Shown here in pieces: positions 1-64,000 of a stretch of 64,000 bases of DNA. The notes under the pieces are model-generated. The model did not search any database. It had not been told where the DNA came from and saw nothing but the letters and a program-made list of their open reading frames with translations. A program made the position numbers and the translations under genes. Within the stretch, counting starts at the first letter, position 1, and the number at the start of each line of letters is the position of its first letter. Source of the stretch: Prostheceraeus crozeri (Eukaryota; Platyhelminthes; Polycladida; Euryleptidae); assembly GCA_907163375.1 (NCBI GenBank), contig CAJQUW010001407.1, positions 56,027-120,026 of the forward strand, written 5' to 3'.

Positions 1-190
1 CCAATTATTTATTACTCATTTTCTGCTATCATTGCATAAAATAATAAGTTTCATTAGAGTGAAGCCAGAAAAATGAAAATCAAGTATTCGAAACTAAGTC
101 CCACTAATAAGTATGCTACATATTCGACCAGTCGTTTCGGGAGTTTCATTTGACAACAGCAAAAGCAAGAACACTTTTCAGTGTGAACTC
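1..190. other. Host flank, no gene seen
   Basis: AT-rich non-coding sequence left of a hairpin element. I see no open frame, RNA gene or transposon terminus that can be supported. Confidence 0.5.
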
Positions 191-372
191 CGTGTTTTTA
201 TTTCGTCAAGCAGTCAATAATAAAATCAAAGTTACAGGAATTTTCGGCCTCTTGGCCCTTGTCAACTGTTGATGTTTTTCAAGGGCCATTCACTGTTGAT
301 GAAGGGCCAAGAGGCCGAAAATTCCTGTAACTTTGATTTTATTATTGACTGCTTGACCAAATAAAAACACGA
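191..372. repeat. Near-perfect inverted repeat (hairpin), about 70-bp arms
   Basis: The left arm (191-260) and the right arm (about 302-372) are nearly perfect reverse complements, around a loop of about 41 bp. The loop itself holds two partly repeated GTTGATG words next to an AAGGGCC word. It codes for nothing and looks like a small foldback element or MITE-like palindrome in the host flank. Arm identity is high, so it is either young or kept similar. Confidence 0.85.
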
Positions 373-406
373 ATAAGTATGATGTAGGCCTATTTACAAT
401 CAGTAG

Positions 407-520
407 TTATTCATCAAAACACTGACTACAAGCGATAGCCTGGCATTTGCCGCAGACTGGACAATGACACCGTCTACATAGGTTCACTGTTCGATTCTTT
501 TGACAATACACATCGACAAG
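407..520 (-). pseudogene. piggyBac-like transposase C-terminal Cys-rich tail (relic, left half)
   Basis: Read on the minus strand, this flank encodes a Cys-dense tail with the pattern C..C.C..C..C....C..C, ending in CFDE and a stop codon at 407-409. It resembles the Cys-rich domain that ends piggyBac transposases. The matching catalytic-region remnant lies on the other side of the Polinton at 22519-22745, also on the minus strand, so the Polinton appears to have split an already decayed piggyBac gene. The two halves are not cleanly in one frame, which fits an old relic. The assignment rests on the Cys pattern and on the partner segment. Confidence 0.55.
515..520. repeat. Left target-site duplication GACAAG
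   Basis: The six bases GACAAG directly precede the terminal AGTAGTAAT of the Polinton and are repeated exactly after its right terminus at 22519-22524. Polintons are known to make 6-bp duplications. Confidence 0.93.
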
Positions 521-1197
521 AGTAGTAATAAAACGGCGAACACCCGACCGGCGCCCCCCCCCTCAGGAACGACAGAGGTTGTGGTCGGCCGCCGTGGTGC
601 TTCGAGTCTGACTCCCCCCCTCTGGAACGACAGAGGTCTGTCGTGGTCTGCCGGCCAGGTAGGTCCGAAAGGTTCGCTGACGTCCCCCCCCTCCCCTCGA
701 TAAAACGACAGAGTGTCGTGGTGGACTTGGGCGACCGCCAGGTTTTGACTTGAGGCTATAGTGTGTGATGACTTTCGTGAAATCTGATGAATGTTGGGTT
801 GAAAATGGGATGTTTCGAGTGGAAGCAGTGCTCGGATGGGAAAACGAAGGCGAGATTCGGATTCAGCGTGAAATTCTGCATCTGTATGGTGAATTTGAAA
901 GCAATCGGAGAGAAAAATTTTCGCTGACGTCCCCCCCTCGCACCCGACTTCCCAAACTTTGCTTAGTGGGTGGATTTTAATGTGCAATAGCTCGTTTGAA
1001 AAGCTAAGGAGTGACCAGAGGTGAGAAGAAAGACTTGTTCATATCTTCTCTCTTTGAGATGTGAGACGCCCATTTAAGATTTTTTTTGGAGAGCGGCGAT
1101 TTGAAAAACCACAGAGTTAGAATTTTGGACGTTTTGGGCTGTAGCTTCAAAACGAAGCATCGGAGAGCAAAACGGATTTCAGGTTTGGAATCAGCAT
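521..1197. repeat. Polinton left terminal inverted repeat
   Basis: About 677 bp are inversely matched by 21854-22518, with small indels. The outer part has C-tracts followed by ACGACAGA words. The word GCTGACGTCCCC, which contains a CRE/ATF-like TGACGTC core, recurs near 677, 925 and 1422 and in the right repeat. Open frames across this stretch occur on both strands but follow the repeat structure and look non-coding. Confidence 0.92.
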
Positions 1198-1900
1198 GAA
1201 ATTCTCTATCAACATGGTGAGTTTCAAGTCAATCGGAGAGAATAAATTTTTCTTCACAAAATATTTCCGAAAAACGACAGAGTTAGAATGTTGGGTTGAA
1301 AATGGGATGTTTCGAGTGGAAACAGTGCTCGGATGGGAAAACGGAGGCCAGATTCGGATTCAGCGTGAAATTCTGTATCTATATGATGAATTTGAAAGCA
1401 ATCGGAGAGAAAAAGTTTTCGCTGACGTCCCCCCCTCGCCACCGATCTTCCAACTTTGCTTCTAGGGGATGGATTTTGTCGTGCAATAGCTCGTTTGAAA
1501 GCTAAGAGTGAGACAAATTCACTGAAAGAAACGGCTTGTTCATATCTGTCTTCGTTTAGATGTGAGACGCCATTTAAGATTTTGGGAGATTGGCGAAAAA
1601 CGACAGAGTTAGAATTTTGGACGTTTTGGGCTGTAGCTTCAAAACGAAGCATCGGAAGGGAAAACGGATTTCAGATTTGGAACAGCATGAAATTCTCTAT
1701 CAACATGGTAAGTTTCAAGTCAATCGGAAAGAATAAAATTTTCAACATTTTTTGAAAAAACGACAGAGTTAGAATTTTTGCGATGGCTGTGGGCTGTAGA
1801 GCCAAAACGAAGCATCGGATGGGAAAACGCAGGCCAGATTCGGATTGAGCGTCAAATTCTACATGGAAATGGAGTATTTCCAGCTCAATCGGAGCACTAG
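1198..1900. repeat. Subterminal tandem copies of the TIR inner unit
   Basis: From about 1280 the sequence repeats the inner part of the TIR: GTTGGGTTGAAAATGGGATG, then the GACGTCCCC block, then the TTTGCTTCTAG block. A further partial unit runs to about 1900. The unit is about 480 bp. The right end of the element has only one copy, so the left end has expanded. No coding content is supported. Confidence 0.8.
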
Positions 1901-1940
1901 AACCGGAGATAGACGGATTTAAAGATTTGGATGATGGGTA

Positions 1941-1980
1941 TTACGTCATCAGCTGATCGCCACACACTACATGTATATAA
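1941..1980 (+). promoter_or_regulatory. Candidate promoter: CRE-like TTACGTCA plus TATA box
   Basis: TTACGTCA lies at 1941-1948 and TATATAA at 1974-1980. A possible short 5' UTR exon then ends in AAAG before a GTAGGT donor near 2030. A matching acceptor (TTTTCGCTTCAG) lies at about 3052-3063, just before the ATG at 3066. This would drive the coiled-coil gene through an intron of about 1 kb. It rests on motifs only. Confidence 0.4.
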
Positions 1981-2030
1981 GCTGGGAACCGACAGAGACT
2001 TGTCATTAAGACGAGATATTGCCAAAGGTA

Positions 2031-3063
2031 GGTCGTCTCTCTGAGCTCCGATGATAGCTTCGGACATTCCAAATTCCGGGTTTCTGTAGGAAACCGACTT
2101 AGAAAATTTCATTGCTGACATCAGCTAAGCCGTCAGACTTAGAGGTTAGCCAGGAGATGGCCTTCGTCTCCAGGCCATAAAAGACTCCAGAACTTTAAAG
2201 GCTTGTAACTTTGCTTCTACAAGTCCGTTTGACTTGATTCAAAAAAGGTTCGGTCTCTATTGACCTGCCCTAAGTGACAAACTACTTATAAAATTTCATA
2301 AGTAGTGCTAAAAAGTTGAAAAATTTAAATTCACTAGTTTTGGAGGTTTTCTGGGGTTTTCGACCCTGCTGAAGTCAATGAAAGCATTTTTAATGATGTC
2401 TGAGCCAGTCGTCTCATGGTATAAGCGGCTTTTCACTGAAAGCGAGCAAGACACGGAGAGTTTTGCTGTAATATTCCACTGACAGGCTGTTCCTTCGGGA
2501 CGGCGGACGATGCCGTAGTGATAAGTGTGGCAAGGGAGTGTGTCATAGTTTAGACCGTAACCACTGGGACTACTCATGTCTCATGTTGGGCATTTGACAC
2601 AGTTCTCAACGTAGCACTTTGAACGCCAATCGGTTGAGTCTTAGCTATCTTGTCATGGGTGGCCTCTAAACATCTCCATTGCAAAACGCTGGTGAATCAA
2701 GCTCTCTACGGCTTGCTATCAAGCTGATCAAAGCAATGACTTGGGATGTTTCCTCAAAGTTTTCAAGTATGCTGAGTTCAAATCTGCTATCAGATTTCAA
2801 ATTTAACTAAGTCTAAGGCAGCTTTGAGGGGCTAGATCCCAGCTACTGTTCACTACCTTTGACTCGGCGTTGCTGTTACCACTTCGGGGCAGTGACAATG
2901 ATGTCTTAAGCTGTAAATAGCGGGTACCGGGAAGATCTTTCACTTCCCTAGTGATCAGTACAAGGCCTTCGGGCTGTCGACGGGATCGAGTGTCACTCAC
3001 TATACTCAAATCTATCATTCCTCACTAAGTGTAAAAGTCACTGTTTTCCGTTTTTCGCTTCAG
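2031..3063. other. Non-coding stretch, possibly a 5' UTR intron
   Basis: There is no supported open frame in about 1 kb. It starts near a GTAGGT donor-like site and ends at a polypyrimidine/CAG acceptor-like site two bases before the coiled-coil gene ATG. Segments here (about 2460-2700) share short blocks with 4430-4630, for example CCATTGCA.ACGCT. Confidence 0.4.
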
Positions 3064-3065
3064 AA

Positions 3066-4241
3066 ATGCCGAAATACAATAATGTCAAGACCAGTTTCAA
3101 ACTGTGTCAATGCCGGAAGGTATTCCGAGCTCACGCCTTCAAGAAGCACGCTTGCACTAGCAAGAAACAGATAGGGGTCGGTCGCTACTATTGCGGAGCC
3201 CACAAAATCAGTCGCTTAAGTGAGCGGTTGGAGGATTGGCACTCACAACACAGTGAGTGTCAAACAGGCGAAGTAGGCGAAGAAGAACGGAGTTCACTCT
3301 TCGCCACTGAGCTCCGTTCTTTGGAGCTACAATCCGCCAACGAACAAGAACGGAGTTCACTCTTCACCACTGAGGCCACTGAGCTACAATCCGCCATTGA
3401 AGCGATTGCCGCTGTATCCTAGCTAAGTAGCGAGAGCTCGCTGTCCAGCAGCGATAGTGAGGAGGAGGAGGAGGGAGAGCTACAGTCGCAACCTATCGAG
3501 GACGTCGACCTCGATCGCGAGACCCCTACAGCCGTGACTGCGAGCGGAATTGCAACGCAATGTCGCAATTTTGCCAAGCGCCCGCCGGTGATCACTGAAC
3601 GGGATAAACTAAAGAAAGAGGTGGAGAAGTTGAAGGAGGAGGCCTTCTCATACAAGGCAAAGTATGAGGACCTAAAGAACGTGGCCGGAGAGATGAAGAA
3701 GGTGAAGGAGAGATTAAGCGAGCGGGATGGCGAGTTGGAGCAGGAGAGGCTCAAGACTCTCGAGGGGAAAGCCAGACAAGAGGCTTTGCTAGCAGAGAGG
3801 GAAAGTAGAGAGAAGGAGATACGAAGGTTGAAGGAGGAAGTAGAGAGACTCCGTGTGCAGATGGCTAAGGTGGTCGAGACGAACCACGAGCTGCACCGTT
3901 CGGCGCAGCTGGTGGATCGCGATCGAAGGGTGCGTTCTAGCCGTCTGCACATCCCTATTAGAAAGGGGAGAGTAGCAGAAACTCCTCTCTTGTACGAGCG
4001 TGGAAGAGGGGAGAAATGCTACTCTCGGGTGAAGAAAGGGGTGGAGTGTCTACACTTCACCTTCGATCATCGTGATCTGATCTCGAATTTCCTTTATGAG
4101 GAAGCGTCCGAGAAGATCTGTAAGTAAAAATGACTAAATTAAAATGTAAGATGATAACTCACTACTTCTTTCTTTACAGACATCCAAGAGAAGCGACCAC
4201 CCGCCCCGTTGCCGGAGCCGCAGTCGAAACAGCAAGCCTGA
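3066..4241 (+). pseudogene. Cys-rich/coiled-coil cargo protein, two exons, one in-frame stop
   Basis: I do not recognise a family. The N-terminus (about residues 10-45) is basic with several Cys/His residues (CQCRKVF, KKHACTSKK, YYCGAHK), suggesting a small zinc-binding module. Next comes an acidic Ser/Glu-rich stretch, then about 110 residues of Lys/Glu-rich heptad-like coiled coil (3600-3880). The same frame continues across a TAG at 3420-3422 with no other stop. The coding frame ends exon 1 at 4119. An intron at 4120-4179 (60 nt, GTAAGT...TTTACAG) joins in frame to exon 2 (4180-4241), which ends in a Pro/Gln-rich tail and TGA. The TAG is either a nonsense mutation or an assembly error. Confidence 0.65.
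4120..4179 (+). other. Spliceosomal intron, 60 nt
   Basis: The donor GTAAGT follows ATCT, the acceptor TTCTTTACAG precedes ACATCC, and the split codon restores an open frame that runs to TGA at 4239-4241. The unspliced frame stops at once at the donor. Confidence 0.75.
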
Positions 4242-4988
4242 GTCCCTATCACACACCCCGAGAACAAAACAAACGGTCCTTATGGGGCCACCATGGGGCA
4301 AGACATGATAGAACCTCCTCGCAGTTTGCCCTGGGCAGTCTTCAGACTGGCGAATACTATCATTAAGTTGAATCTGCTATCAGTCAACTTGAACGTTGCA
4401 AATGAAGTTCGGTGTAATACTTCCTTTCGACGGGCGTTCCTGTAAAGGGCGGCGGTGAAACCCGTAGCTATGTATACCGCAAGGGACATTCGGCAATGGT
4501 CAATCTTGTTAAACTTCTCTGCGTCATGTTTGCAAGTGATTGCCTCTGTCTCAACGTAGTATGCATTCGCGCCAGGGCGACATTTAGCCAACTGTCGAAG
4601 GTTGCCTTATAAACTTTCCATTGCATACGCTATGAGAACCATAAGTTCTACCTGTCTCTATCAATGAGATGAATTGATGAATGGAATGAAATGGGAGGAC
4701 ACTCACGCGCCACACGCAACATAACACACTTCTCTCTTCCGTAGTCTAACAAGCTCTTTACACATGGATCGCAGTCGATTGCTATCCCAGAATCATGTAA
4801 GCTATCTTAATTTTATTTAACACTATTTCATCTACCATTATCATCCATATGAAATGTTATAAGAATTGCAAGTTAAACTAAGTGTGCTACTATTTCCAAA
4901 TGAAAAAGTATACATGGTTAAATCATCCACTGAAGCCCCATTCAAGTAAGTCAGTATGAAAGCAAAGATAATACGAAATAAAACTTTA
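4242..4988. other. Intergenic stretch within the Polinton
   Basis: No convincing gene is present. A short ATG-led stretch at about 4764 runs into a GTAAGC donor-like site near 4797 and could be a first exon, but no matching downstream exon was found. The 4430-4630 part has weak similarity to 2460-2700. Confidence 0.4.
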
Positions 4989-5432
4989 TTATGGCATGTA
5001 TTTCAAAAGGTCTTCATCGTCAATATCGGCCCAGAGTCTGGCTTCACATAGATTGCAAAGACAGTTCACTTGCTTCAATCGTTCTTCTACCGCGAGCCTC
5101 ACTTTGTCGATGTACTCCCACTCCGCCATAGTTCGTGGCTGGGAGTTAGGGGTGTACCATTCCCATAATTGGTGGAGGAATTTGGTGCTGGTGATCTCCA
5201 TCACATCATCAGTATCGTACTGCAGATACTTCCACCTCACGCCTGTTAAGTCGGGACACTCCTCACATACACTCTCTTCGTCGTCCACTGGTAATGATAA
5301 CTCTCTAATATTATCGAGTCGGTATATTTTCTCCACCTTCCCCTTCGTTGGAGCGTTTGGTGCAACGAGCGCCTTTGGTGATGAGCATGGAGAAGAGAAT
5401 TTTGTGTTCGGTGTTGTCGGAGGGCTTGTCAT
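4989..5432 (-). CDS. Hypothetical Polinton cargo protein with two CxxC motifs
   Basis: This is a 147-residue frame with no recognised family. The first 35 residues are Pro/Ser/Thr-rich and probably disordered. The middle is acidic, with CEEC near residue 57. The C-terminal third is helical-looking and ends in a CLCNLC motif near residues 124-129 and an acidic tail. The two Cys pairs could bind one zinc ion. It is transcribed divergently from PolB, and the CCAAT-containing interval between them may serve both. The ATG at 5430-5432 follows an acceptor-like CACAG, so an upstream non-coding exon is possible. Coding character is good, but function is unknown. Confidence 0.6.
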   Translation of the reverse strand: MTSPPTTPNTKFSSPCSSPKALVAPNAPTKGKVEKIYRLDNIRELSLPVDDEESVCEECPDLTGVRWKYLQYDTDDVMEITSTKFLHQLWEWYTPNSQPRTMAEWEYIDKVRLAVEERLKQVNCLCNLCEARLWADIDDEDLLKYMP

Positions 5433-5489
5433 GTTGACTGTGAATAATAACTTTGAAATGTTTCCTAATTCTTAAGTATAAACAAGCAA

Positions 5490-5536
5490 CCAATCAGAAT
5501 GAACAGCCAATGAATGATGAATATGAAAGTATATAT
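5490..5536 (+). promoter_or_regulatory. PolB promoter: two CCAAT boxes and TATA box
   Basis: CCAAT occurs at 5490-5494 and 5507-5511, and TATATAT at 5530-5536, about 170 bp before the first coding ATG. The spacing (17 bp between CCAAT boxes, about 23 bp to TATA) closely matches the promoter at the right end (21793-21841), which supports both. Confidence 0.65.
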
Positions 5537-5709
5537 GTAAAGCGACATTCGTGTCATTTCACTCTGTCTTTGAGTCGTATAAATGAAGTGTTCTCTAGCG
5601 AATTCTATATTTGAGGCGTACAAGTGAACTGCTCTCTCGTGAATTCCAAATTTGAGTGAAGTCTCTATCTTGTTGAAGTATAAACCTTAAACTTGATTTC
5701 GTTGAAATG

Positions 5710-5776
5710 GTAAGTTGAAAATTTCTTCACTCATCTCCCTCAAACGTGTGGCTAATAGCATCTTCCTCAATTTCAG
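5710..5776 (+). other. PolB intron 1 (67 nt)
   Basis: GTAAGT directly follows the ATG, and the acceptor TTTCAG ends at 5776. It splits the start codon from exon 2, which begins GCATCAACT. The right-end gene has the same arrangement and the same intron length. Confidence 0.75.
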
Positions 5777-5837
5777 GCATCAACTTCATCACCAACGCCC
5801 TCCCTTCTCGAGGAAAGTTTAGAGTTGCTGAGTCAAG

Positions 5838-5896
5838 GTAGGTTGCAACAATACACTGAGACTTGAACAGAGATATTGGAATGATTTCTCTTTCAG
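5838..5896 (+). other. PolB intron 2 (59 nt)
   Basis: The donor GTAGGT follows CAAG, and the acceptor CTCTTTCAG ends at 5896. The split Gly codon keeps the downstream frame the same as the main PolB frame. Confidence 0.72.
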
Positions 5897-8800
5897 GTGA
5901 TACCAGTCCCATCTCGAGCGAGTCGGATGACAACAGCGACTCCATGTCAACATTGTCGCGGGATTGCAACGATCGGGAATGTGCTGACTAAGGACACATC
6001 TTCACGAGGAAGCGTGATCTCGTCCGACACATCAAGCGAGGTGTTTGTAGACCTAAGTCAGCATCAATCTCCGAAGGTGGGGATGATTCTGTTAACGATG
6101 TCTCCTTTTCTTGCGATTTATGCATTCAGTCTTTTGACTCACATTTTGAACTATCTTCACATAGACTTCGACATACCCACAGTGACGATAGTTATACCAA
6201 CAGCACCTCCTCTATCCGACTCTCTGAAGTGTCGATAAATAATTTAGTGAGGACCTACCAGATGGAATCCTCAGAAACCATTACTGACTTTGAAGAATGC
6301 TTTCATCAAAATTCATCTTTGATTGGTGCGCTCTTCAACAATTTAGCCAATTTTAGAATGAAGGCGGTCATCTATCTCAAAATAAAATATGCAAAAATCG
6401 ACCACCATACTGGTCAAATAGTAGAGAGGTTGGAGTTTCACATACCCTCCTCTCCTGCAACCGAAGTTGTAGACTGCGAGTCTTGGATAAATTTTCATAT
6501 CCAAGGGTTAAAATTTAGCATAGATAAATTTAACGAGCGTGATAGTGGTCTCGTTTTTGATGGTATTGAGACCGCCATGATTAAAATCACTTTATTAGAG
6601 AACTACTCTGGACGAGGCTCCTTTAAACTTCTGAAAAATTTAAAAAATAAAACAGCAGTCATTTCTGTAGATTGCGAATCGCAATGTTTTAAGTATGCCG
6701 TCCTCTCCATATTCCACTATAATGATGTACAGAATAGCCGATACCGTAAAAGTAAGTATCAACAGTGGGAGAATGAATTAAAGTTTGATGACTGCAATAG
6801 TGAAGATATGAAAATTAAAGATATAGAAAAATTTGAAAAATTGAACAACATCAAAATAGTTCTCCATGTTTGGGAAAAGGGATTGAAGGGTGTCCGCTAC
6901 AACTCGCGTTCGAGTTGTTATGACCACGTTGTCAACCTTTTATTAGTAAGACAGGATGATAGTGAGGAATGGCACTACTGCGGTATTCCCAAAATTTCTC
7001 GCTTATACCACCACTTAAGAAATTCTAGCTCATCAGAGATTTATTACTGTGACAGATGCATTCACAACTTTAGGAGTAAAAATAAATTTGAAACTCATTA
7101 CGAATGGTGTAAGCGAGGTAAACTACAAATGGAGCGCATGCCCAAAGATAAGGAGTTTTCATATAGAGAGAATGGCGATGATCTAAGTCCTCTTCGCGTC
7201 ATCTATGCTGACATCGAATGCTATATCGATGATAACACCCATCGAGCAGCAGCCATTTCCTGCTATGAAGTATGGCATGACCATTTCCAAAATAGAAAAA
7301 ATAAAATGCACGTCTGGCAAGGTGAGGATTGTATTTACCAATTCCTACAATTCCTCGAACAGGCTGTAAAATTTCAACAAAAGTATGATGGTGAACTCTA
7401 TCGCAGATCATTGCATATGACAGCAGATGATCAAGCAAAATTTGATAGTTGCAACGTTTGCCTCAAATGTAGTAAAACATTTGATGATGATAAGATTAAG
7501 AAAGTGCGCGACCATGATCACATCACTGGTAAATTTAGAAACGCACTATGTTCAAAATGCAATTTTTCACGTAGGATGAAACGGCGTACATTACCCGTCA
7601 TTTTCCATAATTTCAAGGGTACGACAGCCATATGATAATAAAAGGAGGTTTAGGTCAAATGAAAGAGTGGAAGCTTGATGTAATAGCACAAACGAGAGAG
7701 AAGTTTATGGCTATGACAGCAAAAGTACCTGTCGATAAAACTAAAGAAAATAAGACGGTCTATTTTGATATAAAATTTTTAGATTCCTACCAATTTATGA
7801 CTGCATCACTGGCCTCTCTCGTACAAAATCTAAAGTCTCTTCCACTAACACAAAATCTTAAGAAACAATATCCAAATCTAACCGATGAAGTCTTCACACG
7901 GAAAGGAGTCTTTTCATATGCATATTTTGATGCGATTAGTAAACTCGGCGAGACTTCTCTTCCGCCCATAGATAAATTTAAAAATGATTTGACCGGCGCA
8001 GAATGTAAGACCGAAGATTATGATCATGCACAAGATGCATGGATAAAATTTGACTGCCATACATTTGGCGAATATATGATTGCCTATCTTAAGTTAGATG
8101 TATTTTTGCTGGCTGATGTATTTCAGGAGTTTCGAAGAGTGGCATTAGAATAAGATAAATTAGATCCCGTCCACTTTGTCAGTCTGCCAGCCATGTCATT
8201 TAAGTCTGCTTTTAAAATGACTGGTGAGACCATTCATCTCTTACAAGATCCAGAGATGTATAATTTATTTGAGCGAGGAATTCGCGGTGGTCTCACATTT
8301 GTAAATAAACATAGGTTAAAATCAAAATTAGTAGGCGATGATCAGACTCATCTTAAGTATTATGACCAAAATAATTTATATGGTAGTTCACTATCCAAAC
8401 CACTCCCTCACTCTGAGTTTAGCTGGTTAGATGATAGTGAAATTCAGCATCTCTCCAACCCTTCTAACATACTAGCAATTCCAGATGAAGGTGATTGGGG
8501 ATATTATTTTGAGATAGATCTAATCTATCCAAATAATATTAAACATAAAACCGTAGATTTTCCACTCGCACCCGAATCAGGTGAAGTGACCAAAGATATG
8601 TTTTCCGACTTTATGAAACAATTTCATAAAGATTTAGAATCATGCGATCAACCCGACTATAAGCCTTGCCGCAAACTTTTACTCACCCCATATGATAAGG
8701 AAAACTATCTAGTCCACTTTTCCATCTTAAAATTTTATTTAGAAATGGGCATGATTTTAGAAATAGTTCACCGCATTATTAAATTTAGACAGAAAGCCTT

Positions 8801-9707
8801 CCTCAAACCATATATTGATAGCAACAGCCAGAAACGTGCACTAGCCCAAAATAATTTTGAAAAAGATTTTTATAAGTATAAGAATAATAGTCTATTTGGT
8901 AAGACGATGGAGGATGTTAGAAAACGTGTAAACTATAAAATAGTCAATGATGTTACAAAATTTAAGAAATTGGTCTCATCACCTCTATTCATCGATAGAG
9001 ACATTATCGATGAGGACCTTGTAGGTGTTAAAATGATAAAATCTGAAGTTCAGTTGTGCAAGCCCATCTATATTGGCCAAGCTGTACTAGATTACTCTAA
9101 GCTTGAAATGTACCAACTCTTTTATAAAATACTAAAACCATGTCCTCTCGTAAAAGAGGTTCGTTTGTTGGGTGGTGATACAGATAGTTTCTTCTTAGGT
9201 ATTACCACTCAAAAAGATTTAAATTTCAATGAAGTAGGAAAATCTTTAGAAAGATATTTTGATACATCAAATTATCCTACTGATCACCCACTCTACTCCA
9301 TCAAAAATAAGGCAAAACTTGGCTGCTTTAAGGATGAGACAGCAGGGAAGGAAATAGATGAAATGATTCTCCTCCGCCCAAAAATGTACAGTATGAAATT
9401 AAAGGATAGCGACGATAGTATTAAGCGTGCTAAAGGCATATCAAGATCATTGGTCTCTAACATGAAACATAAAAATTTCAGGAAAGCCTATAGAAATAAA
9501 AATATAACGTTTGTCAATATGACAATCTTAAAATCTAAGTCGCATGAGATCAAAACTCATACTTTTAGGAAACGGGCGCTTTCAGCATGGGAGGATAAGA
9601 GGTGCTGGTTAGAACATAACATATCTCTTCCACATGGACATCCTGACACAACATACCACCACCCAAAAGAATTAAACTCACACTACCACATTCAGGAGAC
9701 GTCTTAG

Positions 9708-9891
9708 CATAATCATCCTTAACTTAGTATTTTCATGTTGATTTCTGTAGATAAACATTGCTGTTTTATGTATCGCATTAGATCGTTTCTTCCTTGTGAA
9801 TATATGCCTACAGTCATCCCATTCCCCCTATATCTGTGAAAAGACTTTTTCATATACATATTTTTATTTCAATAAACATATCACAATGACT
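9708..9891. other. Convergent 3' ends with poly(A) signal
   Basis: This is the short gap between the PolB stop and the stop of the minus-strand gene. AATAAA near 9871 could serve PolB. No gene is present. Confidence 0.5.
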
Positions 9892-11442
9892 TCACTTTGT
9901 TTTCCGAAACACTAAAGTTACGAGGGATTTAGTATCTTTCACATGGATGCACTCTTGTAAACCATTGGTAATTTTGATAGCAATAGATGGTATAGTTTGT
10001 TTGACGACGGGATGATAGAAAATAGATTCAAACATCTTCTCGACTATTCCATATGAAGCGTCTTTATCATGAATGAAATCACGTAAAATGTATTCTTTTT
10101 TCTCACCAACAGAAATAGGTAGAATCAAATCACTTTGAATGTAAAGGTGCTGTTCATGTTTATCAAGTGTCATTGGTGTTTCTATACCAATCGTATGCGC
10201 AGCAGTAAACACAGTTTGTAGCATTGAAAAACCAAAGAGTTTTTTCAAATTTTTACTCAATTGACATTGAATGTCATCACCCAGTTTCAGAACAACGCGT
10301 TGATTTTCAATTGAAAACGAAATGTGGTGTGTCTTTACATCATATTTACTTTTCATCACATGCTTCAACTTCTGTTGTATAAAAGGATTTACTACATGAA
10401 TGAAGCTTTCAACTGTATGATATAGACGCGGCATTATATTGATAGCAACTTTAGATTCTTCATAAGACTGGTAAATTTTCTTGATGCGATCACCATAGAT
10501 GTCCACCCACCATTCATCATTAACTGAATCAGCTTTAGTGTGATATTCATGAGAAGCATATACCACACCGCTTCCAATAATAGGTGTATAATGTCTTACA
10601 AAATGACGCAAGGTTGGAGAGAAATAAACTGTAAGTTTGTCATTATATTTCTGAATAACCAACTTATTTTTGTCCGCCATAATTTTCTCTCCATACTTCT
10701 TACCCACAGTCTCATTCCATCGTTTTACTAACTCAATAAGTGATAAAGGTTGAACACCACGCTTTTTCAAAATGATGCGTTCTTCACATTCTACAACATC
10801 TTCATCAAATATTTTAAATTTATAATGAAATTTGTTGATTCGATTTGAATAAACTTTTTTAACATTTGCAGTAGCAATTGACGTTAGATGTAGTCCATGG
10901 CCAAAACCGAGATGTGGATAGAATTCATTATCCAACCTCAGTGTAAGACCTTTAGTAAAAGAATGAAAGCGAAGGAACTGTCTCCCACTCCAATGATAGA
11001 TAGTAAACTCATAAACTTTCTGATCCTTATTCTTCATGATGGAAGTATTTCCACTATTGAACGCCTTAATAATTTTCTCATTCCCAAATGGTTCATAAGA
11101 ATCTGATTTTATCTGAATCCATTCATAGTTCCACTTTCCATCTGATTTTAAATTGTATGGGAACTGGAATGCATTATTCATCGTTATTCCATCATGGGTG
11201 CGAGGAGTCAATATCATTTCTTCCAAATCATTCACATTCTGAATATTGCTATCATAGCAAATACTAGAAACGCCAACCTCCCATTCACCTTCTAAATGTA
11301 GTGGGCGATTTAATTCTACTCGAAAGTCTGATGGTTTATTTTTGGGAAATTTATTCATAGAAGCATTACTGGATAAGTAGATTAGAAACGAGTCTTTATT
11401 TTCACTTTTCATATTATTCACATTGGAAAAATATATTAGCAT
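9892..11442 (-). CDS. Large Polinton virion-type protein, paralog A
   Basis: An intact frame of 516 residues. It shares an N-terminal signature (an S/N-rich opening, then RPLHLEGEWEVGVSSI) with its neighbour at 11452-12849, so the two are tandem paralogs. I recall this LxGxWEVGLxEI signature from large Polinton-encoded proteins of invertebrates; a capsid vertex, penton or fibre role is plausible but inferred. No catalytic motif, signal peptide or membrane segment is seen, and it looks beta-rich. Alignment with the paralog suggests that translation may start at Met11 (ATG at 11412) instead of the first ATG. It is 9 bp downstream of the paralog stop, which implies co-transcription. Confidence 0.8.
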   Translation of the reverse strand: MLIYFSNVNNMKSENKDSFLIYLSSNASMNKFPKNKPSDFRVELNRPLHLEGEWEVGVSSICYDSNIQNVNDLEEMILTPRTHDGITMNNAFQFPYNLKSDGKWNYEWIQIKSDSYEPFGNEKIIKAFNSGNTSIMKNKDQKVYEFTIYHWSGRQFLRFHSFTKGLTLRLDNEFYPHLGFGHGLHLTSIATANVKKVYSNRINKFHYKFKIFDEDVVECEERIILKKRGVQPLSLIELVKRWNETVGKKYGEKIMADKNKLVIQKYNDKLTVYFSPTLRHFVRHYTPIIGSGVVYASHEYHTKADSVNDEWWVDIYGDRIKKIYQSYEESKVAINIMPRLYHTVESFIHVVNPFIQQKLKHVMKSKYDVKTHHISFSIENQRVVLKLGDDIQCQLSKNLKKLFGFSMLQTVFTAAHTIGIETPMTLDKHEQHLYIQSDLILPISVGEKKEYILRDFIHDKDASYGIVEKMFESIFYHPVVKQTIPSIAIKITNGLQECIHVKDTKSLVTLVFRKTK

Positions 11443-11451
11443 ACTTTTGCA

Positions 11452-12849
11452 TTAACTCATCATTCGGAAATGGAGTGTGATACTTGTCACAGCATCTTTA
11501 TGAAAAGGAATCAACGCACCAGCATCGTCATAAATTGCAATATCAATTTGTGGGATGTAGTTTGATTTCAGCTTTGTATAATGCACTTTCTTGAAAGTAT
11601 GCTCAGATAAAATACTGCAGCTTTTTGGCTGGTATGGTATCATTGCTAGCAATGGAGCTTCAACATCTCCCACACGTACATCTTCACCAATATTGGAATA
11701 TATCTGAAAATAGTTAATACGACGCGATAGTGACATGTCTGCGCTAGCTTTGGTTACAGTACCACTTTTAAAGATATTTTGATCAAAACCCAAAATGTCC
11801 ATTAGAGTTTTATCCATAATTAGCTCAATACCTTTTCCACTTATAGTGAGAGACAAAACACCTTCTTTTTCAGAAAATGAAATATGTTGCTCATTAATCA
11901 CTTCATTTAAATAATCTACAACCAATTTAACTGAAGTAATAATGCGAGGCATCAACACTCTTGTTTCATGTAAGATACCACCTAAAGGCTCTACACACTT
12001 TCTGTATAAAGATACGGTCCATTCTGTATCAAATTGATTTGATCTTTCACATGGCAAATGTTGCATATCAAATTTTCCATGAACAGCTGCAGAACGATGT
12101 CGTAGTAACTGACGAAAATCTTTTGAACAAACTAATACTAGATCATCATCATTTAATTTACTTATTGCAATATGATTAGATGATTTGATATAAGTCAATG
12201 TTGCCACTTGTTTACCATCAACTCGAAGGAGATAATTAAATTTCTTCAATAATGTTTCAGGAGTCATGTTTGTCTTTCTTGGCTTAATCACAATCTTCTT
12301 CACCAACGCCTTCTCATTTTTTGGAATAAGATCTACATAATAAGCTTCCTCTCGATATATTAACTGTTTATGACCACTTGGGTGGTAATTAACGTTATAA
12401 TTATCATAGCTTGTTAAGGCGCTAGCGAGGTAACCTAAATCATTTCTTAAACTTGGACTTAAACCAACAATCCAATCTTTCTCAACTACATGATGTACAT
12501 AATTATGATCATCATTGTGCGGAGTAAATTGGACAATATGTTTACACGCTTTATTCAGGAAATCATATATAAACTTTTTACATGATAAGAGATCTTTCTT
12601 TGGCCACTGTGGAATGTATACTCGGCAGCCCTTTTCACATTGGTAAGCAGCTGTACGTCTCATATTAATAGTCATCACCTCATGATCAAAAGTATAGACA
12701 CAGTTGCTATGAACAAGTTGAGTGACACCCACTTCCCACTTTCCATTTAGATGTTGTGTATGATCAATGGGAGTAGAAAAGAGTGCGGCTCGATTACTAG
12801 CAAATCTATTTGCGGCCGCATTTCTAAGCAAAATATGATAAAACGACAT
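11452..12849 (-). CDS. Large Polinton virion-type protein, paralog B
   Basis: An intact frame of 465 residues, starting at ATG 12847-12849. The opening region has HLNGKWEVGVTQL, aligning with EGEWEVGVSSI of paralog A, and the middle regions align around an 'MPR(I/L)' block (LMPRIITSVKLVVDYLNEVI against IMPRLYHTVESFIHVVNPFI). Overall divergence is high, so the duplication is old and the copies have probably specialised. Only 35 bp separate its start from the divergent plus-strand PC4-like gene, so a compact bidirectional promoter or distant spliced leaders must serve them. The virion role is inferred from family memory. Confidence 0.8.
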   Translation of the reverse strand: MSFYHILLRNAAANRFASNRAALFSTPIDHTQHLNGKWEVGVTQLVHSNCVYTFDHEVMTINMRRTAAYQCEKGCRVYIPQWPKKDLLSCKKFIYDFLNKACKHIVQFTPHNDDHNYVHHVVEKDWIVGLSPSLRNDLGYLASALTSYDNYNVNYHPSGHKQLIYREEAYYVDLIPKNEKALVKKIVIKPRKTNMTPETLLKKFNYLLRVDGKQVATLTYIKSSNHIAISKLNDDDLVLVCSKDFRQLLRHRSAAVHGKFDMQHLPCERSNQFDTEWTVSLYRKCVEPLGGILHETRVLMPRIITSVKLVVDYLNEVINEQHISFSEKEGVLSLTISGKGIELIMDKTLMDILGFDQNIFKSGTVTKASADMSLSRRINYFQIYSNIGEDVRVGDVEAPLLAMIPYQPKSCSILSEHTFKKVHYTKLKSNYIPQIDIAIYDDAGALIPFHKDAVTSITLHFRMMS

Positions 12850-12884
12850 TTTTATATTGCTGATCTCCGACTTTGCATAACATC

Positions 12885-13241
12885 ATGAAGACTTGGATTT
12901 CGGACTCTCTACAATATATCAGAGTTGATCGTGATGGAAACGTACATTTCAAAAATTCTCATGGTCATACATCAAGAGGTATTACATTAACATGGCGACA
13001 ATTTGTCAACCTCAATGATATCATGAGGGATTTGGAATATTTTGAAACATTAAGATTCATCTCCTTGGGTGATCAAGTTTGGCTTCAACGTCGCAACAAT
13101 GAAATTCAAATCTGCCATTCTCATTCCGCAAACTGTTTCTCATTTCGCAAATACAATTGGGAGAAGTATAGAAGATACATACATCGCTCCATCATGACAT
13201 TTATTCGTCGTGAGTTCATCGCCCTACTATGCAAATCTTAA
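12885..13241 (+). CDS. PC4-like putative DNA-binding cofactor, copy 1
   Basis: A protein of 118 residues from the ATG at 12885. It is paralogous to the next gene: both open with a Trp and DSLQ, then RDGNVHFK/DRNVYFK, then WEKY(R/K)R..HRSI. The pattern resembles the PC4 (Sub1) transcription-cofactor fold: a half-repeat ending in RGITLTWRQF, like the GISL..EQW segment of PC4, followed by a strand set starting FISLGDQVWL, like the F.LG...V opening of PC4. PC4 binds single-stranded DNA and aids TBP/TFIIA-dependent transcription. The homology is my own pattern reading and needs a profile search. It lies directly upstream of a TBP-like gene. Confidence 0.6.
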   Translation: MKTWISDSLQYIRVDRDGNVHFKNSHGHTSRGITLTWRQFVNLNDIMRDLEYFETLRFISLGDQVWLQRRNNEIQICHSHSANCFSFRKYNWEKYRRYIHRSIMTFIRREFIALLCKS

Positions 13242-13263
13242 TCAGACATGACTACCACGCACC

Positions 13264-13914
13264 ATGAGTTGGAAATTAGATTCTCTACAACGTATTGAAA
13301 CGGATCATGATCGAAACGTCTATTTCAAAGATTCAACTGGAAATGTGAGAAGAGAGTTTGCTTTATCTTATCGTCATTTTCAGTCTCTACATCATATCAT
13401 GAAGGATTTGAAATACTTCTATATGAAAAGACATTCACGTATTGGAAATCGCATCTGGTTGCGCGTCAACAAACGGCGAATTCAACTCTATCATTCCCAA
13501 CTCCATACTAACTTCACATTTCATCAAGGTAGTTGGGAAAAGTATAAAAGGAAGGTACATCGCTCAATTTACTCATTTTTTCATTATGAAGCGCCATCGC
13601 TACACCATCGTCAACATTCTCCGTCGCTTCAGACTCTACACCAAAATCGATCTCACAACATTACACCAACACCTTCCAAACAGCAAGTATTACCCGGGCC
13701 GACCTCAAATGTTAGTGGTGAAGATGAACAATTCGCGGAATCTTCAACTCTTCCCAAATGGGACTGTACAGATTCTCGGCGCCCTTTCTCATTCATCGGC
13801 GCAGTCAATGCGCTTAGAGCTACAAAGACTACTGCGTCGGATATGGAAGAGGGAGAGGTGTATGATGTCGAATCTGACTGTGGACAATATGGTGATCTCT
13901 ACTCAATTGAGTGA
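13264..13914 (+). CDS. PC4-like putative DNA-binding cofactor, copy 2, with overlapping tail
   Basis: The first 105 or so residues align along their length with the preceding gene (MSWKLDSLQ against MKTWISDSLQ; GNRIWLRVNKRRIQLYHSQ against GDQVWLQRRNNEIQICHSH; SWEKYKRKVHRSI against NWEKYRRYIHRSI). The paralog stops about 20 residues after HRSI. This copy reads on for another 110 residues through the TBP-like gene in a different frame (13586-13914) and ends with an acidic MEEGEVYDVESD-like stretch. Either the original stop was lost or the tail is a real overlapping coding segment. The gap to copy 1 is 22 bp. Function is inferred as for copy 1. Confidence 0.6.
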   Translation: MSWKLDSLQRIETDHDRNVYFKDSTGNVRREFALSYRHFQSLHHIMKDLKYFYMKRHSRIGNRIWLRVNKRRIQLYHSQLHTNFTFHQGSWEKYKRKVHRSIYSFFHYEAPSLHHRQHSPSLQTLHQNRSHNITPTPSKQQVLPGPTSNVSGEDEQFAESSTLPKWDCTDSRRPFSFIGAVNALRATKTTASDMEEGEVYDVESDCGQYGDLYSIE

Positions 13915-14131
13915 AAGTGTATCATTTTTGAAGATTCGTACCAGCAGTTACAATTTGTGTTATGAACCCGAACTTTTTCCTGCAGCTCTCATTAGTTGTT
14001 GTTTACCTGTGCATGTGGCTATCTTTCATAATAGTAAAGTGATCATTACTGGACTAAAATCTCATGTACAAGCAAATGTGATCCTAGACTATCTCATCGA
14101 GTATGTACGTACCCAGCGGATTGTAAAATAA
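13586..14131 (+). CDS. TATA-box-binding-protein (TBP)-like protein
   Basis: A protein of 181 residues from the ATG at 13586-13588. It has the two-fold repeat of the TBP core. Repeat 1 (about residues 6-86) has KIDLTTL, then YYPGRP, then LQLFPNGTVQILGA, then S..AQ. Repeat 2 (about 97-175) has VDNMV, then the hallmark YEPELFP (126-132), then VAIFHNSKVIITGLKS. The order and spacing match eukaryotic TBP. Of the four Phe residues that TBP uses to kink TATA DNA, three appear retained (F56, F131, F147); the first, near P40/Q41, is replaced. There is no N-terminal extension and the frame is intact. AATAAA overlaps the stop region. Its role would be binding promoter DNA, perhaps the element's own TATA boxes. 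It is clearly divergent from host TBP. Confidence 0.88.
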   Translation: MKRHRYTIVNILRRFRLYTKIDLTTLHQHLPNSKYYPGRPQMLVVKMNNSRNLQLFPNGTVQILGALSHSSAQSMRLELQRLLRRIWKRERCMMSNLTVDNMVISTQLSESVSFLKIRTSSYNLCYEPELFPAALISCCLPVHVAIFHNSKVIITGLKSHVQANVILDYLIEYVRTQRIVK

Positions 14132-14157
14132 AAAACAATTTTTCCAACATGATGTTT

Positions 14158-14619
14158 TTATTTCAAATCATGATAGAACTTACAAATCATTTTTTCATTA
14201 GAGGATGGATTACATGAAAAGTTTTGAATAACAGATACAAATCGAGATACATGTAAACGTTTTAAGACGAAGTACAGTACAAAAACACCACACTTTGATG
14301 AAAGTGGATGTTGCAGTATGCGTTCATTTCGCTGATATTGACGCGTATGTTTTCTCAACCACTGCTGTGTTGGTATATTTGGAGGTTGAGCAAGAGAGTC
14401 AAATAGTTCACCACGTCGGTCTTCTCCAATAAAGATCGCTTTCCAATGCTCACCGCCTAAATTCTGCGAATGAGTGTTTAGCACAATAAAGATGGGATAT
14501 TGATTTACTGCAGGTGGTAAGGTATCGAGTGAATTGACATTATCGAAAGCTTTCAACGTCGCTTCGTCTGCATTACGCTGCACTTTAGTCTTAATATCGT
14601 CAGCAGTCAACCAACTCAT
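14158..14619 (-). CDS. PRO: Adenain-like cysteine protease
   Basis: A protein of 153 residues, the usual size for Polinton PRO. The catalytic set of the adenovirus/Ulp1-type fold is visible: His58 in GEHWKAI, an acidic residue in ELFDSLA (D74 likely), Gln103, and Cys110 in SSKCGVFVLYF. In related viruses this enzyme processes capsid and core precursors during maturation. The stop and a poly(A)-like AAATAAAAA lie at the left, opposite the 3' end of the TBP-like gene. Its ATG overlaps the last base of the capsid gene. The frame is intact. Confidence 0.92.
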   Translation of the reverse strand: MSWLTADDIKTKVQRNADEATLKAFDNVNSLDTLPPAVNQYPIFIVLNTHSQNLGGEHWKAIFIGEDRRGELFDSLAQPPNIPTQQWLRKHTRQYQRNERILQHPLSSKCGVFVLYFVLKRLHVSRFVSVIQNFSCNPSSNEKMICKFYHDLK

Positions 14620-15820
14620 TAACGATTATACTGAAGAATAACGTCACGATACTTTGTAATTTCAATGTTTGAATCGAAGACTGCATAAATTAATACATTG
14701 ATCGTCTCAGGTAGTGTTCTTTTGAACGTCAAATCCAAACGAATATTATGAGGCACGTTCGCTTGAAGATAGGGTACACTAATATCGCTGTCAGCAGTCA
14801 AATCAAATGCATCCATAAAATCAACATAACTGCGCATAAATTGATCCGCATCAAAATCTGGTTTGTAGGGTGGACCAGGATGACTCACACCATTTACACG
14901 TAAAGCAATTTCACTTAACTGATTGTGTTTAAAATTGAAAGGATTCTTCTTTATATTACCATTAAATGCATCATTTTCAACCATTGCCACCATGAGGAGC
15001 TTCGGTGCTTCCGATGGAAAGAAGCCATCTTTCATGAAACTCTTTTGATCTTTCGGAATTGTAAAGGTGAGAAGCTTTGTATGCTGAACGGGGTAAATGG
15101 CATTTTGGCGGTTAAGACCTTCAGCATGTCCTCTAATGACACTTGGATTCGGTACTACTCGACGAATGTAAAGTGCAATATCTTCCACATGAATTCTAAA
15201 ATTGTCAACTTTACCAAATGCATTCAGCGCAAATTCAGGCTTATTCAATGTCAGCTTGAGTCGCATGCTGGTATTACAGAGTAAAAACTTTGACTGTCTA
15301 AAGAAGTCTAAATTCAGCGGACCATATAGCTGACATACTTTACTATCTTTAATCATAGCAGATCGCTTTACAAAGCCACTGTTTGTTTCAACATCAAATT
15401 TTCCTGCTTCATCTCTGTACCATCCCATGGCTTCCATATGACTTTTTTGTGCTGCTGGATGAAACTGTGATACATGATTGAAATATGATTTATAGGGATA
15501 ATCGCTTTGACCACCTTCCACCTGCTGCTCTCCAATCGTTAGAGAAACATCGCGAAGTAATGTAGTCAATGGTAAATTGTTCAGTCCAACTTTATGTACA
15601 TCGTCAATAGCAGTTCCATCTGCTTGCTGAATTCTAAACCTCAAATCAACCATCGCATAACTCAAATCTATGTAGTCATCACTACCACCAGGAATAACAA
15701 ATTCAATGGGCCAGCATTCTCAGCTGTTCGAGGATGATAATCTACAATACTTGAACTAAGAATATCTGTCTGTATGGCTTGTTGATCAAACAAACAAAAT
15801 CCGGAAGTTTTACACTCCAT
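14619..15820 (-). pseudogene. MCP: Major capsid protein (hexon-like, double jelly-roll type), frameshifted
   Basis: The long frame (14619-15665, 348 residues) has the look of the Polinton capsid family annotated in worms as F54H12.2-like: a DLRFRI strand, LPLTTLLRDV, a YPYKSYFN block, LYGPLNLDFF, and a C-terminal NLIYAVFDSNIEI-like strand. The N-terminal 40 or so residues, starting at ATG 15818-15820, are in another frame. The two frames meet near 15708-15716, consistent with one missing base. Expected family length is about 400 residues, which fits. It lies between the core protein and the protease, the usual Polinton order. The break is either a real mutation or an assembly indel. Confidence 0.88.
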
Positions 15821-15822
15821 GA

Positions 15823-16278
15823 TTAGAAGTTATAGCAGCGTCGTCGTTTAGCGCCTGATGAATGATTAGAGCCTCTGCGACGTTTGCGTGAATGCCTTTT
15901 GACTGAAGATCGCATCCTACCAGCTCCGCGATGTTTCCTTCTTCCTTTATTCATTCGTTTAGGTGATTTCTTTCCTTGAGTAACACCAGCAAAGGTCTGC
16001 TTCAATGTTTTTAAACCGCGTTCCTTCCCACGATTCAACAAACTGCTCTTAAAACTTCTACCTCTGGAAAGATCACTAGCAACATCACCAGCAAAGCCAA
16101 CGGCATTACTTAAAACATTTCGTTTTAAAGATCTACCGACATTGGATATGAGAGGTGCTACAACAGATTTCAGTGCACCAAGTATGCTACCTCCACGTTG
16201 GCGGCGAGCGCCGATGTAAATTTGTCCTCCACCACTTACATAGGAGGGTCGTGAATAAAATGAGGCAGTTGGATTCAT
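15823..16278 (-). CDS. Basic core/minor capsid protein (pVII/pX-like)
   Basis: A protein of 151 residues starting MNPTASFYSRPS. It has a Gly/Arg linker (ARRQRGGS), an amphipathic helical region (about 33-75, with SVVAPLISNVGRSLKR) and a very basic C-terminal third rich in Arg/Lys (KSPKRMNKGRRKHRG and beyond). The layout matches the DNA-binding or membrane-active core proteins encoded next to the capsid gene in Polintons and adintoviruses. The stop lies 2 bp before the capsid start codon, indicating a tight cluster. The assignment is by composition and position. Confidence 0.75.
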   Translation of the reverse strand: MNPTASFYSRPSYVSGGGQIYIGARRQRGGSILGALKSVVAPLISNVGRSLKRNVLSNAVGFAGDVASDLSRGRSFKSSLLNRGKERGLKTLKQTFAGVTQGKKSPKRMNKGRRKHRGAGRMRSSVKRHSRKRRRGSNHSSGAKRRRCYNF

Positions 16279-16319
16279 AGCTCAAACCCTAAACATTGTT
16301 AGTTACAACTTTGCATGAA

Positions 16320-17540
16320 TCACTGTCGATCACTTAGATGAAAGATGTCGGCACGACGCATCCAAGAGTTCATACTTGAAGGATAACCAGTCCATTTAAC
16401 AAGACACCATTCTTCACCTTGCCGTTTTTTACATCGAATGATTTTCTCTACCAAATATGTTTCACTTTCAGTGACTACCTCAATCTCATCGCGGTAAAAG
16501 CTACCCTCAATTTCTTCATTATCGTAATCTTTCAACTTGTAGGTGGTGGGAGAGTCTTTTTGATTAATCCTTGATACTGTAAATACCTCCTCTGTCCAAT
16601 TCGGAAGGTACCCTTTAGCAAAAACACTTTTCACTTTTGAGATACGAACTTTATCACCAATTTTCACATCACTTTTCACATGAGTGCGTTTACGTTGGAA
16701 TGATTCACGCACTTTATCTACATTGTCAGCATTTACATCTACTGGTCTGAATCCAATAGAACGATGGATAGAGTGATTGTAGGCATGGAGTGTATCTTGT
16801 AGAACTTTTGTCCAATTTTGTGTCAAGTTGGCAGTAAAATGTCGCCACAAGCGATTTTTTAATGTGCGATTAAAACGTTCAACGAGTGCAGCTTTATAAG
16901 CACTCTTTACACTAAACAACTCAATGTCATGCCTCTCAAATAATCTTCTCACATGCTGATTTTCAAACTCTTTTCCTTGATCGCTCTGAATTCTTTTTGG
17001 AATGCGACCTTCTCGAAAAATTGTTTGGAATGCTTTTGCTACTCCTTTCCCTTCTTTAGTTTTTAAAGGTTGAGCCCACGCATAACGCGAGAAAATATCA
17101 ATGACGGTTAAAATAAAATTATTGCCCGAGTTATGTTTTGAAATGGAGGCGACATCACACAAATCTGCTTGCCACTGTTCATCAATGTCATGAACAATAT
17201 AATGGCGGGTGCGGTACTTCTTTTTCGCTTGTTTGTGGAGTGTATAGGTAGCCTGACCCTTTAACCATCGTTTCACTTGTGATTGTGGAAGACCACTCGC
17301 TTTTGATAATTTCTTGATCGATGCAAATCCTGCCGGATGTTTTACATCATAATAGATTGACTTCAAACGTTCAGTCGATGACGACTGACTCTTTTTCCTC
17401 CTTCGCATCTTTTTGCTTGCTTGCCTTTCTACATTTACAACAACTGCAGCATTTAGCTTTAGTGGTTTTGCGATCGTGTTCACATTGCTTAGGGGTTTCA
17501 TTGTGAGAGCTGGCGCAGCAAGTGCAAGTGACAACGACAT
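16320..17540 (-). CDS. INT: Polinton integrase with C-terminal chromodomain
   Basis: Retroviral-type integrase that inserts the element and makes the 6-bp target duplication. Using the longest frame (406 residues), the catalytic triad is Asp126 (WQADLCD), Asp187 (QSDQGKEF) and Glu221 (ALVERFNRT). A helix-turn-helix-like stretch (about 60-95, IKKLSKASGLPQSQVKRWL) precedes it. The C-terminus has a chromodomain (about 365-400, ending VKWTGYPSSMNSWMRR) with the aromatic residues usual for methyl-lysine binding. The first 44 residues look unnatural and overlap a Cys-rich frame, so the real start is probably Met45 (ATG at 17406-17408). The catalytic region is intact. Confidence 0.93.
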   Translation of the reverse strand: MSLSLALAAPALTMKPLSNVNTIAKPLKLNAAVVVNVERQASKKMRRRKKSQSSSTERLKSIYYDVKHPAGFASIKKLSKASGLPQSQVKRWLKGQATYTLHKQAKKKYRTRHYIVHDIDEQWQADLCDVASISKHNSGNNFILTVIDIFSRYAWAQPLKTKEGKGVAKAFQTIFREGRIPKRIQSDQGKEFENQHVRRLFERHDIELFSVKSAYKAALVERFNRTLKNRLWRHFTANLTQNWTKVLQDTLHAYNHSIHRSIGFRPVDVNADNVDKVRESFQRKRTHVKSDVKIGDKVRISKVKSVFAKGYLPNWTEEVFTVSRINQKDSPTTYKLKDYDNEEIEGSFYRDEIEVVTESETYLVEKIIRCKKRQGEEWCLVKWTGYPSSMNSWMRRADIFHLSDRQ

Positions 17541-17586
17541 TCACCTCTGGCGGCTCATTACATGGCAAGCAACACATCTGCTTCAT
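17371..17586 (-). CDS. Cys-rich small protein overlapping the integrase start
   Basis: A 71-residue frame packed with cysteines: MCCLPC, CTCC, a C.H pair (KQCEH) and CCSCCKC, then a Lys/Glu tail. It starts 1 bp after the stop of the preceding gene, which fits the tight spacing of this cluster, and overlaps the integrase N-terminus in another frame. It may be a small zinc-binding protein, or the original zinc-binding N-terminus of the integrase separated by a frameshift near the A-rich run at about 17400-17412. Cys density that high is unlikely by chance. Function is not known. Confidence 0.5.
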   Translation of the reverse strand: MKQMCCLPCNEPPEVNVVVTCTCCASSHNETPKQCEHDRKTTKAKCCSCCKCRKASKQKDAKEEKESVVID

Positions 17587-17587
17587 A

Positions 17588-18280
17588 TTAATAGTCTGAG
17601 AACATGTATTTATTGGGAGGAGCTGTTTTACGTTTTCCTTTTACTAGTTTTAGTGGTGATGTAGATCTACGTCGAGTTCTTCCTCTTGTTTGCTTAGTGA
17701 GTGTGGGAGGGGATGTAGCAGGTGACGTCTTAAACCAATTTGTTGGCATTTTCATCATCTGAAGCATTGGAGCAGTAGCCACTGTTGAATCAAGTTCTTT
17801 CAATGTCTCATTATTCAAAGCAAATTTTGGCACATTATGCTTTTTCAATAGTTTAAGAAAGTATGACCAACCAGGTGGAACATAGCCCTGACGGCGCTTT
17901 CTACGTGTCGCATACTGAATCAAGTCTTCATAACGTGAAGCATCAATCACTTTATTTTCATCTGTAATGATTTCTCCTCTATCATTTACATTGAGATGGG
18001 GTTCAATACTGTTGAAAAGAGATATGGCATGTGCGCGAGATGCTAAAGGTGTAGCAGTCGATACAGAGTCACGCATCTTATTCTTCAAGTTTTTCAATTG
18101 CTCAACAGTTTCCGATTGTAATAATACAGCACGATGTGGATCTTTGATGTGAACATTTTGCTGATAATCTATTTCTTTCCTATACATTTGATTTGCAAGA
18201 GGTTGCTTTACTTGCTGCATGGCAGTCAATTGTACATATTCATCCTGAGGAATAACAATCATGCGAGAATAAGAACTCAA
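17588..18280 (-). CDS. Conserved Polinton protein of unknown function
   Basis: An intact frame of 230 residues. The N-terminus has VIPQDEYVQL, then a helical region with DPHRAVLLQSETVEQLKNL (about 50-70), and then a more structured part with RRRQGYVPPGWSYFLKLLKK (about 130-150). The C-terminus is basic (TRGRTRRRSTSPLK). I recall proteins of this type next to the ATPase in other Polintons, probably virion-associated, but cannot name a fold. It overlaps the ATPase stop by 4 bp (ATG/TGA style), supporting co-expression. Confidence 0.72.
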   Translation of the reverse strand: MSSYSRMIVIPQDEYVQLTAMQQVKQPLANQMYRKEIDYQQNVHIKDPHRAVLLQSETVEQLKNLKNKMRDSVSTATPLASRAHAISLFNSIEPHLNVNDRGEIITDENKVIDASRYEDLIQYATRRKRRQGYVPPGWSYFLKLLKKHNVPKFALNNETLKELDSTVATAPMLQMMKMPTNWFKTSPATSPPTLTKQTRGRTRRRSTSPLKLVKGKRKTAPPNKYMFSDY

Positions 18281-18942
18281 AGTTTGTAGATAATCATGGG
18301 AGTTTTCAAAATATCACTTCGAAATCTAAATTCTTCCGGACACTCTTGCGTAAAGTCAATGAATAAGTAACCGTGTGGTTTTTCAGTAGCTGCTTGAAAA
18401 ATTTCAATTAAGGCTTTTGATCCTCTGGGTGCAACTTGTCGCGCTAAAATTTCAAATTGACTTTTATCTCGCGGATTCTTGAAAATAGCATAATAGTGTG
18501 TATTCAGGTTTCGTGTACGAGCTTCTTTTCCATCAGGAAACAAATTTTGTGTGATATAGATGATAAAGCACCTTTTATGATGTGCTGCGCGAGTGAACAT
18601 ATCTGTAACATCTTTTGAATTCTTACTTTCTTTTAATAGATCATCCAATACAACAACATCATTAGACTGAAGTTTATCCACTGCAATAATTCCTTCATGT
18701 CGAATAAAGTTGCGACTTTGCAATTCCTGAAACAGCGACGGTTGATAAATACCATAACACCAAATCACTCGATTGATAGGTTCCTTAAACAGCTCCCTTC
18801 TTTTATCCAATAAATTCAGCGTGAAAACAGTTTTACCTGCATGAGATGGACCTGATACAGTCAGAACTTTATCACATTGAAGTCTGAAATCCATTATAAT
18901 ACTTTGAGATTCAACATTTGCATAATTAACGCTTAGAGCCAA
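18277..18942 (-). CDS. ATP: DNA-packaging ATPase (HerA/FtsK type)
   Basis: A protein of 221 residues, close to the usual size for the Polinton ATP protein. The Walker A motif GPSHAGKT is at 31-38, Walker B VVVLDDLL at 96-103, and a sensor-like IIYITQNLF follows at about 122-130. The family pumps genomes into preformed capsids of double jelly-roll viruses. No break is visible. Its start overlaps the end of the upstream basic protein (18926) in another frame. Confidence 0.93.
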   Translation of the reverse strand: MALSVNYANVESQSIIMDFRLQCDKVLTVSGPSHAGKTVFTLNLLDKRRELFKEPINRVIWCYGIYQPSLFQELQSRNFIRHEGIIAVDKLQSNDVVVLDDLLKESKNSKDVTDMFTRAAHHKRCFIIYITQNLFPDGKEARTRNLNTHYYAIFKNPRDKSQFEILARQVAPRGSKALIEIFQAATEKPHGYLFIDFTQECPEEFRFRSDILKTPMIIYKL

Positions 18943-19291
18943 AGATATTACCCAATAGGTTGCCCACGACAGGAGCTAGCATCGGTAGTAACGCTGGAAG
19001 GAAACCGCCCTTTTGTGTTAGAGTTTTCCTCTTTCTTTGAAGGGTGACTTTAGGATTGGAGATGAAACGCAATTTCGTAGCATATCGCTTAAGTAGCTTT
19101 CGTTGTTTTGGTGCTAATTTCTTCGTCCTCAACTTTCTCACATGAGAAATAATTTCACGAATGAATTTATCGTTAGCATGTCGTATAGCATTGTATCGCT
19201 GATTTGCTTTCATTCGTCGGAGAGCTTGAATGGCTGAAGAAAACTTTGAAGACTTTTGACTTTTACGTTTCGTCATTTTACGTTTCGCCAT
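18926..19291 (-). CDS. Small basic protein with C-terminal hydrophobic Gly-rich segment (pX/pVI-like)
   Basis: A protein of 121 residues. The first 90 are strongly basic (MAKRKMTKRKSQKSS and RKRKTLTQ), and the last 25 are hydrophobic and Gly/Pro-rich (GGFLPALLPMLAPVVGNLLG). A basic body plus a membrane-active hydrophobic tail recalls adenovirus-type core or lytic peptides and the pX-like proteins of adintoviruses. It probably binds packaged DNA or helps membrane crossing. The assignment is by composition and by position next to the ATPase. Confidence 0.75.
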   Translation of the reverse strand: MAKRKMTKRKSQKSSKFSSAIQALRRMKANQRYNAIRHANDKFIREIISHVRKLRTKKLAPKQRKLLKRYATKLRFISNPKVTLQRKRKTLTQKGGFLPALLPMLAPVVGNLLGNIFGSKR

Positions 19292-19342
19292 TTTCCGTGT
19301 TAGTCTTTGCTAAAACCTATCTTTACCACATTTGCATAGGTA

Positions 19343-19666
19343 CTAACTATTGCGACATAAGTGACACTCGAAATGAGCAATATCACAGTGGCTACATTTG
19401 CAAAGTTGAATGCAATTACGTATGAAACAGCGTTGACAAAAAGCATGCTTACATCTCTTGAAGATGCGCTTTTCATTTCCATCCTTTCGCTTACATACAT
19501 CACAACACATAGTTTCGCCGTTACTGATGTCTATAGCAAGTCTTTTTGAAGATATGAATTTGCTAGCCTTTTCTAAATAATAGACACATGTACAGAAGGA
19601 ATATACTTCGAGAGTGAGCAGGCATAGCTCGAAAACCAGTTGTGCTACAATCAAGTACCACTGCAT
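19343..19666 (-). CDS. Membrane-anchored RING-finger protein
   Basis: A 107-residue protein from the ATG at 19664-19666. Residues 3-30 are one long hydrophobic stretch, likely one membrane helix or a hairpin. The C-terminal half fits the C3HC4 RING pattern: C54-x2-C57, C71-x-H73, C76-x2-C79, C90-x2-C93, with a further C100-x2-C103 pair. RING domains recruit ubiquitin E2 enzymes, so this could be a small membrane E3 ligase acting on host proteins. No break is visible. The ATG overlaps the end of the upstream gene's shifted frame. Such proteins are not part of the usual Polinton core, so it is cargo. Confidence 0.7.
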   Translation of the reverse strand: MQWYLIVAQLVFELCLLTLEVYSFCTCVYYLEKASKFISSKRLAIDISNGETMCCDVCKRKDGNEKRIFKRCKHAFCQRCFIRNCIQLCKCSHCDIAHFECHLCRNS

Positions 19667-19668
19667 TT

Positions 19669-20080
19669 TCAATTTTTCTTTATCGAAAGTTGAATGTGAA
19701 TATCTGAAATCGCTTCAATCACTAGACTGCTGCCATGATGGTTAAATGCGTTAAGATGTTCAGCCATTTTTTATCATATGTCTTTTAAAAACTTCTTTGG
19801 GGTGATCTACCACTTCTATTGAATAAGAAGCAAAATGGAAAGAGCGAGTTTCCACCTCTTCCTTTCCAAAATGACTAAACTTAATTTTCGCAACTAATCG
19901 CGCCATGACAATGCTATCAGAGAATGTATTCATTAACTCTAGAAATAGAGTGCTAGCATCATCGACCACTGCTTCGATGTCGGTCTCATCTTTATGAAAA
20001 TTTATCACATAATCTTGAACAGCTCCTTTTAAACTTTGCCTATGAAAATGTAATGTTCCGCAGTCATTTGAGAAAGACAT
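19669..20080 (-). pseudogene. Stand-alone relative of the PolB N-terminal domain, frameshifted
   Basis: The first frame (19760-20080, 106 residues) ends with FKRHM just before an A-run near 19763-19770. The other frame continues to 19669 with LNAFNHHGSSLVIEAISDI. Read as two blocks, these match the order of the PolB N-terminal region of this same element: AKIKF with SFHFASYSIEVVD against LKIKY with EFHIPSSPATEVVD, then the Gly-containing block against DSGLVFDGIETAMIKI. This appears to be a separate short gene derived from, or ancestral to, the domain before the PolB exonuclease. Its function there is not known to me. The break at the A-run is probably a single-base indel. Confidence 0.6.
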
Positions 20081-20697
20081 GATCGCCCTTTAACTAACCC
20101 ATCCATTGCATGAAAACAACAACTCTTCTCATAGTAACATTTATTGAATAACTGCAACAAGCATGCATTATAAATCAATGGTTTGAAAGAGATAAAATAG
20201 ATACAGCTGGTAACTATCATACAGCGAGCAATGATAACCATACAGGACTTTGGCAGTGTTGAGGTAAGGAGGAAAGAAGCATTGGTTATGAACGTAGCTA
20301 CTACAACGAACAGACAAAATAGAACACACAAATCCTTAAAACGTTTCGTGACTTCATGATAGTGTTGATTCACTCTACTATCCCAAGGCGGGAGCAAAAT
20401 ATCATCAATGATTAAATTGGGAAATACTTTCCTTTCGTTACCAGGATCATTACAAAAGATGCGTATAACATTGAAAGCAGCTAACCATCGTTGAAAGTCA
20501 ATAAGAAGAGCACTGTCACAAGAAAAGCCATGGTCTTGTAAATATTTCAGATTAAGTCCATGAATGTGTTTTCTCGCCCATTGATCAACATTGGGATCAC
20601 AGTTGGCATGTTGATGATAGACACTAACAATCTGATATGTCCAATTGTTCATAGCAATAGCACTGAGCTCCTGTACAGGTTCACCCTCACAATCCAT
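20029..20697 (-). CDS. Exonuclease-like protein with C-terminal membrane helices
   Basis: A protein of 222 residues. The N-terminal half looks like a DEDD/RNase H-fold nuclease: a hydrophobic strand, then MDCEGEPVQELS (D.E pair), an HIHGLN block (about 44-49), a CNDPGNER block (about 81-88), then IIDDILLPPW and YHEVTKRFK. The usual C-terminus is replaced by two or three hydrophobic stretches (LCVLFCLFVVVATFI and following). The in-frame sequence extends upstream to a TTTTAG acceptor, giving an exon start at 20715 (GCTTCT) that could splice to the shared ATG exon at 21681-21683. The tail overlaps the next gene, so a frameshift or a fusion with a membrane segment is possible. Family assignment is moderate. 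Confidence 0.55.
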   Translation of the reverse strand: MDCEGEPVQELSAIAMNNWTYQIVSVYHQHANCDPNVDQWARKHIHGLNLKYLQDHGFSCDSALLIDFQRWLAAFNVIRIFCNDPGNERKVFPNLIIDDILLPPWDSRVNQHYHEVTKRFKDLCVLFCLFVVVATFITNASFLLTSTLPKSCMVIIARCMIVTSCIYFISFKPLIYNACLLQLFNKCYYEKSCCFHAMDGLVKGRSCLSQMTAEHYIFIGKV

Positions 20698-20736
20698 AAA
20701 AATGATGATAGAAGCCTAAAACGGAAATTTACACAT

Positions 20737-20889
20737 CTAAGGAAACGTTCTATAACATATTACAAAATGAAGAATTACATCGATGCTTTTCACGACAAAA
20801 TACACAAATGATATGATGGCAACGAAGAAGTAAAATGTATCTAATAAGACCACGCCTACGACACTCAAAGCACATAAGCGAATTGTCAT
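20737..20889 (-). CDS. Small membrane protein, 50 residues
   Basis: From ATG 20887-20889 the frame encodes two hydrophobic stretches (LCALSVVGVVLLDTF and FFVAIISFVYFVV) separated by two or three residues, with little else. No family is recognised. It fits the gap between the 20909 gene and the exonuclease-like gene and matches the compact cluster, but it also falls in what would be an intron if the shared leader exon is used. Confidence 0.4.
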   Translation of the reverse strand: MTIRLCALSVVGVVLLDTFYFFVAIISFVYFVVKSIDVILHFVICYRTFP

Positions 20890-20908
20890 AGGTAGAGTTA
20901 GGAAAGGA

Positions 20909-21683
20909 CTAGTAATTCTCCTTCTTTGATTTGCGTTTTGATGCAGCATTCTTCTCCGACTTGCGCTTCGTACCACTGCTGTTAAGGATTTGATCAATTA
21001 TGTCATCCACGTTGGGTGGTTTTGGAATATATAGGATGGATTCCATATGCATGGAGAGAGAGGCTATTTTATTATCCTTGTGTCGACCATAATATAGCCC
21101 ATTCACTTTGAAAAGGATATCCCAAGTACCTTCTCCGAGCTCATCGCATCTGATGGGTATTGATTGATCTCCCTCCTTCTTATAGTAAGTACACCAATGT
21201 GATACCGGTAGGCAAATGTGATTACCATCCCAAATCTTTCTATAGGGAGTATCCTTGTCATCTCTCGCCTTCCACTCTTGAGCAAGAGGAGTAGGAATGT
21301 CCATATTTAATGTCACGTACTCCTCAATAATATCAAGTTGGCGGCGAATGTACGGACTCACGGGGATCAGTATGTAGTCCCCATACTGATTGCGCATTAT
21401 CTTGACATCCGTGGAAGGGAGCATTCCCGTTTGGAGTACTACGCTATGATCGTCATAACGCAAGACTTGTTTAAATTTACGCTGTAGCGGTGTAGGATTA
21501 TGTACCTTGGTTGTTTCTTCCACTGGCCTCAGTTGTAGATGATCTGATCGTAGCGAACCTTGTAACGTTTGACCGCCATTTTGTCCTACTAGTGCAGCAG
21601 ATGGAGTAGATGCCTGAAAATGAAAAAGTATGTATTAAGCTTACGTTCAAGGGAGGAGAGGGAGGGAAGTAGCGACTTACCAT
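20909..21683 (-). CDS. Hypothetical Polinton cargo protein, spliced ATG exon
   Basis: Exon 1 is only the ATG (21681-21683). A 67-nt intron (21614-21680, GTAAGT...TTTTCAG) leads to exon 2 (20909-21613, 705 nt), in frame for a 235-residue product. The protein starts MASTPSAALVGQ, has a folded middle (GDYILIPVSPYIRRQLDIIE, HICLPVSHWCTYYKK) and ends in a Lys/Ser-rich tail (GTKRKSEKNAASKRKSKK) that may be a nuclear localisation signal. No family is recognised. It lies at the right end, transcribed inward, a mirror position to PolB, and shares the promoter and leader design, suggesting an early-expressed or DNA-related role. Confidence 0.65.
21614..21680 (-). other. Spliceosomal intron directly after ATG (67 nt)
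   Basis: The donor GTAAGT abuts the start codon and the acceptor CATTTTCAG precedes GCATCTACT. Splicing gives a continuous frame with the downstream gene. PolB intron 1 has the same length and arrangement. Confidence 0.75.
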
Positions 21684-21792
21684 TTTAGTTGGATAATAGA
21701 ACAGGGAAGTAGAGAGAGAGAGAGAGAGAGAAAATGTGCGTCCGTCACTCGTGTGATTCAACGATGGAATGATTCTCACTGTGGAAGGCTCG

Positions 21793-21841
21793 CTATTTAT
21801 ATAGAAATGCTTGATTCTCATTGGATGATGATCCTCATTGG
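21793..21841 (-). promoter_or_regulatory. Right-end promoter: two CCAAT boxes and TATA box
   Basis: On the minus strand CCAAT lies at 21837-21841 and 21820-21824 (17 bp apart), then TATATAAATAG at 21793-21803. The order and spacing mirror the PolB promoter. A GA/CT simple repeat (about 21709-21731) lies in the presumed 5' UTR. Confidence 0.68.
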
Positions 21842-21853
21842 ACAATAACATCA

Positions 21854-22518
21854 AGCTGATTCCAAATCTGGCCTCCGTTTTCCCATCCGATGCTTCATTT
21901 TGAAGCTACAGCCCAAAACGTCCAAAATTCTAACTCTGTCGTTTTTCGCCAATCTCCCAAAATCTTAAATGGCGTCTCACATCTAAACGAAGACAGATAT
22001 GAACAAGCCGTTTCTTTCAGTGAATTTGTCTCACTCTTAGCTTTCAAACGAGCTATTGCACGACAAAATCCGTCCACTAGAAGCAAAGTTGGAAGGTCGG
22101 TGCCGAGGGGGGGGACGTCAGCGAAAATTTTTCTCTCCGATTGCTTTCAAATTCAGCATACAGATGCAGAATTTCACGCTGAATCCGAATCTGACCTCCG
22201 TTTTCCCATCCGAGCACTGCTTCCACTCGAAACATCCCATATTCAACCCAACATTCATCAGATTTCACGAAAATCATCACACACTTTAGCCTCAAGTCAA
22301 AACCTGGCGGTCGCCCAAGTCCACCACGACACTCTGTCGTTTTATCGAGGGGGGGACGTCAGCGAACCTTTCAGACCTACCTGGTCGGCAGACCACGACA
22401 GACATCTGTCGTTCCAGAGGGGGGGAGTCAGACTCGAAGCACCACGGCGGCCGACCGCAACCTCTGTCGTTCCAGAGGGGGGGCACGCCGGTCGGATGTT
22501 CGCCGTTTTATTACTACT
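21854..22518. repeat. Polinton right terminal inverted repeat
   Basis: 665 bp are inverted relative to 521-1197 and nearly collinear, including the C-tract/ACGACAGA blocks and the GCTGACGTCCCC word. It ends ATTACTACT at 22518, directly before GACAAG. Long open frames on both strands here are by-products of the repeat. Confidence 0.93.
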
Positions 22519-22524
22519 GACAAG
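22519..22524. repeat. Right target-site duplication GACAAG
   Basis: Exact copy of 515-520, directly after the terminal ATTACTACT. Confidence 0.93.
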
Positions 22525-22745
22525 ACAATACTGGTCACTCTCTTGTCGAGAGGTACTCCATGATCTGATGGCACCATCGCGAATTCATCGATATCTTTTC
22601 TGTGCTCCTTTGAAAAATGTTGAATGAAAGCTCGTCTGCCAATACTAGAATGTGCTAGTTTTCGATAAAGCACCCATGCGTTCACGGCTACCAGGTCAAG
22701 CATATTATAGAACTCCACCAATGCCCTGCGTCGACAACCAGCCTT
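22519..22745 (-). pseudogene. piggyBac-like transposase relic, right half
   Basis: The minus strand reads VEFYNMLDLVAVNAWVLYRK followed by a Lys/Arg-rich stretch, resembling the segment after the last catalytic Asp of piggyBac transposases (W...LFYN..D...NA..LY). It runs up to the Polinton edge and resumes as the Cys-rich tail at 407-520. A stop lies just upstream, so only the C-terminal portion remains. Confidence 0.6.
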
Positions 22746-23580
22746 CGCTGATAACTAACGGCACATTTGGTCAAGCATGTATACTCCATACAAGTTTGTT
22801 GTTGTTATTATAAAAAAAGTGGCTTATGTTTCTGGCTGTTTCTCGCCACTTTCTACACAAACAACTCCGCGATGCTGAGTTGACAGAATGTGCCATATAT
22901 ATGAAGCCATGATATCTATGGATGTTCCCTAATGAGGTCGGCGTTGATATGACTTGTCAGTGTCAGTCGCATAGACCGTTAACTGCTCGCCTATAGTTAA
23001 GTTGTTTACGGTCTGCTGTAACGAGTTGACCAAAATCCAACTCTACAGAATGACGTGCAAACAGTAATACGAAAATAAGATATTTGAATCTGACTGATGA
23101 GATGGAACAAAAATATTCACATTCAGCAATCAATATAGCTAAACAGACCTATTAGATGAATTGTATCATTTTTATTTGGTTTTATGTAATAGCCTATAGG
23201 TCTGTGATATTGTCGTTCTTGTGAAAATAGATCTTGCACGGTATTCTTGAGCAGAAAAAATATATAGATAGTGGCAAAGATGAGCAATCGTCAACTGACG
23301 GGTTTGGCGCTTATAAGTATATCTGTATGTCACGGCTTGTAGTGTTTATCTTTTAAGTTTGCTGCAAATGCGATGAACGGGAATTTTCACTAGGGCTGTG
23401 AGAACTTATTGAATGGGTGGAGAATCTCAATAGGCTATATCTGTTGAAAAGCAAAAATAGCCTTTCATCGATTGCGCTTATCTGTGTCATAAATATCTTC
23501 AGAATTTTATGAACTCCCATCCACATTTCAGACTCTTTTCGCCTACATCAGAATGCGATTGATTTCTGCCAGTATGACAA
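22746..23580. other. Host intergenic, no gene seen
   Basis: About 830 bp of AT-rich sequence with no supported open frame or repeat terminus. Confidence 0.5.
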
Positions 23581-23810
23581 CTTAAGCGAGAGAGAGAGAG
23601 ATGAAGAAGATTAAGTGGAAAATAATAATGAGACGGATTGAAAGAAAAGAGAGAACGGGGATCGAGAGGAGGATCGTGGTGGAGAGAGATGAAAGAAATT
23701 GGAATAGCAAGAGAAGTTGAGGATGTATTGGAGAGAGTGAGAGAGAGAAGAGAGTGGTGAGTGAGTGAGAGAGATAGCTAGATAGATGGATAGATAAATG
23801 GATATCTGTC
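23581..23810. repeat. GA-rich simple repeat, left copy of PLE-flanking direct repeat
   Basis: GAGAGA/GTGAGTGA/GATAGATA tracts. The part from about 23683 (GAGATGAAAGAAATTGG, then GAAGTTGAGGATGT) recurs in the same orientation at about 26497-26612, on the other side of the Penelope-like element. Confidence 0.7.
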
Positions 23811-24239
23811 AGAGATCCCCACGCCGACCTAATGACTACCGATAATTTGAGAAGTGCGAAAACGAGATGATTGATTGGAAGACCGGTTTCGATCTTGGAT
23901 TTTTATCAATTCCAAATTGACACGTCTTACTCGACAGAAATCAGAACAAGAAGTGAAAAATGCGATCACGTACATCATCAAACACGAGACAGAATAGATG
24001 TTACCGATTGACAGACAATATAGACTGCTTAAAATTCTATGCATAGTAAAAGAAGACAAAGTTCTTACGTCATTCTGGAGTTCACGTTTACAAAGTTGAA
24101 TAACACGCTGACTACAATCGCTGCATGGCACGACAAGATGCAAGTTGGTGGACTTGTTACGTTCAATGTTCAAGCCTTGTGGATGCAACGTTTAAAGCCT
24201 CTTAATCCGATTGCTCTCTTTCATCAAACGCCGAGACTC

Positions 24240-24440
24240 GTCAAGACAGTGCTCCAAGGCAGTAAAAGTAAAATCGGACAATGTACCAGAAGTATTAAAA
24301 TGATTTGACACAGATGAACTATACAATGACTTTATGTTCTCCGAAATACGTCTCTTCAGAGTTCTTGACGTTTGACCAACATAGCCAGCTTTACAATTTG
24401 TACATGAAATAGAATAAATTACATTTACAGATGAGCAGGT
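24240..24440 (-). pseudogene. GIY-YIG endonuclease domain remnant
   Basis: The minus strand encodes VIYSISCTNCKAGYVGQTSR, with the GIY-YIG core as IYSISC...GYVGQT and the Arg-containing helix (LKRRISEN) after it. A further in-frame block, LSDFTFTALEHCLDESRRL, follows. It is the usual C-terminal nuclease of Penelope-like elements and nicks target DNA. It is cut off from the RT frame by frameshifts. Confidence 0.72.
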
Positions 24441-24550
24441 AAGTCTATGTACAATGGCAACAGGGTTATTATTAAAATTATTTACAACTGAAGTAGCAAA
24501 AGTACCAAAGGAGCATACATAACACGAACATGAAAAAATATCCTGTATTC

Positions 24551-25336
24551 TCAGGAGATTGTCCTTTCAGAGCAAAAACACGGCGAACTGCGTCTGTGAT
24601 TGCACTTCTGGTGTAGCCTTGTTTCTTCCAACAGGTCTGCACAAAATGCACAGTATGAGTGGACCAGCGATACACTTGAGCGGAATGCATACTTGAGATG
24701 ATACGACAAAGGTGACCAAATCGCATGAGTACCCAAAGCTTTAAAACCGATTCTATACAATATGCAGTTATTACATTTGTACAGATCAAGATCTAAAATT
24801 CTGATACTGTCTTTGTTGAAACACATTTCAACTTTAATACTGGGAAAAATATTATTTACATTTTCACAAAAATTATGCGAAGTATTTACATCATTTTTCC
24901 AGACAAAAAGTACATCGTTAATATACCTTATCCAGTTTGAAGGAGGAACATTAAATTCAAAAACTTTATCCTCCCAATAAGTCAGAAAAATATTTGCGTA
25001 TGATGGACCGAACGCGCAGCCCATCGCTGTACTTTGTACTTGTACAAACAATTCGTTGCGAAAAGAAAGTGTGTTGCATGTTAAAATGATGCGAAGCATA
25101 GTTAACAAAGTTTGGTCCGGCCTTTTCGGGTTCGGAAAAGCCAAAAAAGCCTTACTACAAGCTTCAATGCCATCATCGGTAGGTATATTGGTGTATAAAG
25201 AAGCAATGTCAAGAGTCACAAAAAGTGCAGAGTCTTCAATTTTAATGTCATGAATCAAGGAAATCACATGAAGAGAATCACGGACATAAATATGACCACT
25301 GTGAGCGATCGGGGCAATAAAATAACTAAAACACAA
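24551..25336 (-). pseudogene. Penelope-type reverse transcriptase, degenerate
   Basis: A 261-residue open segment with TLDIASLYTNIP (motif A), TAMGCAFGPSYANIFL (motif B) and WIRYINDVLFVW. In the last of these the YIDD catalytic pair reads YIND, so one catalytic Asp is lost. The N-terminus joins an overlapping SGNH-like frame, and the C-terminus loses frame before the GIY-YIG region. Confidence 0.82.
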
Positions 25337-25680
25337 CCAGTAGGCATTCTACTAGAAATCAGTTCATGAAACTCCTGAATGTTTTTTCTAGAAACTTCAT
25401 CGGCATTGATTGGAATGCTATTGACCAACACTGACAGCTGAGCGTTTAAAAAAATTCTTTTAGCTTTGTAAACTACCGCCCGGAAGACAGTAAAACTATT
25501 CAATGGTTTATTCTTTCCATCTAACATAGATAGACAGATAGTGAAATGTGTGACATTCGAATAAGCGGTCCTGATGGATTGTAAAGATTGCTTAAAGAAA
25601 CTGAAACGACCCCTATTGGTCGAATAAGCAGAGCAATCGATAACCTTAATTCCCCTCAAGTTCGAATCTCCAAAAAACAA
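25264..25680 (-). pseudogene. SGNH-hydrolase-like frame upstream of the RT
   Basis: A 138-residue frame opening FFGDSNLRGIKV (GDS-like block I), with ICLSMLDGKN in the place where SGNH esterases have a G.ND block, and NAQLSVLVNSIPIN as a core strand. I recall GASN/GDSN-type frames before the RT in invertebrate Penelope-like elements. The last 20 residues overlap the RT start in another frame. The assignment is tentative. Confidence 0.45.
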
Positions 25681-25731
25681 ATTAAAGATTTAGATGCATC
25701 TATTGGATTTTCTTTACAGGAGGCAACACTT

Positions 25732-26361
25732 TCACAAGATGTGGATGAGCACTTCACATAAAACCAGCTTCGTTTGATGAAATTTCTTCAGCACTGGATT
25801 AGATGACACTGCACTACAGCCCACTGAAACAGAGGAGCAGACACATGATGAGCCGTTTGAGCCCGCAGATTCCACCGCAGCAGAGGAAGAGCTGGTCAGG
25901 GATTGAGAAAGTTGAACGTCAGGATTCTCTGAGTCAGAGAAGTCCAAATCCACCGAAGGCCATGCACGAGAAGAATCGCCATTACCTCGATTGCTGATAG
26001 GAGAAGATACTTCATGATGAGCTGGACTGCTTGGTTGAGAAATCGTTTAAACTCCTTTGTCGTAGAGCTCCAGCAAATGTCTTTGAGTAGAAGAAAAGCT
26101 GCGTCGATTTTCCACCACAATCGGCTACAGATGATCCACATACTCGTCTGACTCAGCTGGGTCATCAGCCAGCAGCTTCTGGTTGGAGGTTATCATAGAT
26201 AAGGCTTCGTCAAGAACCGAATCGGACAGCTTCTTACCCAATTGAGACCGACACCACTTCACCACCATCTGCATTGATCGTTCCGGGAGGTTCGAGGGAA
26301 TAGGCGTCGAGGAAACCATCTCCAACGCTTCCCCTAACAGAAAAGAGTGGTGTCCTTGCAT
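25732..26361 (-). pseudogene. Degenerate upstream frame of the retroelement or host gene remnant
   Basis: Two same-strand open pieces (26125-26361 and 25732-25953) in a broken frame. The first has a helical region with LDEALSMITSNQKLLADD. The second is Ser-rich (SQSLTSSSSAAVESAGS). No family is recognised. Part of this stretch (about 25785-25860) is duplicated at about 26420-26495. Confidence 0.35.
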
Positions 26362-26419
26362 CGCAAAATGAACCGCTGAGCACCATTCATTTGTAATGGA
26401 TTCAATTTACGCAGTAAAT

Positions 26420-26640
26420 TTCTTCAGCACTGGATTAGATGACACTGCACTACTGTCCACTGAAACAGATCAGCAGGCACTTGATGAGCCGTTTGAGAGA
26501 GATGAAAGAAATTGGGATAGAATGAGAAGTTGAGGATGTCTTGAAGAGAGAGAGAGAGAGAAGAGAGTGGTGAGTGAGTGAGTGAGATAGATAGATAGAT
26601 AGATAGATAGATTGAGAGAGAGAGAGTGAGTGAGAGAGAA
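26420..26640. repeat. Right copy of duplicated block and GA/GATA simple repeat
   Basis: About 75 bp (TTCTTCAGCACTGGATTAGA and following) repeat 25785-25860. Next comes the GAGATGAAAGAAATTGG block shared with 23683, then GAGA, GTGA and GATA tracts. Confidence 0.7.
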
Positions 26641-27111
26641 GGAGGAGAGAAGAGGATAATGGGATAGAGATTTATGAAGATAACGAGAATAGGAAGAGGA
26701 GAATAATTGATGAGAGATTGAGTGACTTGAGTGAGTTTTTCGGTCATATAAATTAAACCTATGAATTTTGAGTTTTGAGATCTATCTGATGTTCGGCGTT
26801 TGCACGTTTACTAGACATCGAGTTCCTGAATTTATGTGGGATAAGATGGTAAAATGATAGGCAAAATAATGTGGGAACTTTATGTCAGATCCCATCAAAC
26901 GCTCATGTGGTCTGATGGTGGCATGACGATGGCCCACACAATACCCATGAACAATGATGGGGCCCACGTGGGCCCCACTGCTATACCATGGACGTTTTTC
27001 ACTGGGTAAGATCCTAAAAACATCTCCGCGAGAACTTCGCGAGACGGGTCGTACAGAGAAATTCGACTTGTGGCTCGAAAAGACCCTCAGGGCTCTTGGC
27101 TATTCTGGTGA
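26641..27111. other. Intergenic, no gene seen
   Basis: GA-rich at first, then unremarkable sequence up to the LINE fragment. No open frame is supported. Confidence 0.45.
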
Positions 27112-27675
27112 ATGGTAGAAAGACGAAGATTCCATTGTATTCCATTTTCTCTTATAGATTTTCAATTTGTTGATTCACATAAGATACTTGGGGTTATTTG
27201 GAGCTGTGATCTGCGATGGAATCTCCATTTTGATTATGTCCGTAAGATCTTTGTTCAAAGAATACATTGTCTTCGAGTTTTAAAAAATTTTCTGTCCAAA
27301 GATGAATTGTTCTGCATATATAATGGTTTACTACGATCCATTTTGGAGTACTGTACACCTCTATTTATTGCTATGCCCACTTTTTTGTCTGATGAAATTG
27401 AAAAACTTCAACGCCGAGCACACAGAATCATCTGTGGTTTTGAATGTGCTTGTGGCTGTTTGGAGCCTCTAAGTGTTAGAAGACTGAACTCAGCGTCCAA
27501 ACTTTTCAGAAAGTGCTCTTTCCCATTACATCCGTTACATTCAATCTTCCCAAGTGTTAGTGAACGTTCTGGTAGACGGATTGTTCCATTGTGCCGAACA
27601 TCTCGACGCCTCAATTATTTTATGATGTTTATGTCAGTTTACTTCATGCACGAACGTAATGTTAATTTTTGGTGA
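27112..27675 (+). pseudogene. LINE reverse transcriptase, 3' fragment (CR1/L2-like)
   Basis: The 187-residue frame matches the thumb and C-terminal part of non-LTR retrotransposon RTs: HKILGVIWSCDLRWNLH, a helical stretch with RVLKNFL, YNGLLRSILEYCTPLF, and IEKLQRRAHRIICG. There is no palm domain, so it is a 5'-truncated insertion. A CT-rich microsatellite (about 27740-27760) may mark its 3' tail. Confidence 0.8.
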
Positions 27676-29412
27676 TTTATATAATTTTTGATATGTTTAA
27701 TTTGTCATTTATGATTTTCATTCATTTTCAAATATACACATCTCTCTCTCTCTCTCTCTATTCTACCAATCAAGCATGATGATTGCTGCAGTCTTCAAAG
27801 CCTTGATCGTCAATCCCATGCAAGAAGAGGCTGCGGGATCTCTTTCGAAATTATATTTCCGAGATGAATTTCAGTGATGGAGGTGCGAGTATATTTAGCA
27901 CTCTTAAAATCATTCTTGCATTCGGAAAGTCTAATGAAATTCCTCGCTGAAATCATTGCGAAAGCATAAGGCTAGAGCATGATAGTATACATACCAGCGA
28001 TGAAAATGGGTTAGTGGGTCAAAGGCACCATTCGGTGACCCTGTCAATGACCTGGAATTTTCCGCTTTTGGGCTCTGCTGCTCTTGTAGCCATGAACAAA
28101 GTTTTTGCCTAAATTGTGATGTCAGTGAATGATCCGTTAATGTACTAATTCTATGAGCTTGTAAATCACTAGGTGATTTAAATGTTGGAAAATCATTAAC
28201 TCTAAAAATTACCAATTTTTTGAATAATTGCTGGCAAATTTACATCACTGCCTCATGGATCCTCTCTTGCAGCTGAGCCGACCAGTGATAATCCTGTAGG
28301 GGGCCTTTTCCTTTACAGCAAGTGACTTATGCGCACTTAATCCTTACTTCTCTTTCGTCGTTGAACAATAATTAATTGAATTTCCATTTTCCAACATTTG
28401 GTAGACCTTATTTACAGCAGAAATATTACAAATGGAACTCTTTTTTCTACTATATCACAGGAATTTCGCGGTCATTTGACCGAGGTCCACGATCAGTGCC
28501 ATCAACATTTAAAATCTATGCCCAATACCGCGCTAACGGTGTAGTGGCGAAAACTGAAAGGGAGGGGCAATTCGAAAACACTTTTCCGTGAGTTTTCGAA
28601 ATTTGAATTTCATACGTATCGTATCACTAGACTTCAATGACTTCAGTTCGACTCCAGCAATAATTTCATTCAGATGTGTACATAAAAGATTGGCTGAGAA
28701 TAATCAGCGTGTTTATACAAATTATTCAGCAAATACTTTTAAAGTGTGATGCTTAAAGGCCAGTTTCGATATTCACAAAATCATAGCATTGGTCGTTTAA
28801 CCAGAAATTGAAGGAAATCATTCAAAAAAATCCGCGGGTTAAGGTATAGTAATTTTGATTGCAAGATATTACGTTTGAAAACGGAAGTCTTGCGTGCTAT
28901 AAGGTCCAATTTGGTATATAAAATTGAATGCCGTCTGTAATCCAATTTTCAATCTAACTTTATGCCGTTTGCTATGCGTCCACACATGACGAAGCAAATG
29001 ATTTTCTATTCTCAAACACTTTCTGATTGACGAATTGGCGTTTACACCAGTGTCAAGTTTACACCAATTGCAAAGAAATGACGCTTACACCGTTGTTAGA
29101 CTGGTAAGGGTAAATCCGGCCAGATTCATTAATACAGCCGACAAAATCTTGCAAACAAAATGTCTTGCTTATTGTTTTTGCTCATCAGAAGAGTAAACTC
29201 AGACGGAATGGGCGTGTTTTCAGACCAATTGATGCTCCTTTTTGGTATTATGTGCAATTTCATCTACGTTTTATGGTCAAGTAGGTTTCAAGCGTGTGAT
29301 GATAGAACGCACGCACTCTTTCAGTAATGTACAATCAGAAGCAAACCTAATGAAGTATGACCGCATATTTATCTGATTACAACATTCTGCATTCATCATT
29401 CTATCGACAGCA
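27676..29412. other. Intergenic/upstream region of the transporter gene
   Basis: 1.7 kb without a supported gene. It probably contains the 5' UTR and promoter of the downstream transporter, but no clear TATA/initiator set could be picked out. Confidence 0.5.
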
Positions 29413-32349
29413 GTGATGGTGGACTCCGCAAAGACAATCCCTCGTAGGCCTTTCTTCAGTTACTTATCCAGCGCCTTGTCACGATCGAAGCCTTTAGATC
29501 ATGACTCAGTAATGGACACACCGCTCAACAGAAATCTTACTCAAATCGACTTACTCTTCTACGGTGCTGGAGCAATGCTTGGAAATTCGATTTACGGCGT
29601 TGTTGCTATAGTCTCAAACGAATACGCAGGACCCGCAACCTTTTTATCCTTCCTCTTGGCCGGTTTCGTGGCATTTCTCAATGGACTCTGTTACTCAGAA
29701 CTTTCTGCAAACATTCCGAGGGCTGGATCCGCGTACATGTACACTTATGTGATTTCTGGAGAATTCTTGGCCTTTCTGACTGGGTGGTTGATGATGTTAG
29801 AATATGCAGTTAGTGCTTGCTGTGCTGCAGTATCTGCTTCCTACAACCTCGATTTGATAGCAAATAGAACAATCAGCACGTATATTTTGCATAATGTAGG
29901 AGAAATGAAAGGATCTTCATTTTTAAACAGTTACCCAAATTTTCCAGCATGCGCTTTTGTTATGATTGCGTTGATTGTTCTATCAACTGGGAATACTAGC
30001 TTTACATGGATAAATATATTTCTCCAATTTGTAACTCTTTCTGCCATCGCCATTAGTACGATCTTCATGTTTTGCCACTTCAACCCGGAAAATTATATTT
30101 CAGAGACTCATCATGCATTTTTACCATTTGGAGTTGGTGGGCTTCTGTCCGGGGCAGGAATAGCTTTCAATGCATTCATCGGCTTTGATGCCATTTCAGT
30201 CGCTGGGGAAGAAGTCAAGAATCCGAGGAAGACCATACCAATGGCCATTTCAATTTCTGTTCTCTTTGTTATCATTGTCTGCGTCATTCATTCGATTTCT
30301 TTTATCGGATATGCAAGTTGGTGGAGTATTGATCCGCAGTTGGGGCTCATTAATGTCTTCTTCAACCCACCAGTGGATTGGATGAAATATATTGTCGGTG
30401 TTGGTGCAGTTTTAGCAGCGTTGTTCAGCACCATGTGTTGCACATTTGCAATCCCTCGAATCGCTTATTCTATGGCTTCAGATGGCCTCTTATTTGCTCC
30501 TATGGCATGGATTCATCCCAAGTCAAAAGTCCCACTCCTTCCTCTGTTGTTATTTGGTATGATAATCGCAGTAGCCGCGGCACTTTTCAATTATGACTCT
30601 CTGGTTTCATTTCTCAGTGTCGGAACTTTGATCACCTACGTGATTGTTGGATGTGATCTTCTTGTCCTCCGTTTTATGCGATCTGAGCTATACTTACAAA
30701 AAGACACAGATGAAGTTGGTCTTCTGTACCACCAATTTCGAAAACTGAAGTTCATTGATTGTAAAGCTCGAGGGTTTGTACCTTGTTTAGCTTTACTATG
30801 CTTCATAATTCTGAGTGGAGTAATCATTATCTTTGGTGTGGATGCTTCCAAGCACATAGCAGACGCTAGTGGCTGGGCAATCGTGATACTGGTGTTGTTA
30901 GTATTGGCTTTGATAGTATGTGTGGTTATCATTGCCTTACATCGGCCGTATGAAAGCGCGGATGCGGAGACATTTCAGGTGAGTGCTGATAGACTTAAAG
31001 GTGTACTCCGAGTGCTTTTCAATTTCCGTTTTATTGATGACAATTTTTCGGAAGATCAAATATACTCTCGCTTCAGGATTGCAAGTATATAAAAATATAC
31101 TTATTGTATAAAGTATAATAGCAAATAATTTGATATGCATGTACATAGAAAAATGTCCTCAGATTTGTACAATCTAGGCAATAAATTATAAGCTGCATCC
31201 TCTGCAAAGGGCCGGGCCGTTAGCGCATACAGCTTGTACAAACTAACTTATGACATTTTATGACCAGGCGTACTGGCACTCCGCAGTCTTTTATGATTAT
31301 CAGCCGCAAAACAAAATCGAGAATAATTAAGAGCAGCCTGTTGTGTAGACCTTCATATTTTCAGCCAAAGTTTGGCCAATCCGAGTTTGCTGACCAGCGA
31401 TTGCAAGTTAAAACTCAGGGTCTACTGAAAATTTATGATTGATTGTTCAAATCTAAGGACATACAGTACATGTAGTTCAAATATCGATGAAATAATCTAG
31501 ATGTCTGAACAGCTTCAGCTGATCTTTGCAGAAGACTAGTTCCAGTGGACAACAAAATTGGTCGTTGTTAACATAATATGAGAAGAACAAACAATTGTGA
31601 CATACACGTATTCATTTATAGTGATATTCAGATTGGTTTTAAGTTATTCGAATTTACATATTTTGAGCTTAAATCTAAACTTGTGGCATGAAATTCATTC
31701 TAGATCTGTGAGGGCGATTGCAATGACATGAAAAATGTCGGAGGGTGATATTTTTTTTACCGGAGATTCACTTCATTCACCTATTGAAAAGTAAGTAATT
31801 CAATTCTTGTATTTCAGTTTGGCTTGTACATAATTAATCCTTGAAAAGTAACACAAATTTGACAGGAAAAATTGACAATCAGATCTACTCTGTGACAAAG
31901 AGCAAGCCTAACAAGCCAATAGATAGATAATTACGAATAATGAGAACTCAAGTGATTGCGAAATGCAGTCACTTAACAAAACATTCCAGGTTAATATCTT
32001 TGTACGCTTTTTACTCAGTGAAGAATTTTCATTTCAGGTCCCGCTGGTTCCATACATTCCTCTTATCTCCATTTTCTTCAACATTGCACTGATAATCAAA
32101 CTACCTGTTCTGACATGGGTACGAGTAGTAGTCTGGCTACTTATTGGATTGATGGTATACTTCTTCTATGGAATTCGTCACAGCAAATTAGCCACTGAAG
32201 TCCTCATCATGGCTCCATGCGATTATTATGAACTTCCTGGCAGCAATAGAAGGGATAGAAAGACTTTTTCCGTTTCTGAAAGTCCTAAGAAAATTAACGA
32301 CACCAAGTTCCATGATGATGAAAAGAAACCGATCATGCAGAAAGACTGA
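29413..32349 (+). CDS. Cationic amino-acid transporter (SLC7 CAT-type), two exons
   Basis: Host membrane transporter of the APC superfamily. Exon 1 runs 29413-30978 (522 codons), an intron runs 30979-32037 (GTGAGT...TTTCAG), and exon 2 runs 32038-32349 (103 codons). The join is in phase 0, giving 625 residues, normal for CATs. The N-terminus is cytosolic. TM1 shows GAGAMLGNSIYGVV, the gating loop of the family, followed by SELSANIPRAGSAYMYTYV and FNAFIGFDAISVAGEEVKNP. Exon 2 begins VPLVPYIPLISIFFN, the typical CAT C-terminal block with the last two or three helices and a hydrophilic tail. About 14 membrane segments are expected. It would move arginine/lysine-type substrates, but SLC7A4/A14-like relatives are also possible. 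It is the only intact host gene in the window. Confidence 0.9.
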
Positions 32350-34430
32350 TGAATGATTGTGTCATCATACCCCTCCGCAATGAAATTTGAGGTTCCTTCC
32401 ATCCTATCCAAACTGCGTGAGGAGAGATGATTCGCCACTGTCGGACTGTTACTGTGGAAAATTTGGAATTCGCAATTTTGATTGCTAGTATTAGAGTGAA
32501 GAGGAGAGTGTGAAACCATAAAAATTTGACAGTCTATGTTCGGATGGATAAAACTTGTTGAAAACAGGGTTACTAAATGTTTCGAGTCTTCTTTTTCAAA
32601 TGGTAGTGCCTATTTTGCATGATTCGAAGACCTTCATACCAAAAATTCAAATTTAAAATTTGTATTTTCAATTTTTTTCATTTTTATGAATCTATGTATT
32701 TTTTTGACTCTTCAAAAAATGTTCATTAGAGCTTAAGTATTTATGCAAACTTTTACTCAAGTATATCTATATGGTGTTGTAAGTATACATACTGCGTTAA
32801 TTTCAGTACTATCAATAGGAATTTGAATTTTTGAACGTACATGTAAATGATGTCTTTTCATGTATTATTGCATTTTTCTATCTTTACAAATGTCTTGTTC
32901 TAATGACTTATTCGCTATAAAGACAAGATTATGATGCATTCCGAATACAATCTTTCGAAAGGTGATATATATTTTGCATTATTCTGTGGGTTTCATATCT
33001 AAAAATTCACATAAAAGCTTCATATGTTCACATTTTTGCATTTGCATGTACGTGTATTGCATGTACAATTATACATATACAATGCACATGTACTCATTTT
33101 GGGAGATAAGATGAATCTGTAGTCTGTATGTTGACAATCTTGAATTGCACATGCATAAATATCATGTAAATATGATGCAGAAACATTACATCAATAATCA
33201 ATGCTACTCTAAATGAAAGCCATCAATTTTCGAAAAAGTACTTTTAAAAATGACCTTTAAAACTGATCTCACAGTAAGTCAATTTTGCCCAAATTTTAAC
33301 TGAAAGTTCAACATGCGAGTACATACAAACTAAAAGTCACAAAAAATTAAACTTTTGTCTGGCTTAGTTTAGGAGATATAAAGAGAAGTTGATAAGGAGG
33401 GGGATATTTCCCCTCCACGGTCCTGATAGGGTTAAGGGACTAGAATGGACACTGAAAGCAATAAAACGTCGTGGACATGCGTGGTCATGACTTCGGTACC
33501 TAAACGATGGCGGCTTCCTGTGGCTGATGTACGAAAGATACATGCAGCCACAAAAATGTTTTGTTTATCTGCTGTGGTTTGATAGAAGTGTGATTGATTC
33601 GAAATCGCCGGCACATCGAGGAACTTGCTAAATGGGCAAAAAAGAATTCCTAATACCTTCCGGAGAAAGGAAAAAAGTCGTGCGTCACTTGCGGATTGCT
33701 CTGAATTCTATCAAAGTGATTCGATTACCACTATTCCTTCAGATTCGAAGAATTCAGATCATTGCGCACAAGTTTTCTCCATAATATTTGGCCCTTCCGA
33801 TCATTATTAAAAAAAATATCAGGCGCTCGAAAATTAATTCACCTGATGATTCACTGCATTGTGCATACACTGCATGTTAGCCAGACAGCGATGTGTGTTT
33901 TGGTGTGTGCGAGGTGATATCACAGCACGCACGCCTCTGTCACTGGTTCTGGTGTCCTCTGCTGACAGCTTATTGTTTGCCATTTCCAATAGCAAACGAT
34001 ACACGAATTATCCATTCGAGAAGGAGCAAGTTGTCTAATCATATAATGTGCCATTTCGATGTTTAGGTTAGATACATTCCTTTCATTCTAGAATACCGAA
34101 GCGCGCGCAGATGAATCCAATTTTGTGCCTGCAGCTTACCAGTGTACTTTACCAATACTCATGATAATCATCTTTTCTCTGCATAGAAAAAAGCATTCTG
34201 ATTTAATGACTTCAGTAGATTCGCCTTATAGCAAGAATCTACAACTGCTGTATGTTTCAGTAATTTTATTCTTCTCAATATCTACGAACATTGACCTCGA
34301 TGTGATCGTCTGAAATGACCACTGGAATTTTGTCCATTCCAGTCCCTCAAACTTAAACAAATATAAAACTCGGATTTCTATGGAAAAAACAGATGCATTC
34401 TACTAATGGAAAGCGTAGACATAAAATCTA
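32350..34430. other. Non-coding stretch, no gene seen
   Basis: It presumably begins with the 3' UTR of the transporter. The rest is AT-rich with no supported open frame, RNA or transposon boundary. Confidence 0.5.
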
Positions 34431-34436
34431 TTGTAT

Positions 34437-35256
34437 TGTGATTTTCATTTTTCTCTGAGAAATATTTCCAGAAATCGTCTCAATGCCTGAGATAGTCCGA
34501 CAGCCAGAGCGAGTTTCTGAAGTGAGCGAGGCCGAAGATGAGACTTTCACAGAATGATTTAACCCTATGCATTCTGCGAATCAGTGCGTCTGTCGAGTGC
34601 TACCTGGTTTCTCTTCTTGTCAGACACAATCAAAGAAAAACACATGTTAATCCTGTGGGAAGCAGATTGTAGTTTTTGGCATTAAGCGAAAAGTACTAGG
34701 CACAATTTTTGGATGGAATATCTTCAGGTCACTCCCTATCATGCTCATGCAACCCTGTCTATGAAGATAAACACATTCAGATTTGGCAAGCCTCCTAGTA
34801 CCAACATCCACAAGCATTTTGAGCAATTTAATCCGCATTAAATTCCACATTCTCGAATACATCGCCTGTCAGAAACATGATAATTTCACACACACATGCA
34901 CATGATAGGAGGTGACTTGAAGACATAACGGTATCACGCCGAAAATTATGGCTCTGAACTTGCTACTTTTCAGTTGATAAGAGAAAGCAATGAAAATTTC
35001 ATTTCTATAAAAATTGCAATCTGCATCCAATTGGACTAACATTTTGCGTTCTTCTTCGATCGTGTCTGACAAGAAGAGGAACTATCTAGAACCCAGCAGA
35101 CACACAGATTCGTAGTAGGCATAGGGTGTACATCATTCTATGAAAGTCTCATTTTCGGTCTCGTTCCCTGCAGAAACCTGTTTAGGCTGCCCGACTACTT
35201 TGTGATTTTCATTTTTTTCTGGAAAATATTTCCAGAAATCGTCTCGATGCCTGTCA
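34437..35256. mobile_element. Foldback element with ~300-bp arms, flanked by ~50-bp direct repeats
   Basis: The arms start at about 34489 and 35198 (GATAGTCCGACAGCC against the reverse complement of GGCTGCCCGACTAC) and can be followed inward for about 300 bp with divergence (for example TCTTGTCAGACAC in both). Outside the arms, the block GAAATATTTCCAGAAATCGT occurs in direct orientation at about 34458 and as a close variant at about 35225. No coding capacity. It is probably a non-autonomous DNA element whose target carried or duplicated the 50-bp block. Confidence 0.65.
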
Positions 35257-35289
35257 GGTTTTCAAAGAAGGATAGTGCTTCGATTACAG

Positions 35290-38010
35290 GGCAAGTATAT
35301 TAGGTAGAACTTAACTCAGCATTAATTACATCCCCGATGTGAATGAAGTGTTGATTTTGTTAAATGAGGTATTGTTGATCATCTAGTATCGCATGTAAGT
35401 TGTGCAAATTTGTACTGTTTTGGAGAAATTAACATAGAAGTGACTGATGACACTGATCTTCTGAATCGCAGGTTAGACGAACTTGAATTCCTTTCCTGTT
35501 TACATTAATCACTATGCAATGATATACACGAACATAAAATATTTCTGCTACTTCGGGACATCTCGTTTGAATAATAATCATAATATAAAAAGTGGTAGGT
35601 TGATTAAGAAAACATCATAATAGAAGGAAAAATAAATAAAGACCACCCTTACTATTACATAGATAATTTCTGCCTGCCGTTTGTGCTATTCGATGAATGT
35701 GTTGTCACTTTCATAAATGATAAAGTGCATTTGTAGGTCCTCTCTTTCCAGATTCAGTCTATTTCTTCATCTCATTTTGGCGAATCATGAAAATTTAGCC
35801 TTAAATGATTTTAATGGCTGAATTTTCATCGCTGACATTCCAACAGCAGAATTACCGAGATGATGTGAAGCGCTCCCGTTTCAAATGCAAATTGCCGTGT
35901 CAACACCATAATGAAAACATCATCTAATGCAAATTCATCCTAATAAATGGCGATCTGCAGCTGCAAACATGAAACAATGAAGCAAATATCAACTAACAAG
36001 TAAGGGCTTAAACAAGTGTCGTGTTTCAATGTTATCTTCTTGACAAAAATCACGAAGTCTTGACATGTATTCTTCCATGGTTAAGAGCCATCACACATTT
36101 ACCGATTTGTTTTTCCACAAAATTTATTATTTAAACGGACTTCATTGAATATTATTGGAGCATTTATTTCAAGAGAAAAAGGATTAGCACAAAAACACTC
36201 GAAGCTGTTTGAGGATGCATATCCCATCATCCACTTAAATCATTATCTACGCGAGCGAAGTTAACTAAGACGTGATGTGCCCCTTTCTGTGAGCCCTATT
36301 GCATGAATTCAACTAATCAGTTAAACAGTCGATTTCATTTCCCCCATTTGCCACGTTGAATATATGTACAGTACATTCGAAAGACGTGGAGTCATTCGAA
36401 GGAGACCAGTCTCCTGAAAAACAGTTAAAGATGACGCAAGCTTTTGAAGTGCACTTATTAATCAGTTAATCTGTAAGCAATTTGAGTAAGTGGGTGTCAG
36501 TAGGTCAAAAGAAATAAGAAAAGCTGAGTCTATATTGCTTTCATTGTTTCATTTTGCATTTGAAACGATAATGCTGCAGTGGACTTGGTAAATAATCTTC
36601 GTTTACGCATTCATACAGGCAAAAGTGCACTTGAAACGGCAATGCTGCCAATTCTTTTCGACTGAGTTGCATTTTGGAATAGCATTGTCAATCTTGAAGG
36701 GACAAAACTCGTTCTTGACGGGTCAAACCTATGGAGCCAACGTTGTGATAGAACGCGTGGTCACATCCACAAAGACTCGGAGATATTTTTCGTCTGTTGA
36801 ATTATGATTACACTTTATGCTCTTACAGAAATAAACAAATATTTCTTCTTCTGTCTGCTTTATCTGTCATGAGAAAGATATTGTTAAATTAACCTATGGC
36901 TTATGAAAGATCGTGACGCAACTTTAGAACGATGACTTATGGTTTATTCTGTGTGCCTCCGGCCGAAAGTATCATGCTAATAACCTCAGCTAATAATTCT
37001 GACAGGTCTTAACTTGACAGATCTGTTTGCCTGTTTGGAAAAGGCTGCTAACTAAATTTTCTAAGTTAACAAACTCGAGAATTTGGTCAATAAACAGAAA
37101 CAGCTTAATTTTTAGTGTGAAGACTTAAGTTCATAGACTAAGTATAGTAGGTACAGTGTCGATTCAAAAAAGTATCTGTGCATAGTGAAACATTTTATAT
37201 GAAAAAATTCAGCCTTTTGCGGAGATCACGTTCCCTGTGTTCCAAACAATTATTTGAGCATTTTTTAAAAAGCTATATTTCTGCAAATTATTCCTGTGTT
37301 TTTATACCACCGACGTGAAGGCACTATGAATGTAGCATGAAACACGTCGGATATCAAAAATAATGTCCATTTACAAATAGATATCTCAATGAAGCGGAAG
37401 TTAGGCTGACTATGAAAGTAATTTCATAAGCCACATTATAATGCAAGTCTTCATAGAACGGTTGAGATCTTATTGTGCCTCTTGGCTGAGATTTCAAGTT
37501 TTTAATTCAGTTTTCATCGGCATAATCTTGTGATTCACTCAATTAGTTCATGCTTCATTTCTTGAATCTGAATAGCAATGTGAACCCATTTAGAACTATC
37601 AAATCTAATCATGATCATTTTGTTTGATTATGATTATATCAACACGGTCTTTCATGGACAGGTAATTTGTGACAAGCTATGATCACGCTTGAGAAAATTC
37701 TCTTATTCATAAGGCTGAGCATTTAAGCATAGTAGAATCTCAACAAACTATATTGCCTCTCCAAGGTTGTCATAACATGGAGGATTTGTAAAATACTATT
37801 CCTTCTTCTATTGCTATTCTATTGCTATGATGATCAGTCAAATTCGTGTACATTTCTCTAAAAGTGCAAAAAATGCATATCTTACATCATACTCACATGT
37901 AGTAATGGTTCTCAATTCAAGTTCATTTCATGAAATTGAAACTGTATATACATATAGGGGATTTAATAAATGCTGAGTTGCCACTCCACCTAATATGTTT
38001 ACCCTATGCT
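35290..38010. repeat. Inverted-repeat bordered repeat family copy (ATATTAGGTRGA ends)
   Basis: The left end (about 35298-35450, ATATTAGGTAGA) and the right end (about 37930-38000, reading in reverse as ATATTAGGTGGA) are inverted. The right part (37140-38000) also matches 44430-45240 in reverse orientation. Between them I see no gene: open frames are short and without family signatures. This could be a 2.7-kb non-autonomous DNA transposon, but no matching target duplication was found. Confidence 0.5.
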
Positions 38011-39590
38011 TAAGTTATTCTGCCCTTCATGAAAACTCCTTTATAATGAACTTATTTTCCGCCTAGATAACATTCTTATCATCAAATTTTCATTCTATTT
38101 GATATCTAATAAGTTTCATTCTGCGTAAATATCAAAATCTCGAACACCGAATGGCAGGGAACATCAGGAATGATTTGCGAAAATCCATGTTTTTAAAAAC
38201 TGATCAATTATTTTTTCGATATGAAGTACAAAGTTTTTTTCTCATTAAAAAAAACGTGATATGATTATTTTCACTGCACCAGCCAACTGACATTTACTGA
38301 GTTAGCACTACCTACTATAGATTATGCCCTCAGCAAAACATGAAGGAAACTTCTAGGACATCAATGTTTCACTAAATTTACAACTTTGAAAGATTTGACT
38401 TTAAAAATTCAGGTTTCTTCAACCACTTGAGACCCGATGATGTGCGGTGCACGTCATGCAGGCACTTGCGTAAACGCTCGACTAACTGCAAACAACTCTG
38501 CCCCAACTACCCATGACGCGCACAATACATTTTCGCTGCATTATGTTCCCCATTACTCGCTCAGTATCTGGGGAGTTGCAGTTATGAGCGAATGATGGGT
38601 AGGCTCAGTGCAGCAGATTTGGCTGTGGGGATCAAAAGGTCAGTGAATTTGCGCATTTTCTGGCAAATTTGAAAACCCAGCAGAAGCTAGATCGTAGATG
38701 CAGAAATATTAGGAATTGAACGACAAGCATGCTGACGCTAGTTGAATGCATTTCTACGAATGGTAGATGAATTATCAAGATTGATTATTTCTGTAACAAA
38801 TATATGAAAAGTGATTCGATGGCAACGGTTTTCTTTTACTGCAAGAGTGCTCTTGGTGTTGACATTTGACCATACTCTTTAGTCAAATGGGTTTCCTCCA
38901 GAACCAAAAAGGATTGTCATACTTCCCGAAAGTGGACAACATAAGAAATGTAGGACGGGAGTTACTGACACTTCTTCCTAAATTCGCGCACAAAGGGCTT
39001 AATGGCATGGATTTGTAGATCTTGAAACGCTGAATATAAAACTCAAATTCTTAAGTGTCACAGTCAGTCGCTTTCGATTATAGGTGAGGTTAAAGAATTC
39101 CCTTTGGAATCCAATGGTAAAATCCAAGAAATATCTATGGATTGTGAAACACTTGGCAATTTCCGTACACTTTCTCTTACAGAAAAGAAACTATCCATCA
39201 GAATGCCATGAAATTTGAAACATGATTTAGTTCAGAGCATCAACTTCGATATAAAAATTGAAGTGAGTCACATGATTCAGTATTTGATGTCTGAGAGCCT
39301 CTACAAAATGAGTAAAATAGCCAAAATTAAGTCAAAACATGAAATTTACCCATTTCTGGCTCAGTTGAGTACCTTTGACTAGAAAAAATGAAAAAGTAGT
39401 ATCTTGCATAATGACACAAAAACACATTTATGAAGCATCAAGCAAATGCCAAAAAATACATTCCTCTGTTAATTCGCTTTATTAGCCAAAAATGTCATTA
39501 TTAGTGGAGAGCCCCTGTATGCCTGCATCCATTGTAATGCATCATGGCCGCCAAGAGTGTTGCACAACTTCAAGTTTGGTTCATATTAGT
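38011..39590. other. Non-coding stretch, no gene seen
   Basis: No supported coding frame, RNA gene or repeat terminus was seen in these 1.6 kb. Confidence 0.45.
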
Positions 39591-39594
39591 CATA

Positions 39595-42000
39595 GATCAT
39601 AGTCATAAATCTTTATTCTGACGTATACAACAGAAAGCGCAAAGCAATGGCCGTAAAGGCACTTACACTGAACAAAATTCTTCATGTACATGTATATGCC
39701 TTTTTCATGCGTTCGTTCCCGATCGTTATAATAGCCCTGTTTTCAGCAGGTCTAATGGATTCTATCTCATTATACCCATTGTATAAAGCATACATTATCA
39801 AACTATATGAAACTGCAGCAGTAAATAAAGTAAGCCAAAGCCTATGTAAGATTTTCATATTGCACTCAATTAAGATTAAGATTCTTACGTCTTCCCGAGC
39901 TTGCTATTTATTACTTATCGACGAGCAGGCCTTAAAACTTCACTCTTGGTAAGCACTTCAACAATCATTTTAGTCTTTTCGTACAAGATGAACACCGATG
40001 ACAGTCTGCCTGACGATAGGAGGGAGGCAATCTACGACAGCGGCGATAGTCGCTTCCACAAAGTTTAATATGGTCCCGTATCCTGATAGTTTAATCATGT
40101 TGAGCGAGTCCTTGATGACTATGTCGAATACCAGCATATCAACCTATGCTGGTCAACCTGTAGGCCTATGCGTTTGTCTAGTGACCGTCGCTCTACCAAT
40201 CCTCGGATCCCTCGAAATTCCGCTTGACATTTTCGAAAACAATTTAGACTTTAGTTTATATATCCATGTGTTCCTTCAGAGCAATTAAAAGTCGTAGCTA
40301 CTATGTTTCACATCAAAGCGTGGTTTAGGTGGACAGGCTACTTAACATTAGGTATGGAGATGACTTCTAATAGTCTTGAGAGATTCTCGAGCTAAGACAT
40401 TCTTACTGTAAAATTTCGTCGTTTTATATGTGAAACCTGATAAATAGATACCTAATTGCAATTTACAACTGCCGGCATCTATTTATCAAGGTTTCTCATG
40501 CAAGATCTTAACTATAGTAAAACTTGACGTAATCCTCTACAAACTCAAGATGTACACACATAGAATGTAATTTCATCATTCTAATCGGCATGGGAATTAG
40601 ACACGTACGAACGCGTCAAGAAATATCCATGTATTTGATAAGTTCTAATACGAATATTATTTGGTACGTACCGCCGGACTGAACAGCTTACGATTCACGC
40701 CCTATGATCGAAGCGCTACACAATTACAGGTTCGCATGCATGCTTCAGACTGCTTCAGACGCGGATAGGGGCGTGAGCTCAGAGGGCCGTAGCGCAGAGC
40801 CCCGATGAACTCCCCTTTTCATTACAAAAGGGTGTGAATAATGATTATTCACTCTGACCCGACAAATACAATCACATACATGTAGATAATTTTGAAATCA
40901 TTCGATTGAATAAATCGGAAACTCTATAGCTTTACGTTTACTGATAACAGTTTTCGTCTATACAGTCAAATGCAGATGAAAGGTCTACTGAAATAACCGT
41001 AACGCCACTTACATGCGGATCATCATATCCGGACAGAGATTGTTCCAAAATTTCGGTGAATTTGCTTGAATTTGATGCAGTTGTTGTCGAATGATTAGTG
41101 CGAAATCCGTGCTGCGGTTTTCTATGTGCGCTTAGAAAAGGACACCTCATTTTCTGAAGAACAATCTTCTCAAAAATTTTCGCAGGTACCATCGACAAAA
41201 CTAGTGGGACGGAATCTAAGCAATGAGGCAGGAGATGTCTTATTCACTGGTTTTATGACTGTACTTTTCTAAAGCATAGGGAACTTTCTCTGCTTGATCA
41301 AAGCCTCGAATGATAGCTTCAACGGAGATGAGAAGAAATAGGTCTATTCTCGATATATTCGTGTGGGAATGCCACAATGCCAACATCCGTTTTGTAGCAA
41401 ATTTCTCAGATGGAAAAGCACATTGAACTCGATTATTCAATGTTCCAGTTATAATCATCAGTATATTCGCCGAGCTTATGAATTGCTGTCACAGGCTGCA
41501 TATCATTAAACATGGGCAAAGTGATAATTTAATAATAAGGCAAAATAACATTCTCAACACCACTAGATTTTAAGATGACATCATTCCAGGTTTGATGAGT
41601 GCCTTACCGGTAGTCTTAGCAACCAATTTCCATGTACCTTGCCTAAAATTTCTAAATTTTCTTGACATACTGCTGCTTCGACTTCATTTTCTTCTTTGAT
41701 CCTTGCTTGTAATAATCGATATCTACCCCAGTCTCTTCTTCAGCAGACATCCCATCGATCTTCAATTAAACTTTTTGTCAATGGAGTCATCCATTTCTTA
41801 ACGTTAGATGTTAAAGCAACTTGCCTTTTCGGAATATATTTTTCTATAAGCTCTTTAACTTTCGAATAAAAGCGCTTAACATGCTGATTGACATTCACAT
41901 TGCAAGTCAGAAGCACATTCCGGTCAACTTTTGCATTTCTTTACTAGTTGCAACTAGATTTGATTTGCGACAATTATAAATGATATTCCATTGAATAGAT
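39595..42000 (-). pseudogene. Degenerate LINE (non-LTR retrotransposon) remnant
   Basis: On the minus strand, about 41650-41950 reads as the endonuclease-RT linker of CR1/L2-like elements (KVKELIEKYIPKR, WMTPLTKSLI). The 40938-41198 segment reads as the start of the RT: VPAKIFEKIVLQKM, QHGFRTNHSTTTA, VISVDLSSAFDCID (motif A). Stops and frameshifts are frequent. An AATAAAG-like signal on the minus strand near 39615 may mark the 3' end, so the lower limit is approximate. It may be the same family as the fragment at 27112. Confidence 0.65.
40428..40500. repeat. Small hairpin
   Basis: GAAACCTGATAAATAGATACC faces GGCATCTATTTATCAAGGTTTC around a loop of about 20 bp, with weaker pairing further out. 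No other content. Confidence 0.55.
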
Positions 42001-43125
42001 CTATGAAGACGAGATATTTCAAAAGAAGGAGATGCATACACAGTCTATTGGTCAGAATTGCCGATTCCGATCGATGGTAAATCCTCGTACAGGTCATTTG
42101 AGTATCCGAAAAATGCTGCCGAAATAGTCTTTTCTACTGTATGACCTACTAGCAATCAGTTTCATTGTCTGTTCTTTGTTTTTCCTCTGAAAGATTTCCT
42201 CTCCGTGTAATAGTTGGTGTGTTTCAAGTCCAATCACTGCTCAGAGAATTCCGTTTGACTTATTTAACTTTTATGAATAGATAAATGTGCTATAATACTG
42301 TAATATATGCCAATTACATCACAACAAGAAGTGCATTGCCAAAGTGCATCGCAAGATTTTAAAAAGTACACCAAACCGAAGCATCTTGCAAAATGAGTGT
42401 GTGATGCAACAATGGGTGGATGCTGACCGAATTAAAATTGCCATGTGTTCAAAACAATTTTCTAATCAATTTCTGATTTAGTAACCACATCATCTAACGG
42501 TGGGTCAATGCTCGCCGTTCGGTTGCCATGTATTCCCATGGCGCCGAATAGGCATGGATGGTGTGAAAGGGAGGAGCAACACGAGCTCCTAAAAATAAAC
42601 GAAGCGACACGCCTTGCCTCGGATTGGCGCGCTCTTAGACGCAAACTCCTATAAAGATGGTCGGTTCGAGCCTCAAAATTATCTGACTCTCTCTTCGGAT
42701 CAACGCAATCGACGAATTTGCAGCACACTGACGCAGCCTCCTATCTACGTCATGAAGTCCACTCACCACGATAAGTTGATCCACAATAACTCTCTTTAAT
42801 CTTTACTCACAACCTTGCAAGAGAAGCTGTGTAATTTCATTAATATAATTTGATCATCCTATGTGTGACTTTTATTACCGATTGGCAAGTGTTTATAGAT
42901 TTTAATTAATCGTCTAATTAATTCGATCAGTTAAGAAGCACTTTTATCAGGGTCATTCATTATTATTCTACTTCTAATATCTTTGTAGACTGGGCTTGAA
43001 TCTTACTGAAGAGGAGACGAACCTGAGGGAAGGGTCGTGTTATCACGACACATATGTGCCTTAGCGGTTTTTGGTCATAATCAGACCGGTTGTCATTGAC
43101 CTATAAGACCAATAAGGTTACATAA
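42001..43125. other. Non-coding stretch, no gene seen
   Basis: Short frames near 42462-42799 lie on opposite strands of the same sequence and lack family signatures. Confidence 0.45.
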
Positions 43126-43894
43126 TTGGCTTGGATGACTTTATCAAAACTCCCGAAGTTCCACTTTCTATGTACTTGCCTTTTCTTGTGCTTCTTTTGT
43201 GTCGTGAGTCAACGTTTCATCAAATTTAAAAAGCGCGAAGTCGTCCTAGCCAGTAGCGAGTCGTTGGCCAAATTCTCCTATGTTAGCAGTGTTGCAATTT
43301 GTAGCATGCTTTGTGCAACTGATAGTAGATGCGTTAAAAATGAAAACATCTAATGAATTTCAATATTAAAATGAAAAAAATGTGCAACTTCTTTTCGAAT
43401 ATCAGCAGCTCTACAATCGGCAATTCATCGAAAATTTGGTCTACTGTAGAGCCTTTATCATTAAATCACAGTAGGCCTAACTGTACTTTCGATTATACGA
43501 ATTATGCGATGTGGATGCAGGTTTGTAAAAACACATGTAACATGGCCCGCAGCAGCTAAATATTGCCACAGAATTGGTGGTGAATTGGCTGAACTAACCA
43601 TATGACATGAATTAGAAGCTACAAGAGCGATTATCAAGCATTTGCATCCAAATCACAACTTAGTTTTCGTTGGAGGTGTTCAGAAAAAACACACTCAAAT
43701 CAAATGCCAAGTGGAAGTGGTATCTATCTAAGATAAAGATACCCTCACCAGGATTTCAATGGAAACATGGTAAAGCAAACGATTTTGACAAGCCTGAAAT
43801 GTACCTTAGATGGGAATTTCAGTCGAATATGCTTTATAATACCGATAATGGTGAGGCGGGTATTCTGTGTGAATGTTTTGACTCAAATGAATAA
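43126..43894 (+). pseudogene. Secreted PAN/C-type-lectin-like pseudogene
   Basis: The first piece opens with a hydrophobic leader (LCTCLFLCFFCVVSQ) and a PAN/apple-like Cys stretch (SVAICSMLCATDSRC). The second has Cys residues and ends in a CTLD-like start. A stretch at about 43560-43660 reads YCHRIGGELAELT and LEATRAIIKHL, the usual first helices of a C-type lectin domain. The third piece reads KWKWYLSKI, FQWKHGKANDF and EAGILCECF, the later CTLD strands. Stops and frame changes separate the parts, so this is a decayed gene of a secreted lectin-like protein. Confidence 0.55.
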
Positions 43895-44429
43895 AGGAAA
43901 GTCATAAACAATACTTATGAATATTGACTTCGTTATATTCAGAAAAATCAATGAAACCAAATGAATTCTTGCAGATCAAATGTTTCAGAGAATCAAGCCA
44001 TAACTGGTTTCGCTTGCAGCGTCAAGAGGAAATTCCTCTGTCACTACATTATCATTGGATATAATCAGTTGTGGCGCAAAATGGCGGGCCCGATATATTT
44101 TTTAGTGCCTTGCTATACATGGTCGAACATCAATTTTATTTGATGCTAAAAGAATATTCAGTAGCTACATAATGATTCGAGTTTATGGATTCGGGCGAGC
44201 AGCCATTACAGCTGCTAATTGATTGGGAAAAGATCTCCCCAGAGCTTATAAATCAATGAGTAATCGTGAAGAGCATTTCGCAAAGCTGCTACATCATCAC
44301 TTAATCAGGGAGAGACTGGTTAACAGATTAACTTTGCGCATATTTGAATCATTCAAATTCTCAGAGTCCATTGGCTATTGTCGAAGAAGTCAACGCAAAG
44401 ATTTTACCGTTGATAAAATCTAGGAATGA

Positions 44430-45240
44430 AGTAAATATATTAGGTAGAGTGGCAACTCCGCATTTATTAAATCCCCAATGTGTATACACTTTCGTTTTTA
44501 TTAAATGAATACGAGGAGGATATAGTTGTTAATAGTTGCCACGTGTGAGATAGGCCCATGAAAATGTGTGCAGTTCTGAAAAAATTGCGTCGGAATTGAG
44601 TGATCATGATAGTATTGCAGAAGGAGGCCTAATGTTTGTTAAATTAGCGATTCTATAGGTAGGTCTACCTATTACTTTCATGCTCAACCTCAAGAGTATT
44701 TTCTTAAGCGTGATCATACAACAGGTAAGAGGCAACCTGCCACTGGAAGAGCATACACAATATAAGACAATGATTTCAATTCACTTTGATGGATGTAAAT
44801 GGGTCTGCATCACTATTCAGATTCAGGAAATGAAACATGAATTTAGTGAATCATAGAATCATGCCAGTGAAAATTGAATTAAAATCTTGAAATTTCAGCC
44901 AAGAAAGTGTGAATAAGATCGCGACTTTTTCATGAAGACTTCCATTATAATGCGGTTCATGAAACTCCCTTGATAATTAGCTTAATTTCCTCTTAGTTAG
45001 GATGCTTATTAGCAAATATTCATTCCTTCTGATATCTAACTTGTTTCATACTATATACGGAGGCGTCATCTCGGTAGTATATCAATTGGCAAAATTTTGA
45101 CTTTTTTTAATACTGCTCAAATAATTTCTTGGACCACGGGAACATAATCTGCGCAGAAAACTGAATCTTTTCATATAGAAATTTTTACTGAATACAGATA
45201 CTTTTTTGAGTCGACACTCTACATATACATCCCTACTCTA
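44430..45240. repeat. Repeat family copy, inverted relative to 37140-38010
   Basis: It starts ATATTAGGTAGAGTGGCAAC and ends near TTTTTTGAGTCGACAC. Each end is matched in reverse complement at 37.15-38.0 kb, with collinear blocks between, for example CAAGAAAGTGTG against the reverse of CACTTTCTTGG-like sequence. No coding content. Confidence 0.65.
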
Positions 45241-46594
45241 TGATGTCAGCTTTTTATCCTGTTTACTGCCTAAATGAAGAAAATTGCGTTTGTCGTCTAA
45301 GGAAATTGGCAATCAAGAGAGGACATCTTGGCAATGCAAGTTCAAATCCAATTTCCAAAAAACGAAGGAAATGTTCTTGACTCCTCCGATGCAACTTCAT
45401 CATAATAAAGCAACTTGCTTTAACATTACAATGCATCGCATGAAAACAGTCAAATGACCAAGAAATTCTTCAGAGTTGAAACCTTGTGAAAGCTTGGATG
45501 TCATTATGATGTATAGTGTCCAGTCTGATATTCATCCTCTCCCAAGCTATAATTAGCAAGGCCTGTTAACTTAACTTAACTAGCTTTTCATAAATTAAAG
45601 GATGATTCGAATTTCTTCATTAGCGTATTCCGATCATTTCAGATAGCTTGACAGCTGTTACACAAACTATGTAATGCACATGCATGCTAACTAAATGCCC
45701 AAAAACTATATGCTATGTAATACTATATATAACTAGTTCTAAAACATGATTTTTGGTTGCAGAGTTGATCATAAAACACGGACCACCTTAATTGTGTCGA
45801 ATTCAATCGATTCTCCTGCCTTTCAATCACATTTTACAGTCATAAGCTATACACCATTCAAGAGCTTCAGTTCTTAGCTTTTCAATGAGTCATCGAGAAT
45901 TTGTATCCGTCATTGTTTAAGGTGGACACAGGTCAAAATGTGAAAATCGCCACTTTCAGAAATCTCACATTTTCAATGTGAAAACATGTTAGCATAACAA
46001 CGAATCAAACACAAGGTGAAAGGGCTTTCTGTGAACATTCTTTTGATGCATTGTTCGTCGAAATAGGTTAGCTCTTAGGAAAGTTATGATGTCACCGAGT
46101 CATTGCATAATTTTCTGCTTCTGCTGATTGATCTTTTCATGTAATTGATTACTGAACTTATTCACTTGGGCAGCCGAGACACTTGCTTGGTTTAGGAAAC
46201 AGTGTGGTGTGCCTAATTAAATGAAGTAATTGGTGATTAGAAGAAATATTCATGATTACATCATAGCTGATCATGTCATAACTGCCCCGTTCCCTGTCAT
46301 CATTGAATGAGTTGAATGAAAAATCTTGTCGATTCACTTATCGGCGCAGCAATTACGACGTGAGAGATTGCTATCGTTTTTGAACAGGTGGCGAGTATCA
46401 GTCTGACGCCAATCCTTTGTGTGCTTGTGTGCGCGTAGATCAAGGATTCGAAATCCTGACCTCCACCGAGGGAAATGATGACTCACCCGATGGCTGAGTG
46501 TGGGAACAATATGAATTTGAAGTTTGCCAGTGAACAGATGGGCAGATCGTGATAAAACTTACATTTTCTTGGAGCTGATAACACCAGCATTCTT
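45241..46594. other. Non-coding stretch before the transposon nest
   Basis: No supported open frame or repeat terminus. It ends at the TTAA (46595-46598) used by the piggyBac insertion. Confidence 0.5.
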
Positions 46595-46598
46595 TTAA

Positions 46599-49548
46599 CC
46601 CTTTCAGTACGGACGACACGCTGTACGTGTCATGTATCTATTAACAAATTAACGGAATTAGAATCAATGCAATAGTACGATTATACCGTGACACGCAAAG
46701 CCTGTCATAAAACCATCGGTGAATGTTTCTGAATTATGATCACTCTCAAAGGACAGGTTCACCGAATTATTACGTAAGATTTCGTTTATTGAACAGATCT
46801 TTGAATATCATTCACACCGACAGAATTTGTTGATAGTTGTTGCTGTTCGAATTGCGCATTCATATCATAATGAGCACGCAAAGTGGTCGGCGGTATCCCC
46901 GGCGTTCTGCCATGACAGATGCGTTGAATTTGATGGGATTTGATACAAACGAAGATGGCAGTTCAGGCAGTGAGATTGAAGATGAAATACAAGATAATGA
47001 CTTGCGAGATAACGACTCAAGTAGCAGCTCTGACGAAGATGCAGGTGGCAGCACTGGTGAATGGCGAACTGTCCAAAGTGGTACTGATTCCGTCAGACGT
47101 GGACCAGAATTTACTGGAACTACAGGACTACATCCACGCTTAGAGATTCCAAATGAATTAGAAGATGATATGTTTTTCTTAAATCACTTTTTCACTGACG
47201 ACTTAATGCAAGATATATGCGACTACACAAACAACAGACTTTGGCAAGAATTAGTTGATAATCCTGAAAGCCAGAAATTACAAAACAGCAGACAAGTTAC
47301 AGTCAATGAAATCAGAAAGTTTATTGGATTGCAATTTTTAATGGCTTTGAACAAGAAGCCTACGCTTGCATCATACTGGAGTGGCGATTTGGTGTTTCGT
47401 CAAGAGATATTCTCGTCACCTGAATCTCTATCCCGTGACAGATTTCAGTTAATTTTGAACTATATTCGCTTTGCAGACCCAGAAAATTTGGAAAATGATT
47501 ATTTAGCAAAAGTACGACCATTTCTGGAAAAAGTTAATAATATATGCCAAAATACATACCTACCAAACCGTCAGATTTCTATAGATGAGACACTCATGCT
47601 GTTCAAAGGACGTTTAAGAATACGACAATATATCCCAAGCAAGCGTAGGAGGTATGGAATAAAGTCGTATGTATTGGCAGAATCCGAGTCGGGTTACGTT
47701 TGGAAGATGATGCTTCATGGTCTGAGTACTGAAAATCGGGCAGTCGGATTGTCTCATCGTGGTGCTGAAACATTATCAGTTACGGAACGAATTGTGATAC
47801 AATTATCACACGACCTGTTTAATCAAGGTTACCACGTTTATCTTGATAACTTTTATACTTCCTGTAGATTAGCCCGATATCTGTTTCGCAATGGTACATT
47901 TATGACTGGAACTGTAAAAGCGAACCGGGGCGTTCCGAGCGATTTAAAGCACTTAAATCTGCCTGTTAAGTCTCAAGCTTATTCCCGCAACGGCGAAGTT
48001 CTTTGCGTAAAACTTGTGGATCAAAAGTCGTCTGGAAAGAAGACGGTTTACTTGATGGATACGTTTGCTGCTGCTGAAGATGTTGAGGTCAGCCGCATAG
48101 TCAAAGGTGGACACCACGAAACGGTGAAGAAGTCACGATCTGTATTGAATTACAATGCCCATATGGGCGGTGTCGACCGGTTGGATGCCGCACTTCATCA
48201 TTACGATATCAATCGGAAAAATTATACATGGTTTGTAAAGTACTGCTTGCACTTAATTCAAATCATGCATTACAATTCATGGATTCTCTACAGGAAGAAT
48301 GATGGTAAAAATCTGTCAATCGTTTGGTCTTACAAACAGGTATTGGACGAAATCCTGTCGGAAGACCTCGCCTGGTACCACGATCAACAAACAATCGATG
48401 CTTGGAGGAACGGAATCCACAACATAAACTTGAACGCATACCAGCAAGGGAAGGAGAACCTCGACCTCACAAGAGATGCCGTGTTTGCTACCAAGCCGGA
48501 AAGCGGAAAGAAACTGTCTTCCGATGTGCTGATTGCCCTGGACAACCTGGTCTATGTGCTGCTCCTTGTTTTTCAAAATATCATGAGTAAACCTGAAACT
48601 TTTCGAAACGTATTATGGGTTTATTGCGTTGAATATATTTTGTAGTAATAGCAGTAAATGGCTTTTGATTTTCCGTTACATTCGAGGTGCAAAAGCAGAA
48701 GTAATTAAAAGTAAAGTAACATTAAAAGAGTAAATATAAAATTGAAATGAAAAATGAGTGATTAATATTGAGTGGACTGTAAATAAAAGATGTGCAAATA
48801 CATTGCAATAAACATAAAAAATTATACGCTCGAAAATATTTATAAATTTATATGATCGGTAATTGGTAATTGGTAATCGGTTCTTTTTTAATTGCACAAT
48901 TTCTAGGAAAACATAAGAGGTATATCTTATTCAGTCTTATTCAAAAAGCTTTCATGGCACACTCGATTGGGAAATTGGAACCAAGCATATAAGCCTATAT
49001 GTCTTATATGTTTGGTTCCCATAATGTGTATAATACAAGCTCGAAATAGATGTGTTGTTTTAAAAAGATTAGCAAAAATGTGTAGAATTATTTACTGTGG
49101 TCGTAATGAGAATTATTACTGTGTGAAATGAGAAATTAAGGAAAACTGTTTACGGTGTTATCATCGCATAGTACTGTACTTATTAGTCAAGTCAACTCTA
49201 AAACACCCAAAGATTTTGAGAACACCTATTTGCATTCCTTGTAGCAGTTTTCTCCGTCTTTTCTTCCGGAGAAAACATGTGCATCATGACAAGATCTAAT
49301 GCTATTATCTGTTGCAATAACACCTCGAAATCACATAAAATGGACAAATAAAATATAGAAAATATACCTATTTGACACCTCTGGCGTGTCACCGTAACAG
49401 TGGACAATGATAGTAACGACACGCATCGTGTGTCATCGTAACATCGAACAATGATTAATTTTCAAATTTTGTTACGTTGAATAATTATTGCATGACACAC
49501 TGTGCGTGTCACTAGGACAGGTATCTTAATGATTTCGTGCTGAAAGGG
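46599..49548 (+). mobile_element. piggyBac element, 2,950 bp, TTAA target duplications
   Basis: The termini CCCTTTCAG and CTGAAAGGG are bordered by TTAA at 46595-46598 and 49549-49552. Subterminal regions carry repeated inverted words of the ACACGC/GCGTGTCA type at both ends (about 46615-46635 and 49380-49515). One transposase gene lies inside. The boundaries are exact, but the transposase C-terminus is frameshifted. Confidence 0.93.
46870..48645 (+). pseudogene. piggyBac transposase, C-terminal zinc domain out of frame
   Basis: Cut-and-paste transposase that targets TTAA. The start Met at 46870 (MSTQSGRRYP) is preferred to an upstream ATG. An acidic Ser-rich N-terminus is followed by DDE_Tnp_1_7 sequence: SIDETLMLFKGRLRIRQY (first Asp), YHVYLDNFYTS (second Asp) and HMGGVDRLDA (third Asp). 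The Cys-rich C-terminal domain (RCRVC, FRCADCPGQPGLC, CFSKYHE) is present but in another frame, within 48324-48590. The frames change at about 48380-48430. The main frame instead ends with an unrelated hydrophobic tail at 48645. The product would lack its DNA-end-binding zinc domain. Confidence 0.92.
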
Positions 49549-49554
49549 TTAAAC

Positions 49555-50676
49555 TAGGGTTTACAATCTCGAGCCGTTTTCTCTATCCCGGGATTTTCGA
49601 GACTGGCTAATCGCAATCCCGGGATCCCGGGATCTCGATCGAGATTTATATATACTGTATATGTTTTTAATCATTAAGTTTCAAGAAATATTTCAAAAGA
49701 CGATACGTGCTTGTAAAATGTACGTGTATATCTTTCAACGTGAACTAAACAAACACCATCTTCACAATCATGAAATGACAAGTAAAATGAAGTCTATTTT
49801 GTTAAATTTGATGTAATATGAGCTGAGCTATCGTCAATTTTGTGTTTCGAAGACTTTCTGTCAACGGTACTCACTTATCAGTTGAGTATACATTCACTTA
49901 GAGAACAAATGCATTTTTTGACATAACTTCTGAACCACTGGGTCGACTTTGATGAACGAAACGTTGTCTTCATCACAACAACAAGATGAATACAACTGCA
50001 ATGTCATTTTGTCGATAACTGATGATTTTTTTCAAATTGTCTTTCACCGTCAATTAATCACCGAGACACAATTCGTTGTCGATGTGTGAAAACCAACACA
50101 GCGCTGCTGCAGTAGCAGTCCGGTGACCTGTCAATAGAGCGAATTCGGGAGACTCACTGGGTTGAATGACGGTTTCTTCGACGGTTTTTCCCTCAAAGAT
50201 CGCAAACCTAGCTCTGTCTGAACGAGCCTTGAACGGGCCTTTAGTCGTTATTTTAAATCGTCGTGATTTGTCTTTCAGCTATCAATTTACGAAGTATTTT
50301 CAGTTTACAGAAGCAATACTAGTAGCAGTGTCACAACACTGTTTATTAAGCGTCTGAACGGTTTGTGCACGGCATTGATTTAGCCCAGATTTCGCGCTGC
50401 TCCTCGGCACTAATGTCACGACATTAGTGTCATCGTGTGAACGAGGCTTAACCCACTGGCTCGGCAAATACAGCACATTGGCAATTTATCAAACTTGGAA
50501 CGTAAAAAAAATTAGATGCATTTTCAAAAAAGCTATTGACTCTCTTAACTATGTCACTTAGAGGGAACTCAGGGCCAATCTTTCAAACATCTCGAAATAC
50601 CTCGAGATCTCGAAGACGTAATCCCGGGATTTTTAATCTCGGAAATAGGGTCGAGATCCCGGGATTGTAAAACCTA
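49555..50676. mobile_element. Non-autonomous hAT-like element, 1,122 bp
   Basis: The ends TAGGGTTTACAATC and, in reverse, TAGGTTTTACAATC are followed by ATCCCGGGAT-rich subterminal blocks on both sides. The right 8-bp flank is TTTTAAAC (50677-50684). The left flank reads GGTTAAAC because a piggyBac element sits in it; without that insertion it would read TTTTAAAC. No transposase is inside, and open frames are short. The termini fit the hAT consensus (YARNG). Confidence 0.82.
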
Positions 50677-50714
50677 TTTTAAACCCAAACTCGAAAGCGC
50701 CAGCGTTAATACAG

Positions 50715-50722
50715 CAAAAGTT
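50715..50722. repeat. Target-site duplication CAAAAGTT (left)
   Basis: Eight bases directly before GGTTAATGATCA, repeated exactly at 63512-63519 after the inverted terminus. Confidence 0.85.
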
Positions 50723-50840
50723 GGTTAATGATCATTTCCAAAAGAGCCAAAAATGATCCAGAAAAGCCAAAATTACAAGAGAGCCAAAAAAGCTACAGAA
50801 ATCAGCCGATTACCCAAAAAAGCCAAACTTAAGCTTAGCA

Positions 50841-50925
50841 CACCAGTCTACATCCACACTATCAGTTTTATTATTATTGCTGTGGTAATGAAACTGATAG
50901 TGTGGATGTAGATTGGTGTACTGAG
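50841..50925. repeat. Internal hairpin of the large element's left end
   Basis: ACCAGTCTACATCCACACTA faces TAGTGTGGATGTAGATTGGT around a loop rich in ATT. The same block is single at the right end (about 63400-63430). It may be part of the transposase-binding region. Confidence 0.7.
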
Positions 50926-53120
50926 CTTAGTGTTTCGAGTTGGGGTAAATTACCGGTATCTTACCGGTACGTTACCGGTAACTTAAGATAAATTACCGCC
51001 TAAGTTACTGGTAATTTATATCTGGCAAAAAATCGTAGGCCTACCGCTGTAGGCCTAGGCTACTCCTAAAGTTGCGTGATATAGATAGCCTAATTGCTGC
51101 TAGTGCCAATACATCTAACCAGGCCTAGTATACGGCACCACGGTCGGTAGTCTAAGCTATTCGATGACAATAATAAATCCTGCGCGCGATGCATCCTACT
51201 ATGGTGGGACAACTCAATGCGACAGCAATTTCAACAGGATCTAGCATAGTACCGGGCACTGATGAAATAAATAAAATAAGACTAATTCTGGGTTCCATTT
51301 GTTGTCAAGCTAGAATGGAGGTTTGTAGGACCTAGGTCTAAATAATTGCATGTAGTCCTCGACTCCGCTTCAAGGCATGAGGCTTACATTCACAATTTCT
51401 CATCGATGACACGAAAAGTATCTAGACTATTGCAACATCTTTCCTACGCGAGTCTCTAGGACTTCTTATCGCCCATCGGTGAGAATTTGTTACATACCTA
51501 ACCGTTTCAGCAGCCCGGATTTCAACTTTATTAGCCTATTTACGCAAAATGCTACTTACGAAGTTCTGCACATTAGTCTTTTATCATTTTGATATCAATC
51601 GTCCATATTAGCTTATTCAAATTCCAATTAAATCTCGCCACATAAGCGTATGCCACCAGAAAATCCAACTACTTTAAACTAAAAAGTCTGATGATATTAA
51701 GTTGATCTTAAGATACCCAGAAAAAATAGCCGGACATTTTTTCAGCACATTTGAGGCAAAACAAAATGGATATTCAGTATTTTTTAATGGAATCTAAAAA
51801 CATGAGTAAAATTTGCTTCAATGATAGGCTGGATGGATTTTTGAATAGCAAAAATGGTCAAAACCAGTACACAGACGAATAAGAGGAAAATATCCACTTT
51901 TCACAATTACTGCATACATAGTAGAACTATTCCACCATCAAAAACAATCCATTCGACAACAATAACACATTTCCATAAGAAACAATTTGGTTTGGTTATT
52001 TAAATTGTAGCAATGAAAATGCACACGGTTTGACATAGAAAAATTATCCAAGGAGTTTGTAACAAGGAAACTGTGTTAAGTCGATCTTTCGTTTAGCTTG
52101 AAAAGCACCATGCTCAAGTTTCAACGCCTGCAAGTTTTAACTACTGACCCATTTCACTTTGTATCTGGAAAACAGGCGATTAAGACGTGAAGATCATTCT
52201 ACCCATTAGTGTCATCGGAAAAACTCTCAATTAGAATAAGACAAGCGAAAATTGACGAGAATAAGACGTTAACGAAAATTGGCCGATAAAATTAAAGAAA
52301 TAGTGAAAAATATTTATCATCATACTAATTTCCTCTCTGACCACATTTTTCCGTAATGAGAATTTTCTGACGACATGAAAATATTAAGTTATCCATATGT
52401 CTGAACAACCTGTATTCTAAATACATGTAGTAAATCAAGTGATTCAGTGATTATACCAATGATCAGTACAGGCCCTCTGAAAGACAAAGTTTCATTTGAT
52501 CACATTGAAGCTATGAGCTTTCCGTTTTGTCGATACACAGGATTGATGATTTCATCTCATATTTTTATGACGCGTGTAGGTTACTCTGATGTATCAAGCT
52601 GAAAGAAACGATTACGACTCAACATTCTGGTTGCCCATCTTATGTACAAAATTAAAGAGAATTATAAAAGGAAATTTGGCTACCTATCAAAATTGCTGAC
52701 CAGTAATGCCTTGAGGGAGCGTAGTTTATCTCTATTAGGTGTATATGTATGTTATCGCTCAAGAATGAACCAAATAGGTCCGAATTATAATAAAATGCAC
52801 TTGCTGATTAAGGATTGAAAGTAAAATAATAAAGGCTCTATCAAAAATATAACTAAGAATAGAAACATAATAAAAACAATTGATAGAATATACAAAATGA
52901 GTAGGAGAACTTGCCGATACAACATTGTTCGCAAGTATTGAAACAATAGACTAAGCTGAAATCAGAAAAATGCGATCAGCAGTCAACTTAAGTCAGCAGC
53001 ATCGCTTAATTAGCAGGCGTAAAGTTTTGACATGTTGACTGTAGACGAATGACGACCATTATTGCATCGTGTCAAGCATTAACAGTTCGTTTACCTCAGG
53101 AAAAAGATAAGAGTTACATC
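50926..53120. other. Interior of the large element, no gene seen
   Basis: AT-rich sequence with no open frame that can be supported. Confidence 0.45.
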
Positions 53121-53122
53121 AT

Positions 53123-53716
53123 GGCCCAACTTCCAGTTCTCAGCTGCAATACTAAACTCAATTTTGGCAACTAAGAGATATACTTGTGCAATTCGACATC
53201 GCAGATTCCAGATCTACTTTCGGAATTGCGAAATTAGAATTTTTCTATGTATAAAATATATTTACGTAGTTTTACATGTGCTTGTACATGCACTGCAATG
53301 TATTTTTTGCATATGTGAAACCACGAGTCGGAAAACCTAATTTCATAGCTTCCACACAATTCAGACCTGCCCATTTCAAATCTTAAGTCAAAATTTCAAA
53401 ATTCACTCAGCTCTGAGCTTCAGCGGTAGTCAGGATTGCACAATTCTGACTTAAGATTTGAAATCAGCAGGTCTGAATTGTGCGAAAACTATGAAATTAG
53501 ATTTTTGACTCACGGTTTCACATATGCAAGAAATGCATGTACATGTATGCACAAGCATATGTAAATCTACGCAAGCATATTTTATACATATAAGAAATTC
53601 AAATTTCGCAATACGAAAGCAGATTTGGAGTCTGAGATGTCCAACTGTATAAGTACACTTCTCAGTTGCCAAAATTGATTTTAGCATTGTAGCTGAAAAC
53701 TGAAAGAGTTGCATGG
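53123..53716. repeat. Long imperfect hairpin, ~270-bp arms
   Basis: The left arm (about 53123-53395) and the right arm (about 53445-53716) are reverse complements with moderate divergence. Shared blocks include CAATTTTGGCAACT, TTGCATATGTGAAACC, CACAATTCAGACCTGC and TTTCAAATCTTAAGTCA. An open frame in the right arm is a by-product. It could fold as a long double-stranded RNA or be a foldback insertion. Confidence 0.75.
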
Positions 53717-53923
53717 CGAAATAGAAACACAGAGATTTCAGTGATTTAGCACTAAGAAATATCTAAAAAATTAATGAAAAACCACGAGATTTCAGCTCTG
53801 AGGTTGATTTTTAACTTTGACAGGCAGCGTGACGAAAGTCGCTGGGGTGCACCGCGTTAGGTAAACAAACTGTTAAAAAATACAGCTGGCAAAATGTCGA
53901 TTTGATAACTCTACATCACCCTC

Positions 53924-54270
53924 TCATAGCTGCAGGCCGCCAGGCCGCCTCGAGGAAAAAGTAATTTCAATAGGTTTTTTGATTTTGAGAAGGCGACACA
54001 TATCCACCTGGGCGATGTCATCCTCTTCTGGCCAAACAAGAAGTTGATACCGATTGAGTTTGGCGAACTTGACTGTCACATCTGTGTCGCTATCGATATC
54101 ACTCACAACACCAAAGAAAACACGATATTGACGACTTTTGGTGTAATCGATCGCAGCCGCGACCCAATCCCCAACAGCAATTGACACTTTCTCAGAATTG
54201 ACAACTTCATCGGAGGAGGATTCGCGATCAAACTCGTCAGACTGAAGGGAGACAACATCTTCATCGAAAC
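53924..54270 (-). CDS. Terminal exon of accessory gene with Tudor/SH3-like domain (partial)
   Basis: The exon starts after a TTTTCAG acceptor (54271-54277) and ends in a stop at 53924. It encodes an acidic Ser-rich lead (FDRESSSDEVVN), then a compact beta domain: VSIAVGDWVAAAIDY, FFGVVSDIDSDTDVTVKF, LLVWPEEDDIAQVD, ILKPIEI-like end and SSRRPGGLQL. I recall such 'VGDWV...G.V..V....W P...D' domains as C-termini of invertebrate transposon-associated proteins. Upstream exons of the same strand are likely at 55484-55578 and 55796-55863. The whole product is unknown. Confidence 0.5.
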
Positions 54271-55483
54271 CTGAAAATTTATGACGTGATATTGAGTCAC
54301 GATATGGAATGAATATATTATAGTTATTGGGTAATATATGTTATACCTTGGGTCTACAAATCGTCTCGGATCGATTAACGGAAATTACCCCCTGGTAAAA
54401 AAAGTGAAGTCATTTTAGGAATTTTCAAAATTTCCGTTGAATTATGAAAATATAATGAAAAGCTTAAAATTCTTGATGATAATTATAGAAGTGTCATTCT
54501 TAAGCAGTGTTCACTGCTCACACTCGATCTAATTGAATCAAATGACATACTGATCACAAGACATAAAATTGCCTTGCATTACATTTTTAAATGTGATTGC
54601 AAAGTAGAAAGGAACAATTTTGAGATGTGATTGCTTGAAATCTGAAATTCTGGTTTACGAATTCACTAAGTATATAAGCCGCCACTAACCGCTTACTCTT
54701 TACCACAATTTCTGACGAACTGCGAGACCCAATAAAATTATTGATTAATCTATGTAAAATTGAAGACCCTGATATCACCTCCATAAATCAGGCGTGTGGA
54801 CGTGGAAGCAACCGAATCACTATGTACTTAACCGTCATATCGTTTACAGAACATCACAACAAAGCCAATTACATGTAGTTTGTGCCGCCTCACTATCATA
54901 ACATTTTTATTTACCAATGGCTTTGATGATGTCAATCGGTTGACTTAATCATCAATTCCTACATTTGTAGTCTGCGTGCGATTCTCAAGGTTATAGCACA
55001 CCAATTACCAATACATTTTACTTAATCAATACTTAATTATCAGTACTTCGCTTATGTAATATTGAATTCATTATTCAAACTGGTGTATCAAATTCAGCTA
55101 TCAAGATCAATTTACTTCTTCAACCTTCACATGACAAAAATCATTATCGTATTCTAAGCTAAGTGGTAGGTATAGAATAGGAAATGTTTTGGACTATTAC
55201 ACATGCATAACTTAATGAATTTATATCATTTTCTGGTTAAGCATTACCGGTATATAACATACAGAAATATCGTTTTTAAGGCAACAAATCGCGCGACGAG
55301 TCGTATATTAGCAGACACGAAAGAATCAATTGCTCCTGTAGCCATGACTTTCATGCAAAAGTAAATTCTGACTAAATATAAAAACCGATTTAACTTCATC
55401 GTTAATCAAATTAATTAACCTGATCTGAACTAAGATTCTTGAATGAGAGATGATTAGGCCAAAAACTATGAAATTAATTACAC
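54271..55483. other. Likely intronic sequence of the accessory gene
   Basis: No supported frame. At least one further exon should lie here, because the phases of the two neighbouring exons do not match, but I could not pick it out. Confidence 0.35.
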
Positions 55484-55863
55484 CTGTAACAAGAGCTTCA
55501 TGTAGCCTAATAACAAACGAGGATTTGATTTGTTCATGAGTACGCCTGATACTGAGTACCGCGTTCGAGTCTCCGCAACTGAAAAATAGTTACAATAAAT
55601 AAAAACATTGAATCGCATAAACATGCTTATGATCATTTTTGTGCAAACACGAAAATAATTGCATTAAAATCTCATAACTGCCAATGAGAAACCGGTTATA
55701 CAGGAATTTACCACTAAACAACCTTGAGCTACCTGTGAACGTGCTCATAATTCAAAATAAAACCGAGAAGAGTTGGAAATCACAAAGTAACTTACTTTCA
55801 TCAGTTTGTATGGAAGAAGCTGCACTTGTTCTCGTGATTTTGCAAATTTTCGTGCGCTGCTGC
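55484..55863 (-). CDS. Two probable internal exons of the accessory gene
   Basis: Exon 55796-55863 (68 nt) has acceptor CACTTTTTCAG and donor GTAAGT. Exon 55484-55578 (95 nt) has acceptor CTATTTTTCAG and donor GTGTAA. Joined, the codons stay open across the junction (ending TSAASSIQTDE in the first, continuing AETRTRYSVSGVL in the second) and leave phase 0. No domain is recognised. They lie between the transposase block and the Tudor-like exon on the same strand and may belong to either gene, or to one fused gene. Confidence 0.42.
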
Positions 55864-56059
55864 CTGAAAAAGTGATAAGTGAACGTCATCAGTTAAGTTT
55901 GAGGAATAGAATCGATATACATGTACGTTCAATTTGATTCAACACGTAATGACGGGTTTCCTGACCTATCCAAAAGAACACGAAAGAGTTCTGATAAATT
56001 CTGATAGAAGTTTTGATTGATTGTGTCGTTACCTGCTCCGGACTAGCAAATACAAGTCC

Positions 56060-57598
56060 CTAAATAAATGAACTTACTCTGACTTCATTCTTTTCTCTCT
56101 GGGTAGGAGGAACCAATGCAGTGTGGACCTTCCTCTGGCGAGGTTTCAGGTGTCGCTCGGAGATTTTCAAATTATATGCAACTTTCGTAACTTTCTCGCT
56201 GCGAGCATCGGTTAGTCGATTCCTTTTCTCAGTCTTCTGATTAGAATATTGTTCGTTTGCTCTTTCAACACAAGCAATGGAAGAAGGAAAACTCAACACA
56301 GTAGACGCGATTTCAGCCAAGTTGGTGCCTTTTCCGATTGCCTTCCACCACACAGCAGGATCAGTATCCAGCTTTGCGCCAGAAATCCATAAGTGAGATC
56401 GACCAAAAACTGCTCCAGAATGTGCTTTATACTCCATCAATTTGGTGGAAACTTGGTCGTTTGAAAAGTCATACTTCTCGGCGAGCTGCATTATCAAATT
56501 CTCTGCTGTGGCCATTTCAGCATCCGTCAAGTGGCCTCCTTGAAAACGTGGGTCTAGAACATTGGTTGCCAAATGTATTGGTTGCACAGTAAATTCTCTT
56601 CGATTCTTCAGAGATTCGTCAATCATATCGAGTTCATCAATCGGAATCACGTCGTCATCGATATCAAGCATCAAATTGAGTAATGTCCTCTCCACGTAGC
56701 ACCACACCGTTGGAATGATAGATACTTTGGAATAATCTCCTTCGATTTCCCTTACAGCGTGCTTCAGCGGTTCTAAGATTCCCACCACAAAGACCGTTCT
56801 CCTCCAAAATGTCTCATCGAGGACCATTGCTTTGATTCGTTCATACTGTCGTAAACTTTCTTTGCATCGCGCATCATACACTGCCAACTTTAAGCAGTCC
56901 GCAAGCCTCGCATTCGGAGCGACCATACGATGAGCGCCTGACCATCTTGTATCCGAGAAATACAGGCACATCAGTGATTTCTTCAATAACTGAATAGTTA
57001 ATTCACCTAGCACTGCTTTTGGAATCTGATGTCTGCAAAAGAAAGTACTGATCGATTTATGCTCCGCTATTGTCTGTCCTATTGTAGGTACCCTTCGGAT
57101 GTCCTTCACCATCAGTTCTACGGCATGAGCCGAACATCCATACGCTAGAATCCAAGGGAATTTCTTCTCCAAAATGTCCCACGCAGCCACCAAGTTGGAA
57201 GCATGATCGGAGCAGATTGCAGCAAACTTTTCTGGCGCGACGCCCACTTGTGTCAACAACTTTTCACATTCATCGGCTATAAACTGGGCCGTGTGCCGTT
57301 TATCCGCAGGATGCACGGATTTCACATAAAAAGGTTCCGGAGTTGCGACCAGAAATTGAATACGTGCGTCTCCAGATACACATGACCAACCGTCAGTGAG
57401 TAAAACGAGAGATGAGGAAGATGTCATTTTGTCTTTAGCATCAGATGTCACGATCTCATCCCACATATTCAGTAATGTGTTGCTGATGCTATAAGTAGCG
57501 GGTGCATGCCATGCTGGGCGGATCTTTTTGAAAAATTCATCCCACGTTGGCGTTTCAAATGTTCTGAACGGAAGATTGGAAGTGTATATCATGTCCAT
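56060..57598 (-). CDS. hAT-type transposase-like protein (DUF659 plus dimerisation region)
   Basis: An intact 512-residue frame. It begins in the region after a BED finger (LPFRTFETPTWDEFFKKIRP), continues with the DUF659-like catalytic part (VLLTDGWSCVSGDARIQF, AICSDHASNLVAAWDILEKK, GCSAHAVELMVKDI) and ends with the hAT dimerisation-like block (ASTVLSFPSSIACVERANE). No BED finger is encoded upstream on this strand in the visible exon. The 3' end reads AGAGTAAGTTC just before the stop, which could be a splice donor into downstream exons. The intact frame suggests recent activity or domestication. Confidence 0.82.
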   Translation of the reverse strand: MDMIYTSNLPFRTFETPTWDEFFKKIRPAWHAPATYSISNTLLNMWDEIVTSDAKDKMTSSSSLVLLTDGWSCVSGDARIQFLVATPEPFYVKSVHPADKRHTAQFIADECEKLLTQVGVAPEKFAAICSDHASNLVAAWDILEKKFPWILAYGCSAHAVELMVKDIRRVPTIGQTIAEHKSISTFFCRHQIPKAVLGELTIQLLKKSLMCLYFSDTRWSGAHRMVAPNARLADCLKLAVYDARCKESLRQYERIKAMVLDETFWRRTVFVVGILEPLKHAVREIEGDYSKVSIIPTVWCYVERTLLNLMLDIDDDVIPIDELDMIDESLKNRREFTVQPIHLATNVLDPRFQGGHLTDAEMATAENLIMQLAEKYDFSNDQVSTKLMEYKAHSGAVFGRSHLWISGAKLDTDPAVWWKAIGKGTNLAEIASTVLSFPSSIACVERANEQYSNQKTEKRNRLTDARSEKVTKVAYNLKISERHLKPRQRKVHTALVPPTQREKNEVRVSSFI

Positions 57599-60500
57599 GA
57601 GTCAGACGGACCTCTACTCTATGACAGTGCATTGCAGGGGGCAGGTCCAAATATGCATCGAAAAATTCTCTGAAATGCAGGTTGTTGGAAAAGTAAAACT
57701 TGTCACCTGAAGCGGCCGCTTCAGCAAGTTAAGCATTTCCTTTCTGCTATTCTCTACTTCATAGAATAGGTCCTACATTTTGTGAGCAGAATTATAAACT
57801 TAAGTTTAAATATCACAATTTTAAATTAGTTTCAATTCTACTTTCGTCCTTTGATCGTCGCTGAAACCACGTTTTTCTAACGCAACAACAAGTTATATGT
57901 AGATCGTTTGAGTATAAAATAGTCCGTCTTTTCTCATCTGGAAAAGATATGCGGAAGATAGTCAACAATTGAGGCCAATACATTCTACCAATCAGCGTAA
58001 AAAATGCTTAATCACAAAGCTTGTTGTAGGCTAATTAAAGTACGGAAACATTCGATTGAAACATATCTTTTAGAAAACCAAGCAAATTACGCTGCTAATA
58101 TATCGTGTCTGGTTTTATATATTTCTTCAGTGCAACTGTAAAATAGCAAATGCCATGCGGGGTGCGGTAGTATAAAATATATATCGTAAAACCAGGTAAT
58201 TTTTGTCACTTCAAGTTTAAGCGTTTTATCATTTCGATGCCACTAAAGCTATAAATCTGAAAGTTGCTGAATAGGTCTAGCAATTGTTCCACTTTGTCAT
58301 GTCATAGTAACTAACTTTGAATATTTATTACTTCAAATGTGACAGTATGCACGTGGTTAAAATTACCTTGTCTTGGTTAACTTAAGCCAACTTTACAACT
58401 GGACTGCTTCATCTTTTTTACGGAAGGAGAACTTTCGTTTGCTCTTATGAGCTTTATTTTATAATAAAAGGTAGATTTTGACATTTTGTCTTGTTTTGCT
58501 TGCTCTTGTTTGCATGGACTTCACTTGTTTTTAATTTTTGCTTTACTTTCCTTACCTAGGCCTACTTAAATTCTTAAAACCTCATTTATTCATCCTAAAC
58601 GTTTTTTTTTGGTGCAAAAGTATACTTCTAATCGTGTTTTTCTTGCTGTCTCTCTATCTTCTTGCTAAAAATCCAAAACAATAGCCTGTCCAGTCATCCT
58701 TTGGACGCATGTTGTGAATCATATGCAAGGATGCGTGTTTCGACTGAACTGTTTGATTTATCCAATCTTATATAGCCACTAGAGGAAATCGTACGAAAGT
58801 TTGAACATCAGAAATTCGCATCGGTCAGGTTTAAGTTACCCTACCTCACTGTTATTAGGCAAAATCATCATTTGTTGCCAAAAATAGCCTCGTGACGTCA
58901 TATGACCTCACATGACGATTTTGACCTTGAAAACTGAAAGAGCGAAGTCGGCTTCCTATTTGCTTTCAAAACTTTGTATAGCCCAAAAATGCTTTGTTTC
59001 GTCGTAAATTAGCATTTTATGCCTGAAACTGCTGAAACTGAAACTACGTTAACCCTCATGCCACCCAACCCCCGACTGGAATCTTTACATAAAGCGCGCC
59101 GGATTATGCACGGGGCATTTTGGCAGGCGTGCGCCGCGCACCGGCTCATAATTTTATTTATAGATTTCACCAGACCAAGGTGCGCCAACACCATTTTACA
59201 CGTATATCTGTAGATTCCACTAACAAACCAAGACACGTCGACACCGTGTTCTTTTTATAGAAACTATGCAATGTGCTTTAGCGCGCCGGCACAGAATTCA
59301 GTTTTCCTCACATCACAATTATTTGACACGCCAACACTGATTTCTTTTCTAAGAAATAGTATGTACAGAAGTAGCCGAATTATATACTAACAGTGCATGC
59401 CACAAATTTAGAGAATATATCTAGGAGAGTAACATTTATATTTGTAAAGTGGATATCTGCTATTATTATTGTTTAAGGCTATAATGCATGATTTAGTGGG
59501 CTTATCACGCCTGTATCCCCTGCTTACAAAAATACTAAATATGTTGCTGGCTCTTACCACAAAAGCAGTAAGGTTCGAATACATTCTGGCAAATCTATAT
59601 AGCAATCTGGGCAGCAAAGACATTCATGCCAGCTTGAAGAGGCATATTGCTATCTGTAAAAGTGTATAGCACCACTTGTGGACTGCAGAACTAAATTCGT
59701 CAACTCTGTGATGGAAATCAGTCGTACAATTATCATCTCCACTCCTACTGGCCGAGAGACCAGATGGATGAATCTCACTAAGGATTATATCAAAAAGTCC
59801 ATAACTGAAAACTCAGGTCACAATCTGTAAATGGTCTGTATTTTTCTCTCGTGTCTATATTTTTCAATGAATATTTATTTCCACCTAAGCAAGTCTGTTG
59901 GTGGAAATTTTGTAAATTATGGAACCCAATTATTCATTGATTGTGTTTCTCTGACGCCTTAGTATCATCACAATGATGTATGAGCATTATGAAAAAACCA
60001 GAAGTATTTTCTTTATCCCTCATATGCATGCAATGGGTCACCGCGAACCTAATGGCTGCGGTATTTGGTTGTCTGAATATAGTATGTGTATGGATTTGAA
60101 AGTCTGATGTTTCATGTATTCCTTCATTTGTCATCAATAAATGTGTAACAAGTCTCCAATGTAGGAATCCAATGTACGGAAGTTGTTCATCCAGTGAGAC
60201 TCAATTGCCAAGAATATAATGCCAGAAAATATGCAACATAAAAATTGATGTGCTTCCTCAATGCAACTTAGCGTCGAGATAATAAATGCTCGAAATTAAG
60301 CTCTAATGAAGAACTAAGCTAGTATAATATGGCTGGACCGGCAAAATATGCTATGCTGGTTTAAAATTTTTTGATATGTGTAGCTTTACAGAAAGGGCTT
60401 TGAATAGAGCAATGATATTATTTAAATGCCTAATAATGTTTATGGTCGGGGAGAGGATTAAGATGAGCGCAATGTCTCTGAATAAATGAAACCCCTTAAT

Positions 60501-60697
60501 CAACGGGCTACTCCCTCACTTCAGTGTTGTCGCAATGTTTTAGTTGGAAATGATGCTCACTGTGCTTATCCCTGATGCAAGCTGGACTCATCGCAAAGCT
60601 TAGGAATGTTTTTGGTCTTTTTTCGGGTTACTGGAAGGACCTGTCAGTAAGTCTGTATTTTTGCTTTCCGGAAGTGGCAACCCTGCATAGGCCTATA
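57599..60697. other. Interior of the large element, no gene seen
   Basis: 3.1 kb of AT-rich sequence. Small overlapping frames on both strands near 59010-59240 and 59410-59670 show no family features. Confidence 0.45.
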
Positions 60698-60699
60698 TA

Positions 60700-62485
60700 C
60701 AGGGTGATTCCGATCTTCCCGTCACTTTTCAAGTAAGGACTACAGCTGTATCACATGTCTGGTTGTAGTGATGGTTCATGATTTATATACTACGTTTCAT
60801 GGCCTTTCAAATCGTATATTATTTATTTTCTTGTGATCTGCATTTCTGCTGATACGAGCAATTGAAATTGTTTACCCATATTACAACTTTTTAAATCAAT
60901 ATCTATGACAGGAACATCGCAACAATCAATATCATCATCCGCATTCAGCATAGATATCTAATAATTGCTTGCTTTGAGTGACACCATGCAAAGTTAATTG
61001 AGATTGACTTTTCAGTGTAGACGGTATTAAACTGGCTGAAATTTATTTACTATCAACACTTGACAGCAATAAACTATCCTGGCTTCACGAAAGAAGAAGT
61101 TTCGACGGCCGTGGCCTATAACCATCTCTTCATATCGACGATCAAGGTGACGATTTCGTGTAGATTTTAAGAAAGAAGCTCCACCACGCACAACCTTAAT
61201 TGGGTGGGCAAAGCGTTTTAAAACCTCGCTATCTCTCACCGAATATGCAAGAGTCGGTGACCATTCAGATCGACGGCTTTCCGACGACAAACGAGACGAA
61301 ATAGTCGAGGCCTATGGTGATGATCCAACACTTTCGAAACGAAAGGCAGCTCAGCTCTGTAGCGTTTCACAATCGTCGGTGAGCAGAGTGTTGAAAGATG
61401 AAGGTTTGAGAGCTTGGAAGTTTACCCGCGTGCAAGAGATCTCGGACGACGATAAAGTTCAAAGACACCAGTTTTCTAACCTTATCCTTCAACATCAACA
61501 GCACGACAGTAATTTCGTTGGAAATATCGTTTTCTCCGATGAAGCAACGTTTCACTTGAATGGATCTGTGAACCTTCACAACGCCTTCATCTACGCGGAA
61601 GAAAATCCTCACGCTGTTATCGTGAAACCATTAAAGTCTGCTTCCATCACTTGCTGGGCAATGATATCACCACACCACGGCATCACTTACCATGTGCAAA
61701 AAAAGAAACAATGAATGGACAGCGCTACCAGTCTATCCTTGAAGACAAAGTTGTGCCGCTACGAAGTGATAGACGAAATCGACGTCAATTTTATCAGCAG
61801 GATGGTGCACCTGCACATTATGCCAATTCTGTTCGTTGTCTGCTGAACGTCAAGCTGAAGAACCGATGGATTGGTCGTGGTGGGCCGATACACTGGCCAC
61901 CAAGAAGCCCTGATGTATCAGTAAACGATTTCTGGCTTTGGGCTATATTCGTGACAAACTATACAGAGATCCACGTCCTCGTACTCTTGAAGCTTTACAA
62001 GAAAGACTTACGAGCTAACTCGATAGCGTGGAGGTCGAGATGATGCGATCTTCGTACAGGTCATTCTTGCGCCGATGCGAGTTGTGCTCTGAGAATGGTG
62101 GTGGTCACTTTGAACAGTTCTTTTGAGTTAATTTTGCGTTACTGCATACCTGTCACTTATAATAAAGTTTTTTTGGATATGAAATGTTTTTCGAAATCAA
62201 ATGAAAAAAAATAACTTAAATAGTAAAATAAAATAAATAAATAGTAGACTAGGAATGTAAAAAATTAAAAAAAATACTTAAAATTGATTTAAAAAAAATT
62301 GTTATGTGGGTAAACAATTTCAATTGCTCGTATCAGCAGAAATGCAGATCACAAGAAAATAAATAATATACGATTTGAAAGGCCATGAAGCGTAATATAT
62401 AAATCATGAACCATCACTACAACCAGACATGTGATACAGCTGTAGTCCTTACTTGAAAAGTGACGGGAAGATCGGAATCACCCTG
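60700..62485 (+). mobile_element. mariner/Tc1-type element, 1,786 bp, TA target duplications
   Basis: The termini CAGGGTGATTCCGATCTTCC and the reverse at the right end lie between TA dinucleotides (60698-60699, 62486-62487). The inverted repeats extend for about 185 bp with few differences. The element is nested in the large hAT-like element. The transposase gene is broken, so it is a dead but recent copy. Confidence 0.92.
61165..62130 (+). pseudogene. mariner-like transposase, frameshifted
   Basis: The N-terminal part reads as paired helix-turn-helix (RRLSDDKRDEIVEAY, AAQLCSVSQSSVSRVL). The catalytic blocks are VFSDEATFHLNGSVN (first Asp), YQQDGAPAHYANSVRCLL (second Asp) and WPPRSPDVSVNDFWLW (third acidic position, Asp). 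Frames change near 61690 and after about 61990, and the upstream start is not in one frame. The DE/DG/PRSPD pattern fits the mariner branch more than Tc1. Confidence 0.85.
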
Positions 62486-62487
62486 TA

Positions 62488-62780
62488 CATATATATGAAC
62501 TCGTCAGATAAATTTTTTTGCAATCCAATTTGCGATAATCCGTGTCCTACCCAATAGGACTCGTGCTTAAGAGCTGCAAACAGAAGATAGTCATTTTGGC
62601 GGAAAATTGTCTTCGGTTAAATTACCGAATAGTCGGTCAAGTTTAAAGTCTTGAGGTTCATAATATATTCCCAAGTCATAAAGCGCCGCCGGCGCATTCT
62701 CCAGTCTTTTAGGAGGATTTCTCCTGTAATTTTGGTTGTTTTCTGAAGCCGCGTCGCAGGCGAAGCCTTCGATCTTTTAG
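62488..62780. other. Interior of the large element between mariner and BED remnant
   Basis: Non-coding, with CGCCG-rich words near 62680-62880. No gene is supported. Confidence 0.4.
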
Positions 62781-62911
62781 GCCAGTGATTACTATAACCT
62801 TGATGTTTTCCACAGCGCCGCAAGCGAAGCCTACGGTCTTGACTACCAAGCTTATAAATTTCATGTTTTTTACAGCGCCGTTGGCCAAACCTCCGCTTCA
62901 GGAGAGTTCGA

Positions 62912-63245
62912 ATGAAGCCGCGAACGAAAATATGGAACCATTTCAAGGAAAACCAAGGCTTACGAAATGCAAAGCCTACTCGAGCAATCTGCCGCTACTG
63001 CAACATGAGCTTCAAAATTAATTCAACGAGAATGCAGAAGCATTTGGTGATTGACTGTGCTGCGTGTCCTGATGCAATAAAACATGAATTTTTGAGAATG
63101 TATCAAAATCGTGCTTTAGAAACTTAGTTTCGAGGCATCCTCTAGAAGAACAGAGTTCACAATCATTTGCATCATCACGTAGTGATACAGTCGAGCTTTC
63201 AGATGATGACATTGATGATGACTCATCAGAAGTTATGTCAAATTC
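62912..63245 (+). pseudogene. hAT transposase N-terminal BED-finger remnant
   Basis: The frame at 62912-63127 encodes KIWNHFKENQG, then CRYCNMSFKINSTRMQKHL and a C.AC pair, which is a BED-type zinc finger (C..C...H...C/H). After a stop, a Ser/Asp-rich stretch (SDTVELSDDDIDDDSSE) reads on to about 63235. The remainder of a transposase is absent because the right terminus follows. It is on the opposite strand to the transposase at 56060-57598, implying an internal inversion or a second, deleted hAT copy. Confidence 0.65.
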
Positions 63246-63511
63246 ATCGCATACCCAGGCTGAGCTTAAGTTTGGCTTTTTTGGGTAATCGGTGCAGCAG
63301 CGCAGAATATTTTGGCTTTTTTGGATTTGAGTATCGAAATGTGGACTGATTTTGTGGATTTGAATTGGTGCGGAGGAGTGGCATCGATAGCTGTGGTAAT
63401 GAAACTGATAGTGTGGATGTAGACTGGTGTGCTGAGCTTAAGTAAGGCTTTTTTGGCTCTTTTGTTATTTTGGCTTTTTTGGATCATTTTTGGCTCTTTT
63501 GATCATTAACC
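63246..63511. repeat. Right terminal/subterminal region of the large element
   Basis: Repeated GGCTTTTTTGG/GGCTCTTTTG words and the CTGATAGTGTGGATGTAGAC block match the left end in reverse. It ends TGATCATTAACC at 63511. Confidence 0.8.
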
Positions 63512-63519
63512 CAAAAGTT
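63512..63519. repeat. Target-site duplication CAAAAGTT (right)
   Basis: Exact copy of 50715-50722. Confidence 0.85.
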
Positions 63520-64000
63520 ATTAAGTTGTGTGCAGTTGACCGTTAAAAACATTTTTAACGCGAAAGTTAGCGAAAAATCAAGCGAACGTGTTAATTGAGT
63601 AAGACTATACCAAATGTTGTTGAAATTTGAAAAAAATTATATCATCTGAAAGCTTAACACGAGCCTGATTGAATAGTGATAATCTTAATTTTCTGTCTTT
63701 GCGGAGTTTAGTCAGTAGGCATCGGTGAATAAATTGATCAAAAAATGATGATAATAATAATAATAATAATAGACGTTTATTTTCATCAGGCATCAATACT
63801 GAAAATCGTGAGGCTAATATGTGTAAATTAAAAACTTTCGAATCAAGAGAAAAAGGCATAACTAACAAGAAAAAAAATCAACATAGAAAAAAAACACGAA
63901 AATGGTCACGTCCTCCTTTCATTGTAAAATCCAAAATTATATAGTCGAGTCGTTTACGGAAGAAAAAACCTTTCCCTCAAGGCTGACAGGCATTCCGGCA
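63520..64000. other. Flank with (ATA)n microsatellite, no gene seen
   Basis: A run of ATA repeats lies at about 63748-63771, followed on the minus strand by an AATAAACGTC-like word typical of a LINE 3' tail. No coding frame is supported. Confidence 0.45.

Follow-up and report, generated by a model that had tools for sequence, protein, structure and literature searches.

A TBP-family gene carried by Polintons of the flatworm Prostheceraeus crozeri, a candidate late-promoter factor

Polintons of the flatworm Prostheceraeus crozeri carry a TBP gene that is complete, with both repeats, genuine, under selection and part of the elements of this genome. The copy described here lies in a 64,000-nucleotide stretch of DNA (the window; Table 1), from an assembly of 2,048,925,868 bp (2.05 Gb). 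Judging from its residues and surroundings, its most likely role, to which we give slightly less than an even chance, is that of a late-promoter factor of the element, in which case it would be the candidate reader of an AWGCAA motif found before several virion-type genes.

The open frame of 181 codons runs from ATG to TAA, and two stretches of its product match PF00352 (E 1.1e-20; 73.7 bits, cutoff 22.9), bearing out the two TBP repeats claimed in an initial annotation of this DNA; the strings YEPELFP, LFPNGTVQILGA and IFHNSKVIITGLKS that it had named all occur in the translation. By sequence alone the product also matched 35 PDB sequences bearing TBP (best E 2.7e-13) among 37 rows at E <= 10, the remaining two being TonB. 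The structure prediction that had been called for, along with the profile search, gave a confident TBP saddle fold, with about 19-27% identity to cellular TBP in structural alignments. Three of the four DNA-kinking Phe are kept, as had been claimed (F56, F131 and F147), and the fourth position is P40. All four have been taken as a mark of the TBP family, of which three are present here; passages of PMC5825884 describe TBPs with three, indicating that four are common and not strictly defining. In the protein database 61 relatives were found at E <= 0.001, each with PF00352 and none named, which are known here as proteins alone.

The same annotation had assigned the gene to a Polinton, with a host exon as the alternative. 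Its assignment stands, since the gene lies well inside the bounds set by the terminal inverted repeats and the 6-bp duplication, and the host TBP gene is elsewhere. On contig C9306 it is split over two or more exon pieces, which share 79 and 86% identity with yeast TBP; contig C3829 has a TLF-like piece interrupted by one stop. The element spans 521-22518 (21,998 bp) and is called a Polinton because it combines terminal inverted repeats, a 6-bp target-site duplication, an integrase with chromodomain, a protease, a weak ATPase match, an Adeno_PX-like protein and an endonuclease VII/polymerase region. The inverted repeats start AGTAGTAATA, at 521 and, reversed, at 22518; positions 789-1374 are repeated at 1286-1860 (85%), and this tandem duplication within 521-1860 makes the left inverted repeat region longer than the right. 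In the polymerase region, Endonuclease_7 matches with E 1.5e-6 (Pfam), one polymerase piece matches DNA_pol_B_2 below the cutoff (E 0.0015) and the other pieces are without a polymerase match; we take the motifs present there to be those of a polymerase. This region is in three pieces in the window copy versus one 870-aa frame in a lineage-B copy. Peptidase_C48 falls just below the cutoff in the window copy and above it (E 7.5e-5) in a lineage-B relative. F54a and CP had no match in the Pfam scan; F54a and F54b are presumably virion proteins, and the F54a start homologous to that of other copies is the second Met, at 11412. Neither RNA polymerase nor TFIIB was found among the 21 window ORFs scanned with Pfam.

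Table 1. Features of the Polinton and of its TBP gene (positions in the window).
Feature	Position	Strand	Remarks
Target-site duplication GACAAG, left	515..520		identical to 22519-22524
Left terminal inverted repeat	521..1199	+	starts AGTAGTAATAAAACGG; 616/689 columns identical to 21851-22518 reversed
TATATATG box, left terminal gene	5530..5537	+	TATATAAAAGG at same place in related copies L021, L025
Leader: ATG, apparent intron 5710-5776 (GTAAGT...TTTCAG), then GCATC	5707..5781	+	similar in L021, L025, L028
Endonuclease VII/type-B DNA polymerase region	6262..9707	+	pieces 6262-7635, 7632-8153, 8193-9707
F54a, probable virion protein	9892..11442	-	label ours; function presumed
ATGCAAA motif, F54a	11446..11452	-	40 nt before second Met, 10 nt before first
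F54b, probable virion protein	11452..12849	-	label ours; function presumed
ATGCAAA motif, F54b	12872..12878	-	29 nt before start
PURa, 118 aa, paralogue of PURb	12885..13241	+	42% to PURb; four homologs
ATGCAAA motif, PURb	13229..13235	+	35 nt before start
PURb, 216 aa	13264..13914	+	Pur-alpha-like N-domain by predicted fold; tail of low model confidence
TATAAAAG box of TBP gene	13543..13550	+	43 nt before TBP ATG; also within PURb codons
TBP-family gene	13586..14131	+	181 aa; profile, PDB sequence and fold matches
Ulp1/adenain-type protease	14158..14619	-	Peptidase_C48 E 0.00099
CP, probable virion protein	14619..15653	-	label ours; ORF list, start comparison
Basic protein B	15823..16278	-	label ours; ORF list, start comparison
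ATGCAAA motif, B	16310..16316	-	38 nt before start
Integrase with chromodomain	16320..17540	-	rve E 5.2e-11, Chromo E 6.5e-7 (Pfam)
Packaging-type ATPase	18277..18894	-	weak AAA_14 and Pox_A32 matches, below cutoff
ATGCAAA motif, ATPase	18917..18923	-	29 nt before start
Basic core protein X	18926..19291	-	Adeno_PX E 8e-4, below cutoff; label ours
ATGCAAA motif, X	19331..19337	-	46 nt before start
TATATAAAT box, right terminal gene	21795..21803	-	sequence scan
Right terminal inverted repeat	21851..22518	-	matches 521-1199 reversed
Target-site duplication GACAAG, right	22519..22524		identical to 515-520

Two lineages of element TBP are distinguished, that of the window (A) and a second (B) that is 41.5-46% identical to it. 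The lineage-B element on C12605 has the gene order polymerase, F54a, F54b, an ORF, TBP, protease, CP, B, integrase, ATPase and X, which is the order of the window element; the ORF between F54b and TBP, truncated where the stretch ends, is at least 131 aa long and belongs to no recognised family (Pfam). By this common order, TBP is an old resident of these elements. At L023:2587-3081 a lineage-B TBP is closely followed by a lineage-A polymerase piece, as though one element had gone into another or recombined with it. Elsewhere in the window are a reverse transcriptase beside a GIY-YIG domain (24192-25348, Pfam), a pairing that we take to be as in Penelope-like elements, a DDE_Tnp_1_7 (piggyBac-type) transposase (46837-48645), a hAT-type transposase (56060-57601), a Tc-type transposase match below the cutoff (61151-61714) and an amino acid permease exon, probably of a host gene (29377-31092).

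Residues of the element TBP were compared across 42 aligned rows (the window protein and 41 of the 61 relatives) in yeast TBP numbering, at positions which, other than the TFIIB glutamates, are those that we assume to matter. Five of the seven lobe-2 DNA contacts compared are kept family-wide, N159, V161, F190, F207 and T215 each being unchanged in 42/42 rows; the L205 position is A, T or S in 42/42 rows and the V213 position is I in 30 and M in 9, which makes lobe 2 not fully canonical. Both TFIIB-contact glutamates in lobe 2, described in passages of PMC7221094, are kept across the family (E186 is E in 41 rows and D in one; E188 is E in all 42). In lobe 1, F116 is kept in every row and N69 in 37, with five gaps. 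The F99 position, which is P40 of the window protein, is Pro in 41 rows with a gap in one, the V122 position is Gln in all 42, the T124 position is Leu in 38, and the V71 position is Met, His or Leu in 40, with two gaps. The basic surface of the N lobe is mostly lost, the K138 position being E in 29 rows and K in six and the K145 position R or K in 20. Mainly one of the two DNA-binding lobes, lobe 1, is altered.

It had also been suggested that the element supplies its own promoter-recognition factor, possibly tuned to matched TATA boxes at its two ends. We infer that it does supply such a factor, and the tuning is not upheld. The boxes near 5530 and 21795 are internal, each belonging to the first gene on its side, with the true ends at 521 and 22518; they are ordinary TATATAAAA/TATAAATA-type TATA boxes (TATATATG in the window copy and in L028) that host TBP is expected to read, and a distinct non-TATA motif stands before several virion-type genes. 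A TATA box with a leader of ATG joined to GTAAGT...CAG was found at terminal genes in six lineage-A pieces; in one further piece, L022, the leader matched and the scan found no TATA. Inverted matching leaders lie at 5705-5790 and 21600-21685, where a short intron-like stretch stands between ATG and GCATC at the beginning of the first gene of each end, and both products may therefore share a start. The box of the TBP gene, TATAAAAGG, is unchanged in three of five lineage-A reads and has one change in the other two, and both lineage-B reads have a TATAAAA-type box; the lineage-A box lies in PURb codons, which we counted against the late-promoter reading described below.

The non-TATA motif, AWGCAA, is situated 29-47 nt upstream of several virion-type genes (distances to ATGs), a spacing like that of a core promoter, as ATGCAAA in lineage A and AAGCAA in lineage B. 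ATGCAAA is the most enriched 7-mer at -50..-19 of 19 window gene starts, where six of its eight occurrences fall (both strands; expected 0.09), and in 500 dinucleotide shuffles no 7-mer was common to more than four genes. Both this interval and the use of the second Met for F54a were settled once the first hits were known; starting F54a at its first Met gives five genes, not six. TATGCAAA is complete at four of the six sites. The shorter ATGCAA adds U20080 to the six genes, and 12 of the 19 starts, including those of CP, the protease and the integrase, are without it at -50..-19; we assume that genes without the motif are transcribed from promoters further upstream. Where the start could be read in other lineage-A copies, ATGCAAA is kept at the ATPase (3/3), F54a (3/3), B (2/3) and X (2/3); at F54b it is lost in C6825 and changed in C11851, and at PURb it is lost in C6825 and C5038. 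In the lineage-B element the top 6-mer of the same interval is AAGCAA, at 7 of 13 starts (expected 0.21), some of these starts being first ATGs of frames and one non-ATG. With stricter starts it still ranks first, at 5 of 11 (expected 0.17, P 1.2e-6 by Poisson), namely F54a, F54b, B, integrase and X2. Lineage B has the motif at the integrase and none at the ATPase; its F54b site is present in 3/3 copies, and its B site is changed in C432. Across motif sites the bases 5' of AW are variable, with C or G among them, and the 5' half therefore departs from pure A/T.

Under the late-promoter reading, host TBP would act early, starting the genes with ordinary TATA boxes at both ends and at the TBP gene, and element TBP would act late, binding AWGCAA before several virion-type genes. 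In TBP-DNA complexes the 5' half is occupied by lobe 2 and the 3' half by lobe 1; here the mostly canonical lobe 2 might contact the stretch that closes with AW, and the GC-containing half (GCAA) would fall to the altered lobe 1, a fit that is partial because the bases before AW vary, C or G included. The preserved glutamates would recruit host TFIIB, and hence Pol II, to the motif, and without most of its N-lobe basic surface the protein might escape control by Mot1, TFIIA and TAF1. The fuller version, which we advance tentatively and would expect to fail sooner than to hold, is a private core promoter in which one retuned TBP lobe, with host TFIIB and Pol II, would read AWGCAA instead of TATA as a switch from early to virion genes, box and lobe having shifted together between lineages (ATGCAAA to AAGCAA). 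Precedents come from the passages of PMC12529657 and PMC8360532 on beta/gamma-herpesvirus TBP mimics at TATT late promoters, and from a part of PMC5825884 in which a three-Phe TBP is reported to read TGTAA.

The three Phe and the TFIIB glutamates would also suit a general TATA-reading substitute for host TBP at all element genes, with AWGCAA read by some other factor, for example a host POU-type protein, whose octamer we take to be ATGCAAAT. Of the six ATGCAAA sites, three extend to a full octamer. We nevertheless think this account unlikely, though worth weighing: the lobe-1 contacts are changed family-wide, and the lineage-B AAGCAA, although it breaks the ATGC half of an octamer, lies about as far ahead of the start (33-47 nt). 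It is improbable that the element TBP is a decoy or competitor for host TFIIB that lowers host transcription and reads no element promoters, since several DNA contacts that a pure decoy would not need are invariant (the three kinking Phe and the lobe-2 Asn and Thr), even if the kept glutamates and the changes in lobe 1 and the regulatory surface would agree with it.

Beside the TBP gene, tandem paralogues PURa and PURb occupy 12885-13914; they are 42% identical, and PURb is Pur-alpha-like by predicted fold. The tail of PURb, which is partly acidic and of low model confidence, overlaps the TBP gene by 329 nt in a different frame, an overlap inferred for 14/14 long PURb proteins. The adjoining paralogues are what would favour a role of the element TBP in DNA replication or packaging at a specific site, with Pur-alpha-like neighbours as single-strand binders; this we consider very improbable, the TFIIB glutamates, kept in 41-42 of 42 rows, pointing instead to transcription.

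At least 150 open TBP copies are present in the genome, 98-100% identical over residues 1-181 and without stops, counted as the best 150 of 11,697 loose candidates from a protein search and thus a best-scoring subset, not a sample. Two further searches gave 24 loci in 20 distinct places, a few with stops, 80.7-86.7% identical to the window TBP. Uncorrected pN/pS of TBP was computed from 27 distinct copies, left from 36 full-length ungapped ones after duplicates and stop-bearing copies had been dropped (pairs non-independent); it is 0.31 outside the PURb overlap and 0.23 inside. The other frames have 0.91 and 1.02 outside the overlap; within it, the PURb frame has 0.89 and the remaining frame 2.03. 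These ratios point to purifying selection on the TBP gene. The annotation had also called for a tree with host TBP, TRF and viral TBPs. A midpoint-rooted tree was built from 41 sequences: 28 are Polinton-type, 9 come from among 80 archaeal loci, one is viral, and the others are yeast, host TBP and host TLF. The 28 form one clade (support 100, short alignment) on a long branch that stands away from host TBP and TLF. That the gene is a functionless, passively carried fragment of a host gene, for which we found nothing in favour, has a negligible probability given 150/150 open copies in that best-scoring subset, the low TBP ratios (0.23-0.31), one gene order in two lineages, 61 relatives and no grouping with host TBP or TLF.

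We know of no account of the timing of virion genes in animal Polintons. That timing becomes directly testable with an element-encoded TBP that retains the host adaptor surface and differs mainly in one DNA lobe. As a natural altered TBP with a candidate box, it could also help with the long-standing problem of how TBP recognises DNA and takes its orientation there, and the presence of at least 150 near-identical open copies in one genome raises the question of an effect on host promoters that have this box.

The element resembles Polinton/Maverick elements in its inverted repeats, its 6-bp duplication and its retrovirus-type integrase with chromodomain, and probably also in its putative adenain-type protease, packaging ATPase and protein-primed type-B polymerase; to our knowledge their usual gene set includes neither TBP nor Pur-alpha-like genes. 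No report of TBP in a Polinton was found in the open-licence PMC literature among the matches listed; in an alga, mirusvirus-like elements have TBP genes according to a passage of PMC10675990, and the portions of PMC10328495 and PMC12220804 available to us contain nothing on TBP. The protein shares with cellular TBP (PF00352) the two-repeat saddle, the TFIIB glutamates, three kinking Phe and five of the seven lobe-2 contacts compared; it differs in F99->P, V122->Q, T124->L, an N-lobe basic surface that is mostly gone and its transposon carrier. TLF/TRF2 is a TBP paralogue with altered DNA-binding residues, a feature that element TBPs share although they are separate from TLF in the tree. Nucleocytoplasmic large DNA viruses have TBP-like proteins of the same fold in a virus-type carrier (the top match is nameless, and the named matches include such viruses); asfarvirus B263R is described with three Phe in a section of PMC5825884. 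Viral TBPs have diverged at the TFIIB glutamates according to passages of PMC7221094, unlike the element TBP family, which keeps them. If the proposal is right, the element TBP would also be like KSHV ORF24 and HCMV UL87, virus-coded TBP relatives that bring host Pol II to late genes by way of a variant TATA (TATT), the likeness here being one of motif and residues. KSHV ORF24, as described in part of PMC12529657, has four corresponding Phe and is without the TFIIB glutamates, whereas the element TBP has lost one Phe and kept the glutamates.
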